A stretch of DNA of 64,000 bases from Arachis hypogaea (lineage: Eukaryota; Streptophyta; Magnoliopsida; Fabales; Fabaceae): positions 102,279,363-102,343,362 of the forward strand of contig NC_092046.1 in assembly GCF_003086295.3 (NCBI RefSeq), in the 5' to 3' direction. The notes under the pieces were generated by a model that saw nothing but the letters and a program-made list of their open reading frames with translations, searched no databases and had not been told where the DNA came from. This document shows positions 1 to 64,000 of the stretch, in pieces. Each line of letters starts with the position of its first letter. Within the stretch, counting starts at the first letter, position 1. Position numbers and translations under genes: made by a program.

Positions 1-660
1 GAATGACTGTGACGAACTTCAAACTCGCGAGTGCTGGGCGTAGTGACAGACGCCAAAGGAGGGTGAATCCTATTCCAGTATGATCGAGAACCTCAGATGA
101 TTAGCCGTGCTGTGACAGAGCATTTGGACCATTTTCACAAGAGGATGGGATGCAGCCATTGACAAGGGTGATGCCTCCAGACGATTAGCCATGCAGTGAC
201 AGCGCATCGGACCATTTTTCAGAGAGGATTAAAAGTAGCCATTGACAACGGTGATGTCCTTACATAAAGCCAGCCATGGAAAGGAGTAAGATTGATTGGA
301 TGAAGACAGCAGAAAAGCAGAGGTTCAGAGGAACGAAAGCATCTCTATACATTTATCTGAAATTCTCACCAATGATATACATAAGTGTCTCTATCCTTAT
401 TTTCTATCTATTTATTATTTATGTTCGAAAACTCCATAACTATTTTATATCCGCCTGACTGAGATTTACAAGGTGACCATAGCTTGCTTCATACCAACAA
501 TCTCCGTGGGATCGACCCTTACTCACGTAAGGTTTATTACTTGGACGACCCAGTGCACTTGCTGGTTAGTTGTATCGAAGTTGTAAATGAAAAACGATTT
601 ATTAAGACGTGCGTACAGAGTTTCTGGCGCCGTTTCCTAAGATCACAATTTCGTGCACCA
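1..660 (+). repeat. 3' part of 5' LTR of element A
   Basis: The stretch is collinear with the distal 660 bp of the LTR at 33593-35320, including the block 'ACCTTTTCACn..GAGGAT..GCCATTGACA' present twice (about 90-180 and 180-260). It ends TTCGTGCACCA at 660. A PBS-like string, TGGCGCCGTTTCC, lies inside the LTR near 625-637. The short ORFs here are LTR sequence, not genes. Confidence 0.85.
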
Positions 661-1393
661 ACGCCCCTACACAAGAAGGGTCAACTTTGATCAAAGGTTG
701 GACCAAGTCCTCATAGACATATGTGAGGAAGGAGCTCAATGGAAAATTGACTCAAGTGGTAAGCTGGTTCAAGTAAGAAGGCATGACCTCAAACCAGTGG
801 CTAGGGGATGGCTAGAGTTCATTCAACGCTCAATCATTCCTACTAATAACCGGTCTGAAGTTACTATAGACCAGGCCATCATGATCCATAGTATCATGAT
901 TGGAGAGGAGGTGGAAGTTCATGAGATTATACCTCAAGAACTTTACAAGGTGGCTGACAAGTCCTCCACTTGAGCAAGGTTAGCCTTTCCTCACCTCATT
1001 TGCCACCTATGCAATTCGGCTGGGATTGACATAGAGGGAGACATCCTCATTGTAGAGGACAAGCCCATCACTAAGAAAAGGATGGAGCAAACAAGAGATC
1101 ATGGACCTCAACAAGAGTATGAGGAAATTCCTCACCATGAAATCCCTAAGATGCCTCAGGGGATGCACTTTCCTCCACAAAACTATTGGGAGCAAATCAA
1201 CACCTCCCTAGGAGAATTAAGTTCCAACATGGGACAACTAAGGGTGGAGCACCAAGAGAACTCCATCATCCTCCATGAGATTAGAGAAGATCAAAGAGCT
1301 ATGAGGAAGGAGCAACAAAGGCAAGGAAGAGACATAGAGGAGCTCAAAAGCACCATTGGTTCTTTAAGAAGAGGAAGACGCCACCCTCACTAA
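661..1393 (+). pseudogene. Accessory ORF (plant transposon protein domain), 5'-truncated, one internal stop
   Basis: One reading frame runs from 661 to the stop at 1391-1393, broken by TGA at 971-973 where the element F copy has Trp. The first half matches the F aORF (VNFDQRLDQVLIDICEEG, then a GWLEFIQRSI block). I recognise this as the 'putative plant transposon protein' domain common near the 3' end of Athila-type elements; its function is unknown. The last 80 or so residues (from NYWEQINTSLGEL) look like a charged, Gln-rich coiled coil ending in RRGRR. The N-terminal part is lost by fusion to the LTR end. Confidence 0.8.
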
Positions 1394-2518
1394 GGTGGAC
1401 TCATTCCTTTATCTCCTTGTCTATTTATTTTACTGTTTTTCGATTTTTGAGCTTTATGTTTTATTTATGTTTGTGTCTTTACTATATGATCACTAGTGTC
1501 TAAGTGTCTATGCCTTAAAGTTATGAATGTCCTATGAATCCATCTCCTTTCTTAAATGAAAAATGTTCTAAAAACAAAAGAACAAGAAGTACATGATTTC
1601 GAATTCATCCTTGAAATTATTTTAATTATTTTGATGTGGTGACAATACTTTTTGTTTTCTGAATGAATGCTTGAACATTGCATATGTCTTTTGATATTGT
1701 TGTTTATGAATGTTAAATATGTTGGATCTTGAAAGAATGATGAAAATGAGAAATGTTATTTGATCATCTGAAAAATCATAAAAATGATTCTTCAAGCAAG
1801 AAAAAGCAGTAAATACAAAAGCTTGCAGAAAAAAAAAGAGAAAAAAATAGCAAAAAAAAAGAAAGAAAAGAAAAAAAAGCAAGCAGAAAAAGCCAAAAGC
1901 TCTTTAAACCAAAAGGCAAGAGCAAAAAGCCAATAGCCATTAAAACCAAAAGGCAAGGGTAATAAAAAGGATCCAAGGCTTTGAGCATCAGTGGATAGGA
2001 GGGCTTAAAGGAATAAAATCCTAGCCTAAGCGGCTAAACCAAGCTGTCCCTAACCATGTGCTTGTGGCGTGAAGGTGTCAAGTGAAAACTTGAGACTGAG
2101 CGGTTAAAGTCGAAGTCCAAAGCAAAAAAAGAGTGTGATTAAGAACCCTGGACACCTCTAATTGGGGACTTTAGCAAAGCTGAGTCACAATCTGAAAAGG
2201 TTCACCCAGTTATGTGTCTGTGGCATTTATGTATCCGGTGGTAATACTGGAAAACAAAGTGCTTAGGGCCACGGCCAAGACTCATAAAGTAGCTGTGTTC
2301 AAGAATTAACATACTGTACTAGGAGAATCAATAACACTATCTGAATTCTGAGTTCCTATAGATGCCAATCATTCTGAACTTCAATGGATAAAGTGAGATG
2401 CCAAAACTATTCAAGAGGCAAAAAGCTACTAGTCCCACTCATCTGATTGGAGCTAAGTTTCATTGATATTTTGGAGTTTATAGTATATTCTCTTCTTTTT
2501 ATCCTATTTGATTTTCAG
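1394..2518 (+). other. 3' untranslated region of element A
   Basis: No gene is seen. The region holds an A/purine-rich tract (about 1795-1900), copies of an AAAAGCCAAAAGC/CCAAAAGGCAAG motif (1880-1965), and a block starting GGCTAAACCAAGCTGTCCCTAA that recurs in element E at 41203-41688 and, truncated, in D. This is the conserved 3' UTR of the family. Confidence 0.75.
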
Positions 2519-2555
2519 TTGCTTGGGGACAAGCAACAATTTAAGTTTGGTGTTG
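2519..2555 (+). promoter_or_regulatory. Hairpin plus AAGTTTGGTGTTG plus-strand primer (PPT position)
   Basis: A perfect stem-loop TTGCTTG-GGGA-CAAGCAA (2519-2536) is followed by TTAAGTTTGGTGTTG, which directly abuts the 3' LTR at 2556. The position is that of a polypurine tract although the motif is G/T-rich. The same arrangement precedes the 3' LTRs of E and G, and a variant precedes that of B. Confidence 0.7.
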
Positions 2556-4197
2556 TGATGAGCGGATAATTTATACGCTTTTTGGCATTGTTTTTACATA
2601 GTTTTCAGTATGATTTAGTTAGTTTTTAGTATATTTTTATTAGTTTTTAAATAAAAATCACATTTCTGGACTTTACTATGAGTTTGTGTGTTTTTCTGTG
2701 ATTTCAGGTAATTTCTGGCTGAAATTGAGGGACTTGAGCAAAAATCAGATTCAGAGGTTGAAGAAGGACTGCAGATGCTGTTGGATTCTGACCTCCCTGC
2801 ACTCAAAGTCAATTTTCTGGAGCTACATAACTCCAAATGGCGCGCTCTCAATTACGTTGGAAAGTAAACATCCAGGGCTTTCTAGCAATATATAATAGTC
2901 CATACTTTGCCCGAGTTTAGACGACGCAAATTGGCGTTCAACGCCAGTTCCATGCTGCATTTTGGAGTTAAACGCCAGAAACAGGTTGCAAAGTGGAGTT
3001 AAATGCCAGAAACAGGTTACAAACTGGCGTTCAACTCCAAGAGAAGCCTCTACACATGTAAAACTCAATGCTCAGCTAAAGCACACACCAAGTGGGCCTC
3101 AGAAGTGGATTTCTGCATCATTTACTCATTTCTGTAAACCCTAGTAACTAGTTTAGTATAAATAGGACCTTTTACTATTGTATTTACATCTTTTGATCAT
3201 GTTTTGATGATTGAACCCTCCTTGGGAAGCTGGTCATTCGGCTATGCCTGGACCTTTTATGTATTTTCAACGGTAGAGTTTCTACACACCATAGATTAAG
3301 GTGTGGAGCTCTGCTGTTCCTCATCAATTAATACAAAGTACTGTCATTTTTCTATTCAATTCAAGCTTATTCCGATTCTAAGATATTCATTCGCACCTCA
3401 ATATGAATGTGATGATCGTGACAGTCATCATCATTTCCAACCTATGAATGCGTGCCTGACAACCACTTCCGTTCTACCTTAGATTGAATGAGTATCTCTA
3501 GGATTCCTTAATCAGAGCCTTCGTAGTATAAGTTAGAATCCTTGGACGGCCATTCTTGAGATCCAAAAAGTCTAAACCTTGTCTATGGTATTCCGAGTAG
3601 GATCTGGAAAGGGATGGCTGCGACGAGCTTCAAACTCGCGAGTGCTGGGCGTAGTGACAGATGCAAAAGGATCAATGGATCCTATTCCAGTATGATCAAG
3701 AACCGACAGATGATTAGCCATGCAGTGACAGTGCATTGGACCATTTTTACTGAGAGAACAGGATGTAGCCATTGACAACGGTGATGCCTAACATACAGCT
3801 TGCCATAGAAAGAAGTATGAATGATTGGATGAAGATAGCAGGAAAGCAGAGGTTCAGGAGGAATGAACGCATCTCTATACGCTTATCTGAAATTCTCACC
3901 AATGAATTACATAAGTATCGCTATCTTTATTTTACGTTTTATTTATATTTTAATTATCAATTCACCATAATCAATTAAATTCGCCTGACTGAGATTTACA
4001 AGGTGACCATAGCTTGCTTCAAGCCGACAATCTCCGTGGGATCGACCCTTACTCACGTAAGGTTTATTACTTGGACGACCCAGTGTACTTGTTGGTTAGT
4101 TGTGCAAAGTTGTGACAAAGAACTAAGATTATGAACATGCGTATTAAGTTTTCAGTGCCGTTACCAAGGAATGAACTGTCACGATTTCCGCGCACCA
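2556..4197 (+). repeat. 3' LTR of element A (FIDEL-like, 1642 bp)
   Basis: Starts TGATGAGCGG and ends CGCGCACCA. U3 carries TGGCGTTCAACGCCA palindromes near 2933-3040. A TATA box TATAAATA is at 3157-3164. A hairpin plus GAGCTCTGCTGT lies at about 3283-3322, and a PBS-like string near the 3' end (4151-4169). Subtype matches the F LTR at 60523-62168. Confidence 0.9.
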
Positions 4198-4201
4198 GAG
4201 A

Positions 4202-4705
4202 CCAGTGCATATTCCCCGTCTCATCCGCCAATCTATGGGCCGCATCCACGCTAAGGGGAACCTACCTTTTCCCGCTCTAGTGACCAACTTAGTCGCCACA
4301 GCCGGTGTTCCCCGGGAGACCAAGGATAGAAGGGCCATGATCCCGGCGGATGGCGATGTTGTTCCCAGTGGGAGATACCTTTACCCTTCGGCGAACACCG
4401 AAGAGCCACACCTATCCGTCCCCATGAGCATACCCTCTACCTCATCTACACCACCAAAGTCATTCATGCAACGCATAGAGGAACTCCACAAGAAGCTTGA
4501 CCGTTATGAGCGGCGTAACCAACGCCGTTACGCTTTTGTCAAGAAGCTTCTAGGTTGCCTAGCCCCACCTATGGAAGAACCAGAAATTTCCACATCCACC
4601 GATACCAATAATGAGGAAAGCGATAATGACGAAGAGGATGGACACTCAGAAGCCGATCAACCGCTGCGTCTCACTCAAGGCACGGAGGACCGTGCCAACT
4701 TGTAA
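4202..4705 (+). pseudogene. Accessory ORF of element B, C-terminal fragment
   Basis: About 167 codons stay open from the junction with element A to TAA at 4703-4705. The start LPFPALVTNLVATAGVP resembles the tail of the plant transposon protein domain in the F aORF (a FPHLI..LC..AGI block). It continues with a basic coiled-coil segment (RIEELHKKLDRYERRNQRR) and an acidic Ser/Asp/Glu-rich tail. The N-terminal part is cut off by element A, so this is not a gene on its own. The annotated start is only the junction; no native start codon is present. Confidence 0.65.
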
Positions 4706-4717
4706 GTGTGGGGAGGT
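4679..4717 (+). other. Hairpin plus TAAGTGTGGGGAGGT cassette at end of aORF
   Basis: A perfect stem-loop GGCACGG-AGGA-CCGTGCC (4679-4696) overlaps the last aORF codons and is followed by TAAGTGTGGGGAGGT, whose TAA is the stop codon. The same G-rich motif recurs right before the 3' LTR of this element (to 6240), also after a hairpin. Confidence 0.65.
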
Positions 4718-6202
4718 CAGTCGGCCGACCGGTCTTTATAGGTAACACTCGAATAAATTTTGAATCACCTTTGCTAATTAGGATAGATTGCATGTTAGGT
4801 TCTCATTTTTGGCATCCTTTGCATGTTAGTTATCTCTTAATAAATCCACTTGGTTAGAGCAATAACTTCTCTCCTAGAAAACTAGAATTTTAGAGCGACC
4901 CTACCAATTTTGAAATTTGAAAATCTTTTGATGCTTAGCTTGTTTAAAGAATGTAATTTGGAGCATGGATTTTAAGCTAAGAACACAAGCAAGTGAGTTT
5001 TGAACCTAATGGTGTGGTTACATCTTATAACCACTTATTTTCCCTTCTTGTGTGCAATTGTGATCTTTGATTTGTTTAATTCTATATGTCCATTATTCCT
5101 TGTACTCATGCATTTATATGATTGAGGCCATCGTTTCATTTAACTCACTTACCCAAATAGCCTTGCCTTTTATCTTTCATTGTTAGCCAATTTGAGCCTA
5201 TGCTTAACCCACTTTGTTCATCATTTTAGCACATTACAAGCCTTAAAGCGGAAAACAATAAAAGTCCTTAATTTGGATCTTTGATTAGCTTAGGCTAGTG
5301 TGTGTAACATTCAAGTGTGAGAAATTTTGGGACATTGGTTGAGAAAAAGGATAATTTTGTATTTTTGTTGTAAATATTGGGAATTGGGTACATGCTCATG
5401 TATTGATTAAATATGTAGGCCTTATGCATAGATGTTCTTGTATATAGTTTGAAAAAAAAAATTTTTTGAAAGAAACAAAAGAAAAGAAAAGAGAAATATT
5501 ATGGAAAAGAAAAGAAAAAAAAAATAGAAAAGCAAGGAAAGGAAAAAGAAAGAAATAAAAAGGGGACAAAATGCCCCAAAATAAAGTCAATAAGAATCAA
5601 TGCATAAGTGTTATGAAATGACAAGAAAATGCATGAGTATGTTGAAAAGTGAAGAGAATGGGTAGTTAGGTTAGCCTTAAAATTATATAGGAGAACATAG
5701 GTTAGGTGAGAAGTTTAAGCTCATCAAAGATTCAAATCTCAAGCTCACTTGACCAAATATGCATCCCTACCTTGACCCTAGCCCCATTACAACCTAAAGA
5801 AAAGACCTCATGATACTTGTATGCATGCATGGAATATAGTGCAAATACTTCCGGTGAGTTTTGAAAAAGCATGAAGTAGGGGAGGATTGAGTGATCAACC
5901 CTATACACCGAGCGAATATAGTGCAAATACTTTCGGTGAGGGGTTCGAAGCTCAACTCCTTGTTCTCGGCTCTCGCGAGCGTTCTTCATGCAAGCTATGC
6001 ATATTTCACTTCAATGACTAGAATTGGTAGAGTTCATACATTGACCATCATCGTGCCCTATGTGCATTTATATGTGTATTCTAGGAAGATTGGATTGCTC
6101 TTGGCCAAGTAGATAGTAGCATACACCTTAGTGCATTCATGTAGGTAGATTGCATTACATGATCCCTACGCCCTTGTAGTCCTTTGATCTTTTGCTTTCC
6201 CT
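4718..6202 (+). other. 3' untranslated region of element B
   Basis: No gene is seen. It contains an A/purine-rich tract (5447-5580) comparable to that in the FIDEL-like 3' UTRs, and a direct repeat of ATAGTGCAAATACTTYCGGTG (about 5836 and 5918). The ORFs reported here are low-complexity translations. Confidence 0.6.
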
Positions 6203-6240
6203 TAGCATGAGGACATGCTATACTTTAAGTGTGGGGAGGT
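6203..6240 (+). promoter_or_regulatory. Hairpin plus polypurine tract of element B
   Basis: Perfect stem-loop TAGCATG-AGGA-CATGCTA (6203-6220), then TTTAAGTGTGGGGAGGT ending at 6240, immediately before the LTR start TGATAAACC. Confidence 0.75.
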
Positions 6241-7507
6241 TGATAAACCCCTTTTTAGGGTTTATCATGCATAGAATCTAAGGGTTTTATCAATGATCTT
6301 CCACACTTATTCATATAAAACTGCATAACTTCGTGTCTCTTTCCCATTTTACCTCATAGATGAAAATATGCTTCTTTCGCATCAAAATTGAGATATTGTA
6401 ATCCTCCTCTATTACCATTAGATTCCTTGATCCGTTTGTTAAGTGATTTCAGAAGTTATAGGACAAAAATGGCCAAGAGGAATGAAGGAAGTATGCATGA
6501 ATGGAAGGAGCATGAAACAAATTAAAGAATTGAAGTTGGACATGCACGCGCACGCGCACCGTGCGCATACGCGTGGATGCGCTCATCCAGAGCGCAGTGG
6601 AGCCGAGCGAGGAGCCGGCGCGCCTATTTGGCTGGGCCATATTCCTTATGACGCTCGCGCGCACCTTACGCCTACGCGCAAATCGCAAAAGACCCAAGGA
6701 CGCATACGCGTGCAGTGCGCGTATGCGTCGATGTGCGTATATAATTTTTTAAATGAAACACGTGCCCAACGATTTCAAGGGGTTCCCAGGCCCTATTTTG
6801 GAGCAGATTTTAGAGGGAAAAGCTTAAGAAGACCAAGGATTAGGAGTGTTATGACAATTAGTCATAATTCTAGATATTTTAGGAAGTTAGTTACATTTTG
6901 TTTTTAGAGAGAGAAACTCCAACTTCTCTCTAGGTTTTCACTTCCTCCATTGCAAGTTTCTTTTGAATTCTTAGCTATGGAGTAGGTTTCTCTCACTTGG
7001 CTTAGGGGTTGAGTTATTGGAGACACTTGAATAGTGGATATTAGTTGTAGATTATGAATTGAGAATTGCTAATTGACTTGGAGTGTACTAAAGCTAGACT
7101 TCCCTAGGGTGAGACTAGGACTTGTGACTCAAGTTAGTTGCTCTCACTTGACTTTCCTCCATTGTTAGGGTGTTAACTAAGTGAAGCAATAATCAACTCT
7201 TATCACAATTGAAGAAAACTATAATGATGGAACTTCCAATGCTTACCCTTAGCCAAGGCTTTTATCTCAATTAATTGTTATTTGCTTTGCTAGCTTGAAT
7301 TCTTGCACCAACTCTCAAAACCATAAAAGCTTTCCTAATCAATGATGCACATTCTAAAGCAATTCCTAGGGAGAACGACCCAGAATCAATACTCTCGATC
7401 ATAGATTTTAGAATTATTTGATGCGGTATTCGCGTGTTGGTTAGACTATACTCACGATCGGATTCATTACTAGTTTCTAACCGGCATAAGAATATTTCCG
7501 TTCATCA
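6241..7507 (+). repeat. 3' LTR of element B (1267 bp)
   Basis: Begins TGATAAACCCC, with an early inverted repeat GATAAACCC/GGGTTTATC, and ends TTCATCA at 7507. Preceded by the PPT. U3 contains a CpG-rich palindromic array (6541-6742). No paired LTR lies in the window, so the right boundary rests on the TG...CA ends. Confidence 0.75.
6541..6742 (+). repeat. CpG-rich palindromic array in LTR B
   Basis: Repeated variants of GCGCACGCG, ATACGCGTGGATGCGC and GCATACGCGTG give many short inverted repeats in an otherwise AT-rich LTR. It lies in U3, the position where other families carry different palindromic arrays. ORFs across it are artefacts. Confidence 0.7.
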
Positions 7508-7840
7508 CCTGGTACACTCAAACAACACTTTGAAAGCTGGACGAATGCTGCAGCAAGAAGAGGTGAGAGGAGGAGGTGGGTGATTGGCTTCTTTGCTGTT
7601 ATTTGAATGGTTTGGTTAGAACGGAATGATAGAATCTTCAGGGAACAAAGCTCACGTGTGGTGGATATTATTAATAGATCCTTCTTGCTCTCTGATGAGT
7701 GGAGTGGTGGTGAACACTATGGTTGTTGATGGCAATGCCAAAGATAAATAGGGGTTGTCATGACTAGAGTTGTCGGATTATTCTTTGTTATTTTATATGC
7801 TCCACCTTGTTGTGTTGAGCTCTTTACTTCAAAAAAAATA
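7508..7840 (+). pseudogene. 3' end of a LINE (non-LTR retrotransposon), decayed
   Basis: One frame reads MVWLERNDRIF then SFLLSDEWSGG, resembling the zf-RVT/C-terminal end of plant LINE ORF2 proteins, with a TGA replacing the usual Trp just upstream (near 7606). It ends at a TGA near 7730. The following 100 bp (a TTGTTGTGTTGAGCTCTTTAC block) run into an A-run near 7831-7840, as in LINE 3' tails. Element B appears to have inserted into it. Confidence 0.65.
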
Positions 7841-7932
7841 TCAGAATAGGAATCTTTTTAGACATTGCATGTAGCTCACCCAACAAGTAGGAACCTGTGC
7901 TAGTTCTCCTTATGATCGGGCGAGTTGTGTTC

Positions 7933-8901
7933 TACAATCCAATTTGATATGAGAGTCACTCATATAAAAATGGTTAAAATGTCTTTTTTTTAAGATGTTT
8001 TGTAGTAATTAAAATTTAATACATATAATTAATTAGATCGTATTTTTTTTCTCAAAATTAGATCAGATAAATTGATTTTGACCAAAAAATCGGTAAACTA
8101 AAAATTAAATCAATATAAATTAATATTTTTTTTATAGAAAATGACTACAATAACTCTATTATAAAAAATAACTAAAATACTTATATTATATATATAATTT
8201 TGAAAACTCTAAATTTTAATCCTATAATGATATAGAGAGAAGAGAAGGGTTAAGATTTAGAATTCTTAAATTAATAATAATAATAATAGTATTTTATTTA
8301 TTTTTTATAATAGGAATATTTTAATCATTTTTTATAAAAAAATATTAATTTAGACCGATTTAAAATGTAATTTACTGATTTTTAGCCAAATCAATTTATA
8401 TAATCTAATTTTGACCAAAATAATACGGTTTAATAATTATCTGTATTAAATTTTAGTGACTAACAAACATCTTAAAAAAAAAGTGGCTCCCGTTTAATAT
8501 ACTTTTGATATGATTTGAGATATATTTTATTTTTTTTTAGTTATTCCAATTTTATTCAAAAAATTAAAATATAAATTAGAAGAATTTTAAAAATTTTAAA
8601 TAGATATATGATTTAATTTAATTTGATAAAAATAAATGTATTCGTTAATTTTTTTGTATAATTAATTATGTTTATTCGATTTTTAAAAGAAAAATTAATG
8701 GTTTGAAACCGTTAATTTTAAATTAAAAATAAGAGTACTAGTATTATTTTTATCAAATGAGTATACGAGTACTTTTATTTTTATCAAATTAAATTAAAAA
8801 TTTAATAATTTTAAAATTTTAAATTATTTGAATAAAATTAAATTAATTAAAAAATAAAAATATACTAATATATTACTAACCGTATCAAATTGGATTACAA
8901 G
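7933..8901. mobile_element. Outer foldback MITE-like element
   Basis: The left arm (AATCCAATTTGATATG, then the sequence resuming at 8504) pairs with the right arm to about 8895 (CGTATCAAATTGGATT). With the inner element removed, the arms are roughly 100-150 bp, AT-rich and diverged; the centre holds a small palindrome (GGTTTGAAACC near 8700). No coding capacity. Outer boundaries and target duplication are not certain. Confidence 0.55.
7953..8503. mobile_element. Inner foldback MITE (about 550 bp) nested in the outer one
   Basis: Two arms of about 250 bp form an almost complete inverted repeat: left about 7998-8230, right about 8225-8480. For example TTTTTTTTAAGATGTTT on the left pairs with AACATCTTAAAAAAAAA on the right, and CTATAATGATATAG sits near the centre. 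It is flanked by direct repeats TTTGATATGA (7943-7952 and 8504-8513), consistent with a 10-bp target duplication as made by MULE-type elements. No ORF. Confidence 0.7.
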
Positions 8902-11884
8902 ACCACACCATTCGTCTAAGCATTAGGCAAACTGCATAAGCATTAGGCAAATTGTATGATTGAAAAGTAGTTCGCCTAACTACCGGACGAATCAGCACAA
9001 TTTACCTACGAAAATATTAGTACAACTTATCTACTTTTTGAGCGAACTGCATGTAATACCTAAAAATTTACAAGTTGGGTTTTATTATATATCCAAGGTG
9101 CACTTGGGATCTCTTAAAAAATTTATAATAAATACTTCACATATGGCACATTTTTGTAAATAAATATTTAATTAATTTAAATAAAAAATTACAGAAAATT
9201 AGAGTCCAAGAAGAGAATCTTATTATGCAATTTCTTTTCATAATAAGAGAAATTTAGTTGACCATGGCACAATAACACGAAATTAGAGTTAACGTATAAT
9301 GTTACTCGCATTTTTGCAATATCAAACACTAGGAACAAAGTTAACTTAAAAATAGTTAGAAGCCACCAAATGATGAGTTGCAATAATTTAAAGGAAAATG
9401 AAGTTATTATTTCCCATAAGAGGTTGCATATATCCCTTGATTCTTCAAATGAAGGAAAAATAAATAAAATTGTTACTTGGAATGTGGAAGAGTAAAATTG
9501 GGAGATAGATAAGATAAGATGTGAGGTAAGGTTGCTGAGACTGAATAAAAGGTGAGCATAGGAATGAAGGAAGGTGGACAATCATTTAGGTACTATGTGA
9601 GAGCCCTTTATCTTTCGCTTCCTTTTATGATTGTTGATTAGAAACTACTATACAAGTGAGTTGGCTTGTCCTCATTCAACTAACTATATTGGCCCTCACC
9701 TCCATGTGAATCAGGGACTTAATATAGCATGCATTCAACTCACCACCATGGCCTATGCCCAACAAATCTATCACAAATTTCAGCTATCCATTCAGTTTCT
9801 ATATATGTCCCATGCACTACACCACCTTGCAATTGCTTTTCCCTTATTTAGTTACCACATTAGTTCAATCACCTCATCACATACACATACACCCCCAAGG
9901 TTTCTACTTTGTATATTCAGATTCTCAAGTTAAATTGTAAATTTTTTATTATTGGTTTACTTTTAGGCTTGAAGGAGTTCGAAAATTCAAAATCTTGATG
10001 AGATATTAAAATTAGTAAATTTTTATGACAGTGTGATCTTTAATTTCAAATATATATTTTTTACATAATCTAAATTCGATCGACGTAAAATGATAATTCA
10101 CATTTAAAATTCAATAACATAAAATTATTTATTTTAAAAATTTAAATTGATAAGAGAAGACATATGAATAGTTATATTTCTAATCTACTCTCCACACAAA
10201 AATTTATATATTTTAGATTTGCATAAATTTTAATTTACATATGTCTTTTTTTATTTGCTTTGAACTAATTTTTTTTCTCAGCAATGATTAAATTTTAGAT
10301 TTTTTAGTCATAAAATATGCTGTGAAATCATTATTTTCAAAAATCTTAAACTAATAAGATTTACCAATATTTACCAACCAATTCGTCTTCTAATCGAATT
10401 TGTGAATTTTAATAGTTTGAGTTGAAGTTTCCCATTCAAGTTTACGCTAAGTTTTGATTGACCCGGATAGACCAACTGCAAATTCATAGCACTCTGCAAT
10501 CTGGCTTTCATAAAGGTGTCTTTTTCCAAATTTGTAACAAAATTATATGAATAAGTTATTTATAGTTTCCAACTGTATCATATTTTAAGAAAGAAGTCCT
10601 TGATGGCTGTCACGTGATGCACATGTGAAAAAATGTCAAGTACAGACCGTGGGAGATCCTGGCCCCCTCTTGCAAGATACGAGATCTATCCTCTCTTGCT
10701 GTTACAATGGAAAAAGAGAAGACAAGATTGTGTCTCCTTTCTACAAATGAAAGAGTACCAACACAATAACAATTTTTGATCTTATTACTATTTGTTGTCG
10801 CTTGATTTTTCATGACATGAGTGAAAGAAATGTCAAATACGTAATCATAAAAAGAAATATAACTAGAAAATAAAAGGGACCCTGTTGTGCCAGCAACCAA
10901 AATTCATAAAATTGGTGCAACCATTTTTTGTATTTAAAGTTCATGGTCTTGCACTGGACTCAGATATAACATATAAGTATAACGTATTCAATGCATATAT
11001 AAAAGGAATATGTTTAAATGAAAATCAATGTTGCACATGCATATGTATGGTTCAGAGAGGATAAAAATAACGCAATCAGAGGAAAACACCTTTTGAAACA
11101 GCAAAGTATTTTGCAGGGTCCGGGTCATGTTATCTATTTATTTGGGTGATCATGGTTATTGTTTTGTCCTCTTCTTCTGATTTATTTGGAAAAAAATTTA
11201 TAAAAAAAATAAATAATTATGTTAAAAATATATAAAAAAATTAATTAAAAATATAAAATATATATTAAAATATAAAATCTAAATTAAAAATGTATTAAAT
11301 AATATATATTTATAAAAATACATAATAATTAATTTAATAACTAATATTCTGTGTACACATAATATTTTAAAAAAATAAAACTATGTATCATCAATGATAA
11401 TCAAGAGTCTTATGTACTATATCAGATAATCAATTGGGACCAAGAAAAGGAATTAAATTGTTCGTCCAAGCAATTTAAGTACCATATTAGATTAGAACTC
11501 CGCTAGGAATTAATAGGGGTTCAGCCAACTCCTGCCAACTTTTTAATGAGTTGGATCTCGAAACTTATCTTAATAAAAATAAGTTAATATACATGGATGT
11601 TTTTTCTGTATCAAAATATTTTTTTTCCATATTAAATGGACGTCTTTTATATATTTTTTGAATTTTTTTGTATTGTAAATATGAATGTCTCTATTTCTTT
11701 AATAATTTCACAATTTTTTTTAAATTCTATAGGTATCTAATTATTTTTGTCAAAATATAACTGAATATTTCTTTTGTTAAGTATTAGGATATATTTTTTT
11801 TTCATATTAAATGAATATTTTTTTTATATTTCTATAATTGTTCAAGAACAACTTGTGCTCCACCACTCCTTTCTTAACAATTTC
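8902..11884. other. AT-rich intergenic DNA without recognisable gene
   Basis: I find no convincing coding region. A GCATTAGGCAAA direct repeat lies near 8919-8950. Minus-strand ORF 9189-9581 and plus-strand ORF 9631-9933 match nothing I know and have no supporting features. A G-box CACGTG is at 10611-10616, but no gene follows it. The sequence may be degraded transposon or old promoter DNA; nothing more can be supported. Confidence 0.5.
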
Positions 11885-12345
11885 TGAAGTTGAACCAAAT
11901 ATAAAGCACTGTTCTTTTCTTGCAAGCTTCAGCAGGTTCGGACCCTGCCTCATTACGGCGGCGCCACTTATAGACATCTCAAAGATCTGTTCTTTTGAAA
12001 AATCCCATGTTATCACATCCACTTGGGCCTTCCTCAATAGCCCTCCTGTGCTTCCTTCAAATATTGGGGATGGCGTGTTCAGCCGAAGCTCTTATGGTTG
12101 CGAACCTGAGCTGGGACTTCGCGGTGGTGAAGGACACTGCAAGTGGTTACTTCCAGGCACGATCGCTGGGCTTGGAAGTAGAGAGCGGAATTTCAAAGAA
12201 GCATGCCTGCTCTTTAGTACGCTTGGAGGTAGGAACGCCGATGATGTTGGAGAGTTGACCGGTGGAGAAGATATGACCGAGCTTGGCAACGATAAATACG
12301 GCGGTAGAAGACCTGATGGTGAAGGAAAAGGGTCTGTGTGTGTGG
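11885..12345 (-). pseudogene. psaD: psaD-derived pseudogene (photosystem I subunit II), truncated
   Basis: On the minus strand, 12037-11906 encodes [17 protein letters not shown] and [13 protein letters not shown]. This is the hallmark core of the nuclear-encoded PSI-D protein, the stromal ferredoxin-docking subunit of photosystem I; GGSTGGLL-type residues precede it in the same frame. Upstream (to about 12300) is a Ser/Pro-rich, transit-peptide-like stretch in another frame. The acidic linker between transit peptide and core is mostly missing, the frame shifts near 12060, and after KEQC the sequence turns to unrelated AT-rich DNA, so roughly the C-terminal half is absent. Plant psaD genes usually lack introns, so retro-copying cannot be told from DNA-level capture. 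Non-functional. Confidence 0.75.
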
Positions 12346-12932
12346 TTGTTGGAAGTGGGTAGATAAATGTAAGAGAGAAGAAAAATTTTTTTAAAAATTT
12401 TAATTATGTTTACTTAATCAGTTTTAAATTTTTTAAATTTTGAATTTAAAAAATTTAAAATTAATTATTAATAATTATAATTAATTGAGTTATTCACTTT
12501 TTAACTAGTTAGAACTCCTATACTTTTTTATTAGATTATTATTATCTGACATGCATGATCAGATGTTTGGAGCAAAAGAATAAAATTGTTGCCAGATTAG
12601 ATAGATTATTGATTGATTAAATTATAGGATTGTTTATAGGTCACGTTATGCTTTATTATTTATTTATTTTTTTTTATAAACGGTGGGACTAACGCTTAAA
12701 AAAATTAAACTGAAGTAAATTTAGGAAAGCTAATTGCTCGATTTAAAATATTACAATGTGTCCATAACACATGGGGTAAATTTTAAAATTATTTTTAATA
12801 TTTGGAATAAATTTTAAAATTATTTTTAACATTTAAATTATTCTGTTTGTATCTCTAACGTTTAAAAATTAATTTAATATTGGCTTACTATTAATTACAC
12901 TAACAGAACACTAATGAAATTACCTATGTGGA
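12346..12932. other. AT-rich spacer before solo LTR
   Basis: No gene seen. It contains the inverted AT repeat AAATTTTTTAAATTTTGAATTTAA (parts, 12425-12460) and a tandem AATAAATTTTAAAATTATTTTTAA motif (about 12775-12830). The final part runs, across the solo LTR, into the MuDR-like region. Confidence 0.4.
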
Positions 12933-14047
12933 TGGTGCACGAAATTGTGATCCTTAACAACGGCGCCAAAAACTTGGTGCTCGGAATACCACAGACAAGG
13001 TTTAGACTTTCTAGATCTCAGGAATGGTCATTCATGGGTTCTAACTTATACCACGAAGACTCTAATATCTCGGACTCGGTCCCCTGTATTAGATATCTAA
13101 GAGATACTCATTCTGTCTCGTCTTCATGTAGAACGGAAGTGGTTGTCAGGCACGCGTTCATAGGTGAGAATGGTGATGAGCGTCACATAATCATCACAGT
13201 CATCATGTTCTTGGGTGCGAATGAATATCTTAGGATAGGAATAAGCTTGAAGTCAATAGAAAAACAATAGTACTTTGCATTAATACTCAAGGAACAGCAG
13301 AGCTCCACACCTTAATCTATGGTGTGTAGAAACTCTACCGTTGAAAATACATAAGAACAAGATCTAGGCATGGCCGAATGGCCAGCCTCCAAAACGTGAT
13401 CAAAGGATCAGAAGATAATCCAAAGATAGATCAGAAGATGTAAATACAATAGTAAAAAGTCCTATTTATACTAAACTAGTTACTAGGGTTTACAGAAATG
13501 AGTAAATGATGCAGAAATCCACTTCCGGGGCCCACTTGGTGTGTGCTTGGGCTGAGCATTGAGCTTTACACGTGTAGAGGCTTCTCTTGGAGTTGATCGC
13601 CAGTTTGTAACCTGTTTCTGGCGTTTAACTCCACTTTGCAACCTGTTTCTGGCATTTAACTCCAGAATAGGGCAGGAAGCTGGCGTTGAACGCCAGTTTG
13701 CGTCATCAAAACTCAGGCAAAGTATGGACTATTATATATTGCTGGAAAGCCCTAGATGTCTACTTTCCAATGCAATTAAGATCCATAAAATCCACTTTGA
13801 GTGCAGGGAGGTCAGAATCCAACAGCATCTGCAGTCCTTCTTCAGTCTCTGAATCTGATTTTTGCTCAAGTCCCTAAATTTCAGCCAGAAAATACCTGAA
13901 ATTACAGAAAAATACCCAAACTCATAGTAAAGTCTAGAAATGTGATTTTTATTTAAAAACTAATAAAAATATATTAAAAACTAACTAAATTATACTAAAA
14001 ACTATGTAAAAATAATGCCAAAAAGCGTATAAATTATCCGCTCATCA
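12933..14047 (-). repeat. Solo LTR, FIDEL-like, 1115 bp, target duplication GTGGA
   Basis: In minus orientation the LTR starts TGATGAGCGG (14047 inward) and ends CGTGCACCA (12933). GTGGA occurs directly on both sides (12928-12932 and 14048-14052), proving the boundaries and a single insertion. About 500-600 bp of distal LTR are missing compared with 2556-4197; at the deletion, sequence like an LTR end plus PBS (TTTTTGGCGCCGTTG) is present inside. TATA box at 13463-13470 (minus). The ORFs inside are LTR sequence. Confidence 0.92.
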
Positions 14048-14052
14048 GTGGA

Positions 14053-15594
14053 CAATAATTGTTGTACCCAAACCTGTCTATTAACATGTATGCTCCTTCG
14101 CGCCTATTGTTTCTTTTAGTATACGAAACAATCTCATTCAGAAGAGAGAAAGAAGAACGTAACGCTTCATGTCCCACACTCTGTGAGTCCTACCACTTTT
14201 TTTCTTCTTCGAGCTTGAACATAGTAGAAGGTTGTGGAGTAAAGGTAGTTTGGGGATAGATTTTCTTTGCATAGGAAAGGATTGCTCGCTCTAGGTCTTC
14301 ATATGCGATGAAATGACACAAAGTAAAAAGGTATGTACTATTTGTGTTTGATGTTCGTTTTCCAATGAATAGCTCATGTAAGAAAATAACACAGAGTTTT
14401 CATCATTGTAATGTTGTCGTTGTTAGAGTTTGCGGATATGATATAATGTCTTCTGAATTAGGGCAAAGATTATAGCTTTTTGTTGATCTGTTAATGATGT
14501 TGGGGTTTTTGATGGTGGTAGAATTTGTTTATTTACACTTTTTGAATTAAAAATTTATTCCCGTTTATCTGATGCTGTTTGATACTTGTAATAGGAAAAC
14601 TAGCGAAAGAGATGTGTTATTTTAGTGTAAAAGTTTATCATCAAGACAGGTTTGGGCATGAAGGAGGGTTTTTTAAGTATTTAGGTGGGAAGACTTCCAT
14701 TGTAGATTATTGTAATGAGGATGAGTGGAGCTTGATGAGGCATATGAAATAGTTAGTTGACAAGGGTATTTAAAGGACATTGTTGCCATGTGGTATAAAT
14801 CGGTGAATGCTGGGATAAAGGAATGGTTAAGGATGATGAAAAATTACAAGGATGCAATGGATATGGAAAGAGTTGGGGTGAAGAATGATATGGTTGAGCT
14901 TTATGTTATTCATAAGACAAGTGAAGTCCAAGAAGATGCAGAAAATGTGCAACTATATGAAAATCCTAGTCATGCGAAGATACGTGATGAAGTTGGGCTT
15001 GACCCAATTATTGTGTATAAAGGTCGTGCTGTTGGGCCTGGGCCTAAACATGCCACTGTTAGATCAATTGAAGTACAAGAAGTTGGGTTCATGAGTGAAG
15101 GATCATGTGAGGAAGTAGAAGGGACTCATGCAGTTGAGGAAGAAGAGGAGGGATGTGAAACCTCTGAGAATGATGATTATGAACCGAAGGGTGGTCACTT
15201 AGGGAGTAAAAGTTCATGGAATCCTAATTCAAGTGATGGAATGATCGGAAATTAAATACAATATTATAATTTGGAGTGCAAAAGTAACTTTAATTTCCAC
15301 TCATTTTTATCATTTAAATGTGTATTATCGTATGTGTGGCCTGACTAAGCATAGCTTTGACGAAATATGATTTTGTTCATTTACATTTTACATTTTACAT
15401 ATTTTAAATAAAAAATATTATAAACATACTAAAAATCAATTATTATATATTTGTTTATAAATTTATTCATTAGACCACAGTGTTGAAAGTGATGATTTTG
15501 ATGACAATGATGATGACAAGGAGGGGATTAAAGGTTTAATTGATGTGACTATCATAGGAGAGGAGGAAAAGGAGTCCGCATCCACCCAGACTTG
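14053..15594 (+). pseudogene. 5' part of a MuDR/MULE-like element (PB1-like N-terminal region)
   Basis: From about 14612 the sequence encodes FSVKVYHQDRFGHEGGFFKY, resembling the PB1-like N-terminus of plant MuDR transposases. Stops follow, then an open frame 14788-15255 with an acidic tail. A further acidic stretch (DHSVESDDFDDNDDDKEG) lies in 15473-15594 after an AT-rich, intron-like gap. The transposase catalytic region, zinc finger and terminal inverted repeats are not seen. 14053-14611 is non-coding leader with intron-like content. The solo LTR inserted just upstream. The assignment rests on memory of legume MULE proteins. Confidence 0.5.
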
Positions 15595-16213
15595 AATTCA
15601 TGCTTCATGTAACAACCTAACTACTAGCCATGACTAAGACTAGAAACTAGGCGCTACTATTATTCTTACCTTAGGAACTCTAAACTATATATTAAATATA
15701 TACATATGAACCTTTAATGCTAGTCAAGATCGCGTATTTAGTCGAATATGTCAAAATGATTATAAGTTAAACAGATACTATATGAAACATGTAAACATAC
15801 AAAGGCATAGCAAAACATAGTCATGTCATACATATACGCTCGTAGGCTCAGTGTATTACAAAATCATAGTTCATACATCACTGCTTATTTATAAATATTT
15901 ACAAACTTCATTAATTATACTAACAGGCCCCAGGTTACAAAAGTTACCCTAGTTTGGGACTCATTCTAACTTATATATATTAAATATTTTCAAAAGTGCT
16001 AGCCCTCCAAAAGTCTATTTAATGCCAGGGCAAGGACTACTACTACTGATCATGGATAAATAGAAGTTGAGGAAACACTGTGTTAAATCAAGCAGAGAAT
16101 CACTCTAACATGCCCGTGATATTGCTGCTGCTCGCTGATGTGAGAAAAATCGTCGGTTTGCAATTTTCACAAAATAATCACATTGCAAGTATAGTTCCAA
16201 ACCGATAGATAAC
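15595..16213. other. Remnants of other LTRs, unassigned
   Basis: TGTAACAACCTAACTACTAGCC-type sequence at 15608 looks like an LTR edge of another family. At 16134-16205 a string starting TGATGTGAGAAAAATCG, with AAGTATAGTTCCAAACCG, looks like the reverse end of an LTR related to that of element G. Neither can be completed; no gene is seen. Confidence 0.35.
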
Positions 16214-16400
16214 TGATGCCTAGGCATCTTTGGCTAGTTTCACAAGCCATTTTCTATAGTTTTTACTTGGTTTCATGCATTTTCTTAGTCAATAAGCAAG
16301 CATTTGGATGAGTAATGTATGCATGTCTTGATTTAACCAAGTATTGTGAATTATAAATATTTTCATGAGATTGATGCAAGAATTACTTGATGCAATGAAT
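16214..16400 (+). repeat. 5' LTR fragment of element C
   Basis: Starts TGATGCCTAGGCATC, a near-perfect palindrome, then GGCTAGTTTCACAAGCC, and is alignable by eye to the first 190 bp of the G LTR read on the minus strand. It breaks off about 16400 into gag sequence; the rest of the LTR, PBS, leader and gag N-terminus are deleted. Confidence 0.6.
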
Positions 16401-17570
16401 GGTGCATTGTCTTGTGAAACAATATGTTCCTCCACTACCTTACCCTCAAAGATTGCATAAGGAGATGAAGGATCAACAATTTCCTAAGTTCTTGGAGATT
16501 TTCACGAAATTGGAGATCAACATTCCACTAACTGAAGCCTTAGAACAAATGTCACATTATGCAAAGTTTCTCAAGAAACTCATCACCAAGAAAAGGAGCT
16601 AGAAAGAGAAGGAAATTGTGATCCTCACCTAGGAATGCAGTGTTGTGATCCAGAAAGGTTTGCCACCCAAACTCAAACATCCAGGAAGCTTTTTCATAAT
16701 GTGCACCATTGGGAACATACCAATTGACAAAGCATTGTGTGACTTGGGATCAAGCATCAATTTGATGCTACTTTCTATGATGAAGAAGCTGTCAATAGAG
16801 AAGGTTAAACCCACCAGAATGTCACTCCAACTGGCCGATAGATCTCTTATAATACCCAATGGAGTGGTGGAGAACCTTCTAGTTAAGGTTGGCAAATTCA
16901 TTTTCCCTACAGACTTTGTAATTCTGGACTTAGATGAGGAAGGAAGCGACTTAATCATTCTTGGAAGACCGTTATGGTCACAGCAAGGGCGATTATTGAT
17001 GTGGAAAAAGGAGAAATAATTCTGAGGGCACATGATAAACAGATAACCCTCAATGTTTTTAAAGTAATATAGTACCCTGATGAAAAAGAAAATTGCATGA
17101 GGACTGAGGATGAAAATCCAAGCTGGAAGGAAAAGTCCAAGGAATCATCTCTAAAAGTCATAAGCTCATCCTTGGGGAAGAAGGATGAAATTGAAGAAAG
17201 GCAGAATGTTCAAGAGGTCAGAAAAGCTGAAGAAGAACTACAATCAAAGATCCCAGAGGTGACAACTAAGAAGAAAGCTCCTGACATTGAGCTTGCCAAG
17301 AAGAAAGAGTCATCAAAAAAGGGAAAGAACAACAAGAAAAGGGTGCCAAAAGTGTGGAAGAACAAGAATATTCCAGTTGAAGGATTCTCACCAGGAGACA
17401 AAGTGAGGCTAATCTATCAACCAGTGGAAACATCTCCACACTCTTCTGGATACTACACTGTTAGCAAGATCCTTTCATAGGAACACATAGAAATCATCAA
17501 ACAACACACCGAAAGGAAGCTTACAGTGAGAGGAGACAAATTGATGCACTATGATCATCAACTTCCTTAA
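16401..17570 (+). pseudogene. Gag C-terminus/retropepsin with integrase-tail-like end (element C)
   Basis: The frame reads PQRLHKEMKDQQFPKFLEIF, the gag-protease linker. The retropepsin follows with its active-site loop (ALCDLGSSINLM near 16730-16770), the flap-side DFVILDLDEE and GRP motifs, then a frameshift near 16975. After that come a Lys/Glu-rich linker and a tail GFSPGDKVRLIYQ, then YYTVSKILS, stop at 17478, further residues and a final stop at 17568-17570. Early stops occur at about 16600 and 16629. The tail resembles the GPY/F end of a Ty3 integrase, as if RT-RNase H-integrase core were deleted from between. Inactive. Confidence 0.7.
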
Positions 17571-17582
17571 AAGAGAACAGCC

Positions 17583-17629
17583 GTCAAGCTAGTGACGATA
17601 AACGAGCGCTTCATGGGAGACAACACATG
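17583..17629 (+). other. Conserved post-gag/pol hairpin module (element C)
   Basis: Three elements stand in a row just after the ORF end: stem CGTCA/TGACG around AGCTAG, then GAGCGCTT, then CATGGG-AGACAA-CACATG (one mismatch). Same order and spacing as in D, E, F and G. Confidence 0.7.
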
Positions 17630-17872
17630 TTTAGTATTCCTTAATTCATGCTTTAGTGATAATAACAAATGGTTTTCCATCAAGAATTCAGACTTTCATA
17701 AACAATTTGCTAGCTGCATTAGGCATTTTCATGAAGCATATGATCAACTTCTAAGTTTGGTGTGCCTAAAGGTACCCTAAGATGATTTCATGCATGATGA
17801 ACATATAGACATCTTAGGATATTTACTTAAGCATTTCCTTGTAGTATATAGCCAAACATTAAGTTTAGTGTT

Positions 17873-19710
17873 TGATGACTTGCATCATTTACCCTTCTTT
17901 CTTGCATAAAGAGGACCATAAAAGAGCATAAATCTCATTTGATCAGTACAATTCATGCATTATTTGATGGATATTATGGTACACTACTTTGAGATGAGTT
18001 GTGCTGAATTTCAGGTGAAAAAGGCATCAAAAATGGGAAGAAAGCAACAAAGAAGCTGGGCGTGTGAAACTGGCGTGTCACTTGGAATAAACGCCACAAA
18101 AATTCACTGGCATGGCACGCCAGGAGCTAGGCGTGGCACGCCAGTACTAAATTCCAGAGGAGAATTCTCAAGCATTCATATGGGAGTTGCACGCTAGTAC
18201 AAAATTCCAGAGAGCAACAATGGAGGACACAAAAGGGGAGTTCCATGCCATGTTGGGTGTGGCACGCCTAACCCATCAGCCACTATGGGCGTGCCACTTG
18301 AGCCAAGGGGCGTGGCACGCCAACTCATCACTCCAGGGGGAACCTTCACTATGGCGTGCCACTTGTTATCGAAGGCGTGGCACGCCAACTTCAAAAAGTC
18401 ACTTGGGCGTGCCACTTGAGCAACCAGGCGTGGCACGCCAATGCACAAAGTGGCCAAAGCAAGGGCTGGGCGTGCCACTTGATGTCGAAGGCGTGGCACG
18501 CCAACCCAAGAATCTCACTATGGCGTGCCACTTGAGTATTGGGCGTGGCATGCCAGCTACTGGAACCAAGGCAAGATTATGGGCGTGGCACGCCAGCCTC
18601 TAGGCGTGGGACGCTGGTATAAATTTCCAGAGAGGGTGAAGGAGGCCAAATACAAGGGGCGTGCCACTTGGTGTCAAAGGCGTGGCACGCCATCCACTAT
18701 TCCTCACTTGGGCGTGCCACTTGGTGTCGAAGGCGTAGAACGCCATCCACTATTCCTCACTTGGGCGTGCCACTTGAATCCCAGGCGTGGCACACTAGTG
18801 TCATTCAGAGAGCAAAAGAACCATTGGGGCGTGCCACTTGAGTTCGTGGCGTGGCACGCCAAACAGAGGAGTCACTTGTTCACAAAGGGGCGTGGCACAC
18901 CAGACCCTGGGCGTGCCACGCTAGTTCAACTTCCCAGAGAGCTTGGTCAAGCATGCAACAAGGGCGTGGCACGCCATACCCTGGGCGTCCCACGCTAGTT
19001 CAAGTTTCCAGAGGCAAAGAGGAGTAGAAAAAGGCTGGGGCGTGCCACTTGAGCTCAAAGGCGTGGCACGCCATGCTACCTGGGCATTAAAAGACCCTGG
19101 GCGTGCCACTTGAGCTTGAAGGCGTGGCACGCCAAGGGTGTCATTGAAGGCGAGCGTGCCACTTGAGGGACTGAGCGTGGCACGCCAAGCCAGAATTGAG
19201 GGAGAATGTGACACGCCATTGAAGCGCCAATCACACGCCAGCTGGGAAGTCATGCCTATTGAGTTTTTTTTCCCTCCAAAATGTAATTTTCCTTTTTCAC
19301 TTTTGTAATTCTTTTATTTTTGATAGGAGTAGTATAAATACCCCCAAGAATTACTGAAGAGGGGGTTAAGCAGTTAGAGATAGCAGTTTTAGATTTACTT
19401 TTACACTTCATCATCTTCTTTACTTTGAATACTTTTCTTTGAGCTATGAGTAGCTAAATTCCCTCTCATTGAGAGAGAGCTCTGTTGTACTTGATGGATT
19501 GATGATAGTGAAATTCTTCTTCTCTTCATCTTCTCTTTGATTTGCTAGAAGGAATTTCGTTCTTAATGCTTAGTATTCAATTATCTTGGGAAAGAGATTG
19601 AAAGCAAAATGGGTTTCATGGGATCCTTGGGAAAGGAAACATGAAACAATGCTTGAAATCCCTTCTCACAATTGAGTAGGATCTGGGTTTTGGTGTTTGG
19701 ATATGGTGAC
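17873..19710 (+). repeat. 3' LTR of element C, 5' portion (interrupted by D)
   Basis: Follows AAGTTTAGTGTT and starts TGATGACTTGCATCA. U3 holds the large GGCGTGGCACGCCA array (18064-19232). A TATA box GTATAAATA is near 19331-19340. A hairpin CCCTCTC-ATT-GAGAGAG followed by AGCTCTGTTGT is at 19461-19488. The remainder should lie beyond element D but is not found in the window. Confidence 0.7.
18064..19232 (+). repeat. Large palindromic array, GGCGTGCCACTTGA / GGCGTGGCACGCCA
   Basis: Over 1.1 kb, GCGTGCCACTTGA and GCGTGGCACGCCA alternate with variable spacers of about 10-50 bp. Each pair can fold because GCGTGCCAC is the complement of GTGGCACGC, and GGCGTGGCACGCC is itself near-palindromic. 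ORFs across it (18187-18603 and neighbours) only translate the repeat. Confidence 0.85.
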
Positions 19711-21277
19711 TGATGAGCGGATAATTTATACCCTTTTTGGCATTGTTTTTAGGTAGTTTTTAATATGTTTTAGTCACTTTTTATTATATTTTTATTAGTT
19801 TTTAAATAAAAATCACATTTCTAGACTTTACTATGAGTTTGTGTATTTTTTTGTAATTTTAGGTATTTTCTGGCTGAAATTGAGGGAGCTGAGCAAAAAT
19901 CTGATTCAGGCTGAAAAAGGACTACTGATGCTATTGGATTCTGACCTCTCTGCACTCGGAATGGATTTTCTGGAGCTACAGGAGTCCAATTGGCGCACTC
20001 TCAATTGGGTTGGAAAGTAGACATCCAGGGCTTTTTAGCAATATATAATAGTCTATACTTTGCTCAAGGATAGACGACGTAAACTGGCGTTCAATGCTAG
20101 TTCCATGTTGCAGTCTGGCGTTCAGCGCCAGAAACAAGTTACAAGTTAGAGTTCAATGCCAGAAACAGGTTACAACCTGGCGTTCAACTCCAGAAACAGC
20201 CCAGGCACGTGAGAAGCTTAAGTCTCAGCCCCAGCACACACCAAGTGGGCCCCAAAAGTAGATTTTTGCACTATCCATCTTAGTTTACTCATTTTCTGTA
20301 AACCTAGGTTACTAGTTTAGTATTTAAACAACTTTTAGAGACTTATTTTGTACCTCATGACATTTTAGATCTGAACTTTGTACTCTTTGACGGCATGAGT
20401 CTCTAAACTCCATTGTTGGGGGTGAGGAGCTCTGCTGTGTCTCGATGAATTAATGCAATTACTTCTGATTTCCATTCAAACACGCTTGTTCCTATCTAAG
20501 ATGTTCATTCGCGCTTCACTATGAAGAAGGTGATGATCTGTGACACTCATCACCTTCTTCAATCCATGAACATGTGTATGACAACCACCTCCGTTCTATA
20601 TTAGATTGAATGAGTATCTCTTAGATTCTGTAATCAGAATCTTCGTGGTATAAGCTAGAATTGATGGCGTCATTCATGAGAATCTGAAAAGTCTAAACCT
20701 TGTCTGTGGTATTCCGAGTAGGATTCAAGGATTGAATGGCTATGATGCGCTTCAAACTCGCGATTGTTGGGCGTAGTGACAGACGCAAAAGAATTAATGG
20801 ATTCTATTCCGACATGATCGAGAACCAACAGATGATTAGCCGTGCTGTGACAGAGCATTTGGACCATTTTCACTGAGAGGATGGGAAGTAGCCATTGACA
20901 ACGGTGACACCCTACATACAGCTTGCCATGGAAGGAGCCTTGCGTGTGTGAAGAGGAGTACAAGAGAAAAGCTGAAATAAAGAGGACAAAGCATCTCCAA
21001 AACTCCAACATATTCTCCATTATTGAGTAACAAGTATTTATTTTATGCCCTTTGACTTTTTACAATTAAAACTAAAAATTATTATTGATATTATATCCTG
21101 ACTAAAAGTTACAAGATAACCATAGCTTGCTTCAAGCTAACAATCTCCGTGGGATTCGACCCTTACTCACGTAAGGTATTACTTGGATGACCCAGTGCAC
21201 TTGCTGGTTAGCACTTAGTTGTGCGAATTTGTAAGAAATAGTAATATTGACATTGACATATACAAATTCGTGCACCA
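19711..21277 (+). repeat. 5' LTR of element D (1567 bp)
   Basis: Starts TGATGAGCGG and ends TTCGTGCACCA just before AGTTT and the PBS. It carries CTGGCGTTCAnnGCnAG palindromes near 20090-20190 and GAGGAGCTCTGCTGT near 20425-20439. Unlike the LTRs of A, E and F it has no PBS-like string near its 3' end, so it is a distinct subfamily. The TATA box is weak (TAGTATTTAAACA near 20317). Confidence 0.88.
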
Positions 21278-21283
21278 AGTTTT

Positions 21284-21301
21284 TGGTGCCGTTGCCGGGG
21301 A
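21284..21301 (+). promoter_or_regulatory. Primer-binding site (tRNA-Asp), element D
   Basis: TGGTGCCGTTGCCGGGGA matches the complement of the plant tRNA-Asp(GTC) 3' end including CCA with one mismatch. It lies 6 nt after the LTR end. Confidence 0.85.
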
Positions 21302-22828
21302 TTGTTCGAGTTTGGACAGCTGACGGTTTATTTTGTTGCTTAGATTAGGAAAAATTTTTCTTTTTGGTTTAGAGTCTTCTATTATTGTTTTTTGTTGAAA
21401 TTTCTTTTTTAAATCCTTATTTTTTCTTTTTAAATTTTTCAAAAATTTTATAAACTGATAATTGAGTTTTTCTGTTTGAGTTTAGTTCCATATTTTAAGT
21501 TTGGTGTCAATTACATGTGTTTCTTTTCTTTTAAATTTTCGAATTTGTGTTCATTGTTCTTCCTTAATCTTCAAGTTGTTCTTGTTTATTTTTCTTGTTT
21601 GATCTTTAGTTTTTCGTGTTTTGTGATTTTTCTTGTTTTTCTTGTGCATTCTAGAATTATTGGTATCTAAAAAAATATATAAAAAATAAAAAAAAATATA
21701 TTTTTATACATTAAACACCTTGTTAAAATACTTTAAATTTATAACTCAATTGGCTAGAGCGTTGTGTCTATGTTCTTGTGAATAGTTGCTCCTTTGAGTC
21801 TTTCTTTCTAAAATCTTTTCAAAAATAATTTTTCTTTGATTAAATCTTGTGTCAAGTTTTAAGTTTGGTATTTTCTTGTTAGCACTTATTTAATTTTTGA
21901 AAATTAGTGTTTGGTTTTCTAAAAATTTTAAGTTTGGTGTTCTTTTTTTTTTTTTTTATGTTCTTGAGTCCTTTGAGTCTTTGACTTTTTGTTCTTCGTG
22001 TTCTTGTGGATCTTCAAGGTGTTCTTGAGTCTTTCTTGTGTTTTGATCTTAAAATTTTTAAGTTTGGTGTTTCTTGGTGTTTTTCCTCCAAATTTTTGAA
22101 AATAAGGAGCATTAGATCTAAAAATTTTAAGTTTTGTGTCTTTTTATTGTTTTTCTCTTTCCTAATTGAATTCAAAAATATCTTTTTTCTTTATTTTAAT
22201 TGATTTTTGGAATTTTCCTTTTAAAAATTCAGATTTTATTTTAAAAATTTTTTATTTTATCTTACCTTAGTTTTAAAATTTCAAAATTCAAATCTTTTTC
22301 AAAAAAAAAAAAATCATATATTTTTCAAAATCTTATCTTATCTTATTTCAAAATTCAAAATTCAAATTTTAAAATTCAAATTTCAAAATTTAAATTTCAA
22401 AATTCAAATTTCAAAATTTAATTTTTAGATTTAAAATTTAAATTTCAAAATTTTTTAATATAAATTTCTTATCTTCTCTTACCTAGCTTATCTTATCTTT
22501 TCTAATCTCAAATCTTAAAATCAAATCTTTTTCACATCTTTTTTTTAATTATTTTATTTTATTTTCTTACAAGTATCTTTAATTTTAAGACATATCTTTT
22601 TCAAAACTTCCTATCCAATTTCTCCTTCTTCATTTTTTTTGAAAATCCTCACCCACATCTTTTTCAAATCTTTTTAATTAATTAATTTAGTTTTCAATTT
22701 TCTTTTATTTTTCTTCAAATTTTTGAAATTATAGTCAATTTTTCATTTATTTTATTTTATTTTATTTTATTTTAATCTCGGTTTTCAAAAAAAAAATTTG
22801 CAATCCACATCATCTCCCTTTCTCCATC
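21302..22828 (+). other. Leader of element D between PBS and gag
   Basis: T-rich, AT-rich leader with at least four copies of AAGTTTGGTGT or close variants (about 21494, 21910, 21929, 22060) and runs of TTCAAAATTCAAA. No gene. ORFs here are low-complexity. Confidence 0.65.
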
Positions 22829-25800
22829 ATGGATCCAAGTGGAAATGAGCAGTCCAGAAGGACTCTGGGGTCATATGCTAACCCCACTACAGCTTCATAT
22901 GGGAGTAGTATCTGTATACCCTCCATCGGAGTCAGTAGTTTTGAGTTAAATCCTCAGCTCATTATCATGGTGCAGCAAAGTTGCCAGTATTCCGGTCTTC
23001 CACAGGAAGAACCTACAGAGTTTCTGGCACAGTTTTTAGAAATTGCTGACATAGTACATGACAAGGAAGTAGATCAGGATGTCTATAGATTATTACTGTT
23101 TCCATTTGCTGTAAAAGACCAAGCTAAGAGGTGGTTAAATAACCAACCTAAGGCTAGCATAAGGACATGGAAACAGCTGTCAGAAAAATTTCTGAATCAA
23201 TATTTCCCTCCAAAACGGATGACACAGTTAAGGCTGAATATCCAAGGCTTTAAACAAGGAGATAATGAATCTCTTTATGATGCTTGGGAGAGATACAGAG
23301 AGATGTTAAGAAAATGTCCCTCTGAAATGTTTTCAGAGTGGGTGCAGTTAGACATCTTCTATTATGGGCTTACAGAGAAAGCTCAGATATCTTTGGACCA
23401 CTCAGCTGGTGGATCTATACACATGAGAAAGACAATTGAAGAAACTCAAGAGCTCATTGATACAGTTGCCAGAAATCAGCATCTGTACCTAAGTAGTGAG
23501 TCTTCCATGAAAGAAGAGGCTAAAACAGTAACTGCTGAACTCAGTCCTACAGAACAAGTTACTAAATTCAATCAGCAATTAGATTTTCTAATAAAACAGC
23601 TAGCCAAATTCAAAGAGATACTACAAGACACAAGAATGGCTAATATGAATATGAAAGTACAGTTGAAGCAAACAAAACAACAGTTATCAAAACAAATAAC
23701 AGAAGAGTGCCAAGCAGTTCAATTAAGAAGTGGAAAAACATTAAATACCTCACTTCAGAGCAGCAGAAAGCTAAGAAAAGAACAACTGACAGAGGATGAG
23801 CAAAATACTATCCAAAATCCCTCTAAGGACAAGAGCCCAGAGAGGAATAATTCTGGCGTTCAAATGCCAGAAAAGGGTGCAAAGCTGGCGTTAAACGCCC
23901 AACCCACGCACAGTTCTGGTGTTCAAACGCCAGGAACAGGCAAGGAGCTGGCGTCAAACGCCTAATGGAAGCTCAGTTCTGGCGTTCAAATGCCAGAAAC
24001 AGGTAGGAAGTTGGCGTCCAACGCCAATCAAGCTTCCAACCCTGGCATTCAAATGCCAATGAGGGATCAAACACACACAAGTGCTGATAGCAACCCCTCT
24101 AAAAAGGCTTTCCCAACCACTTCTGTAGGAAATAAACCTGCAGCAACCAAGGTTGAGGAGTACAAAGCCAAGATACCTTATCCTCAAAAACTCCGCCAAG
24201 AGGAGCAGGATAAGCAATTTGCTCGCTTTGCAGACTATCTCAGGACTCTTGAAATAAAGATTCTGTTTGCAGAGTCACTTGAGCAAATACCCTCTTATGC
24301 CAAGTTCATGAAAGATATCTTGAGTCATAAGAAGGATTGGAGAGAAACTGAAAGAGTTCTCCTCACTGAAGAATGCAGTGCTGTCATTCTGAAAAGCTTC
24401 CCAGAAAAGCTTAAAGATCCCGGGAGCTTTATGATACCATGCATATTAGAGGGTAATTACACCAAGACAGCTTTATGTGATCTTGGGGCAAGCATCAACC
24501 TAATCCTTGCATCCACCATCAGAAAGCTTGGCTTGACTAAAGAGGTCAAACCAACCCGGATCTGTTTTCAACTTGCTGATGGCTCCATTAAATACCCATC
24601 AGGCATAATTGAGGACATGATTGTCAAGGTTGGGCCATTTGTCTTCCCTACTGACTTTATAGTGCTGGAAATAGAGGAGCACAAGAGTACAACTCTCATT
24701 CTAGGAAGACCATTCCTAGCAACTGGACGAACCCTCATTGACGTCCAAAAAGGGGAGATAACCCTGAGAGTCAATGAGGATGAGTTTAAGTTGAATGTTG
24801 TCAAAGCTATGCAACATCCAGACACATCAGACGACTGCCTGAGCGTTGATATTATTGACTCCCTAGTGGAAGAGGTCAATATGACTGAGAGTCTCGAATC
24901 AGAGCTAGAGGACATTTTTAAAGATGTTTAGCCTGATCTAGAGGATTCAGAGGAATTGAAAGAGCCTTTGAAACTTCCTCAGGAAGAGGAAAAACCTCCT
25001 AAACCCGAGCTCAAACCATTACCACCATCCCTGAAATATGCATTTCTGGGAGAAGGTGACACTTTTCCGGTGATCATAAGCTCTGCTTTAAATCCCCTGG
25101 AAGAGGAAGTGCTACTTCAAGTGCTAAGGACACACAAGACAGCTCTTGGATGGTCCATAAGTGACCTTAAGGGCATCAGCCCAGCAAGATGCACGAACAA
25201 GATCCTATTGGAGGATGATGCTAAGCCAGTGGTTCAACCACAGAGGCGGCTAAATCCAGCCATGAAGGAAGTGGTGCAGAAAGAGGTCACTAAGTTACTA
25301 GAGACTGGGATTATTTATCCTATTTCTGATAGCCCCTGTGTGAGTCCTGTCCATGTTGTCCCTAAGAAGGGAGGTATGACAGTGGTTCACAATGAAAAAA
25401 ATGAACTGGTTCCTACAAGAACAGTTACAGGGTGGCGTATGTGTATTGACTACAGAAGGCTCAATACAGCCACCAGGAAGGATCACTTCCCTTTACCATT
25501 CATAGACCAGATGCTAGAAAGACTAGCAGGTCATGAATACTACTACTTTTTGGATGGCTATTCAGGTTACAACCAAATTACAGTAGATCCTCAAGACCAA
25601 GAGAAAACAGCATTCACATGTCCATCTGGAGTATTTGCATACAGAAGAATGCCTTTTGGTCTGTGCAATGCACCTGCAACCTTTCAGAGGTGCATACTCT
25701 CTATCTTCTCTGATATGGTAGAGAAATTTCTGGAAGTCTTCATGGATGACTTCTCAGTATTTGGAGACTCATTTAGCTCCTGTCTTAACCATCTAGCACT

Positions 25801-26172
25801 TGTTCTGAAAAGATGCCAAGAGACTAACCTGGTTCTAAATTGGGAAAAATGTCACTTTATGGTGACTGAAGGAATTATCCTTGGGCATAAAATTTCGAAC
25901 AAGGGAATAGAGGTGGATCAAGCTAAGGTAGAGGTAATTGAAAAATTACCACCACCCACCAATGTTAAGGCAATCAGAAACTTTCTGGGGCATGCAGAAT
26001 TCTATAAGAGGTTTATAAAGAATTTTTCAAAAATTGCAAAACCTCTGAGCAATCTGCTAGCTGTTGACACGCCATTTATGTTTGACACAGAGTGTCTACA
26101 GGCGTTTGAAACTCTGAAAGCTAAGTTGGTCACAGCACCACTTATTTCTGCACCAGACTAGACATTACCATT
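22829..26172 (+). pseudogene. gag-protease-reverse transcriptase of element D (first part)
   Basis: A single frame runs from ATG 22829, with stops at 23963 (TAA), 24929 (TAG) and 26159 (TAG). Gag has the Ty3 core (FPFAVKDQAKRWL, SLYDAWERYREML, DIFYYGL) and no CCHC zinc knuckle. The retropepsin has active-site loop ALCDLGASINLI and ILGRPFLATGR. RT shows WRMCIDYRRLN, FLDGYSGYNQI and the catalytic FMDDFSVF, then FLGHAEFYKRFI at the connection domain. The frame is cut by a CACTA insertion at 26173 and resumes at 31467. Gag includes a translated palindromic array (23850-24062) that creates the first stop. Inactive. Confidence 0.92.
23850..24062 (+). repeat. TGGCGTT-AACGCCA palindromic array inside gag coding sequence
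   Basis: About seven CTGGCGTTCAAATGCCAG-type half or full palindromes, spaced about 30 bp, are read in the gag frame as repeats of SGVQMPE-G-KLASNA. One copy (ACGCCTAA) makes the in-frame stop at 23963. The same palindrome is non-coding in the LTRs and 3' spacers of this family. Confidence 0.8.
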
Positions 26173-26190
26173 CACTACAAGAAAATAGGC

Positions 26191-26525
26191 CTATGGCCAC
26201 GCTTTTTTTTTGCCACGCTTTAAAAGCGTGGCTAAAAGTGGTCAATGGCCACGCTTTTGTGAGGGTGGCGATTGAATAGAGATTTGGCCACGTTTTTTCT
26301 TGCCACGCTTCAAAAACGTGGCGAAAAGGGTCAACGGCCACACTTTTTGAAGGGTGGCAGTTTATTAGAGCAACGGCCACGTTTTTTTCTGCCACGCTTC
26401 AAAAGCGTGGCCATAGAGAGAAACAGGGACGTTTTAAAAGCGTGGCGACAGAGTTTCATTACGGCCACGCTTACAAAACGTGGCCATATCCTGGTCCTCT
26501 TTTGGCACGCTTTAAAAGCGTGGCC
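26191..26525. repeat. Left subterminal repeats of CACTA element
   Basis: Repeated GGCCACG(C)TTT and AAAGCGTGGC motifs in both orientations, the usual layout of CACTA transposase-binding sites. ORFs translating as runs of ATLLKRG/ATFLAT are repeat artefacts. Confidence 0.85.
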
Positions 26526-28166
26526 AAAAGGTTTAAAAAAAAAAAAACCAGACCCGGCCCCAACCCGGTCCCCAACCCAATTGAAGAGATTTCAACCCGG
26601 TCCCCAACCCTAATCGAGCTACCCTTTTCGCGATCGAACTCACTCTTTCACCCTAGTCACTCTTTCACCCTGGCTACCCCTGGAGGAGCTCACATCCCTG
26701 CCGTCACCAGAACCACCCTCGCTGCGCCGTTAGCCTTCGCTCCCCCTCCGCCTCGTCTCCTCGTCGCCGTTACCAGCATCCTTACCGTTAGCGTCAGCGT
26801 CAGCGCCACCTCTTTCAACCGATTCCTTCCAAAAGCGAATACGACAAGGGACAATGTGGGAAGATGTCGGAGCTTGGAGGCAGCAACTGTTTTCTGTATC
26901 TCTTGCTCGGTGTCAATGTCAGTCTTGCCCTTGTTGAAGGAATTGTTGCTTTCGTTGCGTTGTTTCAGGTTCTTCTCCTCTTTCTTTCATGTTTCAATTC
27001 GCGCTAGCATTGCTTTTCGGATATGAAATTGGTTCGTGCATTTGATAATTTTAGGGATTTTTTTAGTGTTATGCACAATTTGGGGAGGTTTTGGTGGGTA
27101 ACGGGTGATTGTCGTAATTTGAAAATTTGGGAAATTTGTGAGAAGATATTCAGATTTCAAAACTTGCATTTTGAATTTTGATATTTTAGCTGTTATATAT
27201 TTTACAATCCCTAAATTGTAGCCTACTTTTTTTTTCTTGCCCTAAGAAATTTTTTTGTATATATGAATTCGGTAGCTTCATTAGCTAATAAACAGATTAG
27301 CTAAAGTTCTCGAAACCTAATAAATATTGTATTGAAAGATATCAAAACCGGGTTAGTGTGATCTTAGCTTGTTGTTTGAAGATATATATGAATCTGTAAA
27401 GGTATGTCTTCTGATTTGCATTTTAGTCTTTACAATGATGGTTGCCCGATGTCCAGTGTTATCAATTCACTTTATTTTAGATTTTTTATTTCCTCTGAAT
27501 GTTGCCCTGGATGAACTTGTTTATTGTGCTATTTTGGTGTTGAATTCTGGACTTGTGATTGCTGTTTATTGTATTTTTTTTCATTGTCCAAAATAGATGC
27601 TGTGAAAGTGTTACTGTTTCATTAATTTTTCTTGGTTTGTTGTTGCTGAGTGCTGCTCTGCTTGTTGCTTGGTCCATATTATATGAACTGCAATGATTTC
27701 AGTTTGTGGAACTAGTTAAGTCATATGAATTTTGTTTGCTGCTTGCTTGAACCTGGGAAACATGCTATTTACTGCTGCTGTTTAATAAACAATTGCTTCT
27801 GTTGATGATTCTATTCTTTGCATATTAAATAAAAGATTTGAGTGGTATAAATTATTTTATACTACTACAAGATTTATTAAGGATTAAGATTTTATGTTAT
27901 CTGTAGGGGAGGAAAAGGAAAAAGAAAAAAAAGAAAAAGAAAAAGATAAAAGGACAGTTTCTCTCTCCTCTCTACTTCTTCCACTAGGTATCTATTCTAT
28001 GTGCTGCTTCCTTAAATTTCTAATTGTTTTCTTCATTTCACAACTCAAACAATGTTACATTGTCATTGAGGTGGAAAGAGTGAAAGATTCTAATTTTGAG
28101 GTGAAAGATTCTATTTTTCCAACAATGTATCTTTTCTTCTCTAAAAATTTAATTTTGAGGTGGTAG
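26526..28166. other. CACTA interior, left: GC-rich leader-like then intron-like DNA
   Basis: 26545-26990 is C-rich (CCCGGTCCCCAACCC repeats, then CTCGCTGCGCCGTTAGCC), unlike its AT-rich surroundings, and looks like the 5' UTR/first exon of a captured host gene, ending near TTTCAG|GTTCTTC. 26990-28166 is T-rich, intron-like, with a Lys/Glu-coding purine run at 27905-27950. I recognise no protein here. Confidence 0.45.
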
Positions 28167-28264
28167 CGGGATGCTGAAGCTATTGAGAAAAGAGAATTTT
28201 CTGGAAAAAAGGCTAAGCTAGCAGCAACGAGCAAAGTTGAAAAAGTTATCCAGACGTGTGAGTG
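28167..28264 (+). pseudogene. Exon-like fragment captured in CACTA element, unidentified
   Basis: Preceded by a TAG acceptor and followed by a GTAAGT donor; the frame reads RDAEAIEKREFSGKKAK and then KVEKVIQTCEW. The fragment is lysine-rich. I do not recognise the protein. The splice-like borders argue for a captured host exon. Confidence 0.45.
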
Positions 28265-28808
28265 GTAAGTCCTTTGTTTTCAATTTGAAGTCCTACCCAT
28301 TAAAGTTCTTTTCAGTGGTTGTGAAATTAAAATTTGTCCTCCTAACTGTTGGTTGCTTTGGAGCAGAGGATTAGCTGGTGCCAAGACATTGCTTGATCCT
28401 GTCTCTTGAGGTGTGCACTTAAACTTTTTTAGTTCTTTCTTTTGTTGTTCCTGCTGCGTAATAAAAGAAACATAGTTTTTTTTAAGTTATTAACTTATCA
28501 TCTTCTGCTCTTCACGGTTCTGTTTGCGCCAATAATGCACATGTTCAAGGTATTCCTCTTGCTCATTCAAGCTCTTATTATATGTACTTTATTAAGACCA
28601 TCTTGTACTAACTTATTGTTTTCATGAACAGTGCATGGTATGGAATATAGCAGAAACTAATTAACAATGAAATGCTTCACTTGCATAAAATTATTACAAA
28701 TTTGAAGTTTGAAATTGAGGGTTTGCTGCTGCTTGTTTTTGAAATTTCTGTATATGAAGTTAGTGCTAAGAGAGTGTATGTACATGCTTGATCAACTTCA
28801 TTTTGTAG

Positions 28809-28888
28809 GTGCTAGAGTATCTGGCTGTGGGCAAGATACTGAAATTTGAACATATCAATGGTGGTCTCCCATGTCATGGAATGGAGAG
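28809..28888 (+). pseudogene. Second exon-like fragment captured in CACTA element, unidentified
   Basis: Lies between a TGTAG acceptor and a GTGGGT donor and reads VLEYLAVGKILKFEHINGG. It may belong to the same captured gene as 28167-28264; product not recognised. Confidence 0.4.
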
Positions 28889-29693
28889 GTGGGTAAATTT
28901 CAATTTTTTTTCTCCATTGGAATAGTTGTTAGAAATTTCTAGTAGTCATGTTTAGTTGTTGCCTCTTTTGTTTTGGTTCTTATGGTTAACACAAGCTTAA
29001 AAAGATGTTATTTTGGTGTTATAAAACCATGAAATATGCTACACCATATGTGTGTGTCTGTGTGAAATGTTGAATATCTATACTACTAATAATGGGTATT
29101 GGTTCCTTTGGTTATAATTCCTACTACTGTAGTTTTTGTAGCAAATATTGTCTGTGTGAAATTCACATAAAGATGCTGAGATGACATCTATTTTCACTTA
29201 TGATAATTGGCCACTGATATAGGGGTGCGTTTGTTTCTGATTTTCAAAATAGTAATTTTACAACTTGATTTTTTTTATAAATTTGTAAGAAACTTGAAAA
29301 CTGATTTTAATTAGAAGCTACCTGTTTAGCTTTTACCAAAATCCAAAAAGAAGGAAAAAGCTCAAAAACTTATTTTTATTTTTTATTTTTTTACATTATG
29401 ATTATTTTCTAAATTTATACAAATATGTGAAAAGTTTTGTCAAGAGAAAGTTAAAACAAGTACATCCATAGTGTCAAGTTTGTATTTGTCAAGATGTGTC
29501 AAATCTTTCGGTGCTTAATGGCTTTCGAAGGTTAAGCATAGGATGCTCTGATGAGAATGTCTGCGCCCGTGCGCATGGATGCTCTGTTTTTTTGATTAAG
29601 TAACCTCCTCAATCAACTTGTTTAAGTAAATAATCCAACTATGATTTTGTAATGCTTCTAAGAATCAATGCCCTGCCATTTATATTTTAACAG

Positions 29694-29818
29694 AATAAGA
29701 AGCCTGAGAAACCAGCTGATACTTCACAATTTCGGAGTCAGTTGGATGCGCTGGGCCTGCGCATTGTTGACATAACAACATATGGTAATTGTTTCTTCAG
29801 ATCAGCCTTCTTAGTTAA
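29694..29818 (+). pseudogene. OTU-domain protease exon fragment captured in CACTA element
   Basis: After a TTTTAACAG acceptor the frame reads KKPEKPADTSQFRSQLDALG, then a Gly-Asn-Cys-Phe-Phe-Arg motif. This is the N-terminal part and active-site start of plant OTU-domain deubiquitinases (usual motif DGNCFFRALADQ). The catalytic-loop Asp is Tyr here, and after FFRSA the sequence diverges, so only one exon is present and it cannot be active. The rest of the OTU fold is not found in the element. Confidence 0.75.
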
Positions 29819-31017
29819 TTTTATCTGTGATTCTCATATATTAAAGAAAAAGTTATTATTAGTTTTCTAATTTTGAGCATCATATAATTTTATGAATTCC
29901 ACAATGTTTGAAGGGTATCAATTTCGGCCTATACATGGAGTCATCTGTGTTCACTAAGTCACTAATATATATCTATATCCATTTATGGTATTACATTTAT
30001 AACCCATCACTAGTATATATCTATATCCAACGTAACAAGCTCCTTAAGGAGTTTTATGTGGTTAATCTAGATATTACATAATCAAATTAAATGAATCATG
30101 GGACTGCGAGGCATATTAGAGCATGAAAGGGAAATCTGAGGAAGCTGTTATTATTGAAGTTCCGTTTTGTATGTGGTACCACAATTTCTTTAATTTGTTT
30201 CAACTTTCAAGTGCAACTTTTTATTCATTTGTCCACCCCCTATTCAATGCTCTACACTCTTCACCCTCCCATCCTCCATTTCTTAATCCTTCTTCATTGC
30301 TTCTCGGTGCGCTTCTTCTTTCCACCCTGACACACACCATTTTCTTCCCATTGTCCACTAGTTATATATGTAAGCCCAAATTGTCATATAAATTCACTCC
30401 ATACTAATTAGTAATTTCCGGAGATTAATATTTAATAGTTTCTTACGCCATCAATATTAATATAATTAATTAAATTGAAATATTTAAATTATTATAAATT
30501 AAATATTTCAATTTAAATATTATATAGTTTCGTATTATTGTACTTTTAGATTTGCATTTACCAATCAGTGAGCATAGTTTAGTTTCTGTTGCTTTATTGT
30601 TCTTGATATTTTGCTGCAGGCTAGTATTGGAATGGATAACTTGAACGCTTAATGCACAAAGTGGAGCAGTTTTAGGTTGATTCTGATTTTTTACCAAGTA
30701 TTTAGGCTAATGAGCATCTCTATTAGTGTAATTTGATATATTATGAGCAGTTCTAACTTGTATTGTTTCTGAATTTTTCTTCGGTTTTTAGTTTTGGAAT
30801 TTGAACTCGAGATTTATTTTGTATTTGAATATTAGTTTTTTAATGTATAAAACAATTATAGTAAATTATATATGTCACTAATTATTGTTTGATATGTCTT
30901 GTAATAAAAATTGCATACTATATTTGTAGGTTTGGTAATAAAAAAGGATTGAAAATTTATATTGTGTAGCAATGAAGATCAAGCAAGGAAAAGAATTTTT
31001 TTTAATTTAACAAGGCA
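29819..31017. other. CACTA interior, right: AT-rich non-coding
   Basis: No recognisable exon. It includes a short inverted AT repeat (TATTTAAATT/AATTTAAATA near 30478-30520). The ORF at 30123-30407 has no supporting features. Confidence 0.45.
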
Positions 31018-31463
31018 TTCGCCACGCTTTTAAAGCGTGGCAGTATATCTTACTATGGCCACGCTTTAAAAGCGTGGCCGTATCTCTTCCTATTGTCACG
31101 TTTTAAAAGCGTGGCCATACCTCTCCTTTTGCCACGCTTTAAAAGCGTGGCCAGATTTGCCTTATCGCCACGCTTTAAAAGCGTGGCCAGATCTGCCCTA
31201 TCGCCACACTTTAAAAGCGTGGCCATATCTCCCACCTACAGCCACGCTTTTAAAAGTGCCAATTTGTAAAAAAGCGTGGCAAAAAAAAGCGTGGCGATAG
31301 ACTGAAAAAAGCGTGGCGATAGAGCAACCGCCACCCTTTCATAGGTCACCCATTCAAAAGCGTGGCGGTAGCTCAAAAAGCGTGGCGAAAAGCTATCGCC
31401 ACGCTTTTTTCAGCTTTTTGCCACGCTTTAAAAGCGTGGCAATAGACCTATTTTCTTGTAGTG
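31018..31463. repeat. Right subterminal repeats and terminal inverted repeat of CACTA element
   Basis: About a dozen GCCACGCTTTTAAAGCGTGGC-type units in both orientations, ending in CTATTTTCTTGTAGTG, the complement of the left terminus. Confidence 0.88.
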
Positions 31464-31466
31464 ATT

Positions 31467-31968
31467 TGAACTAATGTGTGATGCCAGTGACCATGCCATT
31501 GGTGCAGTACTGGGACAGAGGCATAACAAGCTTCTGCATGTCATTCATTATGCTAGCCGCATTTTAAATGATGCCCAGAAAAATTACACAACCACAAAAA
31601 AAGAGCTGCTTGCAGTGGTTTATGCCATTGACAAGTTTAGATCATACTTAGTAGGATCAAAAGTGATTGTGTACACTGACCATGCTGCTCTTAAATATCT
31701 ACTCACAAAGAAGGATTCAAAACCCAGGCTCATAAGATGGGTGTTGCTTCTGCAAGAGTTTGATATAGAAATAAGAGACAGAAAAGGGACAGAGAATCAA
31801 GTAGCTGATCATCTGTACCGGATAGAACCAGTAGCAGGAGCATCCTTCCCTCCTACTAAGATCTCTGAAACCTTTCCGGATGAGCAATTATTTGCTATTC
31901 AGGAAGCTCTGTGGTTTGCAGACATTGCAAACTATAAGACACAAGGTTCTCCTTCTGTAACCATGTAG
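31467..31968 (+). pseudogene. RNase H part of element D pol (after CACTA), fused to protease tail
   Basis: Continues the D pol frame ([18 protein letters not shown]). RNase H carboxylates are visible in [24 protein letters not shown] and [10 protein letters not shown]. The linker toward integrase follows ([11 protein letters not shown]), but at that Lys the sequence switches to [10 protein letters not shown] and stops, which is the end of the protease ORF of elements E and F. The integrase and all later pol are missing, so the element is chimeric. Confidence 0.88.
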
Positions 31969-32106
31969 AGGAAGCATGAAAAGCTTCTCTCAATACAGAG
32001 TCAAACAAAACCCCCACATTCAAACACTAAGTTTGGTGTTGGGAGGCCACAACCAAACTCTAAGTTTGGTGTTGGGAGGTTCCAACCTTGCTCTGATTAT
32101 CTGTGA
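31948..32106 (+). pseudogene. Protease-ORF tail of E/F type in element D
   Basis: Reads RKHEKLLSIQSQTKPPHSN after a TAG at 31966, then two copies of NSKFGVGR, each encoded by AACTCTAAGTTTGGTGTTGG or close to it, ending TGA at 32104-32106. Acquired by recombination with an E/F-type element. Confidence 0.75.
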
Positions 32107-32125
32107 GGCTCCATGAGAGCTCACT

Positions 32126-32173
32126 GTCAAGCTATTGACATTAAAGAAGCGCTTGTTGGGAGGCAACCCAATG
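32126..32173 (+). other. Conserved post-gag/pol hairpin module (element D)
   Basis: Stem GTCAA-GCTA-TTGAC, palindrome AAGCGCTT, then TTGGG-AGGCAA-CCCAA, 20 bp after the ORF stop. The same module follows the ORF in C, E, F, G and H with compensating stem changes. Confidence 0.8.
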
Positions 32174-32318
32174 TTATTTAATCATATCTATTTTATTTTC
32201 TTTTTGTTATTTCGTGATTTATTAGGTTGATGATCATGTGAAGTCACAAAAACTACTGAAAAATCAAAAACAGAATGAAAAACAGCATTAAAAATAGCAC
32301 ACCCTGGAGGAGAGCAGT

Positions 32319-32491
32319 CTGGCATTTAAACACCAGAAACAAGCATCTGTCTGGCGTTTAACGCCAGAAACAAGCACCAAGCTGGCGTTTAACGCCAAAA
32401 ACAAGCATCTGCCTGGCATTAAACGCCAAAAACAGGCTACATTTGGGCGTTTAACGCCGGAAACAAGCAGTAGTCTGGCGTTAAACGCCAG
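32319..32491 (+). repeat. CTGGCGTTTAACGCCAG array, element D 3' spacer
   Basis: Six units of about 30 bp, each a CTGGCGTTTAACGCCAG-type palindrome followed by AAACAAGCA. Same position as arrays in E (39722-39896) and F (44783-44956). ORFs over it are artefacts. Confidence 0.88.
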
Positions 32492-32649
32492 GATTGCACA
32501 GCAAGGGTGTTTTACACGCCTAATTGGAGCAGGGATGTTAAGTCCTTGACCCCACAGGGTCCCCACCTACCTTACCATACCAATTCAAACCATTTCCCTC
32601 CCATACCCACCCATTCATACTTCTCCTTCTACTCCCTTCTATCTTCTTG

Positions 32650-32686
32650 TGCTCGAGGACGAGCAAACCTTTTAAGTTTGGTGTGG
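32650..32686 (+). other. Hairpin plus TTTAAGTTTGGTGTGG upstream of aORF (element D)
   Basis: Stem-loop TGCTCG-AGGA-CGAGCA (32650-32665), then TTTTAAGTTTGGTGTGG, 37 bp before the aORF ATG. It repeats the cassette found before the 3' LTR. Confidence 0.72.
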
Positions 32687-32722
32687 AAAAAAGCGTTGCT
32701 TTTTGTTTTTCCATAACCATTT

Positions 32723-32955
32723 ATGGCACCTAGGCTGGAGAGACCTCTAGAAAGAGGAAAAGGAAGGCAGTTGCTTCCACCTCCAAGTCATGAGAGATGG
32801 AGACGTTCATCTCAAGGGTCCATAGTTCAATGGTAGAGCATTTGACTGCAGATTAAAGAGCTATGAGGGAGGAGCAACAAAGACAAGGAAGAAACATAGA
32901 GGAGCTCAAGAGCACCATTGGTTCTTCAAGAAGAGGAAGATGCCACCCTCATTAA
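32723..32955 (+). pseudogene. aORF remnant of element D, with tRNA-Cys half and internal deletion
   Basis: The aORF starts at ATG 32723 (MAPRLERPLERGKGRQ, basic N-terminus). After about 30 codons it is replaced at 32816 by the 5' half of a tRNA-Cys and resumes near 32857 in the C-terminal coiled coil (AMREEQQRQGRNIEELKS) to the stop at 32953-32955. The plant transposon protein domain is deleted. Confidence 0.8.
32816..32856 (+). tRNA. tRNA-Cys(GCA) 5' half, fused into aORF (not a functional tRNA)
   Basis: The stretch matches, from memory, the first 40 or so bases of plant tRNA-Cys: acceptor 5' strand GGGTCCATAG, D-loop TTCAATGGTAGAGCA and anticodon arm TTTGACTGCAGAT. It stops in or just after the anticodon loop; the T arm and 3' acceptor strand are absent. 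A second copy is in element E at 40293-40341. Confidence 0.8.
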
Positions 32956-33592
32956 GGTGGACCCATTCCTTAATCTCCTTGTTCTTATTTTCCTGTTTTT
33001 CATTTACTATGCTTCATGTTTAATTATGTTTGTGTCTTTACTATATGATCACTAGTATCTAAGTGTCTATGTCTTAAAGATATGAATGTCCTATGAATCC
33101 ATCACCTTTCTTAAATGAAAATTGTTTTCTGAAAAAGAAAAAGAAGTACACGAATTTCAAATTTTAAAATAGTTTAATTATTTTGATGTGGTGGCAATAC
33201 TTTTTGTTTTCTGAATGAATGCTTGAACAGTGCATATGTCTTTTGAATTTGTTGTTTATGAATGTTAAAATTGTTGGCTCTTGAAAGAATGATGAAAAAG
33301 GAGAAATGTTATTTGATAATCTGAAAAATCATAAAAATGATTCTTGAAGCAAGAAAAAGCAGTGAAGAACAAAGCTTGCAGAAAAAAAAATGCGAAAAAA
33401 AAGAGAGCAAGAAAAAGAAAAAACAAGCAGAAAAAGCCAAAAGCTCTTTAAACCAAAAGGCAAGAGCAAAAAGCCAATAGCCCTTAAAACCAAAAGGCAA
33501 GGGTAATAAAAAGGATCCAAGGCTTTGAGCATCAGTGGATAGGAGGGCCTAAAGGAATAAAATCCTGGCCTAAGCAGCTAAACCAAGCTGTC
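32956..33592 (+). other. Truncated 3' UTR of element D
   Basis: Collinear with 1394-2047 of element A, including the purine tract and AAAAGCCAAAAGC repeats, but ends after AAGCTGTC at 33592 where an LTR begins. The last 508 bp of the UTR and the PPT cassette are missing. Confidence 0.75.
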
Positions 33593-35320
33593 TGATGAGC
33601 GGATAATTTATACGCTTTTTGGCATCGTTTTTAGTATGTTTTTAGTAGAATCTAGTTACTTTTAGGGATGTTTTCATTAGTTTTTATGTTAAATTCACAT
33701 TTCTGGACTTTACTATGAGTTTGTGTGTTTTTCTGTGATTTCAGGTATTTTCTGGCTGAAATTGAGGGACTTGAGCAAAAATCAGATTCAGAGGTTGAAG
33801 AAGGACTGCTGATGCTGTTGGATTCTGACCTCCCTGCACTCAAAGTGGATTTTCGGGAGCTACAGAAATCAACATGGCGCGCTTCCAGTTGCGTTGGAAA
33901 GTAGACATCCAGGGCTTTCCAGCAATATATAATAGTCTATACTTTGGTCAAGAATAGATGACGCAAACTGGCGTTCAACGCCAGCTCTCTGCCTAATTCT
34001 GGCGTCCAGCGCCAGAAAAGGATCCAAAACCAGAGTTGAACGCCCAAACTGGCACCAAAACTGGCGTTCAACTCCAGGAATGACCTCTACACGTGTAACA
34101 CTCAAGCTCAGCCCAAGCACACACCAAGTGGGCCCCGGAAGTGGATTTATGCATCAATTACTTACTTCTGTAAACCCTAGTAGATAGTTTATTATAAATA
34201 GGACATTTTACTACTGTATTAGACATCCTGGATTGTATTTTGATCCTGTGATCTCGTTTTGGGGGCTGGCCATTCGGCCATGCCTGGACCTTTCACTTAT
34301 GTATTTTTAACGGTAGAGTTTCTACACTCCATAGATTAAGGTGTGGAGCTCTGCTGTTCCTCAAAGATTAATGCAAAGTACTACTGTTTTCTATTCAACT
34401 CATCTTATTTCGCTTCTAAGATATTCATTCGCACTTCAACCTGAATGTGATGAACGTGACAATCATCATCATTCCCTATGAACGCGTGCCTGAAAACCAC
34501 TTCCGTTCTACCTTCGACGGAATGAGTATCTCTTAGATCTCTTAATCGGAATCTTCGTGGTGTAAGCTAGAATGATGGCGGCATTCAAGAGAATCCGGAA
34601 GGTCTAAACCTTGTCTGTGGTATTCCGAGTAGGATTCAATGATTGAATGACTGTGACGAGCTTCAAACTCGCGATTGTTGGGCGTAGTGACAGACGCAAA
34701 AGGATAGTAAATCCTATTCCAGCATGATCGAGAACCGACAAATGAATAGCCGTGCCGTGACAGGGTGCGTTGACCATTTTCACTGAGAGGATAGGATGAA
34801 ACCATTGACAAGGGTGATGCCTCCAGACGATTAGCCGTGCCGTGACAGGGCATTTGGATCATTTTCCCGAGAGAAGACCGAAAGTAGCCATTGACAATGG
34901 TGATGTATCACATAAAGCCAGCCATGGAAAGGAGTAAGACTGATTGGATGAAGATAGTAGGAAAGCAGAGGTTCAGAGGAACGAAAGCATCTCTATTCGC
35001 TTATCTGAAATTCTCACCAATGAATTACATAAGTATTTTTATCCTTTATTATTTATCTTTTAATTATCTAATCCAATCACATTTAACCCTACCTGACTGA
35101 GATTTGCAAGGTGACCATAGCTTGCTTCATACCAACAATCTCCGTGGGATTCGACCCTTACTCACGTAAGGTATTACTTGGACGACCCAATGCACTTGCT
35201 GGTTAGTTGTGCGAAGTTGTGAACCATGGTATTGGCATCATGTTTTTGGCGCCATTACCAGGGAAAGAAAGTGCGATGAATTTTACATAATTAAAGTGTA
35301 ATCACAATTTCTGCGCACCA
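33593..35320 (+). repeat. 5' LTR of element E (1728 bp)
   Basis: TGATGAGCGG...CTGCGCACCA; TATA box TATAAATA at 34193-34200; duplicated internal block (about 34735-34890) as in the left LTR of A; PBS-like TGGCGCCATTACCAGGGA inside at 35247-35264. Confidence 0.92.
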
Positions 35321-35326
35321 AGTTTT

Positions 35327-35344
35327 TGGCGCCGTTGCTGGGGA
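35327..35344 (+). promoter_or_regulatory. Primer-binding site (tRNA-Asp), element E
   Basis: TGGCGCCGTTGCTGGGGA, one mismatch to the tRNA-Asp complement, 6 nt after the LTR end. Confidence 0.88.
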
Positions 35345-37223
35345 TTGTTCGTGTTTGGACAACTGACGGTTCATCTTGTTGCTCAGATTAGGTAACTTTC
35401 TTTTCGTTTTCTTTTCAAAAATTTTTCAAAAATATTTCAAAAATTTCTCATCTGTTTTCGAAAAAAAAATGTTTTCAAAAATATATTTTTCTTCAGAATT
35501 TTTAAGAATGAATTCTAGTGTTTCATGATGATTTGTTGAATCCTGGCTGGCTGTAAGCCATGTCTAATCTTTTGGACTGGGGATTTCAACTTACCATCAC
35601 AAAAGAAGAAATTCTCACACACTTAGTTGCTTTATACATGAAAAGTATCAATATCTGCTGAAGCTTGGCTGGCCATTGGCCATGTCTAGTGTTTTGGACT
35701 AGAGCTTTCATTGAAAGCTTGGCTGGCTAGTGAGCCATGTCTAATTCCTGGACTGAAGCTTTAGACTAACATGGCAAGATTCCTGGAATTCATATTAAAA
35801 ATTTTGGAATCCTTATTTTTCTTTTTTAAATAATTTTCGAAAAAAAATAAAAAAAATTAGAAAATCATAAAAATCAAAAATATTTTTGTGTTTCTTTTTT
35901 GAGTCTTGAGTCATGTTATAAGTTTGGTGTCAATTGCATATGCATCTTGCATTTTTTCGAAAATATCATGCATTCATAGTGTTCTTCATGATCTTCAAGT
36001 TGTTCTTGGTAAGTCTTCTTGTTTGATCTTGATGTTTTCATGTTTTGTGTCTTTTCTTGTTTTTCATATGCATTTTTTGTCTGTTAGAGTCTAAACATGA
36101 AAGATTTCTAAGTTTGGTGTCTTGCATGTTTTCCTTGCATTAAAAATTTTTTTCAAAAATGTGTTCTTGATGTTCATCATGATCTTCAAAGTGTTCTTGG
36201 TGTTCATCTTGACATTCATAGCATTCTTGCATGCATTCATTGTTTTGATTCATAACTTTCATGCATTGCATCATTTTTCTTGTTTTCCTCTCTCATCATA
36301 AAAATTCAAAAAAATATCTTTCCCTCTTTCTCTCATCAAATTCGAAAATTAGATTTGACTTTTTCAAAAATTTTTAAAAATCAAGTTGTTTCTTATGAGT
36401 CAAATCAAATTTTCAATTTAAAAATCTTATCTTTTTCAAAATCTTTTTCAAAAATCAAATCTTTTTCATTTTTTTATTTTCGAAAATTTCAAAAATATTT
36501 TTCAAAAATATTTTTCTTAATTTTACATCATATTTTCGAAAATAACATCATCAATTAATGTTTTGATTCAAAAATTTCAAGTTTGTTACTTGCTTGTTAA
36601 GAAAGATTCAAACTTTATGTTCTAGAATCATATCTTGTGATTTCTTGTGAATCAAGTCATTAATTGTGATTTTAAAAATCATATTTTTTTCAAAAACTAA
36701 TTTCAATCATATCTTTTCAAAAATATCTTCTTATCTTAACTTTTTCAAAAATTTGATTTCAAAATATCTTTTCTAACTTCCTAACTTCTTATCTTTTCAA
36801 AATTTGTTTCAACTAACTAACTAACTTTTTGTTTGTTTCTTATCTTTTTCAAAACTACCTAACTAACTCTCTCTCTCTAATTTTCGAAAATATCTTCCCC
36901 CATTTTTCAAAAATTTCTTTTTAATTAACTAATTATTTTTTTATTTGAATTTTCGAAAAACTACTAACCTTTTTCAAAACTATTTTCGAAAATCACTAAC
37001 TCTTTTTCAAAAATTATTTTCGAAAATCATTCTCCCTCATCTCCTTCTATTTATTTATTCATCTACTAACATCTCTTCCTCACATCACCAAAAATCCGAA
37101 CCCTCTCTCTCTATCTGTGTTCAAATTTTCTTCTTCTTTTCTTCTACTAACACAAAGACCTCTATACTGTGGTATAAAGGATCCATATTAGTATTATTTT
37201 TTCTGTGCCTTCTTCTTTGTCAT
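35345..37223 (+). other. Leader of element E, with three stem-loop repeats
   Basis: AT-rich leader. Three copies of a repeat with a TGGCTGGC...GCCATGTCTA core then TTGGACT lie at 35544-35580, 35664-35700 and 35718-35755. AAGTTTGGTGT occurs near 35920 and 36110. The rest is TTTTCAAAAAT and TTTTCGAAAA low complexity. No gene. Confidence 0.65.
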
Positions 37224-39518
37224 ATGAGCAGGAGCAAGGACAAGAACATTCTTGTTGAAGCAGATCCAGAACCTGAAAGGACTCTGAAGAGAAAATTAAG
37301 AGAAGCTAAATTACAACAATCCAGAGATAACCATTCAGAAATTTTCGAAGAGGAAGAGGAGATGGCAGCCAAAAATAATAATAATGCAAGGAGGATGCTT
37401 GGTAACTTTACTGCACCTAATTCCAATTTACATGGAAGAAGCATCTCCATTCCTGCCATTGGAGCAAACAACTTTGAGCTGAAACCTCAATTAGTTTCTC
37501 TGATGTAGCAGAACTGCAAGTTTCATGGACTTCCATCTGAAGATCCTTTTCAGTTCTTAACTGAATTCTTGCAGATATGTGATACTGTTAAGACTAATGG
37601 AGTTGATCCTGAAGTGTACAGGCTCATGCTTTTCCCTTTTGCTGTAAGAGACAGAGCTAGAATATGGTTGGACTCTCAACCCAAAGACAGCCTGAACTCT
37701 TGGGATAAGCTGGTCACGGCTTTCTTAGCCAAGTTCTTTCCTCCTCAAAAGCTGAGCAAGCTTAGAGTGGATGTTCAAACCTTCAAACAAAAAGATGGTG
37801 AATCCCTCTATGAAGCTTGGGAAAGATACAAACAGTTGACTAAAAAGTGTCCTTCTGACATGCTCTCAGAATGGACCATCTTGGATATATTCTATGATGG
37901 TCTGTCTGAGTTATCAAAGATGTCATTGGATACTTCTGCAGGTGGATCCATTCACCTAAAGAAAACGCCTGCAGAAGCTCAAGAACTCATTGACATGGTT
38001 GCTAATAACCAGTTCATGTACACTTCTGAGAGGAATCCTGTGAGTAATGGGACGCCTATGAAGAAGGGAGTTCTTGAAGTTGATACTCTGAATGTCATAT
38101 TGGCTCAGAATAAAATATTGACTCAGCAAGTCGATATGATTTCTCAGAGTCTGAATGGAATGCAAGCTGCATCCAACAGTACTCAAGAGGCTTCTTATGA
38201 AGAAGAAGCTTATGATCCTGAGAACCCTGCAATAGCAGAGGTAAATTATATGGGTGAACCTTATGGAAACACATATAATCCATCATGGAGAAATCACCCA
38301 AATCTCTCATGGAAGGATCAAAAGCCTCAACAAGGCTTTAGTAATGGTGGAAGAAACAGGTTTAACAATAATAAACCTTTTCCATCATCCACTCAGTAAC
38401 AGACAAAGAACTCTGAACAAAATACTTCTAATTTAGCAAACTTAGTCTCTGATCTATCCAAGGCCACTGTAAGTTTCATGAATGAAACAAAGTCTTCCAT
38501 TAGAAATCTAAAAGCACAAGTGGGCCAGCTGAGTAAAAGGATCACTGAAATCCCTCCTAGTACTCTCCCAAGCAATACAGAAGAGAATCCAGAAGGAGAG
38601 TGCAAGGCCATTGACATAAGCACCATGGCCAAACCTGTAAAGGAAGGAGAGGACGTGAATCCCAAGGAGGAAGACCTCCTGGGACGTCCAGTGATCAATA
38701 AGGAGCTTCCCTCTGAGGAACCAAAGGACTCTGAGGCTCATCTAGAGAACATAGAGATTCCATTGAACCTCCTTATGCCATCCATGAGCTCTGATGAGTA
38801 CTCCTCTTCTGAAGAGAATGAGGATGTCACTGAAGAGCAAGCTACCAAGTTTCTTGGTGCAATCATGAAGCTGAATGCCAAATTATTTGGCATTGAAACT
38901 TGGGAAGATGAACCTCCCTTGTTCACCAATGAACTAAGTGATCTGGATCAACTGACATTGCCTCAGAAGAGACAGGATCCCGGAAAGTTCATAATACCTT
39001 GTACCATAGGCACCATGATCTTTAGGGCTCTGTGTGACCTTGGTTCAGGGATAAACCTCATGCCCCTCTCTGTAATAGAGAAACTGGGAATCTATGGGGT
39101 GCAAGCTGCTAAAATCTCATTAGAGATGGCAGACAATTCAAGAAAATAGGCATATGGACAAGTAGAGGACGTGTTAGTAAAGGTTGAAGGCCTTTACATC
39201 CCTGCTAATTTCATAATCCTGGATACTGGAAAGGAAGAGGATGAATTCATCATCCTAGGAAGACCTTTCCTAGCCACAGCAAGAGCTGTGATTGATGTGG
39301 ACAGAGGAGAATTAATCCTTCAATTGAATGAGGACAGCCTTGTGTTTACAACTCAAGGATCTCTCTCTGCATCCATGGAGAGGAAGCATAAAAAGCTTCT
39401 CTCAAAGCAGAGTCAAACAAAGCCCCCACAGTCAAACTCTAAGTTTGGTGTTGAACTCCCATATCCAAACTCTAAGTTTGGTGTTGGAGAGTCTCAACAA
39501 TGCTCTGCACATCTGTGA
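37224..39518 (+). pseudogene. gag-protease of element E, three internal stops
   Basis: One frame from ATG 37224 (MSRSKDKNILVEADPEPER) to TGA 39516-39518, with stops at 37506 (TAG), 38397 (TAA) and 39147 (TAG). Gag core: FPFAVRDRARIWLDSQP, SLYEAWERYKQLTKKCP, ILDIFYDGL. There is no CCHC knuckle; a Trp/Asn-rich NPSWRNHPNLSW stretch lies where one would be expected. Retropepsin: ALCDLGSGINLMP (Ser replaced by Gly after DLG..), ILGRPFLATARAVIDV. Tail with two NSKFGV repeats. No RT. Compared with the F copy the three stops all replace Gln codons. Confidence 0.92.
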
Positions 39519-39537
39519 GGCTCCATGAGAGCCCACT

Positions 39538-39585
39538 GTCAAGCTATTGACATTAAAGAAGCGCTTGTTGGGAGGCAACCCAATG
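39538..39585 (+). other. Conserved post-gag/pol hairpin module (element E)
   Basis: Stems GTCAA-GCTA-TTGAC and TTGGG-AGGCAA-CCCAA with AAGCGCTT between, 20 bp after the stop; identical to the D copy. Confidence 0.8.
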
Positions 39586-39721
39586 TTTATTTATCTAATT
39601 TTATTTTTGTTTTTCATGTCTTTATAGGTTCATGATCATGTGGAGTCACAAAATAAATATAAAAATTGAAAACGGAATCAAAAACAGCAGAAGAAAAATC
39701 ACACCCTGGAGGAAGCATCTG

Positions 39722-39896
39722 CCTGGCGTTCAACGCCAGAACAGAGCATGGTTCTGGCGCTGAACGCCCAAAATGGGCAGCATCCTGGCGCTGAACACCC
39801 AGAACAAGCATGGTTCTGGCGTTCAACGCCAGAAATGGCAACAAATGGGCGTTGAACGCCCAAAATAGGCACCAACCTGGCGCTGAACGCCCAGAG
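39722..39896 (+). repeat. CTGGCGTTCAACGCCAG array, element E 3' spacer
   Basis: Six palindromic units, several with the variant CTGGCGCTGAACGCCCAG. Downstream, 39958-40015 holds the inverted repeat ATCTGTGG/CCACAGGAT in two copies, also seen in F near 44695-44712. Confidence 0.85.
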
Positions 39897-40135
39897 TTGT
39901 GTGCAAGGGCATTTTACATGCCTAATTTGGTGCAAGGTTGTAAATCCTTGAACACCTCAGGATCTGTGGATCCCACAGGATCATCTCAGGATCTGTGGTC
40001 CCCACAGGATCTCCACCCACCTCACCCTCTCTCTCCATTCATGACCATCCCTTCTGTTTTCCATTCACCATTCACATCTATACACACATCCCTCCATCTC
40101 CTCCATATCTTCTTCTCCTTCTATTCTTTCTTCTT

Positions 40136-40172
40136 TTGCTCAAGGGCGAGCAACATTCTAAGTTTGGTGTGG
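40136..40172 (+). other. Hairpin plus CTAAGTTTGGTGTGG upstream of aORF (element E)
   Basis: Stem TTGCTC/GAGCAA around AAGGGC (40136-40153), then TCTAAGTTTGGTGTGG, 37 bp before the aORF ATG. Confidence 0.65.
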
Positions 40173-40208
40173 TAAAAGCATAAGCTTTTTATTTTTCCAT
40201 TACCATTG

Positions 40209-40585
40209 ATGGCACCTAAACCTCTAAAAGAGGGGAAGGGAAGACAAAGGCTTCCCCCTCCGAGTCATGGGAGATGGAAAGATTCATCTCAAGGGTCTAT
40301 AGCTCAGTGGTAGAACATGTGGCTGCAAATCAAGAGATCCCTGAGATACCTCAGGGGATGCACTTCCCTCCACATAAATATTAGGAGAAAATCAACACCT
40401 CCCTAGGAGAATTAAGTTCCAACATGGGACAATTAAGGGTGGAACACCAAGAGCACTCCATCATCCTTCATGAAATAAGAGAAGATCAAAAAGCAATGAG
40501 GGAGGAGCAACAAAAACAAGGAAGAGACATAGAAGAGCTCAAGGACATCATTAGTTCCTCAAGAAGGAAATGTCACCATCACTAA
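40209..40585 (+). pseudogene. aORF remnant of element E with tRNA-Cys half
   Basis: ATG 40209 starts MAPKPLKEGKGRQRLP. At 40293 the sequence switches to tRNA-Cys and returns at about 40342 (CCCTGAGATACCTCAGG, in a shifted frame). The coiled-coil C-terminus (ELSSNMGQLRVEHQEHSII) runs to the stop at 40583-40585. The transposon-protein domain is missing. Confidence 0.78.
40293..40341 (+). tRNA. tRNA-Cys 5' half in element E aORF (not functional)
   Basis: GGGTCTATAGCTCAGTGG, then GTAGAACATGTGGCTGCAAA and TCAAGAG: acceptor strand, D arm and anticodon arm of tRNA-Cys with a few changes, ending before the variable loop. Left junction is at the same aORF position as in D; the right junction differs. 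Confidence 0.78.
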
Positions 40586-41688
40586 GGTGGATTCATTCAT
40601 TGTTCTTATTTCTTCTGTTTTTCGTTTTCTATGTTATGTGCTTATCTATGTTTGTGTCTTCATTACATGATCATTAGTAGTTAGTAACTATGTCTTAAAA
40701 GTTATGAATGTCCTATGAATCCATCACCTCTCTTAAATGAAAAATGTTTTAATTCAAAAGAACAAGAAGTACATGAGTTTCGAATTTATCCTTGAACTTA
40801 GTTTAATTATATTGATGTGGTGACAATGCTTCTTGTTTTCTGAATGTATGCTTAAACAGTGCATATGTCTTTTGAAGTTGTTGTTTAAGAATGTTAAATA
40901 TGTTGGCTCTTGAAAGAATGATGACAAGGAGACATGTTATTTGATAATCTGAAAAATCATAAAAATGATTCTTGAAGCAAGAAAAAGCAGCAAAGAACAA
41001 AGCTTGCAGAAAAAAAAATAGGCGAAAAAAAAATAGAAAGAAAAAGCAAGCAGAAAAAGCCAAAAGCTCTTAAAACCAAGAGGCAAGAGCAAAAAGCCAA
41101 TAACCCTTAAAACCAAAAGGCAAGGGCAAATAAAAAGGATCCCAAGGCTTTGAGCATTAGTGGATAGGAGGGCCTAAAGGAATAAAATCCTGGTCTAAGC
41201 GGCTAAACCAAGCTGTCCCTAACCATGTGCTTGTGGCATGTAGGTGTCAAGTGAAAACTTGAGACTGAGCGGTTAAAGTCAAGGTCCAAAGCAAAAAAAA
41301 GAGTGTGCTTAAGAACCCTGGACACTTCTAATTGGGGACTTTAGCGAAGCTGAGTCACAATCTGAAAAGGTTCACCCAATTATGTGTCTGTGGCATTTAT
41401 GTATCCGGTGGTAATACTGGAAAACAAAGTGCTTAGGGCCACGGCCAAGACTCATAAAGAAGTTGTGTTCAAGAATCATCATACTGAACTAGGAGAGTCA
41501 ATAACACTATCTGAACTCTGAGTTCCTATAGATGCCAATCATTCTGAACCTCAATGGATAAAGTGAGATGCCAAAACTATTCAAGAGGCAAAAAGCTACA
41601 AGTCCCGCTCATCTGATTGGAGCTATGTTTTATTGATAGTTTGGAATTTATAGTATATTCTCTTCTTTTTATCCTACTTGATTTTCAG
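40586..41688 (+). other. 3' untranslated region of element E
   Basis: Collinear with the 3' UTR of A: purine tract (41005-41050), AAAAGCCAAAAGC repeats, then the conserved GGCTAAACCAAGCTGTCCC block at 41201. No gene. Confidence 0.75.
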
Positions 41689-41725
41689 TTGCTTGGGGAC
41701 AAGCAACAATTTAAGTTTGGTGTTG
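41689..41725 (+). promoter_or_regulatory. Hairpin plus AAGTTTGGTGTTG plus-strand primer (element E)
   Basis: TTGCTTG-GGGA-CAAGCAA (41689-41706), then TTAAGTTTGGTGTTG directly before the LTR at 41726. Confidence 0.75.
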
Positions 41726-43460
41726 TGATGAGCGGATAATTTATACGCTTTTTGGCATTGTTTTTAGTATGTTTTTAGTAGGATCTAGTTACTTTTAGGG
41801 ATGTTTTCATTAGTTTTTATGTTAAATTCATATTTCTGGACTTTACTATGATTTTGTGTGTTTTTCTGTGATTTCAGGTATTTTCTGGCTGAAATTGAGG
41901 GACTTGAGCAAAAATCAGATTCAGAGGTTGAAGAAGGACTGCTGATGCTGTTGGATTCTGACCTCCCTCCACTCAAAATGGATTTTCTGGAGCTACAGAA
42001 CTCAAAATGGCGCGCTTCTAATTGCGTTGGAAAGTAGACATCCAGGGCTTTCTAGCAATATATAATAGTCCATACTTTGGCCAAGTTTAAATGACTCAAA
42101 CTGGCGTTCAACGCCAGCTCTCTGCCCAAATCTGGCGTCCAGCGCTAGAAAAGGATCCAAAACCAGAGTTGAACGCCCAAACTGGCACAAAAACTGGCGT
42201 TCAACTCCAGGAATGACCTCTACACGTGCAACACTCAAAGCTCAGTCCAAGCACACACCAAGTGGGTCTCGGAAGTGGATTTATGCATCAATTACTTACT
42301 TCTGTAAACCCTAGTAGCTAGTTTATTATAAATAGGACCTATTACTATTGTATTAGGTATCTTTGATCAGTTGTATGCTATCTTAGATCACGTTTGAGGG
42401 CTGGCCTCTCGGCCATGCCTGGACTTTCACTTATGTATTTTTAACGGTAGAGTTTCTACACTCCATAGATTAAGGTGTGGAGCTCTGCTGTTCCTCAAAG
42501 ATTAATGCAAAGTACTACTGTGTTCTATTCAATTCATCTTATTTCGCTTCTAAGATATTCATTCGTACTTCAATCTGAATGTGATGAACGTGACAATCAT
42601 CATCATTCCCTATGAACGCGTGCCTGACAACCACTTCCGTTCTACCTTAGACTGAATGAGTATCTCTTAGATCTCCTAACCAGAATCTTCGTGGTGTAAG
42701 CTAGAATGATGGCGGCATTCAAGAGAATCCGGAAGGTCTAAACCTTTTCTGTGGTATTCCGAGTAGGATTCAATGAATGAATGACTGTGACGAGCTCCAA
42801 ACTCGCGATTGCGGGGCGTTAGTGACAGACGCAAAAGGATAGTAAATCCTATTCCAGCATGATCGAGAACCGACAGATGAATAGCCGTGCCGTGACAGGG
42901 TGCGTTGACCATTTTCACTGAGAGGATAAGATGAAGCCATTGACAAGGGTGATGCCTCCAGACGATTAGTCGTGCCGTGACAGGGCATTTGGATCATTTT
43001 CCTGAGAGAAGACCGAAAGTAGCCATTGACAGTGGTGATGTATCACATAAAGCCAGCCATGGAAAGGAGTAAGACTGATTGGATGAAGACAGCAGGAAAG
43101 CAGAGGTTCAGAGGAACGAAAGCATCTCTATTCGCTTATCTGAAATTCTCACCAATGATTTACATAAGTATTTCTATCCCTATTTTATTAATTATTTTCG
43201 AAAACTCCATTACTATTTTATATCCGCCTGACTGAGATTTACAAGGTGACCATAGCTTGCTTCATACCAACAATCTCCGTGGGATTCGACCCTTACTCAC
43301 GTAAGGTATTACTAGGACGACCCAATGCACTTGCTGGTTAGTTATGCGAAGTTGTGAAGATATGTTTAGACCATGGTCCTATGCATCCATTTTTGGTGCC
43401 ATTGCCAGGGAATCAATTTCGAACAACAATTCACAACCTAAGTAGCAATTTCACATACCA
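41726..43460 (+). repeat. 3' LTR of element E (1735 bp)
   Basis: TGATGAGCGG to CACATACCA; TATA box 42327-42334; PBS-like TGGTGCCATTGCCAGGGA at 43394-43411. Followed by CTTGT inside the aORF of F. Confidence 0.9.
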
Positions 43461-44280
43461 CTTGTCCTCTTCAATGAGGATGTCTCCCTCTATGTCAATT
43501 CCAGCCGAATTGCAGAGGTGGCATATGAGGTGAGGAAAGGTTGACCTTGCCCAAGTGGAGGACTTGTCAGCCACTTTGTAAAGTTTTTGAGGTATAATCT
43601 CATGAACTTCCACCTCCTCTCCAATCATGATACTATGGATCATGATGGCCCGGTTTATAGTAACTTCAGACCGGTTACTAGTAGGAATGATTGAGCGTTG
43701 AATGAACTCTAGCCATCCCCTAGCCACTAGTTTGAGGTCATGTCTTCTTAATTGAACCGGCTTGCCTCTTGAGTCAATTTTCCATTGAGCTCCTTCCTCA
43801 CATATGTCTATGAGGACTTGGTCCAACCTTTGATCAAAGTTGACCCTTCTTGTGTAGGGACGTGCGTTCTCTTCCATCATTGGCAAGTTGAACGCCAGCC
43901 TTACATTTTCCGGATTGAAATCTAAGTATTTCCCCCGAACCATGGTGAGCCAATGCTTTGGATTCGGGTTCACACTTTGATCATGGTTCCTAGTGATCCA
44001 TGCGTTTGCATAGAACTCTTGGACCATTAAGATCCCGACTTGTTGAATAGGGTTGGTGAGAACTTCCCAACCTCTTCTTCGGATCTCATGTCGGATCTCC
44101 GGATACTCATTCTTTTTGAGCTTGAAAGAAACCTCAGGGATCACTTTCTTCTTAGCCACAACTTCATAGAAGTGGTTTTGATGGACCTTTGAGATGAATC
44201 TCTCCATCTTCTATGACTCAGAGGTGGAAGCAATTGCCTTCCCTTTCCTCTTTCTAGAGGTTTCTCTGGCCTTAGGTGCA
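43461..44280 (-). pseudogene. Accessory ORF of element F, 3'-truncated
   Basis: The best preserved copy of the FIDEL-like aORF. The expected ATG (MAP...) is mutated to ATT near 44278; an in-frame stop lies near 44216, and 44207-43461 is open (MERFISKVHQNHFYEVV onward). It contains the plant transposon protein domain: KNEYPEIRHEIRRRGWEVL, FYANAW, MVRGKYLDF, GWLEFIQRSIIP, FPHLICHLCNSAGI. It is cut by the E LTR after EEDK. The domain's function is unknown; it is found in many plant Ty3 elements. The upstream basic segment (RKRKGK) could be a nuclear signal. Confidence 0.85.
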
Positions 44281-44318
44281 ATAAATGGTTATGGAAAAAT
44301 AAAAAGCTATGCTTTTAC

Positions 44319-44352
44319 CACACCAAACTTAAAATGTTTTCTCGTCCCCGAG
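44319..44352 (-). other. Hairpin plus TTTTAAGTTTGGTGTGG upstream of aORF (element F)
   Basis: On the minus strand CTCG-GGGA-CGAG (44352-44341) is followed by CATTTTAAGTTTGGTGTGG. Flanked upstream by a pyrimidine-rich tract on the minus strand (44350-44470). Confidence 0.65.
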
Positions 44353-44782
44353 CAAAAGAAAAAAGAAAGTAGTAGAAGAAGAAGAAGAATAGAGGAGATG
44401 GAGGGAGAGGGGTGTGTATTCGGCCAAGGGTAAGAAGAAAGGGTTGTGTTGTGTGAAAATGAAGAAGGAAAGAGGGGTTTATATAGGGGTGTGATGGGAT
44501 TTAGGGTTCGGCCATTAGGGTTGGGTTTGGAAGGGAAAATAGTTTGAATTTTGAAGGTAGGGGGGTTTATGGGGAAGAGAGGATGGATGTGACTGGTGAA
44601 GAGGTGATGGGAAAGAGTGATTTAGGTGATTGGTGAAGGGTATTTGGGGAAGAGAGTTGTGAAAAGGTGTAAAGAGGGGAGAAGAAGATGTGGGGATCCT
44701 GTGGGATCCACAGATCAAGTGGGGTCAAGGACTTAACATTCCTGCTCCAGTTAGGCGTGTAAAACGCCCTTGCTGTGCAATC

Positions 44783-44956
44783 CTGGCGTTTAACGCCAGA
44801 TTGCTGCTTGTTTCTGGCGTTAAACGCCCAAATGTAGCCTGTTTCTGGCGTTTAACGCCAGGCATATGCTTGTTTCTGGCATTAAACGCCAGCTTGGTGC
44901 CTGTTTCTGGCGTTAAACGCCAGACAGATGCTTATTTCTGGCGTTTAAATGCCAGA
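44783..44956 (-). repeat. CTGGCGTTTAACGCCAG array, element F 3' spacer
   Basis: Six palindromic units of about 30 bp in the same relative position as in D and E. Confidence 0.88.
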
Positions 44957-45100
44957 CTGCTCTCCTCCAGGGTGTGCTATTTTCAATGCTATTTTTCATT
45001 TTGTTTTTGATTTTCAGTAGTTTTTGTGACTCCACATGATCATCAACCTAATAAAACACGAAATAACAAAAGGAAAATAAAATAGATATAATTAAATAAC

Positions 45101-45147
45101 ATTGGGTTGCCTCCCAATAAGCACTTCTTTAACATCAATAGCTTGAC
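45101..45147 (-). other. Conserved post-gag/pol hairpin module (element F)
   Basis: Minus strand: GTCAAGCTATTGAT, AAGTGCTT, then ATTGGG-AGGCAA-CCCAAT. Relative to D, the G-T closing pair of the third stem is A-T here. Confidence 0.78.
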
Positions 45148-45166
45148 AGTGAGCTCTCATGGAGCC

Positions 45167-46657
45167 TCACAGATGTTCAGAGCATTGTTGGAACCTCCCA
45201 ACACCAAACTTAGAGTTTGAATGTGGTGGTTCAACACCAAACTTAGAGTTTGGTTGTGGCCTCCCAACACCAAACTTAGAGTTTGACTGTGGGGGCTTTG
45301 GTTGACTCTGCAGTGAGAGAAGCTTTTCATGCTTCCTCTCCATGGTTACATAAGGAGATCCTTGAGTTTTAAACACAAGGTTGTCCTCATTCAGTTGAAG
45401 GACTAATTCTCCTCTGTCCACATCAATCACAGCTCTTGCTGTGGCTAGGAAGGGTCTTCCAAGGATGATGGATTCATCCTCTTCCTTCCCAGTGTCTAGG
45501 ATTATGAAATCAGCAGGGATGTAAAGACCTTCAACCTTTACTAACACGTCCTCTACTTGTCCATAAGCCTGTTTTCTTGAGTTGTCTGCCATATCTAATG
45601 AGATTCTAGCAGCTTGCACCTCAAAGATCCCAAGTTTCTCCATTACAAAGAGTGACATTAAATTTATTCTTGACCCCAGGTCACACAGAGCCTTCTCAAA
45701 GGTCATGGTGCCTATGGTACAGGGTATTAAGAATTTACCAAGATCCTGTTTCTTTTGAGGTAATTTCTGCCTATCTAATGCATTCAGTTCATTGGTGAGC
45801 AAGGGAGGTTCATCTTCCCAAGTCTCATTACCAAATAATTTGGCATTCAGCTTCATGATTGCACCAAGGTACTTAACAACTTGCTCTTTAGTAATGTCTT
45901 CATCCTCTTCAGAGGAAGAATACTCATCAGAGCTCATGAAGGGCAGAAGGAGGTTCAATGGAATCTCTATGGTCTCTAGATGAGCCTCAGATTCCTTTGG
46001 TTCCTCAAAGGGGAACTCCTTATTGGTCACTAGCCATCCTAGGAGGTCTTCCTCACTAGGATTCACGTCCTCCTCTTCCCTTGTAGGTTCGGCCATGATG
46101 GTCAAATCAATGGCCTTGCACTCTCTCTTTGGATTCTCTTCTGTATTGCTTGGGAGAGTACTAGGAGGAGTTTCAGTGACTCTTTTACTCAGCTGGCCCA
46201 CTTGTGCCTCCAAATTTCTAATGAAGGACCTTGTTTCATTCATGAAACTCACAGTAGCCTTAGATAGATCAGAGACTATATTTGCTAAGCTAGATGGATT
46301 CTGCTCAGAATTCTCTGTCTTTTGCTGAGTGGATGATGGAAAAGGCTTGCTATTGCTAAGCCTGTTTCTTCCACCATTATTAAAGCCTTGTTGAGGCTTT
46401 TGTTGATCCTTCCATGAGAAATTTGGATGATTTCTCCATGAGGGATTATAGGTGTTTCCATAGGGTTCACCCATGTAATTCACCTCTGCTATTGTAGGGT
46501 TCACAGGATCATAAGTTTCTTCTTCAAAAGAGGCCTCTTTAGTACTGTTGGATGATTCCTTCAATCCATTCAGACTTTGAGAGATCATATTGACTTGCTG
46601 AGTCAAAATTTTATTCTAAGCCAATATGGCATTCAGAGTATCAATTTTAAGAACTCC
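45167..46657 (-). pseudogene. gag C-terminus/retropepsin of element F (second part)
   Basis: Continues gag after the G insertion. TAG near 46617 replaces a Gln codon of E; then open from 46606 to the stop at 45167. Trp/Asn-rich NPSWRNHPNFSWKDQ in place of a zinc knuckle; QVGQLSKRVTE coil; acidic linker; retropepsin ALCDLGSRINLM and ILGRPFLATARAVIDV; tail with three NSKFGV repeats. The Gly/Ala after DLG.. is Arg-bearing here, so activity is doubtful. Confidence 0.9.
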
Positions 46658-49081
46658 TGATGCACGGAAAACTTGTCTCACAACAAATTCCCTTCGGCAA
46701 GTGTACCGAATTTGTCGTCAAGTAAAAACTCACAATAGAGTGAGGTCAAATCCCACAAGGATTGATTGATCAAGCAACTTTAATTAGAGGACTGTTCTAG
46801 TTGAGCGAATCCAGAATTTGAGTTGAGAATTGCAGAAAACAAAATGGCGGGAAGGTAATTGACAGGAAAGTAAATGCTAGAATTATAGATCTGAAAGTAA
46901 ATGTCGGAAGGTAAATTGCAGAATTGTAAATGGGAATGGGGGAATTGCTCATTAAAGTAAATAACAGAAATTAAAGAGAATGGGTAAGATCAGAAATGGG
47001 AAGTTCATTGGGCTTAGGAGATGTTGCATTCTCCGGATCAATTTAATTTTCATCTCTTCCTTAATCAATGCACTCATTGATCTCCTTGGCAATCTTAAGT
47101 GATTGAATTACAATTTCTTGTAATTCAATCTCTCAAATCTTGATCAATAGCCAATTCCTTGGTCAATTGCTCATGAGAAGAGATGAAGTATGGTCACTGA
47201 TTATACCATATGCATTTCCCAAACCAAGTGTTGAGAGGATTATAGTCACATATCCATCAAAACCCAATTTGGTCTAGCATGAGAAAGCATTTCTAGCTTG
47301 ATCTCTTCATTCCTCTTTCAAGGTTCAGAAGAGATCCAAGTATAAATAGCTTCTTTTTCAAGATAACTACTCAATTGGATGAAGATCAAAAGCTTTCAAG
47401 TAAAATCAAGAGAAAAGATAGAAGAAGAATAATGAAAACTAGTATTGATCCATCAAATTACAACAGAGCTCCCTAACCCAATGACAGGGGTTTAGTTGTT
47501 CATAGCTCTGGAAAATAAAAACAAAGATGGAGAATACGTGATGAAAACTTAGAAGTGCAGAGAAAGTAAAATACAGAGAGTATTTCTATGCTAAGAGTCT
47601 CCCTGTAATTTCCAACTCTCAAAATATTTCAAAGATACTCCTATATATACTACTCTTCTGTTCTTCTAGTTGATTCTTCAAGTCTTGGGCCTTTGGATCT
47701 TGAGTTGGAAGCAGTTCTCTTCTTCATTGGGCTTAGCTTTTACTTGCAGAGAGAAAGTATGAAGTGGGCAGGGGCTTTGGCTCAGGAAGTTAGTGGTGTT
47801 AACGTTCAGTGAAAATATGGGTTCGAGAACGTTAGTGACAATCACCTTTTTTACTAACGTTCCTCACCAAAGTTAAAGGCCACGTTAACCTCAACGTTAG
47901 TGGCACAAACGTTGCCACTAACATTTCCACTATGTCCTTCGCACACGTTATTGGGACTCAACTTTCCCAATAACTTTGAGAAGCCTCCCCCTTCCCTACG
48001 TTAGAGCCCACGTTAACTTAGTTAACGTGGCTCTTTTAACGTAGGCTCGCCATCCTTCGAGAACGTTAGTGACACTTACCATTGTCACTAACGTTCCAAA
48101 TTGCCCCTATTTTCCACATTAGAGTCCACGTTAACTAGGTTAACGTGGCTTCTAATGTGGCCTTGCTAGCCATCTCCAACGTTAGTGACAAAGTTAAGTG
48201 TCACTAACGTTGGCTCATCCTTCCCTTATCCACGTTAGCTTCCACGTTAACTAAGTTAACGTGGCTCATGGTGGCATGTGTGGTTCCTTCCAACGTTAGT
48301 GACAATGTTGGGTGTCACTAACGTTGGCGATCACCTTCTTTCTTCACGTTAGCTTCCACGTTAACTAGGTTAACGTGGGAGTCAACGTGGCTCATTGGGG
48401 GCTTGTGTTCTTCCAACGTTAGTGACAATGTTGGGTGTCACTAACGTTGTCGACCACTTTGTTCCTTCACGTTAGCTTCCATGTTAACTAGGTTAACGTG
48501 GGAGTTAACGTGGCTTAATGTGCTTTGGCCAACGTTAGTGACAATGTTGAGTGTCACTAACGTTGGCTCCCCCCCTTCCTTCTTAACGTTAGAGGCCATG
48601 TTAACTAGGTTAACGTGGACTCTAACGTGGCCACTCATGATCTTGGTTCAACGTTAGTGATAATGTTAAGTGTCACTAATGTTGGCTCAATTTCTTAACG
48701 TGGGCAATGATGGCTTCGAGAGCATTATTGGCAATCACTTTTCTCATTAACTTTGCAAGTTACTCCCATTCCACGTTAGTGTTAACGTTAGTGCAACTAA
48801 CGTAGCCACTCATGTGGTTCTTCTTTGCTTCCTTTGTCCTGAAATTAAGCAATAAAGTGCATCAAAGTTCTAGTCCAAGTCATGGGAAATGCAACGTCCA
48901 ATTTGTCCTTAAATTCATGCAAAATCCTCATGAAATCCTGTAAAATGCACAATGTATGCTTGAATCAAGATGTAAGTGAATATCTACCCAAAACTAGCTT
49001 ATTTCCTAAGGAAATGCATGAAACTATCCTAAAAACAGTAAAGAAAAGGTCAGTGAAACTGGCCAAAATGCCCTGGTATCA
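46658..49081 (-). repeat. 3' LTR of element G (2424 bp)
   Basis: Minus orientation: TGATACCAGGG (49081 inward) to CCGTGCATCA (46658). TATA-like TATATATAG near 47641-47650; AGGGAGCTCTGTTGT with an upstream hairpin at 47461-47494; palindromic array 47800-48805 in U3. Confidence 0.93.
47800..48805 (-). repeat. AACGTTAGTGAC / CACGTTAACnnGGTTAACGTG palindromic array (3' LTR G)
   Basis: About eight irregular units of 100-130 bp alternate two inverted repeats: AACGTTAGTGAC...GTCACTAACGTT and CCACGTTAACTAGGTTAACGTGG. Unit sequences between are unrelated host-like filler. The minus-strand ORF 48441-48638 only translates the array. Confidence 0.9.
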
Positions 49082-49117
49082 CAACACCAAACTTAAAGCT
49101 TGCTTGTCCCAAGCAAG
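49082..49117 (-). promoter_or_regulatory. Hairpin plus AAGTTTGGTGTTG plus-strand primer (element G)
   Basis: Minus strand: CTTGCTTGGGACAAGCAAG stem-loop, then CTTTAAGTTTGGTGTTG directly before the LTR. Same layout as A and E although the families differ. Confidence 0.75.
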
Positions 49118-50175
49118 TTCTGGAACAAGAGAATGATGAAAGAAATGCCAAGAGACATGAGTCATTCTTGTAGAAGTCATGTCCTGGTTTTATGGTGGTT
49201 TCATGCATAGCAACGTAGGCTCATTCCTGGCTTTCAGAACTTTATCATGTCCTAGAATACTCACTTGTTATTGCATCCCATGAGACTTTTATTCATTGAT
49301 CCTTTTGTTGTTATTTAAGGGCTTATTTTTGTTCTTAAGCTAAGTGCTCTGTAAGGGGGCAACTCTTTAAAATAAGCTTTCAGCCAACACTCCCGAACCA
49401 GTTGGTTCAAGGTGCTAGGTGTTGAAGCACCCCTAAGGACTTACTTGCTCAAGTCTCTCCCCCATACATACACACCATAGGCACATAGTTTATTTATTTT
49501 CTTTTCTTGAGACCTTGGTGTCCAGTACCTCTTTGGGTTACTAAAAGCTCTGTGGTGAGGGTTACTCTTGATAGTGGACTTTCAGCTGATAATCCTGGGT
49601 TAGTTAACCCAAGTTACCAAGTGATAAGGCACCCCTAAGAGCTTATTCATCCAAGTAGATCCCTCACACAGGAGCACCACAGACACATGCTTCAAGATTA
49701 AAACCATTGGTGCCTAGCCTTATTGCTTACTATTTTTCTTTTATTCCTCAACTTTGATTGTTCTTTCCCTTTTTCTTATTAGGATCTTCTTATTTATCTA
49801 GTCTCATGGGGTGTGTCTCAAGCATAGTATTCATGACAAATAGTTGTCTTCCCACCTTATGGTTGAACCAACTTAGCTAACTTATGACCACACCACAAAC
49901 TCATGGACTTACTCCCTAGTATGAACTCCACTCTGGTCTTTTGAAAACAATCATTCTCTTTTCATTTGATTCAAAAGGGACAAGCATACAAGTAAGTAAA
50001 GAAATGATGCAGTGACATAGAGACTAGCACACAGAGACCTCTTCAACACACAAACTAAAAAAAACAGAATTTAAAAAGGTTTAAACTAATCATGGAAGCA
50101 AGTTCTATTTCATACAAGATCTTCCTTATTTAAAACTTAGAACAAGATGGACCAAAGAAAGAACTCCACCACCTT
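49118..50175 (-). other. 3' untranslated region of element G
   Basis: No gene. Two similar blocks (about 49345-49480 and 49545-49690) share AGCTCT-GG..AACTC and AAGGCACCCCTAAG..CTTA motifs, a tandem-duplication remnant. No recognised ORF. Confidence 0.6.
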
Positions 50176-51640
50176 TTACTCTTGTGGATGTCCATGCTTT
50201 CCTCCTTGTTTGTCTTCTTTGTGTCCTCTTGCATTCCCTCTCATCCGTGCCAATCTTGCTTGCTTCCAATCTTCATACCTTGTGATTCCTGGATGTAATA
50301 TAGGCAGTTGTCCTACCAAGTAACCGAGCCTGGCTTGAGTATTTATATAATGCCCAGTCTCGCTCATGTAAACTCTTTCTGCGAATGCCCTTTGCTCGTC
50401 CAATAGTTCTGCCTATTCTATTTGTCTTCGATGCATCTCATGTATATGTGCACCTTGATGTGCTTGGATGTTGATTAGCCTCTGGATGGATTCTTGTTGC
50501 TCATTTTGCCTTTGTTCTATCCTGTGAAATGTTTCATTCTATTGTTGTCCTTGACTCAGTTCTTGATCCATCTTTTGCTTTTGCCAATCCCCTTGTTGAG
50601 TCATCCATCTTGAGAGTGACTCCTCTTGTTGCCCCATCATCTGTAGTTGAAGTTCTCTCTGTGCTCCTTGGCTCTCCAAATATTGTTGAGATAGTCCACT
50701 AATGGCCTCCTGCAATTGATGCATATCCAAAGTGGTTGGTGCTTGCCCTTCTACGGCTTGTCCTTCTACTACTTGAGGGGCTGTCCTCTTCCTTTGCTTC
50801 CGTTGAGGTAGGGGGGATGCAGTGGCATGCATTCGTTGAACGGTTATTGGAATGCCCTCTTTTATCCATACGGGGTCCTCATCTTCAAACACTACCCCAG
50901 CTTTCTTGCACAGTCGGTAAATAGTGCTGGGGTAACCTAACGTTCCTCTTGAGTCACTTTTCTCTGCCATTTTTCTAATGCCTTCTGCTATGAGTTCATG
51001 AACCTTGATTTCTCCTCCTTTGAGTATACTGTGTACCAGTGTGGCTCTCTTGAGATTCACCTCCGAGTTGTTCGCTGCTGGGAGGATAGACCTCCTTACA
51101 ATCTCGAACCATCCCTTTGCTTCCGGAGTAAGATCTGCTCTCTTGATGAACCTTGGTCTCCTATCTGCATATCTTTCCCTGTCAGCTCCTGGTACACAAA
51201 TGTCTTGCATAATCTGATCATGATTAGGGTTGTTGTCCATCCTTGACTGATAACTCTCTTCTTCAAACGGTATAGACCGCAGTTTTAATGCCTTCATGAC
51301 ACTCATGGGGCCAAAATCCACAATCTTTCCTCTCACAAAGCTTGTATATGACTCATCTGCCTTATCATAACGGACCGCATTTGCATAAAACTCTCTTATA
51401 AGATTTGCATTCACCTTAATGACCAGATCAGTGAGGAGCTCCCATCTTCTCTTTTCTACCTTCATTGTAATTTCGGGACACTCAGTTTTCCTAACTTGAA
51501 ATCCTAGCTCATAAATGATTTCTTTATCAATCATCCACCCGTATTGCAAGCATGATGCAAGCTTCTGAATCTCTTTTCATCATACGGGTGTTGCTCCATA
51601 GGTTCCTTCCCCTTCCTTCTTTTAGAGCTTGAAGATGCCA
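50176..51640 (-). pseudogene. Accessory ORF of element G (plant transposon protein domain plus coiled coil)
   Basis: Starts ATG 51640-51638 (MASSSSKRRKGKEPMEQ, basic). A frameshift near 51540 leads into 51549-50539 (IIYELGFQVRKTECPEI onward), stop TAG at 50539; the frame stays open apart from one more TAG near 50415 and ends at 50176. The domain pattern matches F: RRWELLTDLV, REFYANAV, FVRGKIVDF, GWFEIVRRSILP, YRLCKKAGVV. The second half is Gln-rich and coiled-coil-like. Total about 488 codons. With one frameshift and two amber codons it is unlikely to be made intact, although gag-protease of the same copy is open. Confidence 0.85.
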
Positions 51641-52466
51641 TGATTGAGGGTTAATGTATGGAGTTGGCAAGGGTGTGGAGACTTTTGGTTGTTTAGGGTT
51701 GAGTGCAATGAAGGTGGTGAGGGAGAATGTGTTTAAATGGTTAGGAAATGCTTTGCTCCGAAATGGATAGGTGTGAAGAGTGGACGTAGAGTGTGGAGCT
51801 AGGGTACGGATCAAGGATCACTTTTATAGAAAGGTTGTGAGTGAATGGAGGGTGTGGATTGATGGAGTGGTTGTTTGATGGACGGTTGGGGTTGTGCATG
51901 TAGAAAGGACAAGGATCATCACTTTATGATGGAGATTGCTCGGTCTTCAAGGGTCCCATTTTTTTTTCAATGTTGCATGGCAACATTTTCCAATGACTTC
52001 CCCTTTTAGAACAAGTGTATAGTCCTTCCTTTTGTGGTGTCCAAACCTTCTTCCTTTAATTGTCCAATCTATCTCTTTCAATGCTCCTTTCCTTTCCCTA
52101 TAAAGATCAAATAAGAAAAGTAAGAAATATCATAAAAAAAAATCAATTTAGATTTTTACGGCTAAAATAATAAAGAGAAGAAAATATTAGATTGTTTATT
52201 CATGAACTCCAACTAACTAACTAACTGTGTATCCCTTCATGCATTTTGGTGGCACCATGGGGTGACACCAAACTTAGTTTGAAGCATTATGATGAAAAGT
52301 TCTGTTCAAAGCTCCAAGACTAGAATGCTCTCTGTTGCATTCATGCTTTCTTGGTATGCTTTGAACACCAAACCTGTTCTTCACTATATACTGCAATATA
52401 AGGACTTCACCAAGTTTGGGTTGGAATTTATGAATATTGACTTATTCACTAGTAAAAGCTAATAAA
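51641..52466 (-). other. Spacer between hairpin module and aORF of element G
   Basis: No gene. Contains AAACTAAGTTTGGTGTCACC (minus strand, about 52280-52260) and AT-rich filler; no palindromic array here, unlike D, E, F and H, whose arrays sit in this interval. Confidence 0.55.
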
Positions 52467-52515
52467 ACATAGGTTGCCTCCCATGAAGCACTTCTTTAGC
52501 GTCACTAGCTTGACG
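52467..52515 (-). other. Conserved post-gag/pol hairpin module (element G)
   Basis: Minus strand: CGTCA-AGCTAG-TGACG, AAGTGCTT, then CATGGG-AGGCAA-CCTATG (one G-T pair). Confidence 0.8.
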
Positions 52516-52600
52516 TTTCTCCTTCATCAGGGTGGTTGATAATGCTTCAAGTCTTCCCCTCTTGCCTTGGACTTATATCCATTGGTTGTATCAATGATCT

Positions 52601-55351
52601 CTACATGTTCCAAGGAAAGAACTCTGTTGATAGTGAAGACCTTAGGTAACTGAGATGGTACAGTGGGGAGATTAGGGGGATATCTGGGAAGTAAGCTGAA
52701 ATCACTTTATCTCCTGGAGAGAGGCCTTCCGTAGGGATCTTCTTGTTCCTCCACCCCCTTGGTACCTTCTTCTTTGTCCCTTTTGATGCTTCCCTGTTCT
52801 TGGCGACTTCTTCTTTTAAGTGAATTTTGTTGTTGTCTTCACATGCCTCTGGTGGTTTAGGTTCCTCCAGCTTCTCCTTGAGCTGTGACGATTGCTGTTT
52901 GCCTTGTTCATCATTCAGTGGGGTTCTCAGATGTGTTGGTAGTGCCTCAGTTCTTGTTTCCTCTGTCAGCATCCCGTTATGATCATTGCTTGGTTCTTTG
53001 TTTTCTTGGTCAGTTTCTTGGGAGAGTTTAAAGACATTGAAGCTGAGTTGTTCATCATGGATCCTCAATATTAGCTCATCTCGCTCCATGTTTATGAGTG
53101 CTCTGGCTGTAGCTAGGAATGGTCTTCCCAATATGATTGGGTGAGTGTGACTTTCTTCCATGTCCAAGATGACAAAGTCTGTGGGAAGAAAGTATTTCCC
53201 CACCTTTAACAACACGTTTTCCACCACCCCTCTTGCTTGTTTTTGAGTTTTATCAGCCAGCCTGATGACTACATCTGTGGGCAATATCTCATTGATCTGC
53301 AGCCTCTTCACCAGGGATAGAGGAATTAAGTTGATGCTTGCTCCCAAATCGCAGAGTGCTCTATCAAACATTGTTTCTCCTATGGCACAGGGGACATGAA
53401 AACTCCCTGGATCTTTTCTTTTTGTAGGCAACTGCGGTTGAATGAGGGCACTGCACTCCTTGTTCATCACTATAGTTTGGCCTCCCTTGAGTGAGCTTTT
53501 CCTGGGAAGCAACTCCTTCATGTACTTGATGAATGCAGGTATTTGTTGGATAGTCTTGATGAATGGTATGTTCACATGCAGAGATGCAAATAAGTCAAGA
53601 AATCTTGAGTATATTCTCCTCTCCACAGCTCCCTTGAGCAGTTGGGGAAAAGGTGCATAGAGTCTCAGCAACTCCTGTTTTGAGATTTCTGGTTCTTGGT
53701 AATCTTTTTCCACCTCCTCTACTGAGGTATCTTTAGGTTGTTTTGACAGCTTGCTTGGCTTGTCCTCAGTCTCCTTATCACTTATAGTGACCATCTTGCA
53801 ATCTTCCCATCTTACCTTCTTTGTTTCACCTCTCGGATTCTTCTCTGTGTCACTTGGAAATCCATCTGTGGGTTTGGGAATTTGCTCAGAGAGATATCCT
53901 ACTTGAGATTCCAACCTCTTGATTGTGTGTCCCTGGTTCTTGAAACTGGCTCGCACTTCCTCCTTGAAGACCTTGCTGTCTTGAATCTCCTTGCTTAGGC
54001 CTTCAAGTAGATTCTCAATCCTTGAGATTCTTTCATCAAATGATGACAGGTCAGGCTGAGTAAGGTTATTCTGGCCTTGATATGAATGTGGGGATGTGTT
54101 GTTATGGGGGTGTTGATATGGTCTAGGTGTGAAGTGTTGGGTGGCTGCATTGTTTGGATTTGGGCGTCTTTGATTAAGGCTTTGGTCTTGTTGATTTCTC
54201 CACCCAAAGTTTGGGTGATTCCTCCATCCAGGGTTGTAGGTCTTGGAGTATGGATCATGGTTTTGCCTAGGTGAATTCCCAATGTAGTTGGCTTGCTCCT
54301 GACTACCCTCTGCTTTTTCATTCACTCCTTCTTGGGTTGTTGATGAAGTGGAGACTGCTGCTACTTGGTTCCTCTCCATCTTCTTGGTGAGGTCAGCCAG
54401 CTGCTGGGTAATGAGCTTGTTTTGGGCCAGCAGAGCATCTACATTGTTTAGCTCCATTACTCCTCTTGTGTTCCCTCTTTCGGAAGCATAGAAGTAGTCG
54501 TTCTCTGCTACTGTTTCAATGACATCTATGGCTTCCTTAATAGTCTTCTTCTTGTTCAAAGATCCTCCGGATGAATGGTCTACGGCCTTCTTTGACTCAT
54601 AAGAGAGCCCTTCATAGAAAATGTGCAGCTGCACCCATTCGTTGAACATATCTGGTGGGCACCTCCTTGTTAAGTCTTTAAACCTCTCCCATGCTTCATA
54701 TAGAGTCTCACTATCTTGTTGCCTAAAAATTTGGACCTCAGCTCTCAGCCTATTGATTCGTTGAGGAGGGTAAAATATTGCTAAGAATTTGTTCACCACG
54801 TCTTCCCAAGTTGTCAAGCTCTCCCTTGGGAAAGACTCCAGCCACTTAGCTGCCTTATCCCTGAGTGAGAATGGAAATAAGAGCAGTCTATAGGCGTCAG
54901 GATGAACACCATTAGACTTCACTGTGTCACATATTCTCAGGAAGGTGGTTAGATGTTGATTGGGGTCCTCTTGGACACTCCCTCCGAACGAACACTTGTT
55001 CTGAACAAGGGTGATGAGCTGTGGCTTCAGTTCAAAATTGTTGGCATGGATGGTTGGCTTTTGAATGCTACTTCCACAGTTCCCTGGGTTTGGATTGATG
55101 TAAGAGCCTGAAACTCTTCTATCCTCCCCAGCATGATTTGCTCCACCTCCTCTGCCATGGTTGTGAGCCTCTTCTTCATGATGGTTTTCCATGTTTTCTT
55201 CCATGTTTGGTTCAAAGTATTCCTCAAAGTGTTCCTCCTCTTCTTCACCACCAACTACACATTTTTCTCTTGCTTCCCTCCTTAGTCTAAGGAAGGTTCT
55301 CTCAGGTTCAGAATCAAAGGAAGTTGAAGCCCCACTTCTTCTCCCTGTCAT
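52601..55351 (-). CDS. gag-protease polyprotein of element G, intact
   Basis: Open from MTGRRSGASTSFDSEPER (ATG 55351-55349; seven codons upstream are also open but lie before the conserved start) to the stop at 52601. Gag: FPFSLRDKAAKWLESFPRE, TLYEAWERFKDLTRRCP, LHIFYEGL; no CCHC knuckle, instead NPGWRNHPNFGWRNQ. A coiled coil follows (LSSFDERISRIENLLEGL). Retropepsin: ALCDLGASINLIP active-site loop, DFVILDMEES, IILGRPFLATARALIN. The Lys/Glu-rich end carries GLSPGDKVISAYF, like the integrase GPY/F tail seen in C. No RT or integrase core, so it could supply capsid and protease only. Only undamaged ORF of the window. Confidence 0.93.
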   Translation of the reverse strand: MTGRRSGASTSFDSEPERTFLRLRREAREKCVVGGEEEEEHFEEYFEPNMEENMENHHEEEAHNHGRGGGANHAGEDRRVSGSYINPNPGNCGSSIQKPTIHANNFELKPQLITLVQNKCSFGGSVQEDPNQHLTTFLRICDTVKSNGVHPDAYRLLLFPFSLRDKAAKWLESFPRESLTTWEDVVNKFLAIFYPPQRINRLRAEVQIFRQQDSETLYEAWERFKDLTRRCPPDMFNEWVQLHIFYEGLSYESKKAVDHSSGGSLNKKKTIKEAIDVIETVAENDYFYASERGNTRGVMELNNVDALLAQNKLITQQLADLTKKMERNQVAAVSTSSTTQEGVNEKAEGSQEQANYIGNSPRQNHDPYSKTYNPGWRNHPNFGWRNQQDQSLNQRRPNPNNAATQHFTPRPYQHPHNNTSPHSYQGQNNLTQPDLSSFDERISRIENLLEGLSKEIQDSKVFKEEVRASFKNQGHTIKRLESQVGYLSEQIPKPTDGFPSDTEKNPRGETKKVRWEDCKMVTISDKETEDKPSKLSKQPKDTSVEEVEKDYQEPEISKQELLRLYAPFPQLLKGAVERRIYSRFLDLFASLHVNIPFIKTIQQIPAFIKYMKELLPRKSSLKGGQTIVMNKECSALIQPQLPTKRKDPGSFHVPCAIGETMFDRALCDLGASINLIPLSLVKRLQINEILPTDVVIRLADKTQKQARGVVENVLLKVGKYFLPTDFVILDMEESHTHPIILGRPFLATARALINMERDELILRIHDEQLSFNVFKLSQETDQENKEPSNDHNGMLTEETRTEALPTHLRTPLNDEQGKQQSSQLKEKLEEPKPPEACEDNNKIHLKEEVAKNREASKGTKKKVPRGWRNKKIPTEGLSPGDKVISAYFPDIPLISPLYHLSYLRSSLSTEFFPWNM

Positions 55352-55609
55352 ACAACCAATAAATACAAGCAAAGAGAATAGGTGCAGAAAGTATATCTGT
55401 CAGAATTATTGTTAGTGTGAGTGATGCAATATATCAAACAGTTAGTGGGTTAGTGAGACGAATAGTAAATAACAAAGAAAAAGTAAGGGGGAAGGGAAGA
55501 AGTTATCTAAAACATAAAGTAAATGACTCAAACAGAAATTTAAATCAAACAAAAATAAAATGCTCAATCTAGTTATCCTCCAATCTAATCATTGTTGATG
55601 CACAATCAA
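55352..55609 (-). other. Short leader of element G
   Basis: About 250 bp between PBS and gag ATG, far shorter than the 1.5-1.9 kb leaders of D, E and F. No AAGTTTGGTGT copies seen. Confidence 0.6.
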
Positions 55610-55627
55610 TCCCCGGCAACGGCGCCA
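55610..55627 (-). promoter_or_regulatory. Primer-binding site (tRNA-Asp), element G
   Basis: Minus strand TGGCGCCGTTGCCGGGGA: perfect 18-nt complement of plant tRNA-Asp(GTC) with CCA, 6 nt after the LTR end. Confidence 0.93.
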
Positions 55628-55633
55628 TAAACT

Positions 55634-58078
55634 TGATGCACGGAAAACTTGTCTCACAACAAATTCCCTTCGACAAGTGTACCGAATTTGTCGTCAAGTA
55701 AAAACTCACAATAGAGTGAGGTCGAATCCCACAAGGATTGATTGATCAAGCAACTTTAACTAGAGGACTGTTCTAGTTGAGCGATTCCAGAATTTGAGTT
55801 GAGAATTGTAGAAAATAAAATGGCGGGAAGGTAATTGACTGGAAAGTAAATGCTAGAATTATAGATCTGAAAGTAAATGTCGGAAGGTAAATTGCAGAAT
55901 TGTAAATGGGAATGGGGGAATTGCTCATTAAAGTAAATAACAGAAATTAAAGAGAATGGGTAAGATCAGAAATGGGGAGTTCATTGGGCTTAGGAGATGT
56001 TGCATTCTCCGGATCAATTTTATTTTCATCTCTTCCTCAATCAATGCACTCATTGATCTCCCTGGCAATCTTAAGTGATTGAATTACAATTTCTTGTAAT
56101 TCAATCTCTCAAATCTTGATCAATAGCCAATTCCTTGGTCAATTGCTCATGAGAAGAGATGAAGTATGGTCACTGATTATACCACATGCATTTCCCAAAC
56201 CAAGTGTTGAGAAGATTATAGTCACATATCCATCCAAACCTAATTTGGTCCAGCATGAGAAAGCATTTCTAGCTTGATCTCTTCATTCCTCTTTCAAGGT
56301 TCAGAAAAGATCCAAGTATAAATAGATTCTTTTTCAAGATAACTACTCAATTGGATGAAGATCGAAAGCTTTCAAGTAAAATCAAGAGAAAAGATAGAAG
56401 AAGAATAATGAAAACTAGTACTGATCCATCAAATTACAACAGAGCTCCCTAACCCAATGACAGGGGTTTAGTTGTTCATAGCTCTGGAAAATGAAAACAA
56501 AGATGGAGAATACATGATGAAAACTTAGAAGTGCAGAGAAAGTAAAATACAGAGAGTATTTCTATGCTAAGAGTCTCCCTATAATTTCCAACTCTCAAAA
56601 TATTTCAAAGATACTCCTATATATACTATATATACTACTCTTCTATTCTTCTAGTTGATTCTTCAAGTCTTGGGCCTTTGGATCTTGAGTTGGAAGCAGT
56701 TCTCTTCTTCATTGGGCTTAGCTTTTACTTGCAGAGAGAAAGTATGAAGTGGGCAGGGGCTTTGGCTCAGGAAGTTAGTGGTGTTAACGTTCAGTGAAAA
56801 TATGGGTTCGAGAACATTAGTGACAATCACCTTTTTCACTAACGTTCCTCACCAAAGTTAAAGGCCACGTTAACCTCAACGTTAGTGGCACAAACATTGC
56901 CACTAACGGTTCCACTATGTCCTTCGCACACGTTATTGGGACTCAACTTTCCCAATAACGTTGAGAAGCGTCCCCCTTCCCTACGTTAGAGCCCACGTTA
57001 ACTTAGTTAACGTGGCTCTTTTAACGTAGGCTTGCCATCCTTCGAGAACGTTAGTGACACTTACCATTGTCACTAACGCTCCAAATTGCCCCTATTTTCC
57101 ATGTTAGAGTCCATGTTAACTAGGTTAACGTGGCTTCTAACGTGGCCTTGCTAGCCATCTCCAACGTTAGTGACAAAGTTGAGTGTCACTAACGTTGGCT
57201 CATCCTTCCCTTATCCACGTTAGCTTCCACGTTAACTAAGTTAACGTAGGAGTTAACGTGGCTCATGGTGGCATGTATGGTTCCTTCCAATGTTAGTGAC
57301 AATATTGGGTGTCACTAACGTTGGCGATCACCTTCTTTCTTCACGTTAGCTTCCACGTTAACTAGGTTAACGTGGGAGTCAACGTGGCTCATTAGGGGCT
57401 TGTGTTCTTCCAACGTTAGTGACAACGTTGGGTGTCACTAACGTTGTCGACCACTTTGTTCCTCCAAGTTAGCTTCCACGTTAACTAGGTTAACGTGGGA
57501 GTTAACGTGGCTTAATGTGCTTTGGCCAACGTTAGTGACAATGTTGAGTGTCACTAACGTTGGCTCCCCCCCTTCCTTCTTAACGTTAGAGGCCACGTTA
57601 ACTAGGTTAACGTGGACTCTAACGTGGCCACTCATGATCTTGGTTCAACGTTAGTGATAATGTTAAGTGTCACTAACGTTGGCTCTATTTCTTAACGTGG
57701 GCAATGATGGCTTCGAGAGCGTTATTGGCAATCACTTTTCTCATTAACTTTGCAAGTTACTCCCATTCCACGTTAGTGTTAACGTTAGTGCAACTAACGT
57801 AGCCACTAATGTGGTTCTTCTTTGCTTCCTTTGTCCAGAAATTAAGCAATAAAGTGCATCAAAGTTCTAGTCCAAGTCATGGGAAATGCAACGTCCAATT
57901 TGTCCTTAAATTCATGCAAAATCCTCATGAAATCATGTAAAATGCACAATGTATGCTTGAATCAAGATGTAAGTGAATATCTACCCAAAACTAGCTTATT
58001 TCCTAAGGAAATGCATGAAACTACCCTAAAAACAGTAAAGAAAAGGTCAGTGAAACTGGCCAAAATGCCCTGGCATCA
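55634..58078 (-). repeat. 5' LTR of element G (2445 bp)
   Basis: TGATGCCAGGGCAT to CCGTGCATCA in minus orientation. Differs from the 3' LTR by scattered substitutions and a short duplication at the TATA-like stretch (ACTATATATACTATATATAC near 56615-56635). Confidence 0.94.
56795..57815 (-). repeat. Palindromic array in 5' LTR of element G
   Basis: Collinear with 47800-48805, same two alternating palindromes; a few units carry an extra GGAGTTAACGTGG segment relative to the other LTR. Confidence 0.9.
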
Positions 58079-58920
58079 ACTCCTTTCCTCTGAGGCGTCC
58101 TATTACTCATAGGATTCCTTTCAGAAGTGTACATGAACTGGTTATTTGCAACCATGTCAATGAGTTCTTGAGCTTCTACAGGCGTTTTCTTTAGGTGAAT
58201 GGATCCACCTGCAGAATGGTCCAATGACATTTTAGATAATTCAGATAGACCATCATAGAATATATCCAGGATGGTCCATTCTGAAAGCATGTCAGAAGGA
58301 CACTTTTTGGTCAGTTCCTTATATCTCTCCCAAGCTTCATAGAGGGATTCACCTTCTTTTTGTCTGAAGGTTTGAACATCCACTCTAAGCTTACTAAGCT
58401 TTTGAGGAGGAAAGAACTTGGCTAAGAAAGCTGTGACCAGCTTATCCTAAGAGTTCAGGCTATCTTTAGGTTGAGAGTCCAACCATATTCTAGCTCTGTC
58501 TCTTACAGCAAATGGGAAAAGCATAAGCCTGTAGACCTCGGGGTCAACCCCATTGGTCTTAACAGTTTCACAGATCTGCAAGAATTCAGTTAAGAACTGA
58601 AAAGGATCTTCGGAGGGAAGTCCATGAAACTTGCAGTTCTGTTGCATCAGAGAAACTAATTGAGGTTTCAGCTCAAAATTGTTTGCTCCAATGGCAGGGA
58701 TTGAGAGGCTTCTTCCATGTAAGTTGGAATTTGGTGCAGTAAAGTCACCAAGCATCTTCCTTGCATTGTTATTATTTTCGGCCATGTCTCCTTTTTCGAA
58801 AACTTCAGTCAGGTTTTCTCCAGAGAGTTGTACTTTAGCTTCCCTTAGCTTCCTCTTCAGAGTTCTTTCAGGTTCAGGATCAGCTTCAACAAGAATGTTC
58901 TTATTCTTGTTCCTGCTCAT
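58079..58920 (-). pseudogene. gag N-terminal part of element F (first part)
   Basis: From ATG 58920-58918 (MSRNKNKNILVEADPEPER) to the G insertion; TAG near 58447 replaces the Trp of the E copy (NSWDKL). Gag core as in E: FPFAVRDRARIWLDSQP, SLYEAWERYKELTKKCP. Continues at 46657 after G. Confidence 0.9.
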
Positions 58921-60498
58921 ATGAAAAAGAAGAGAACACAAAAGAAAATATGGAATCCTCTATGTCACGGTATAGAGATTCCTTATGTGAGTAGAAGAGA
59001 AGAATAGAAGAAGAGAAATTCGAACACCAGGAGGAAGAGAGGGTTCGAATTTTTAGATGAAGAGAAGTGTTAGTAAATAAATAAAATAATTAGAAAGAGA
59101 TGATGGGGAGAGAATTTCGAAAATTAAATAAATTAAAATAAAAGTATTTTTGTTTTTAATTTAAAATTAAAGTTTAAAATTCGAAAAAAGAAAATTAAAT
59201 TAAATTAAAGTTTAAAATAATTAGTTAATTAAAAAGGAATTTTGAAAAAGAGGGAAGGGTATTTTCAAAAATTAGAGGGAGAGAGTTAGTTAGGTAGTTT
59301 TGAAAAAGATAAGAATCAAACAAAAAGTTAAGTGGTAAATTGAAAAAGATTTGAAAATCAATTTTTGAAAAGATAAGAAGTTAGAAAGGATTTTGAAATT
59401 TGATTTTTGAAAAAGATATGATTGAAATTATTTTGAGAAAGATTTGATTGAGAAGATATGATTGCAATTTATTAAAAAAAAAAGATATGATTGAAAAGAT
59501 ATGATTGAAGAAGAAATTAAAAAGATTTGATTTTGAAAAAGATTTTGAAATTAGCAATCAAAAAGATATAATTGAAAATTAAAAAGATATGATTTTGAAA
59601 ATTAAAGCTGATTACTTGACTAACAAGAAACAAAAAGATATGATTTTAAAATTTAAAGATTGAACCTTTCTTAATAGGCAAGTAACAACTTGAAATTTTT
59701 GAATCTAAAAATTAAATGTTAGTGATATTTTCGAAAATATGAAGTAAGAATAGGAAAAATATTTTGAAAATTAAATTTTTTTTAAAAAAAATTTCGAAAA
59801 TATATAAAAATAAACGAAAAAGATTTGAAAAGATAGAATTTTGAAATTGAAATTTATGAGTAAAACAAGGAAAGATATATTTTTTATTTTTGAATTTTTA
59901 ATGATGAGAGAGAAAAACACTAAATTGAAACAGAACATAAAAATTATGAATCAAAATAACTAATGCATGCAAGAACACTTTGAATGTCAAGATGAACACC
60001 AAGAAAATTTTGAAGATCAAGATGAACAACAAGACTTATTTTTGAAAATTTTTTTAAGAAAAGAAAAACATGCAAGACACCAAACTTAGAGATTTTTCAT
60101 GTTTAGACACTATGAATGCAAAAATGCATATGAAAAACAACAAAAGACACAAAACAAGAAAATATGAAGATCAAACAAGACTTGTCAAGAACAACTTGAA
60201 GATCATGAAGAACACATGCATGAGTTTTCGAAAAATGCACAAATTTTAAAAACATGCAATTGACACCAAACTTAAAATTTGACTCAAGACTTAAACAAGA
60301 AACACAAAAATTATTTTTGATTTTATGATTTTATAATTTTTTTGGATATTCAAAAATTATTTTGGGAAAAACGAAAAAAGAAATTTTTTTTTGTAATTTT
60401 TCGAAAATAAAATTAACAAAAACAAAAAGCTTAAAATTAAAATAAAATTACCTAATCTCAGCAACAAGATGAACCGTCAGTTGTCCAAACTCGAACAA
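58921..60498 (-). other. Leader of element F
   Basis: AT/purine-rich on the plus strand, with GAAAAAGATATGATT-type repeats. AAGTTTGGTGT occurs on the minus strand near 60090 and 60275. No gene. Confidence 0.6.
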
Positions 60499-60516
60499 TC
60501 CCCGACAACAGCGCCA
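60499..60516 (-). promoter_or_regulatory. Primer-binding site (tRNA-Asp), element F
   Basis: Minus strand TGGCGCTGTTGTCGGGGA, two mismatches to the tRNA-Asp complement. Confidence 0.85.
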
Positions 60517-60522
60517 AAAACT

Positions 60523-62168
60523 TGGTGCGCGAAAATCATGACGGTTCATTCCTTGGTAACGATGCTGAAAACTTAATACGCACGTTCATAATCTTAGTTC
60601 TTTGTCACAACTTCACACAACTAACCAGCAAGTGCACTGGGTCGTCCAAGTAATAAACCTTACATGAGTAAGGGTCGATCCCACGGAGATTGTCAGCTTG
60701 AAGCAAGCTATGGTCACCTTGTAAATCTCAGTCAGGCGGATTCAAATGGTTATGGTGAATTGATAATTAAAATATAATTTAAAATTTAAAATAGGATAGA
60801 GATACTTATGTAATTCATTGGTGAGAGTTTCAGATAAGCGTATAGAGATGCATTCATTCCTCCTGAACCTCTGCTTTCCTATTGTCTTCATCCAATCATT
60901 CATACTCCTTTCTATGGCAAGCTGTATGTTAGGCATCACCGTTGTCGATGGCTACATCCTGTCCTCTCAGTGAAAATGGTCCAATGCGCTGTCACTGCAT
61001 GGCTAATCATCTGTCGGTTCTCGATCATACTGGAATAGGATCTATTGATCCTTTTACGTCTGTCACTACGCCCAGCACCCGCGAGTTTGAAGCTCGTCGT
61101 AGCCATCCCTTCCCAGATCCTACTCGGAATACCACAGATAAGGTTTAGACTTTCCGGATCTCAAAGATGGTCGTCCATGGATTCTAACTTATACCACGAA
61201 GACTCTGATTAAGGAATACCAGAGATACTCATTCAATCTAAGGTAGAACGAAAGTGGTTGGCAGGCACGCATTCATAGGTTGGGAATGATGATGACTGTC
61301 ATGATCATCACATTCATATTGAGGTACGAATGAATATCTTAGAATCGGAATAAGCTTGAATTGAATAGAAAAACAATAGTACTTTGTATTAATTCATGAG
61401 GAACAACAGAGCTCCACACCTTAATCTATGGTGTGTAGAAACTCTACCGTTGAAAATACATAAGAACAAGGTCCAGGCATGGCCGAATGGCCAGCCTCCC
61501 AGGGAGGGTTCAATCATCAAAACATGATCAAAAGATGTAAATACAATAGTAAAAAGTCCTATTTATACTAAACTTGTTACTAGGGTTTACAGAAATAAGT
61601 AAATGATGCAGAAATCCACTTCCGGGGCCCACTTGGTGTGTGCTTGGGCTGAGCATTGAGCTTTACACGTGTAGAGGCTTCTCTTGGAGTTGAACGCCAG
61701 TTTGTAACCTGTTTTTGGCATTTAACTCCACTTTGCAACCTGTTTCTGGCGTTTAACTCCAGAATGCAGCATTGAACTGGCGTTGAACACCAATTTGCGT
61801 CATCTAAACTCGAGCAAAGTATGAACTATTATATATTGCTGGAAAGCCCTGGATGTCTACATTCCAACGCAATTGAGAGTGCGCCATTTGGAGTTTCGTA
61901 GATCCAGAAAATCCACTTTGAGTGCAGGGAGGTCAGAATCCAACAGCATCTGCAGTCCTTCTTCAACCTCTGAATCTAATTTTTGCTCAAGTCCCTCAAT
62001 TTCAGCTAGAAATTACCTGAAATCACAGAAAAACACACAAACTCATAGTAAAGTCCAGAAATGTGATTTTTAATTATAAACTAATAAACATATACTAAAA
62101 ACTAATCAAATTATATTGAAAACTATGTAAAAATAATGCCAAAAAGCGTATAAATTATCCGCTCATCA
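60523..62168 (-). repeat. 5' LTR of element F (1646 bp)
   Basis: TGATGAGCGG (62168 inward) to TTCGCGCACCA (60523). TATA box 61567-61560; PBS-like degenerate string 60550-60568. Same subtype as 2556-4197. Confidence 0.92.
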
Positions 62169-62174
62169 GTGGGC

Positions 62175-62635
62175 GTATGAATGAAGCTAGGGATCAGAGA
62201 GATGGCGGGGGTGTGGTTGCGGTGGTGCTGGGAGAGGGCACGACGGCGTAGGGTAGTGCGGCGGCGAACCTTGGTGGCGGCAGGGATGGTTTGGTAGTGT
62301 TGGGTTAGGGCAGGGGTACAGGTAGGGGAGGTTAAGTGAGGAAGGAAGGGAGGGGGGTGGGCGTTGGTGGTGGGAGGCACGGCGGTGAGGGCGCGGTGGG
62401 GGTGGCTGGCCGCGGAGGGGCAGTGGTGGTGGAGGGAAGAAGAGAAGAGAAAGAGAAGAAAGAGAGGGAAGGAAGAAGGGCGGGTGGTGTCGCGGTCATC
62501 GCTGGGTGGTCGAGGGTGGAGTGGCGGGTGGAGGTGGTTGGCTGGGAGTGGTGGTGGTTGGAGGGTGGGTTGTAGAGGAGAAAGGAAGAAGAAGGGGAAT
62601 GGGGGGTGCGACGGGTAGGGTTTTGCGTCACTGGG
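62175..62635 (-). other. Strand-skewed purine-rich tract (pyrimidine-rich on minus) of element H
   Basis: About 460 bp almost devoid of C on long plus-strand stretches (GGTGG, GAAGAGAAGAGAAAG runs). ORFs in several frames (for example 62123-62971 minus) are low-complexity Pro/Ser/Thr/His translations and partly lie in the F LTR. It equals the pyrimidine-rich interval upstream of the aORF in E and F. Confidence 0.55.
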
Positions 62636-62644
62636 GGTTAGTAA

Positions 62645-63115
62645 TTTTGAATCCACGCGTGCGCGTGGGGCACGCGGTCGCGTGGTTAGGGTGGACGAGG
62701 GTTGACGCGATTGCGTGAGTGACGCGATCGCATGGAATGGGTAAAAGGGTGAATGACACGGTCGTGTGAGGCATGCAACCGCGTCGCTGGAAATGGTGCT
62801 AAACGCACAATTCCAGCGTTGTTTCAGCGCAACTCTCTGTCTCCTTTGGGGTGTTTGTGCAATCCACGCGACGCGAACGCATCGCTCATATTTTCGCGTG
62901 GGATAGGTTTTGTGCAAGTGACGCGTTCGCGTGATGGACGCGAACGCGTGGGCCGTTTTTGTGCTAAACACACAACAGCCGCACGATTCCAGCCCAGATT
63001 TCTGGATGTTGGATTTTTACGCCGATTTCCAGATCACGTGGCCGCGTCAATGACGCAGACGCGTGGGGGCGTTTTTCGCAACTGACGCGAATGCTTAAGC
63101 GATGCGATCGCGTTG
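62645..63115 (-). repeat. CpG-rich palindromic array, ACGCGnnCGCGT type (element H)
   Basis: Repeated ACGCGTTCGCGTG, GACGCGATCGCAT and GGACGCGAACGCGTG variants at 20-60 bp spacing. Third distinct palindrome type at the post-ORF position (compare 32319-32491). Confidence 0.8.
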
Positions 63116-63268
63116 CACGCCTTCCTCTTTTTTTTTATGCAATTATGCAGTTATGCAGTATGTAGTGCTAATGCAAATGCTTATGAATAATATCCAGGTT
63201 CAATGATAATAAAACAATATAAAAGTAAACAAAACGAAATAAAATGGAAACAGGAACGATCATACCAT

Positions 63269-63318
63269 GGTGGGTTGTCTCCCACCTAGCACTTTTAGTT
63301 AAAGTCCTTAAGTTGGAC
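63269..63318 (-). other. Conserved post-gag/pol hairpin module (element H)
   Basis: Minus strand: GTCC-AACTTAA-GGAC, AAAAGTGCTA, then GGTGGG-AGACAA-CCCACC, starting about 20 bp after the stop. Stems differ in sequence from D-G but keep full pairing. Confidence 0.75.
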
Positions 63319-63335
63319 ATTGGATGAGCTTCCTG

Positions 63336-64000
63336 TTATGGTGGCTTATGCTTAAATTCATCCAGAAATCTCCACCAGTGTTTGGAATGCCAACAGCCTC
63401 CGGTGTCCCAAACTAGGCATGTAAAGCTTTTGAGCAGCTTCAAACAGATTCTCAAGCTCCTGGGGTGACGAATATCAGGATATTTTCCAGGATCCCAAAC
63501 TTTGCTTTTAAATCCGCCTTCGTCTTGATCTATATTTTTCCATCCGGGCGGTTTAGAAATTAGATTCTCACCAAGATGACCAAACATCTTCCGAGATCCA
63601 TTCGATTGAACATGATACCAATCCATGCACTTCGAGTTGGAGCGTGGAACCTTATTGAACCTTGTGCACCAGCTCTGAGTACGAGCCATTTCCCTCTTAC
63701 TCTTAAAGCTGCAGAGAGCTCTAAGCTGGCCATCTGTTTCAAGCAAACCGTATTCAAGTGGAAAAAGAAAGTTAAAGGTTAAGGATTGTACCCACTTGAA
63801 GTTTGTATTGGGTGGTAATGGCCTTGGGATAGGTGTTTCCAGTGGTTCTGTAAGGTCTACTCCCTTGTAATCTTCTGCGAATTCCTCCACTTCCTTGCAA
63901 AATTCTTCAAATGCAACCACGTCTTGATCAAAGTCTTCGACATCTTCCGCATCACTCAAGTCATAAATTGGAGGTTGAAAAAAATCTACCTCGACATCAT
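63336..64000 (-). CDS. Element H ORF, C-terminal part (unidentified retroelement protein)
   Basis: Open from the window edge (VDFFQPPIYDLSDAEDVEDF) to the stop at 63336, about 220 codons; the N-terminus is outside. Acidic first part (DVVAFEEFCKEVEEFAEDY), then LPPNTNFKWVQ, ETDGQLRALCSFKSKREM, and a Trp/Lys-rich second half (KPPGWKNID, VWDPGKYPDIRHPRSLR, CWHSKHWWRFLDEF). I do not recognise a domain. I have a memory of similar reading frames in Arachis retroelements but cannot name them. Its position just before the hairpin module suggests the last ORF before the 3' region. Confidence 0.55.
   Translation of the reverse strand, partial: DVEVDFFQPPIYDLSDAEDVEDFDQDVVAFEEFCKEVEEFAEDYKGVDLTEPLETPIPRPLPPNTNFKWVQSLTFNFLFPLEYGLLETDGQLRALCSFKSKREMARTQSWCTRFNKVPRSNSKCMDWYHVQSNGSRKMFGHLGENLISKPPGWKNIDQDEGGFKSKVWDPGKYPDIRHPRSLRICLKLLKSFTCLVWDTGGCWHSKHWWRFLDEFKHKPP

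Follow-up and report, generated by a model that had tools for sequence, protein, structure and literature searches.

A conserved two-hairpin module just beyond a stop codon in LTR retrotransposons, and its likeness to the coremin motif of plant viruses

Results

The module and its six copies

The 64,000-nucleotide stretch of Arachis hypogaea DNA analysed here (the window) is filled with nested LTR retrotransposons, and six of its elements (C, D, E, F, G and H) carry, beyond the end of a coding region, a module of about 50 bases with two small hairpins. We conclude that a conserved structured RNA element almost certainly exists at this place. The module represents a structured RNA family that has no Rfam match, is conserved to the level of the primer binding site (PBS), and is present in tens of thousands of copies in one plant genome.

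All six copies were found where the initial annotation had placed them and on the strands it had given (Table 1). A 24-base pattern taken from the second half of the module and searched with up to three mismatches has exactly six matches in the window, compared with 0.01 in shuffled sequences. The order of parts is hairpin 1 (16-17 nt), spacer (14 nt; 16 in H) and hairpin 3 (18 nt), the latter with a loop of six bases, AGRCAA. The conserved spacer is A-rich and has AGYGCU at its 3′ end, and AGCUA occurs in the hairpin 1 loop of most copies. The middle block AAGYGCTT that had been described for every copy is present in D, E, F and G, but reads GAGCGCTT in C and AAGTGCTA in H. Modules D and E are the same letter for letter, so that the window holds five distinct sequences, of which that of element H is the most divergent.

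Table 1. Window coordinates of the six modules, and of the reading frames and conservation yardsticks of elements F and G
Feature	Position	Strand	Parts or remarks
Module C	17582..17629	+	hairpin 1 17582-17597, spacer 17598-17611, hairpin 3 17612-17629
Module D	32125..32172	+	hairpin 1 32125-32140, spacer 32141-32154, hairpin 3 32155-32172
Module E	39537..39584	+	hairpin 1 39537-39552, spacer 39553-39566, hairpin 3 39567-39584
Module F	45101..45148	-	hairpin 1 45133-45148, spacer 45119-45132, hairpin 3 45101-45118
Module G	52468..52515	-	hairpin 1 52500-52515, spacer 52486-52499, hairpin 3 52468-52485
Module H	63269..63319	-	hairpin 1 63303-63319, spacer 63287-63302, hairpin 3 63269-63286
Element F frame	45170..46615	-	stop 19 nt before GTC; aspartyl protease match weak, below Pfam cut-off
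Frame ~0.9 kb downstream of module F	43434..44210	-	Pfam Transposase_32
Element G frame	52604..55399	-	Retrotrans_gag and aspartyl protease; RT/integrase domain not found there
Element G frame ~0.9 kb downstream of module	50542..51576	-	Pfam Transposase_32 (PF20167)
Element G primer binding site	55612..55627	-	exact match to searched pattern; conservation yardstick
Element G polypurine tract / 3′ LTR junction island	49078..49141	-	conservation yardstick

Position after the stop codon and host elements

By position the module lies directly after a stop codon, as had been claimed, but the frame closed by that stop runs open for just 29 codons in C, 45 in D and 59 in G, as against 122 in E, 220 in H and 482 in F. 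The gap from stop to GTC within the window is 12 nt (C, G), 17 nt (H) or 19 nt (D, E, F). Among 69 modules with long flanks (63 from the host genome and the six of the window; longest qualifying frame used), 61 follow a frame of 70 codons or more that stops no further than 60 nt away, and the distance from this stop to the hairpin is 6-19 nt in 52 of the 61 and 27-53 nt in the other nine. Both copies scanned of the lineage that we call type I have an integrase core in the module-preceding frame, with stops 12 and 13 nt before GTC. Since the ORF ends differ between lineages, the feature that has been kept is the distance and not the protein end.

Pfam domains of gag, aspartyl protease, RT and RNase H were found in different frames of the window, and the frames scanned in E, F and G contain gag and/or protease, with no RT or integrase domain found in them. 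The carriers are probably plant Ty3/gypsy-type retrotransposons, and the PBS points tentatively to an Athila-like lineage. A PBS pattern of the Athila/Tat type has six matches in the window at up to three mismatches, against 0.06 by chance, and the PBS found here presumably also fits tRNA-Asp.

Several other repeats accompany these elements. Element G has two 2.4-kb LTRs that are 96.9% identical and that contain repeats at 47935-48690 and 56920-57685. The motif TAAGTTTGGTGT occurs at 25 window sites with at most one mismatch (0.57 by chance; for example at 2542, 32028, 32061 and 41712, and on the minus strand at 45267, 49084 and 52265), at places that include the polypurine tract (PPT) position before 3′ LTRs, the region after 5′ LTRs and the region after the module; in D, E and F it is also tandemly repeated, in frame, ahead of the stop. 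A hairpin such as GTTGCTTGGGGACAAGCAAC directly precedes the PPT-like motif at 41688-41707, in element A (~2518-2537) and in G (before 49094, minus strand), with related copies near 32655, 40140 and 44345 (the last on the minus strand). Judged by eye and uncounted, its stem varies between elements and mostly still pairs, less so near 44345. Arrays of short palindromic repeats resembling GGCGTTTAACGCC lie downstream of the module in D, E, F and H alike (32350-32490, 39720-39900 and, on the minus strand, 44780-44950 and 61680-61797).

Conservation of the module against its flanks

Within a span reaching from 600 nt upstream to 900 nt downstream of the module, we found that C or G aligns with D, E or F across the module (50-76 nt) and that the flanks do not align, apart from matches of 41 nt that link C to E and to F a long way upstream. 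Elements D, E and F are mutually alignable over long flanks, C and G align over 715 nt at 60%, and D, E and F each share about 120 aligned nt with H from the module onward. At the threshold used to compare whole internal regions, G against H and C against H gave no alignment at the module.

The comparison of G with E allows the module to be set against other parts of the element (domain names were assigned from the Pfam results and positions). The coding regions align over 603 nt of gag at 61.5% and 406 nt of protease at 60.6%, while the non-coding islands are the PBS region (42 nt at 81.0%), the PPT/3′ LTR junction (66 nt at 77.3%) and the module (59 nt at 81.4%). The module is therefore as conserved as the priming sites of reverse transcription.

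Pairing in the window copies

The 11 proposed pairs in the five distinct sequences make up 55 cells, of which 53 hold standard pairs; there are four G.U and no A.C cells, and shuffling of the 3′ letters reaches 53 paired cells in 7 of 20,000 trials. Irregularities are a G.A mismatch in hairpin 3 of C, two G.U pairs in hairpin 1 of F and a T.T outer pair in hairpin 1 of H. In a MAFFT alignment, which misplaces H within hairpin 1, 88.3% of cells are paired and the covariation score is 0.392, compared with a shuffled mean of 0.166 and none of 500 shuffles as high; slid versions of the proposed structure score at most 0.183. The number of pairs changed on both sides in this alignment is three, which is not unusual, as 86 of 500 shuffles reach it. 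Moreover, the window copies fold singly no better than their shuffles (z -1.95 to +0.24), and the MFE structure departs from the proposed one in G and H (other pairings) and in C (four pairs of hairpin 3). Given these ordinary single-sequence energies, the case for structure rests on comparison.

The loop of hairpin 1 offers a further pairing: in C, D, E, F and G its AAGC is complementary to GCTT in the spacer, H carries ACTT/AAGT instead, and type I copies, as read off the genome, retain only AGC/GCT. These columns barely vary and so yield no covariation; from the letters, a hairpin 1 loop-spacer pseudoknot is possible. We also considered pairing of the loop sequence GGCAAC with the PBS and rejected it, reasoning from the sequences that it is broken in C and H.

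Copies and lineages in the host genome

The core pattern AAGYGCTTNNTGGGAGRCAACC has 42,652 exact matches in the one host genome searched (2.557 Gb, 440 contigs), 21,428 of them forward and 21,224 reverse, and the same pattern read backwards has none in the whole genome. We analysed the 100 copies listed among these matches, which all come from a single contig (C1), are not a random sample and include 57 distinct sequences. The second pair of hairpin 3 is T-A in 69 of the 100, C-G in 27, A-T in two, T.G in one and C.T in one; it is thus kept in 99 copies (56 of 57 distinct sequences) and, with the G-C of element H, shows all four Watson-Crick types. The outer pair is kept in 95 copies and 52 of the distinct sequences (G.T 67, G-C 16, A-T 10, C-G 2) and mismatched in the rest (G.G 2, T.T 2, A.C 1). 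Over hairpin 3 of these related copies we count 71 G.U against one A.C. The remaining pairs are less informative, because the search pattern already dictates TGGG on the 5′ side and the first two Cs on the 3′ side.

A permutation test was run with one hand-typed row for each of seven lineages (D/E, F, type I, G/C, H and the single copies L199 and L212); for the outer pair of hairpin 3, the type I row was given G-C, though G.T also occurs there. Both variable pairs of hairpin 3 are paired in all seven lineages (P 0.0095 and 0.048). Grouping by flank similarity gives only four groups, of 62, 5, 1 and 1 copies, the largest of which joins the D/E/F type and type I, so that the separation of these two rests on the module and the ORF end. 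L199 belongs to the C/G group by its flanks, yet differs on both sides at both pairs of hairpin 3.

For hairpin 3, then, selection on RNA structure, as the initial annotation had supposed, is well supported: it concerns the sense strand (G.U far exceeds A.C), and both sides change between lineages. Pairing is conserved and sequence is free at the two outer pairs, and the inner G/C pairs and the loop are conserved in sequence.

Hairpin 1 presents a more mixed picture. GTC N8 GAC is present in 93 of the 100 genome copies, and the loop is of the AAGCT type in 73 and of the CAGCT type, the type I form, in 27. The pair inside the core is paired in six of seven lineages (P 0.048) and the pair outside it in five (P 0.40); most listed type I copies have both core-flanking pairs mismatched, leaving three. 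The compensatory changes earlier proposed for this hairpin are real between D/E, C/G and H, but the flanking pairs fail in type I, and the nearly invariant GTC/GAC core carries little covariation. Selection on structure in hairpin 1 is weakly supported.

Searches for known relatives

A scan of the whole window against Rfam 15 at the gathering score found no match at the module, and a sub-threshold search (E up to 10) of 181 bases around the D module gave three weak, unrelated matches. The only Rfam matches above gathering are to snoR71, at 58285-58392 and 54645-54751 on the plus strand and 37758-37861 on the minus strand; all three are antisense to gag frames, and the family is perhaps repeat-derived. 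Scans of viral and of bacterial and archaeal contigs returned at least 145 loci; among the matches listed, none has hairpin 1 and UAAA followed by a match resembling hairpin 3. When the module was read as a peptide, protein searches gave three matches with the same peptide, then none among 16 candidates.

We also searched the open-licence literature. The letters of the module led to no relevant paper (subjects judged by title), no paper was found that joins xrRNA with retrotransposons (title or start of abstract), and the papers listed on the coremin RNA motif were, by the same parts of the text, all on viruses. As this literature is open-licence only, it is weak evidence of novelty.

Discussion

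We tentatively propose, as a possibility that we hold short of probable, that the main function of the module is that of a coremin-like roadblock to 5′-3′ decay between pol and the downstream ORF. The module would be placed just out of reach of a ribosome terminating at the end of pol (or of gag-protease), and because it lies just past the stop codon, elongating ribosomes would not unwind it. The loop of hairpin 1 would fold back onto the spacer, perhaps through an AAGC/GCUU or AGC/GCU pseudoknot, and hairpin 3 would brace the folded hairpin 1 and spacer, forming a roadblock of the coremin type. The cytoplasmic 5′-3′ exonuclease XRN4 would then be stopped immediately upstream of hairpin 1. What remains would be a stable 3′ RNA that begins directly behind the pol stop and includes the downstream ORF and the 3′ LTR; scanning ribosomes may be hindered as well. 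Parts of a published account report that plant XRN4 and RDR6 compete for RNAs and that a Ty1/copia element is silenced via RDR6 (PMC8892269), so such a roadblock could matter for silencing.

The wider claim, that LTR retrotransposons possess an exonuclease-resistant RNA with more than 40,000 genomic copies which yields a stable 3′ subgenomic-like RNA through a coremin roadblock shared with plant RNA viruses, seems to us rather doubtful. If it is true, plant RNA viruses and retrotransposons would share a roadblock through descent or convergence. A decay-blocking module would be without precedent among retrotransposons, judging by the titles and abstract openings of the open-licence literature, could explain the supply of the ORF after pol or of a silencing decoy, and would link plant viruses with retrotransposons.

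Other readings account for part of the same evidence. The module could be a packaging or dimerisation signal of the genomic RNA, with Gag binding the two hairpins or with RNAs pairing through AGYGCU (together with AGCU of the hairpin 1 loop). Conservation on a par with the PBS and PPT would suit such a signal, as would its presence in E, F and G, whose scanned frames lack RT or integrase domains, and AGYGCU can pair with itself in all five distinct window copies if G.U is allowed. Known packaging signals, however, usually lie near the 5′ end, and this reading, which we judge unlikely, does not predict the fixed place a few nucleotides after the stop. That fixed place is what a shield of the stop codon would explain, where a fold or a bound protein immediately 3′ of the pol stop guards an RNA with a long 3′ region from nonsense-mediated decay: the 6-19 nt gap is held in 52 of 61 copies even though ORF ends vary by lineage. 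Mere structure, though, needs no strict sequence in hairpin 1 and the spacer, the stop is 27-53 nt away in nine of the 61, and such a shield is in our view quite unlikely. Very unlikely, too, is a translation element that serves the downstream ORF by internal entry or reinitiation, since in both F and G the ORF in question, a Transposase_32 ORF that does lie downstream of the module, starts only after about 0.9 kb. Simple reinitiation was rejected on account of that distance. Readthrough of the stop was likewise rejected as unlikely: the next in-frame stop follows after 0-69 codons, and copies differ in the distance to the module and hence in the frame. A frame that closes this soon argues against readthrough into the downstream ORF.

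An element for nuclear export of unspliced RNA would be structured and cis-acting, as the module is, and the module is present in copies with no RT or integrase detected, but this reading leaves the place right after the stop unexplained, and we give it a slim chance. Slimmest of all is the chance that the module has no function as RNA and owes its similarity solely to a DNA site or to common descent. All copies do come from related elements, and single-sequence folds are not unusually stable; against this, the module aligns between C/G and D/E/F where the flanks do not align, hairpin 3 stays paired through changes on both sides, and G.U outnumbers A.C by 4:0 in the window and by 71:1 in hairpin 3 of the 100 related copies.

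Comparison with known systems

Among plant LTR retrotransposons, the Sireviruses, as portrayed in parts of PMC2829016, likewise have conserved non-coding motifs in otherwise divergent elements, together with repeated PPT copies and an inverted repeat at the terminal PPT. They differ in being Ty1/copia elements whose motifs are PPT copies, LTR junctions, LTR repeats and boxes before env, and those parts of the description contain no two-hairpin module after pol. For the Athila/Calypso/Diaspora lineage of plant Ty3/gypsy elements, portions of PMC1142308 place env-like sequence beyond pol in clade A and pair the PBS of Diaspora and Calypso with tRNA-Asp; in G and F an ORF lies beyond the module. 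The words "hairpin" and those beginning with "stem" occur nowhere in that paper.

The closest likeness, noticed after the motif had been seen, is to coremin. According to the sections available of PMC10520033 and PMC5869530, coremin opens with GUC-loop-GAC, continues with a spacer that contains GUUAAAC, and closes with a second hairpin of which the structure alone is conserved. Xrn1 stalls on it one base upstream of hairpin 1, and it can also impede ribosomes that are scanning; the carriers of coremin / xrRNA-C include benyviruses, cucumoviruses and others. Coremin-like motifs are also reported where 3′ UTRs begin, in intergenic stretches and in the vicinity of stop codons (excerpts of PMC10520033). 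By these partial accounts, the two share the order of hairpin, spacer and second hairpin, the GUC/GAC core, UAAA at the same place, and a first hairpin and spacer kept in sequence with a second hairpin kept in structure; some coremins also share the position just after or around a stop codon or between genes. The coremin hairpin 1 and UUAAA appear in the module as GTC N4-10 GAC NN TAAA before hairpin 3, with 92 matches in the loci holding the 100 genome copies and one elsewhere. Within the window this pattern has four matches, all in modules (0.68 expected), and is missing from F and H, two of the six copies; the first U of UUAAA is variable in type I. The second hairpin of coremin has its counterpart in hairpin 3, whose outer pairs covary.

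The loop and spacer depart from the coremin consensus, as far as the consulted excerpts give it. Coremin loops read YGAD (4 nt) or YGNNAD (6 nt), and the module agrees with neither: taken as six bases, its loop is AGCUAN, in which G at position 2 and A at position 5 agree, A occupies position 1 and some copies have C at position 6; type I has CAGCU. The coremin spacer is 8-10 nt long with an essential C-U, whereas that of the module has 14 nt (16 in H) and GA at the corresponding place in most copies, only H having CU nearby. Because of these loop and spacer features, we do not file the module as a coremin. Coremin belongs to plant viruses and the module to LTR retrotransposons, where exonuclease resistance is a proposal; the module may still work like coremin.
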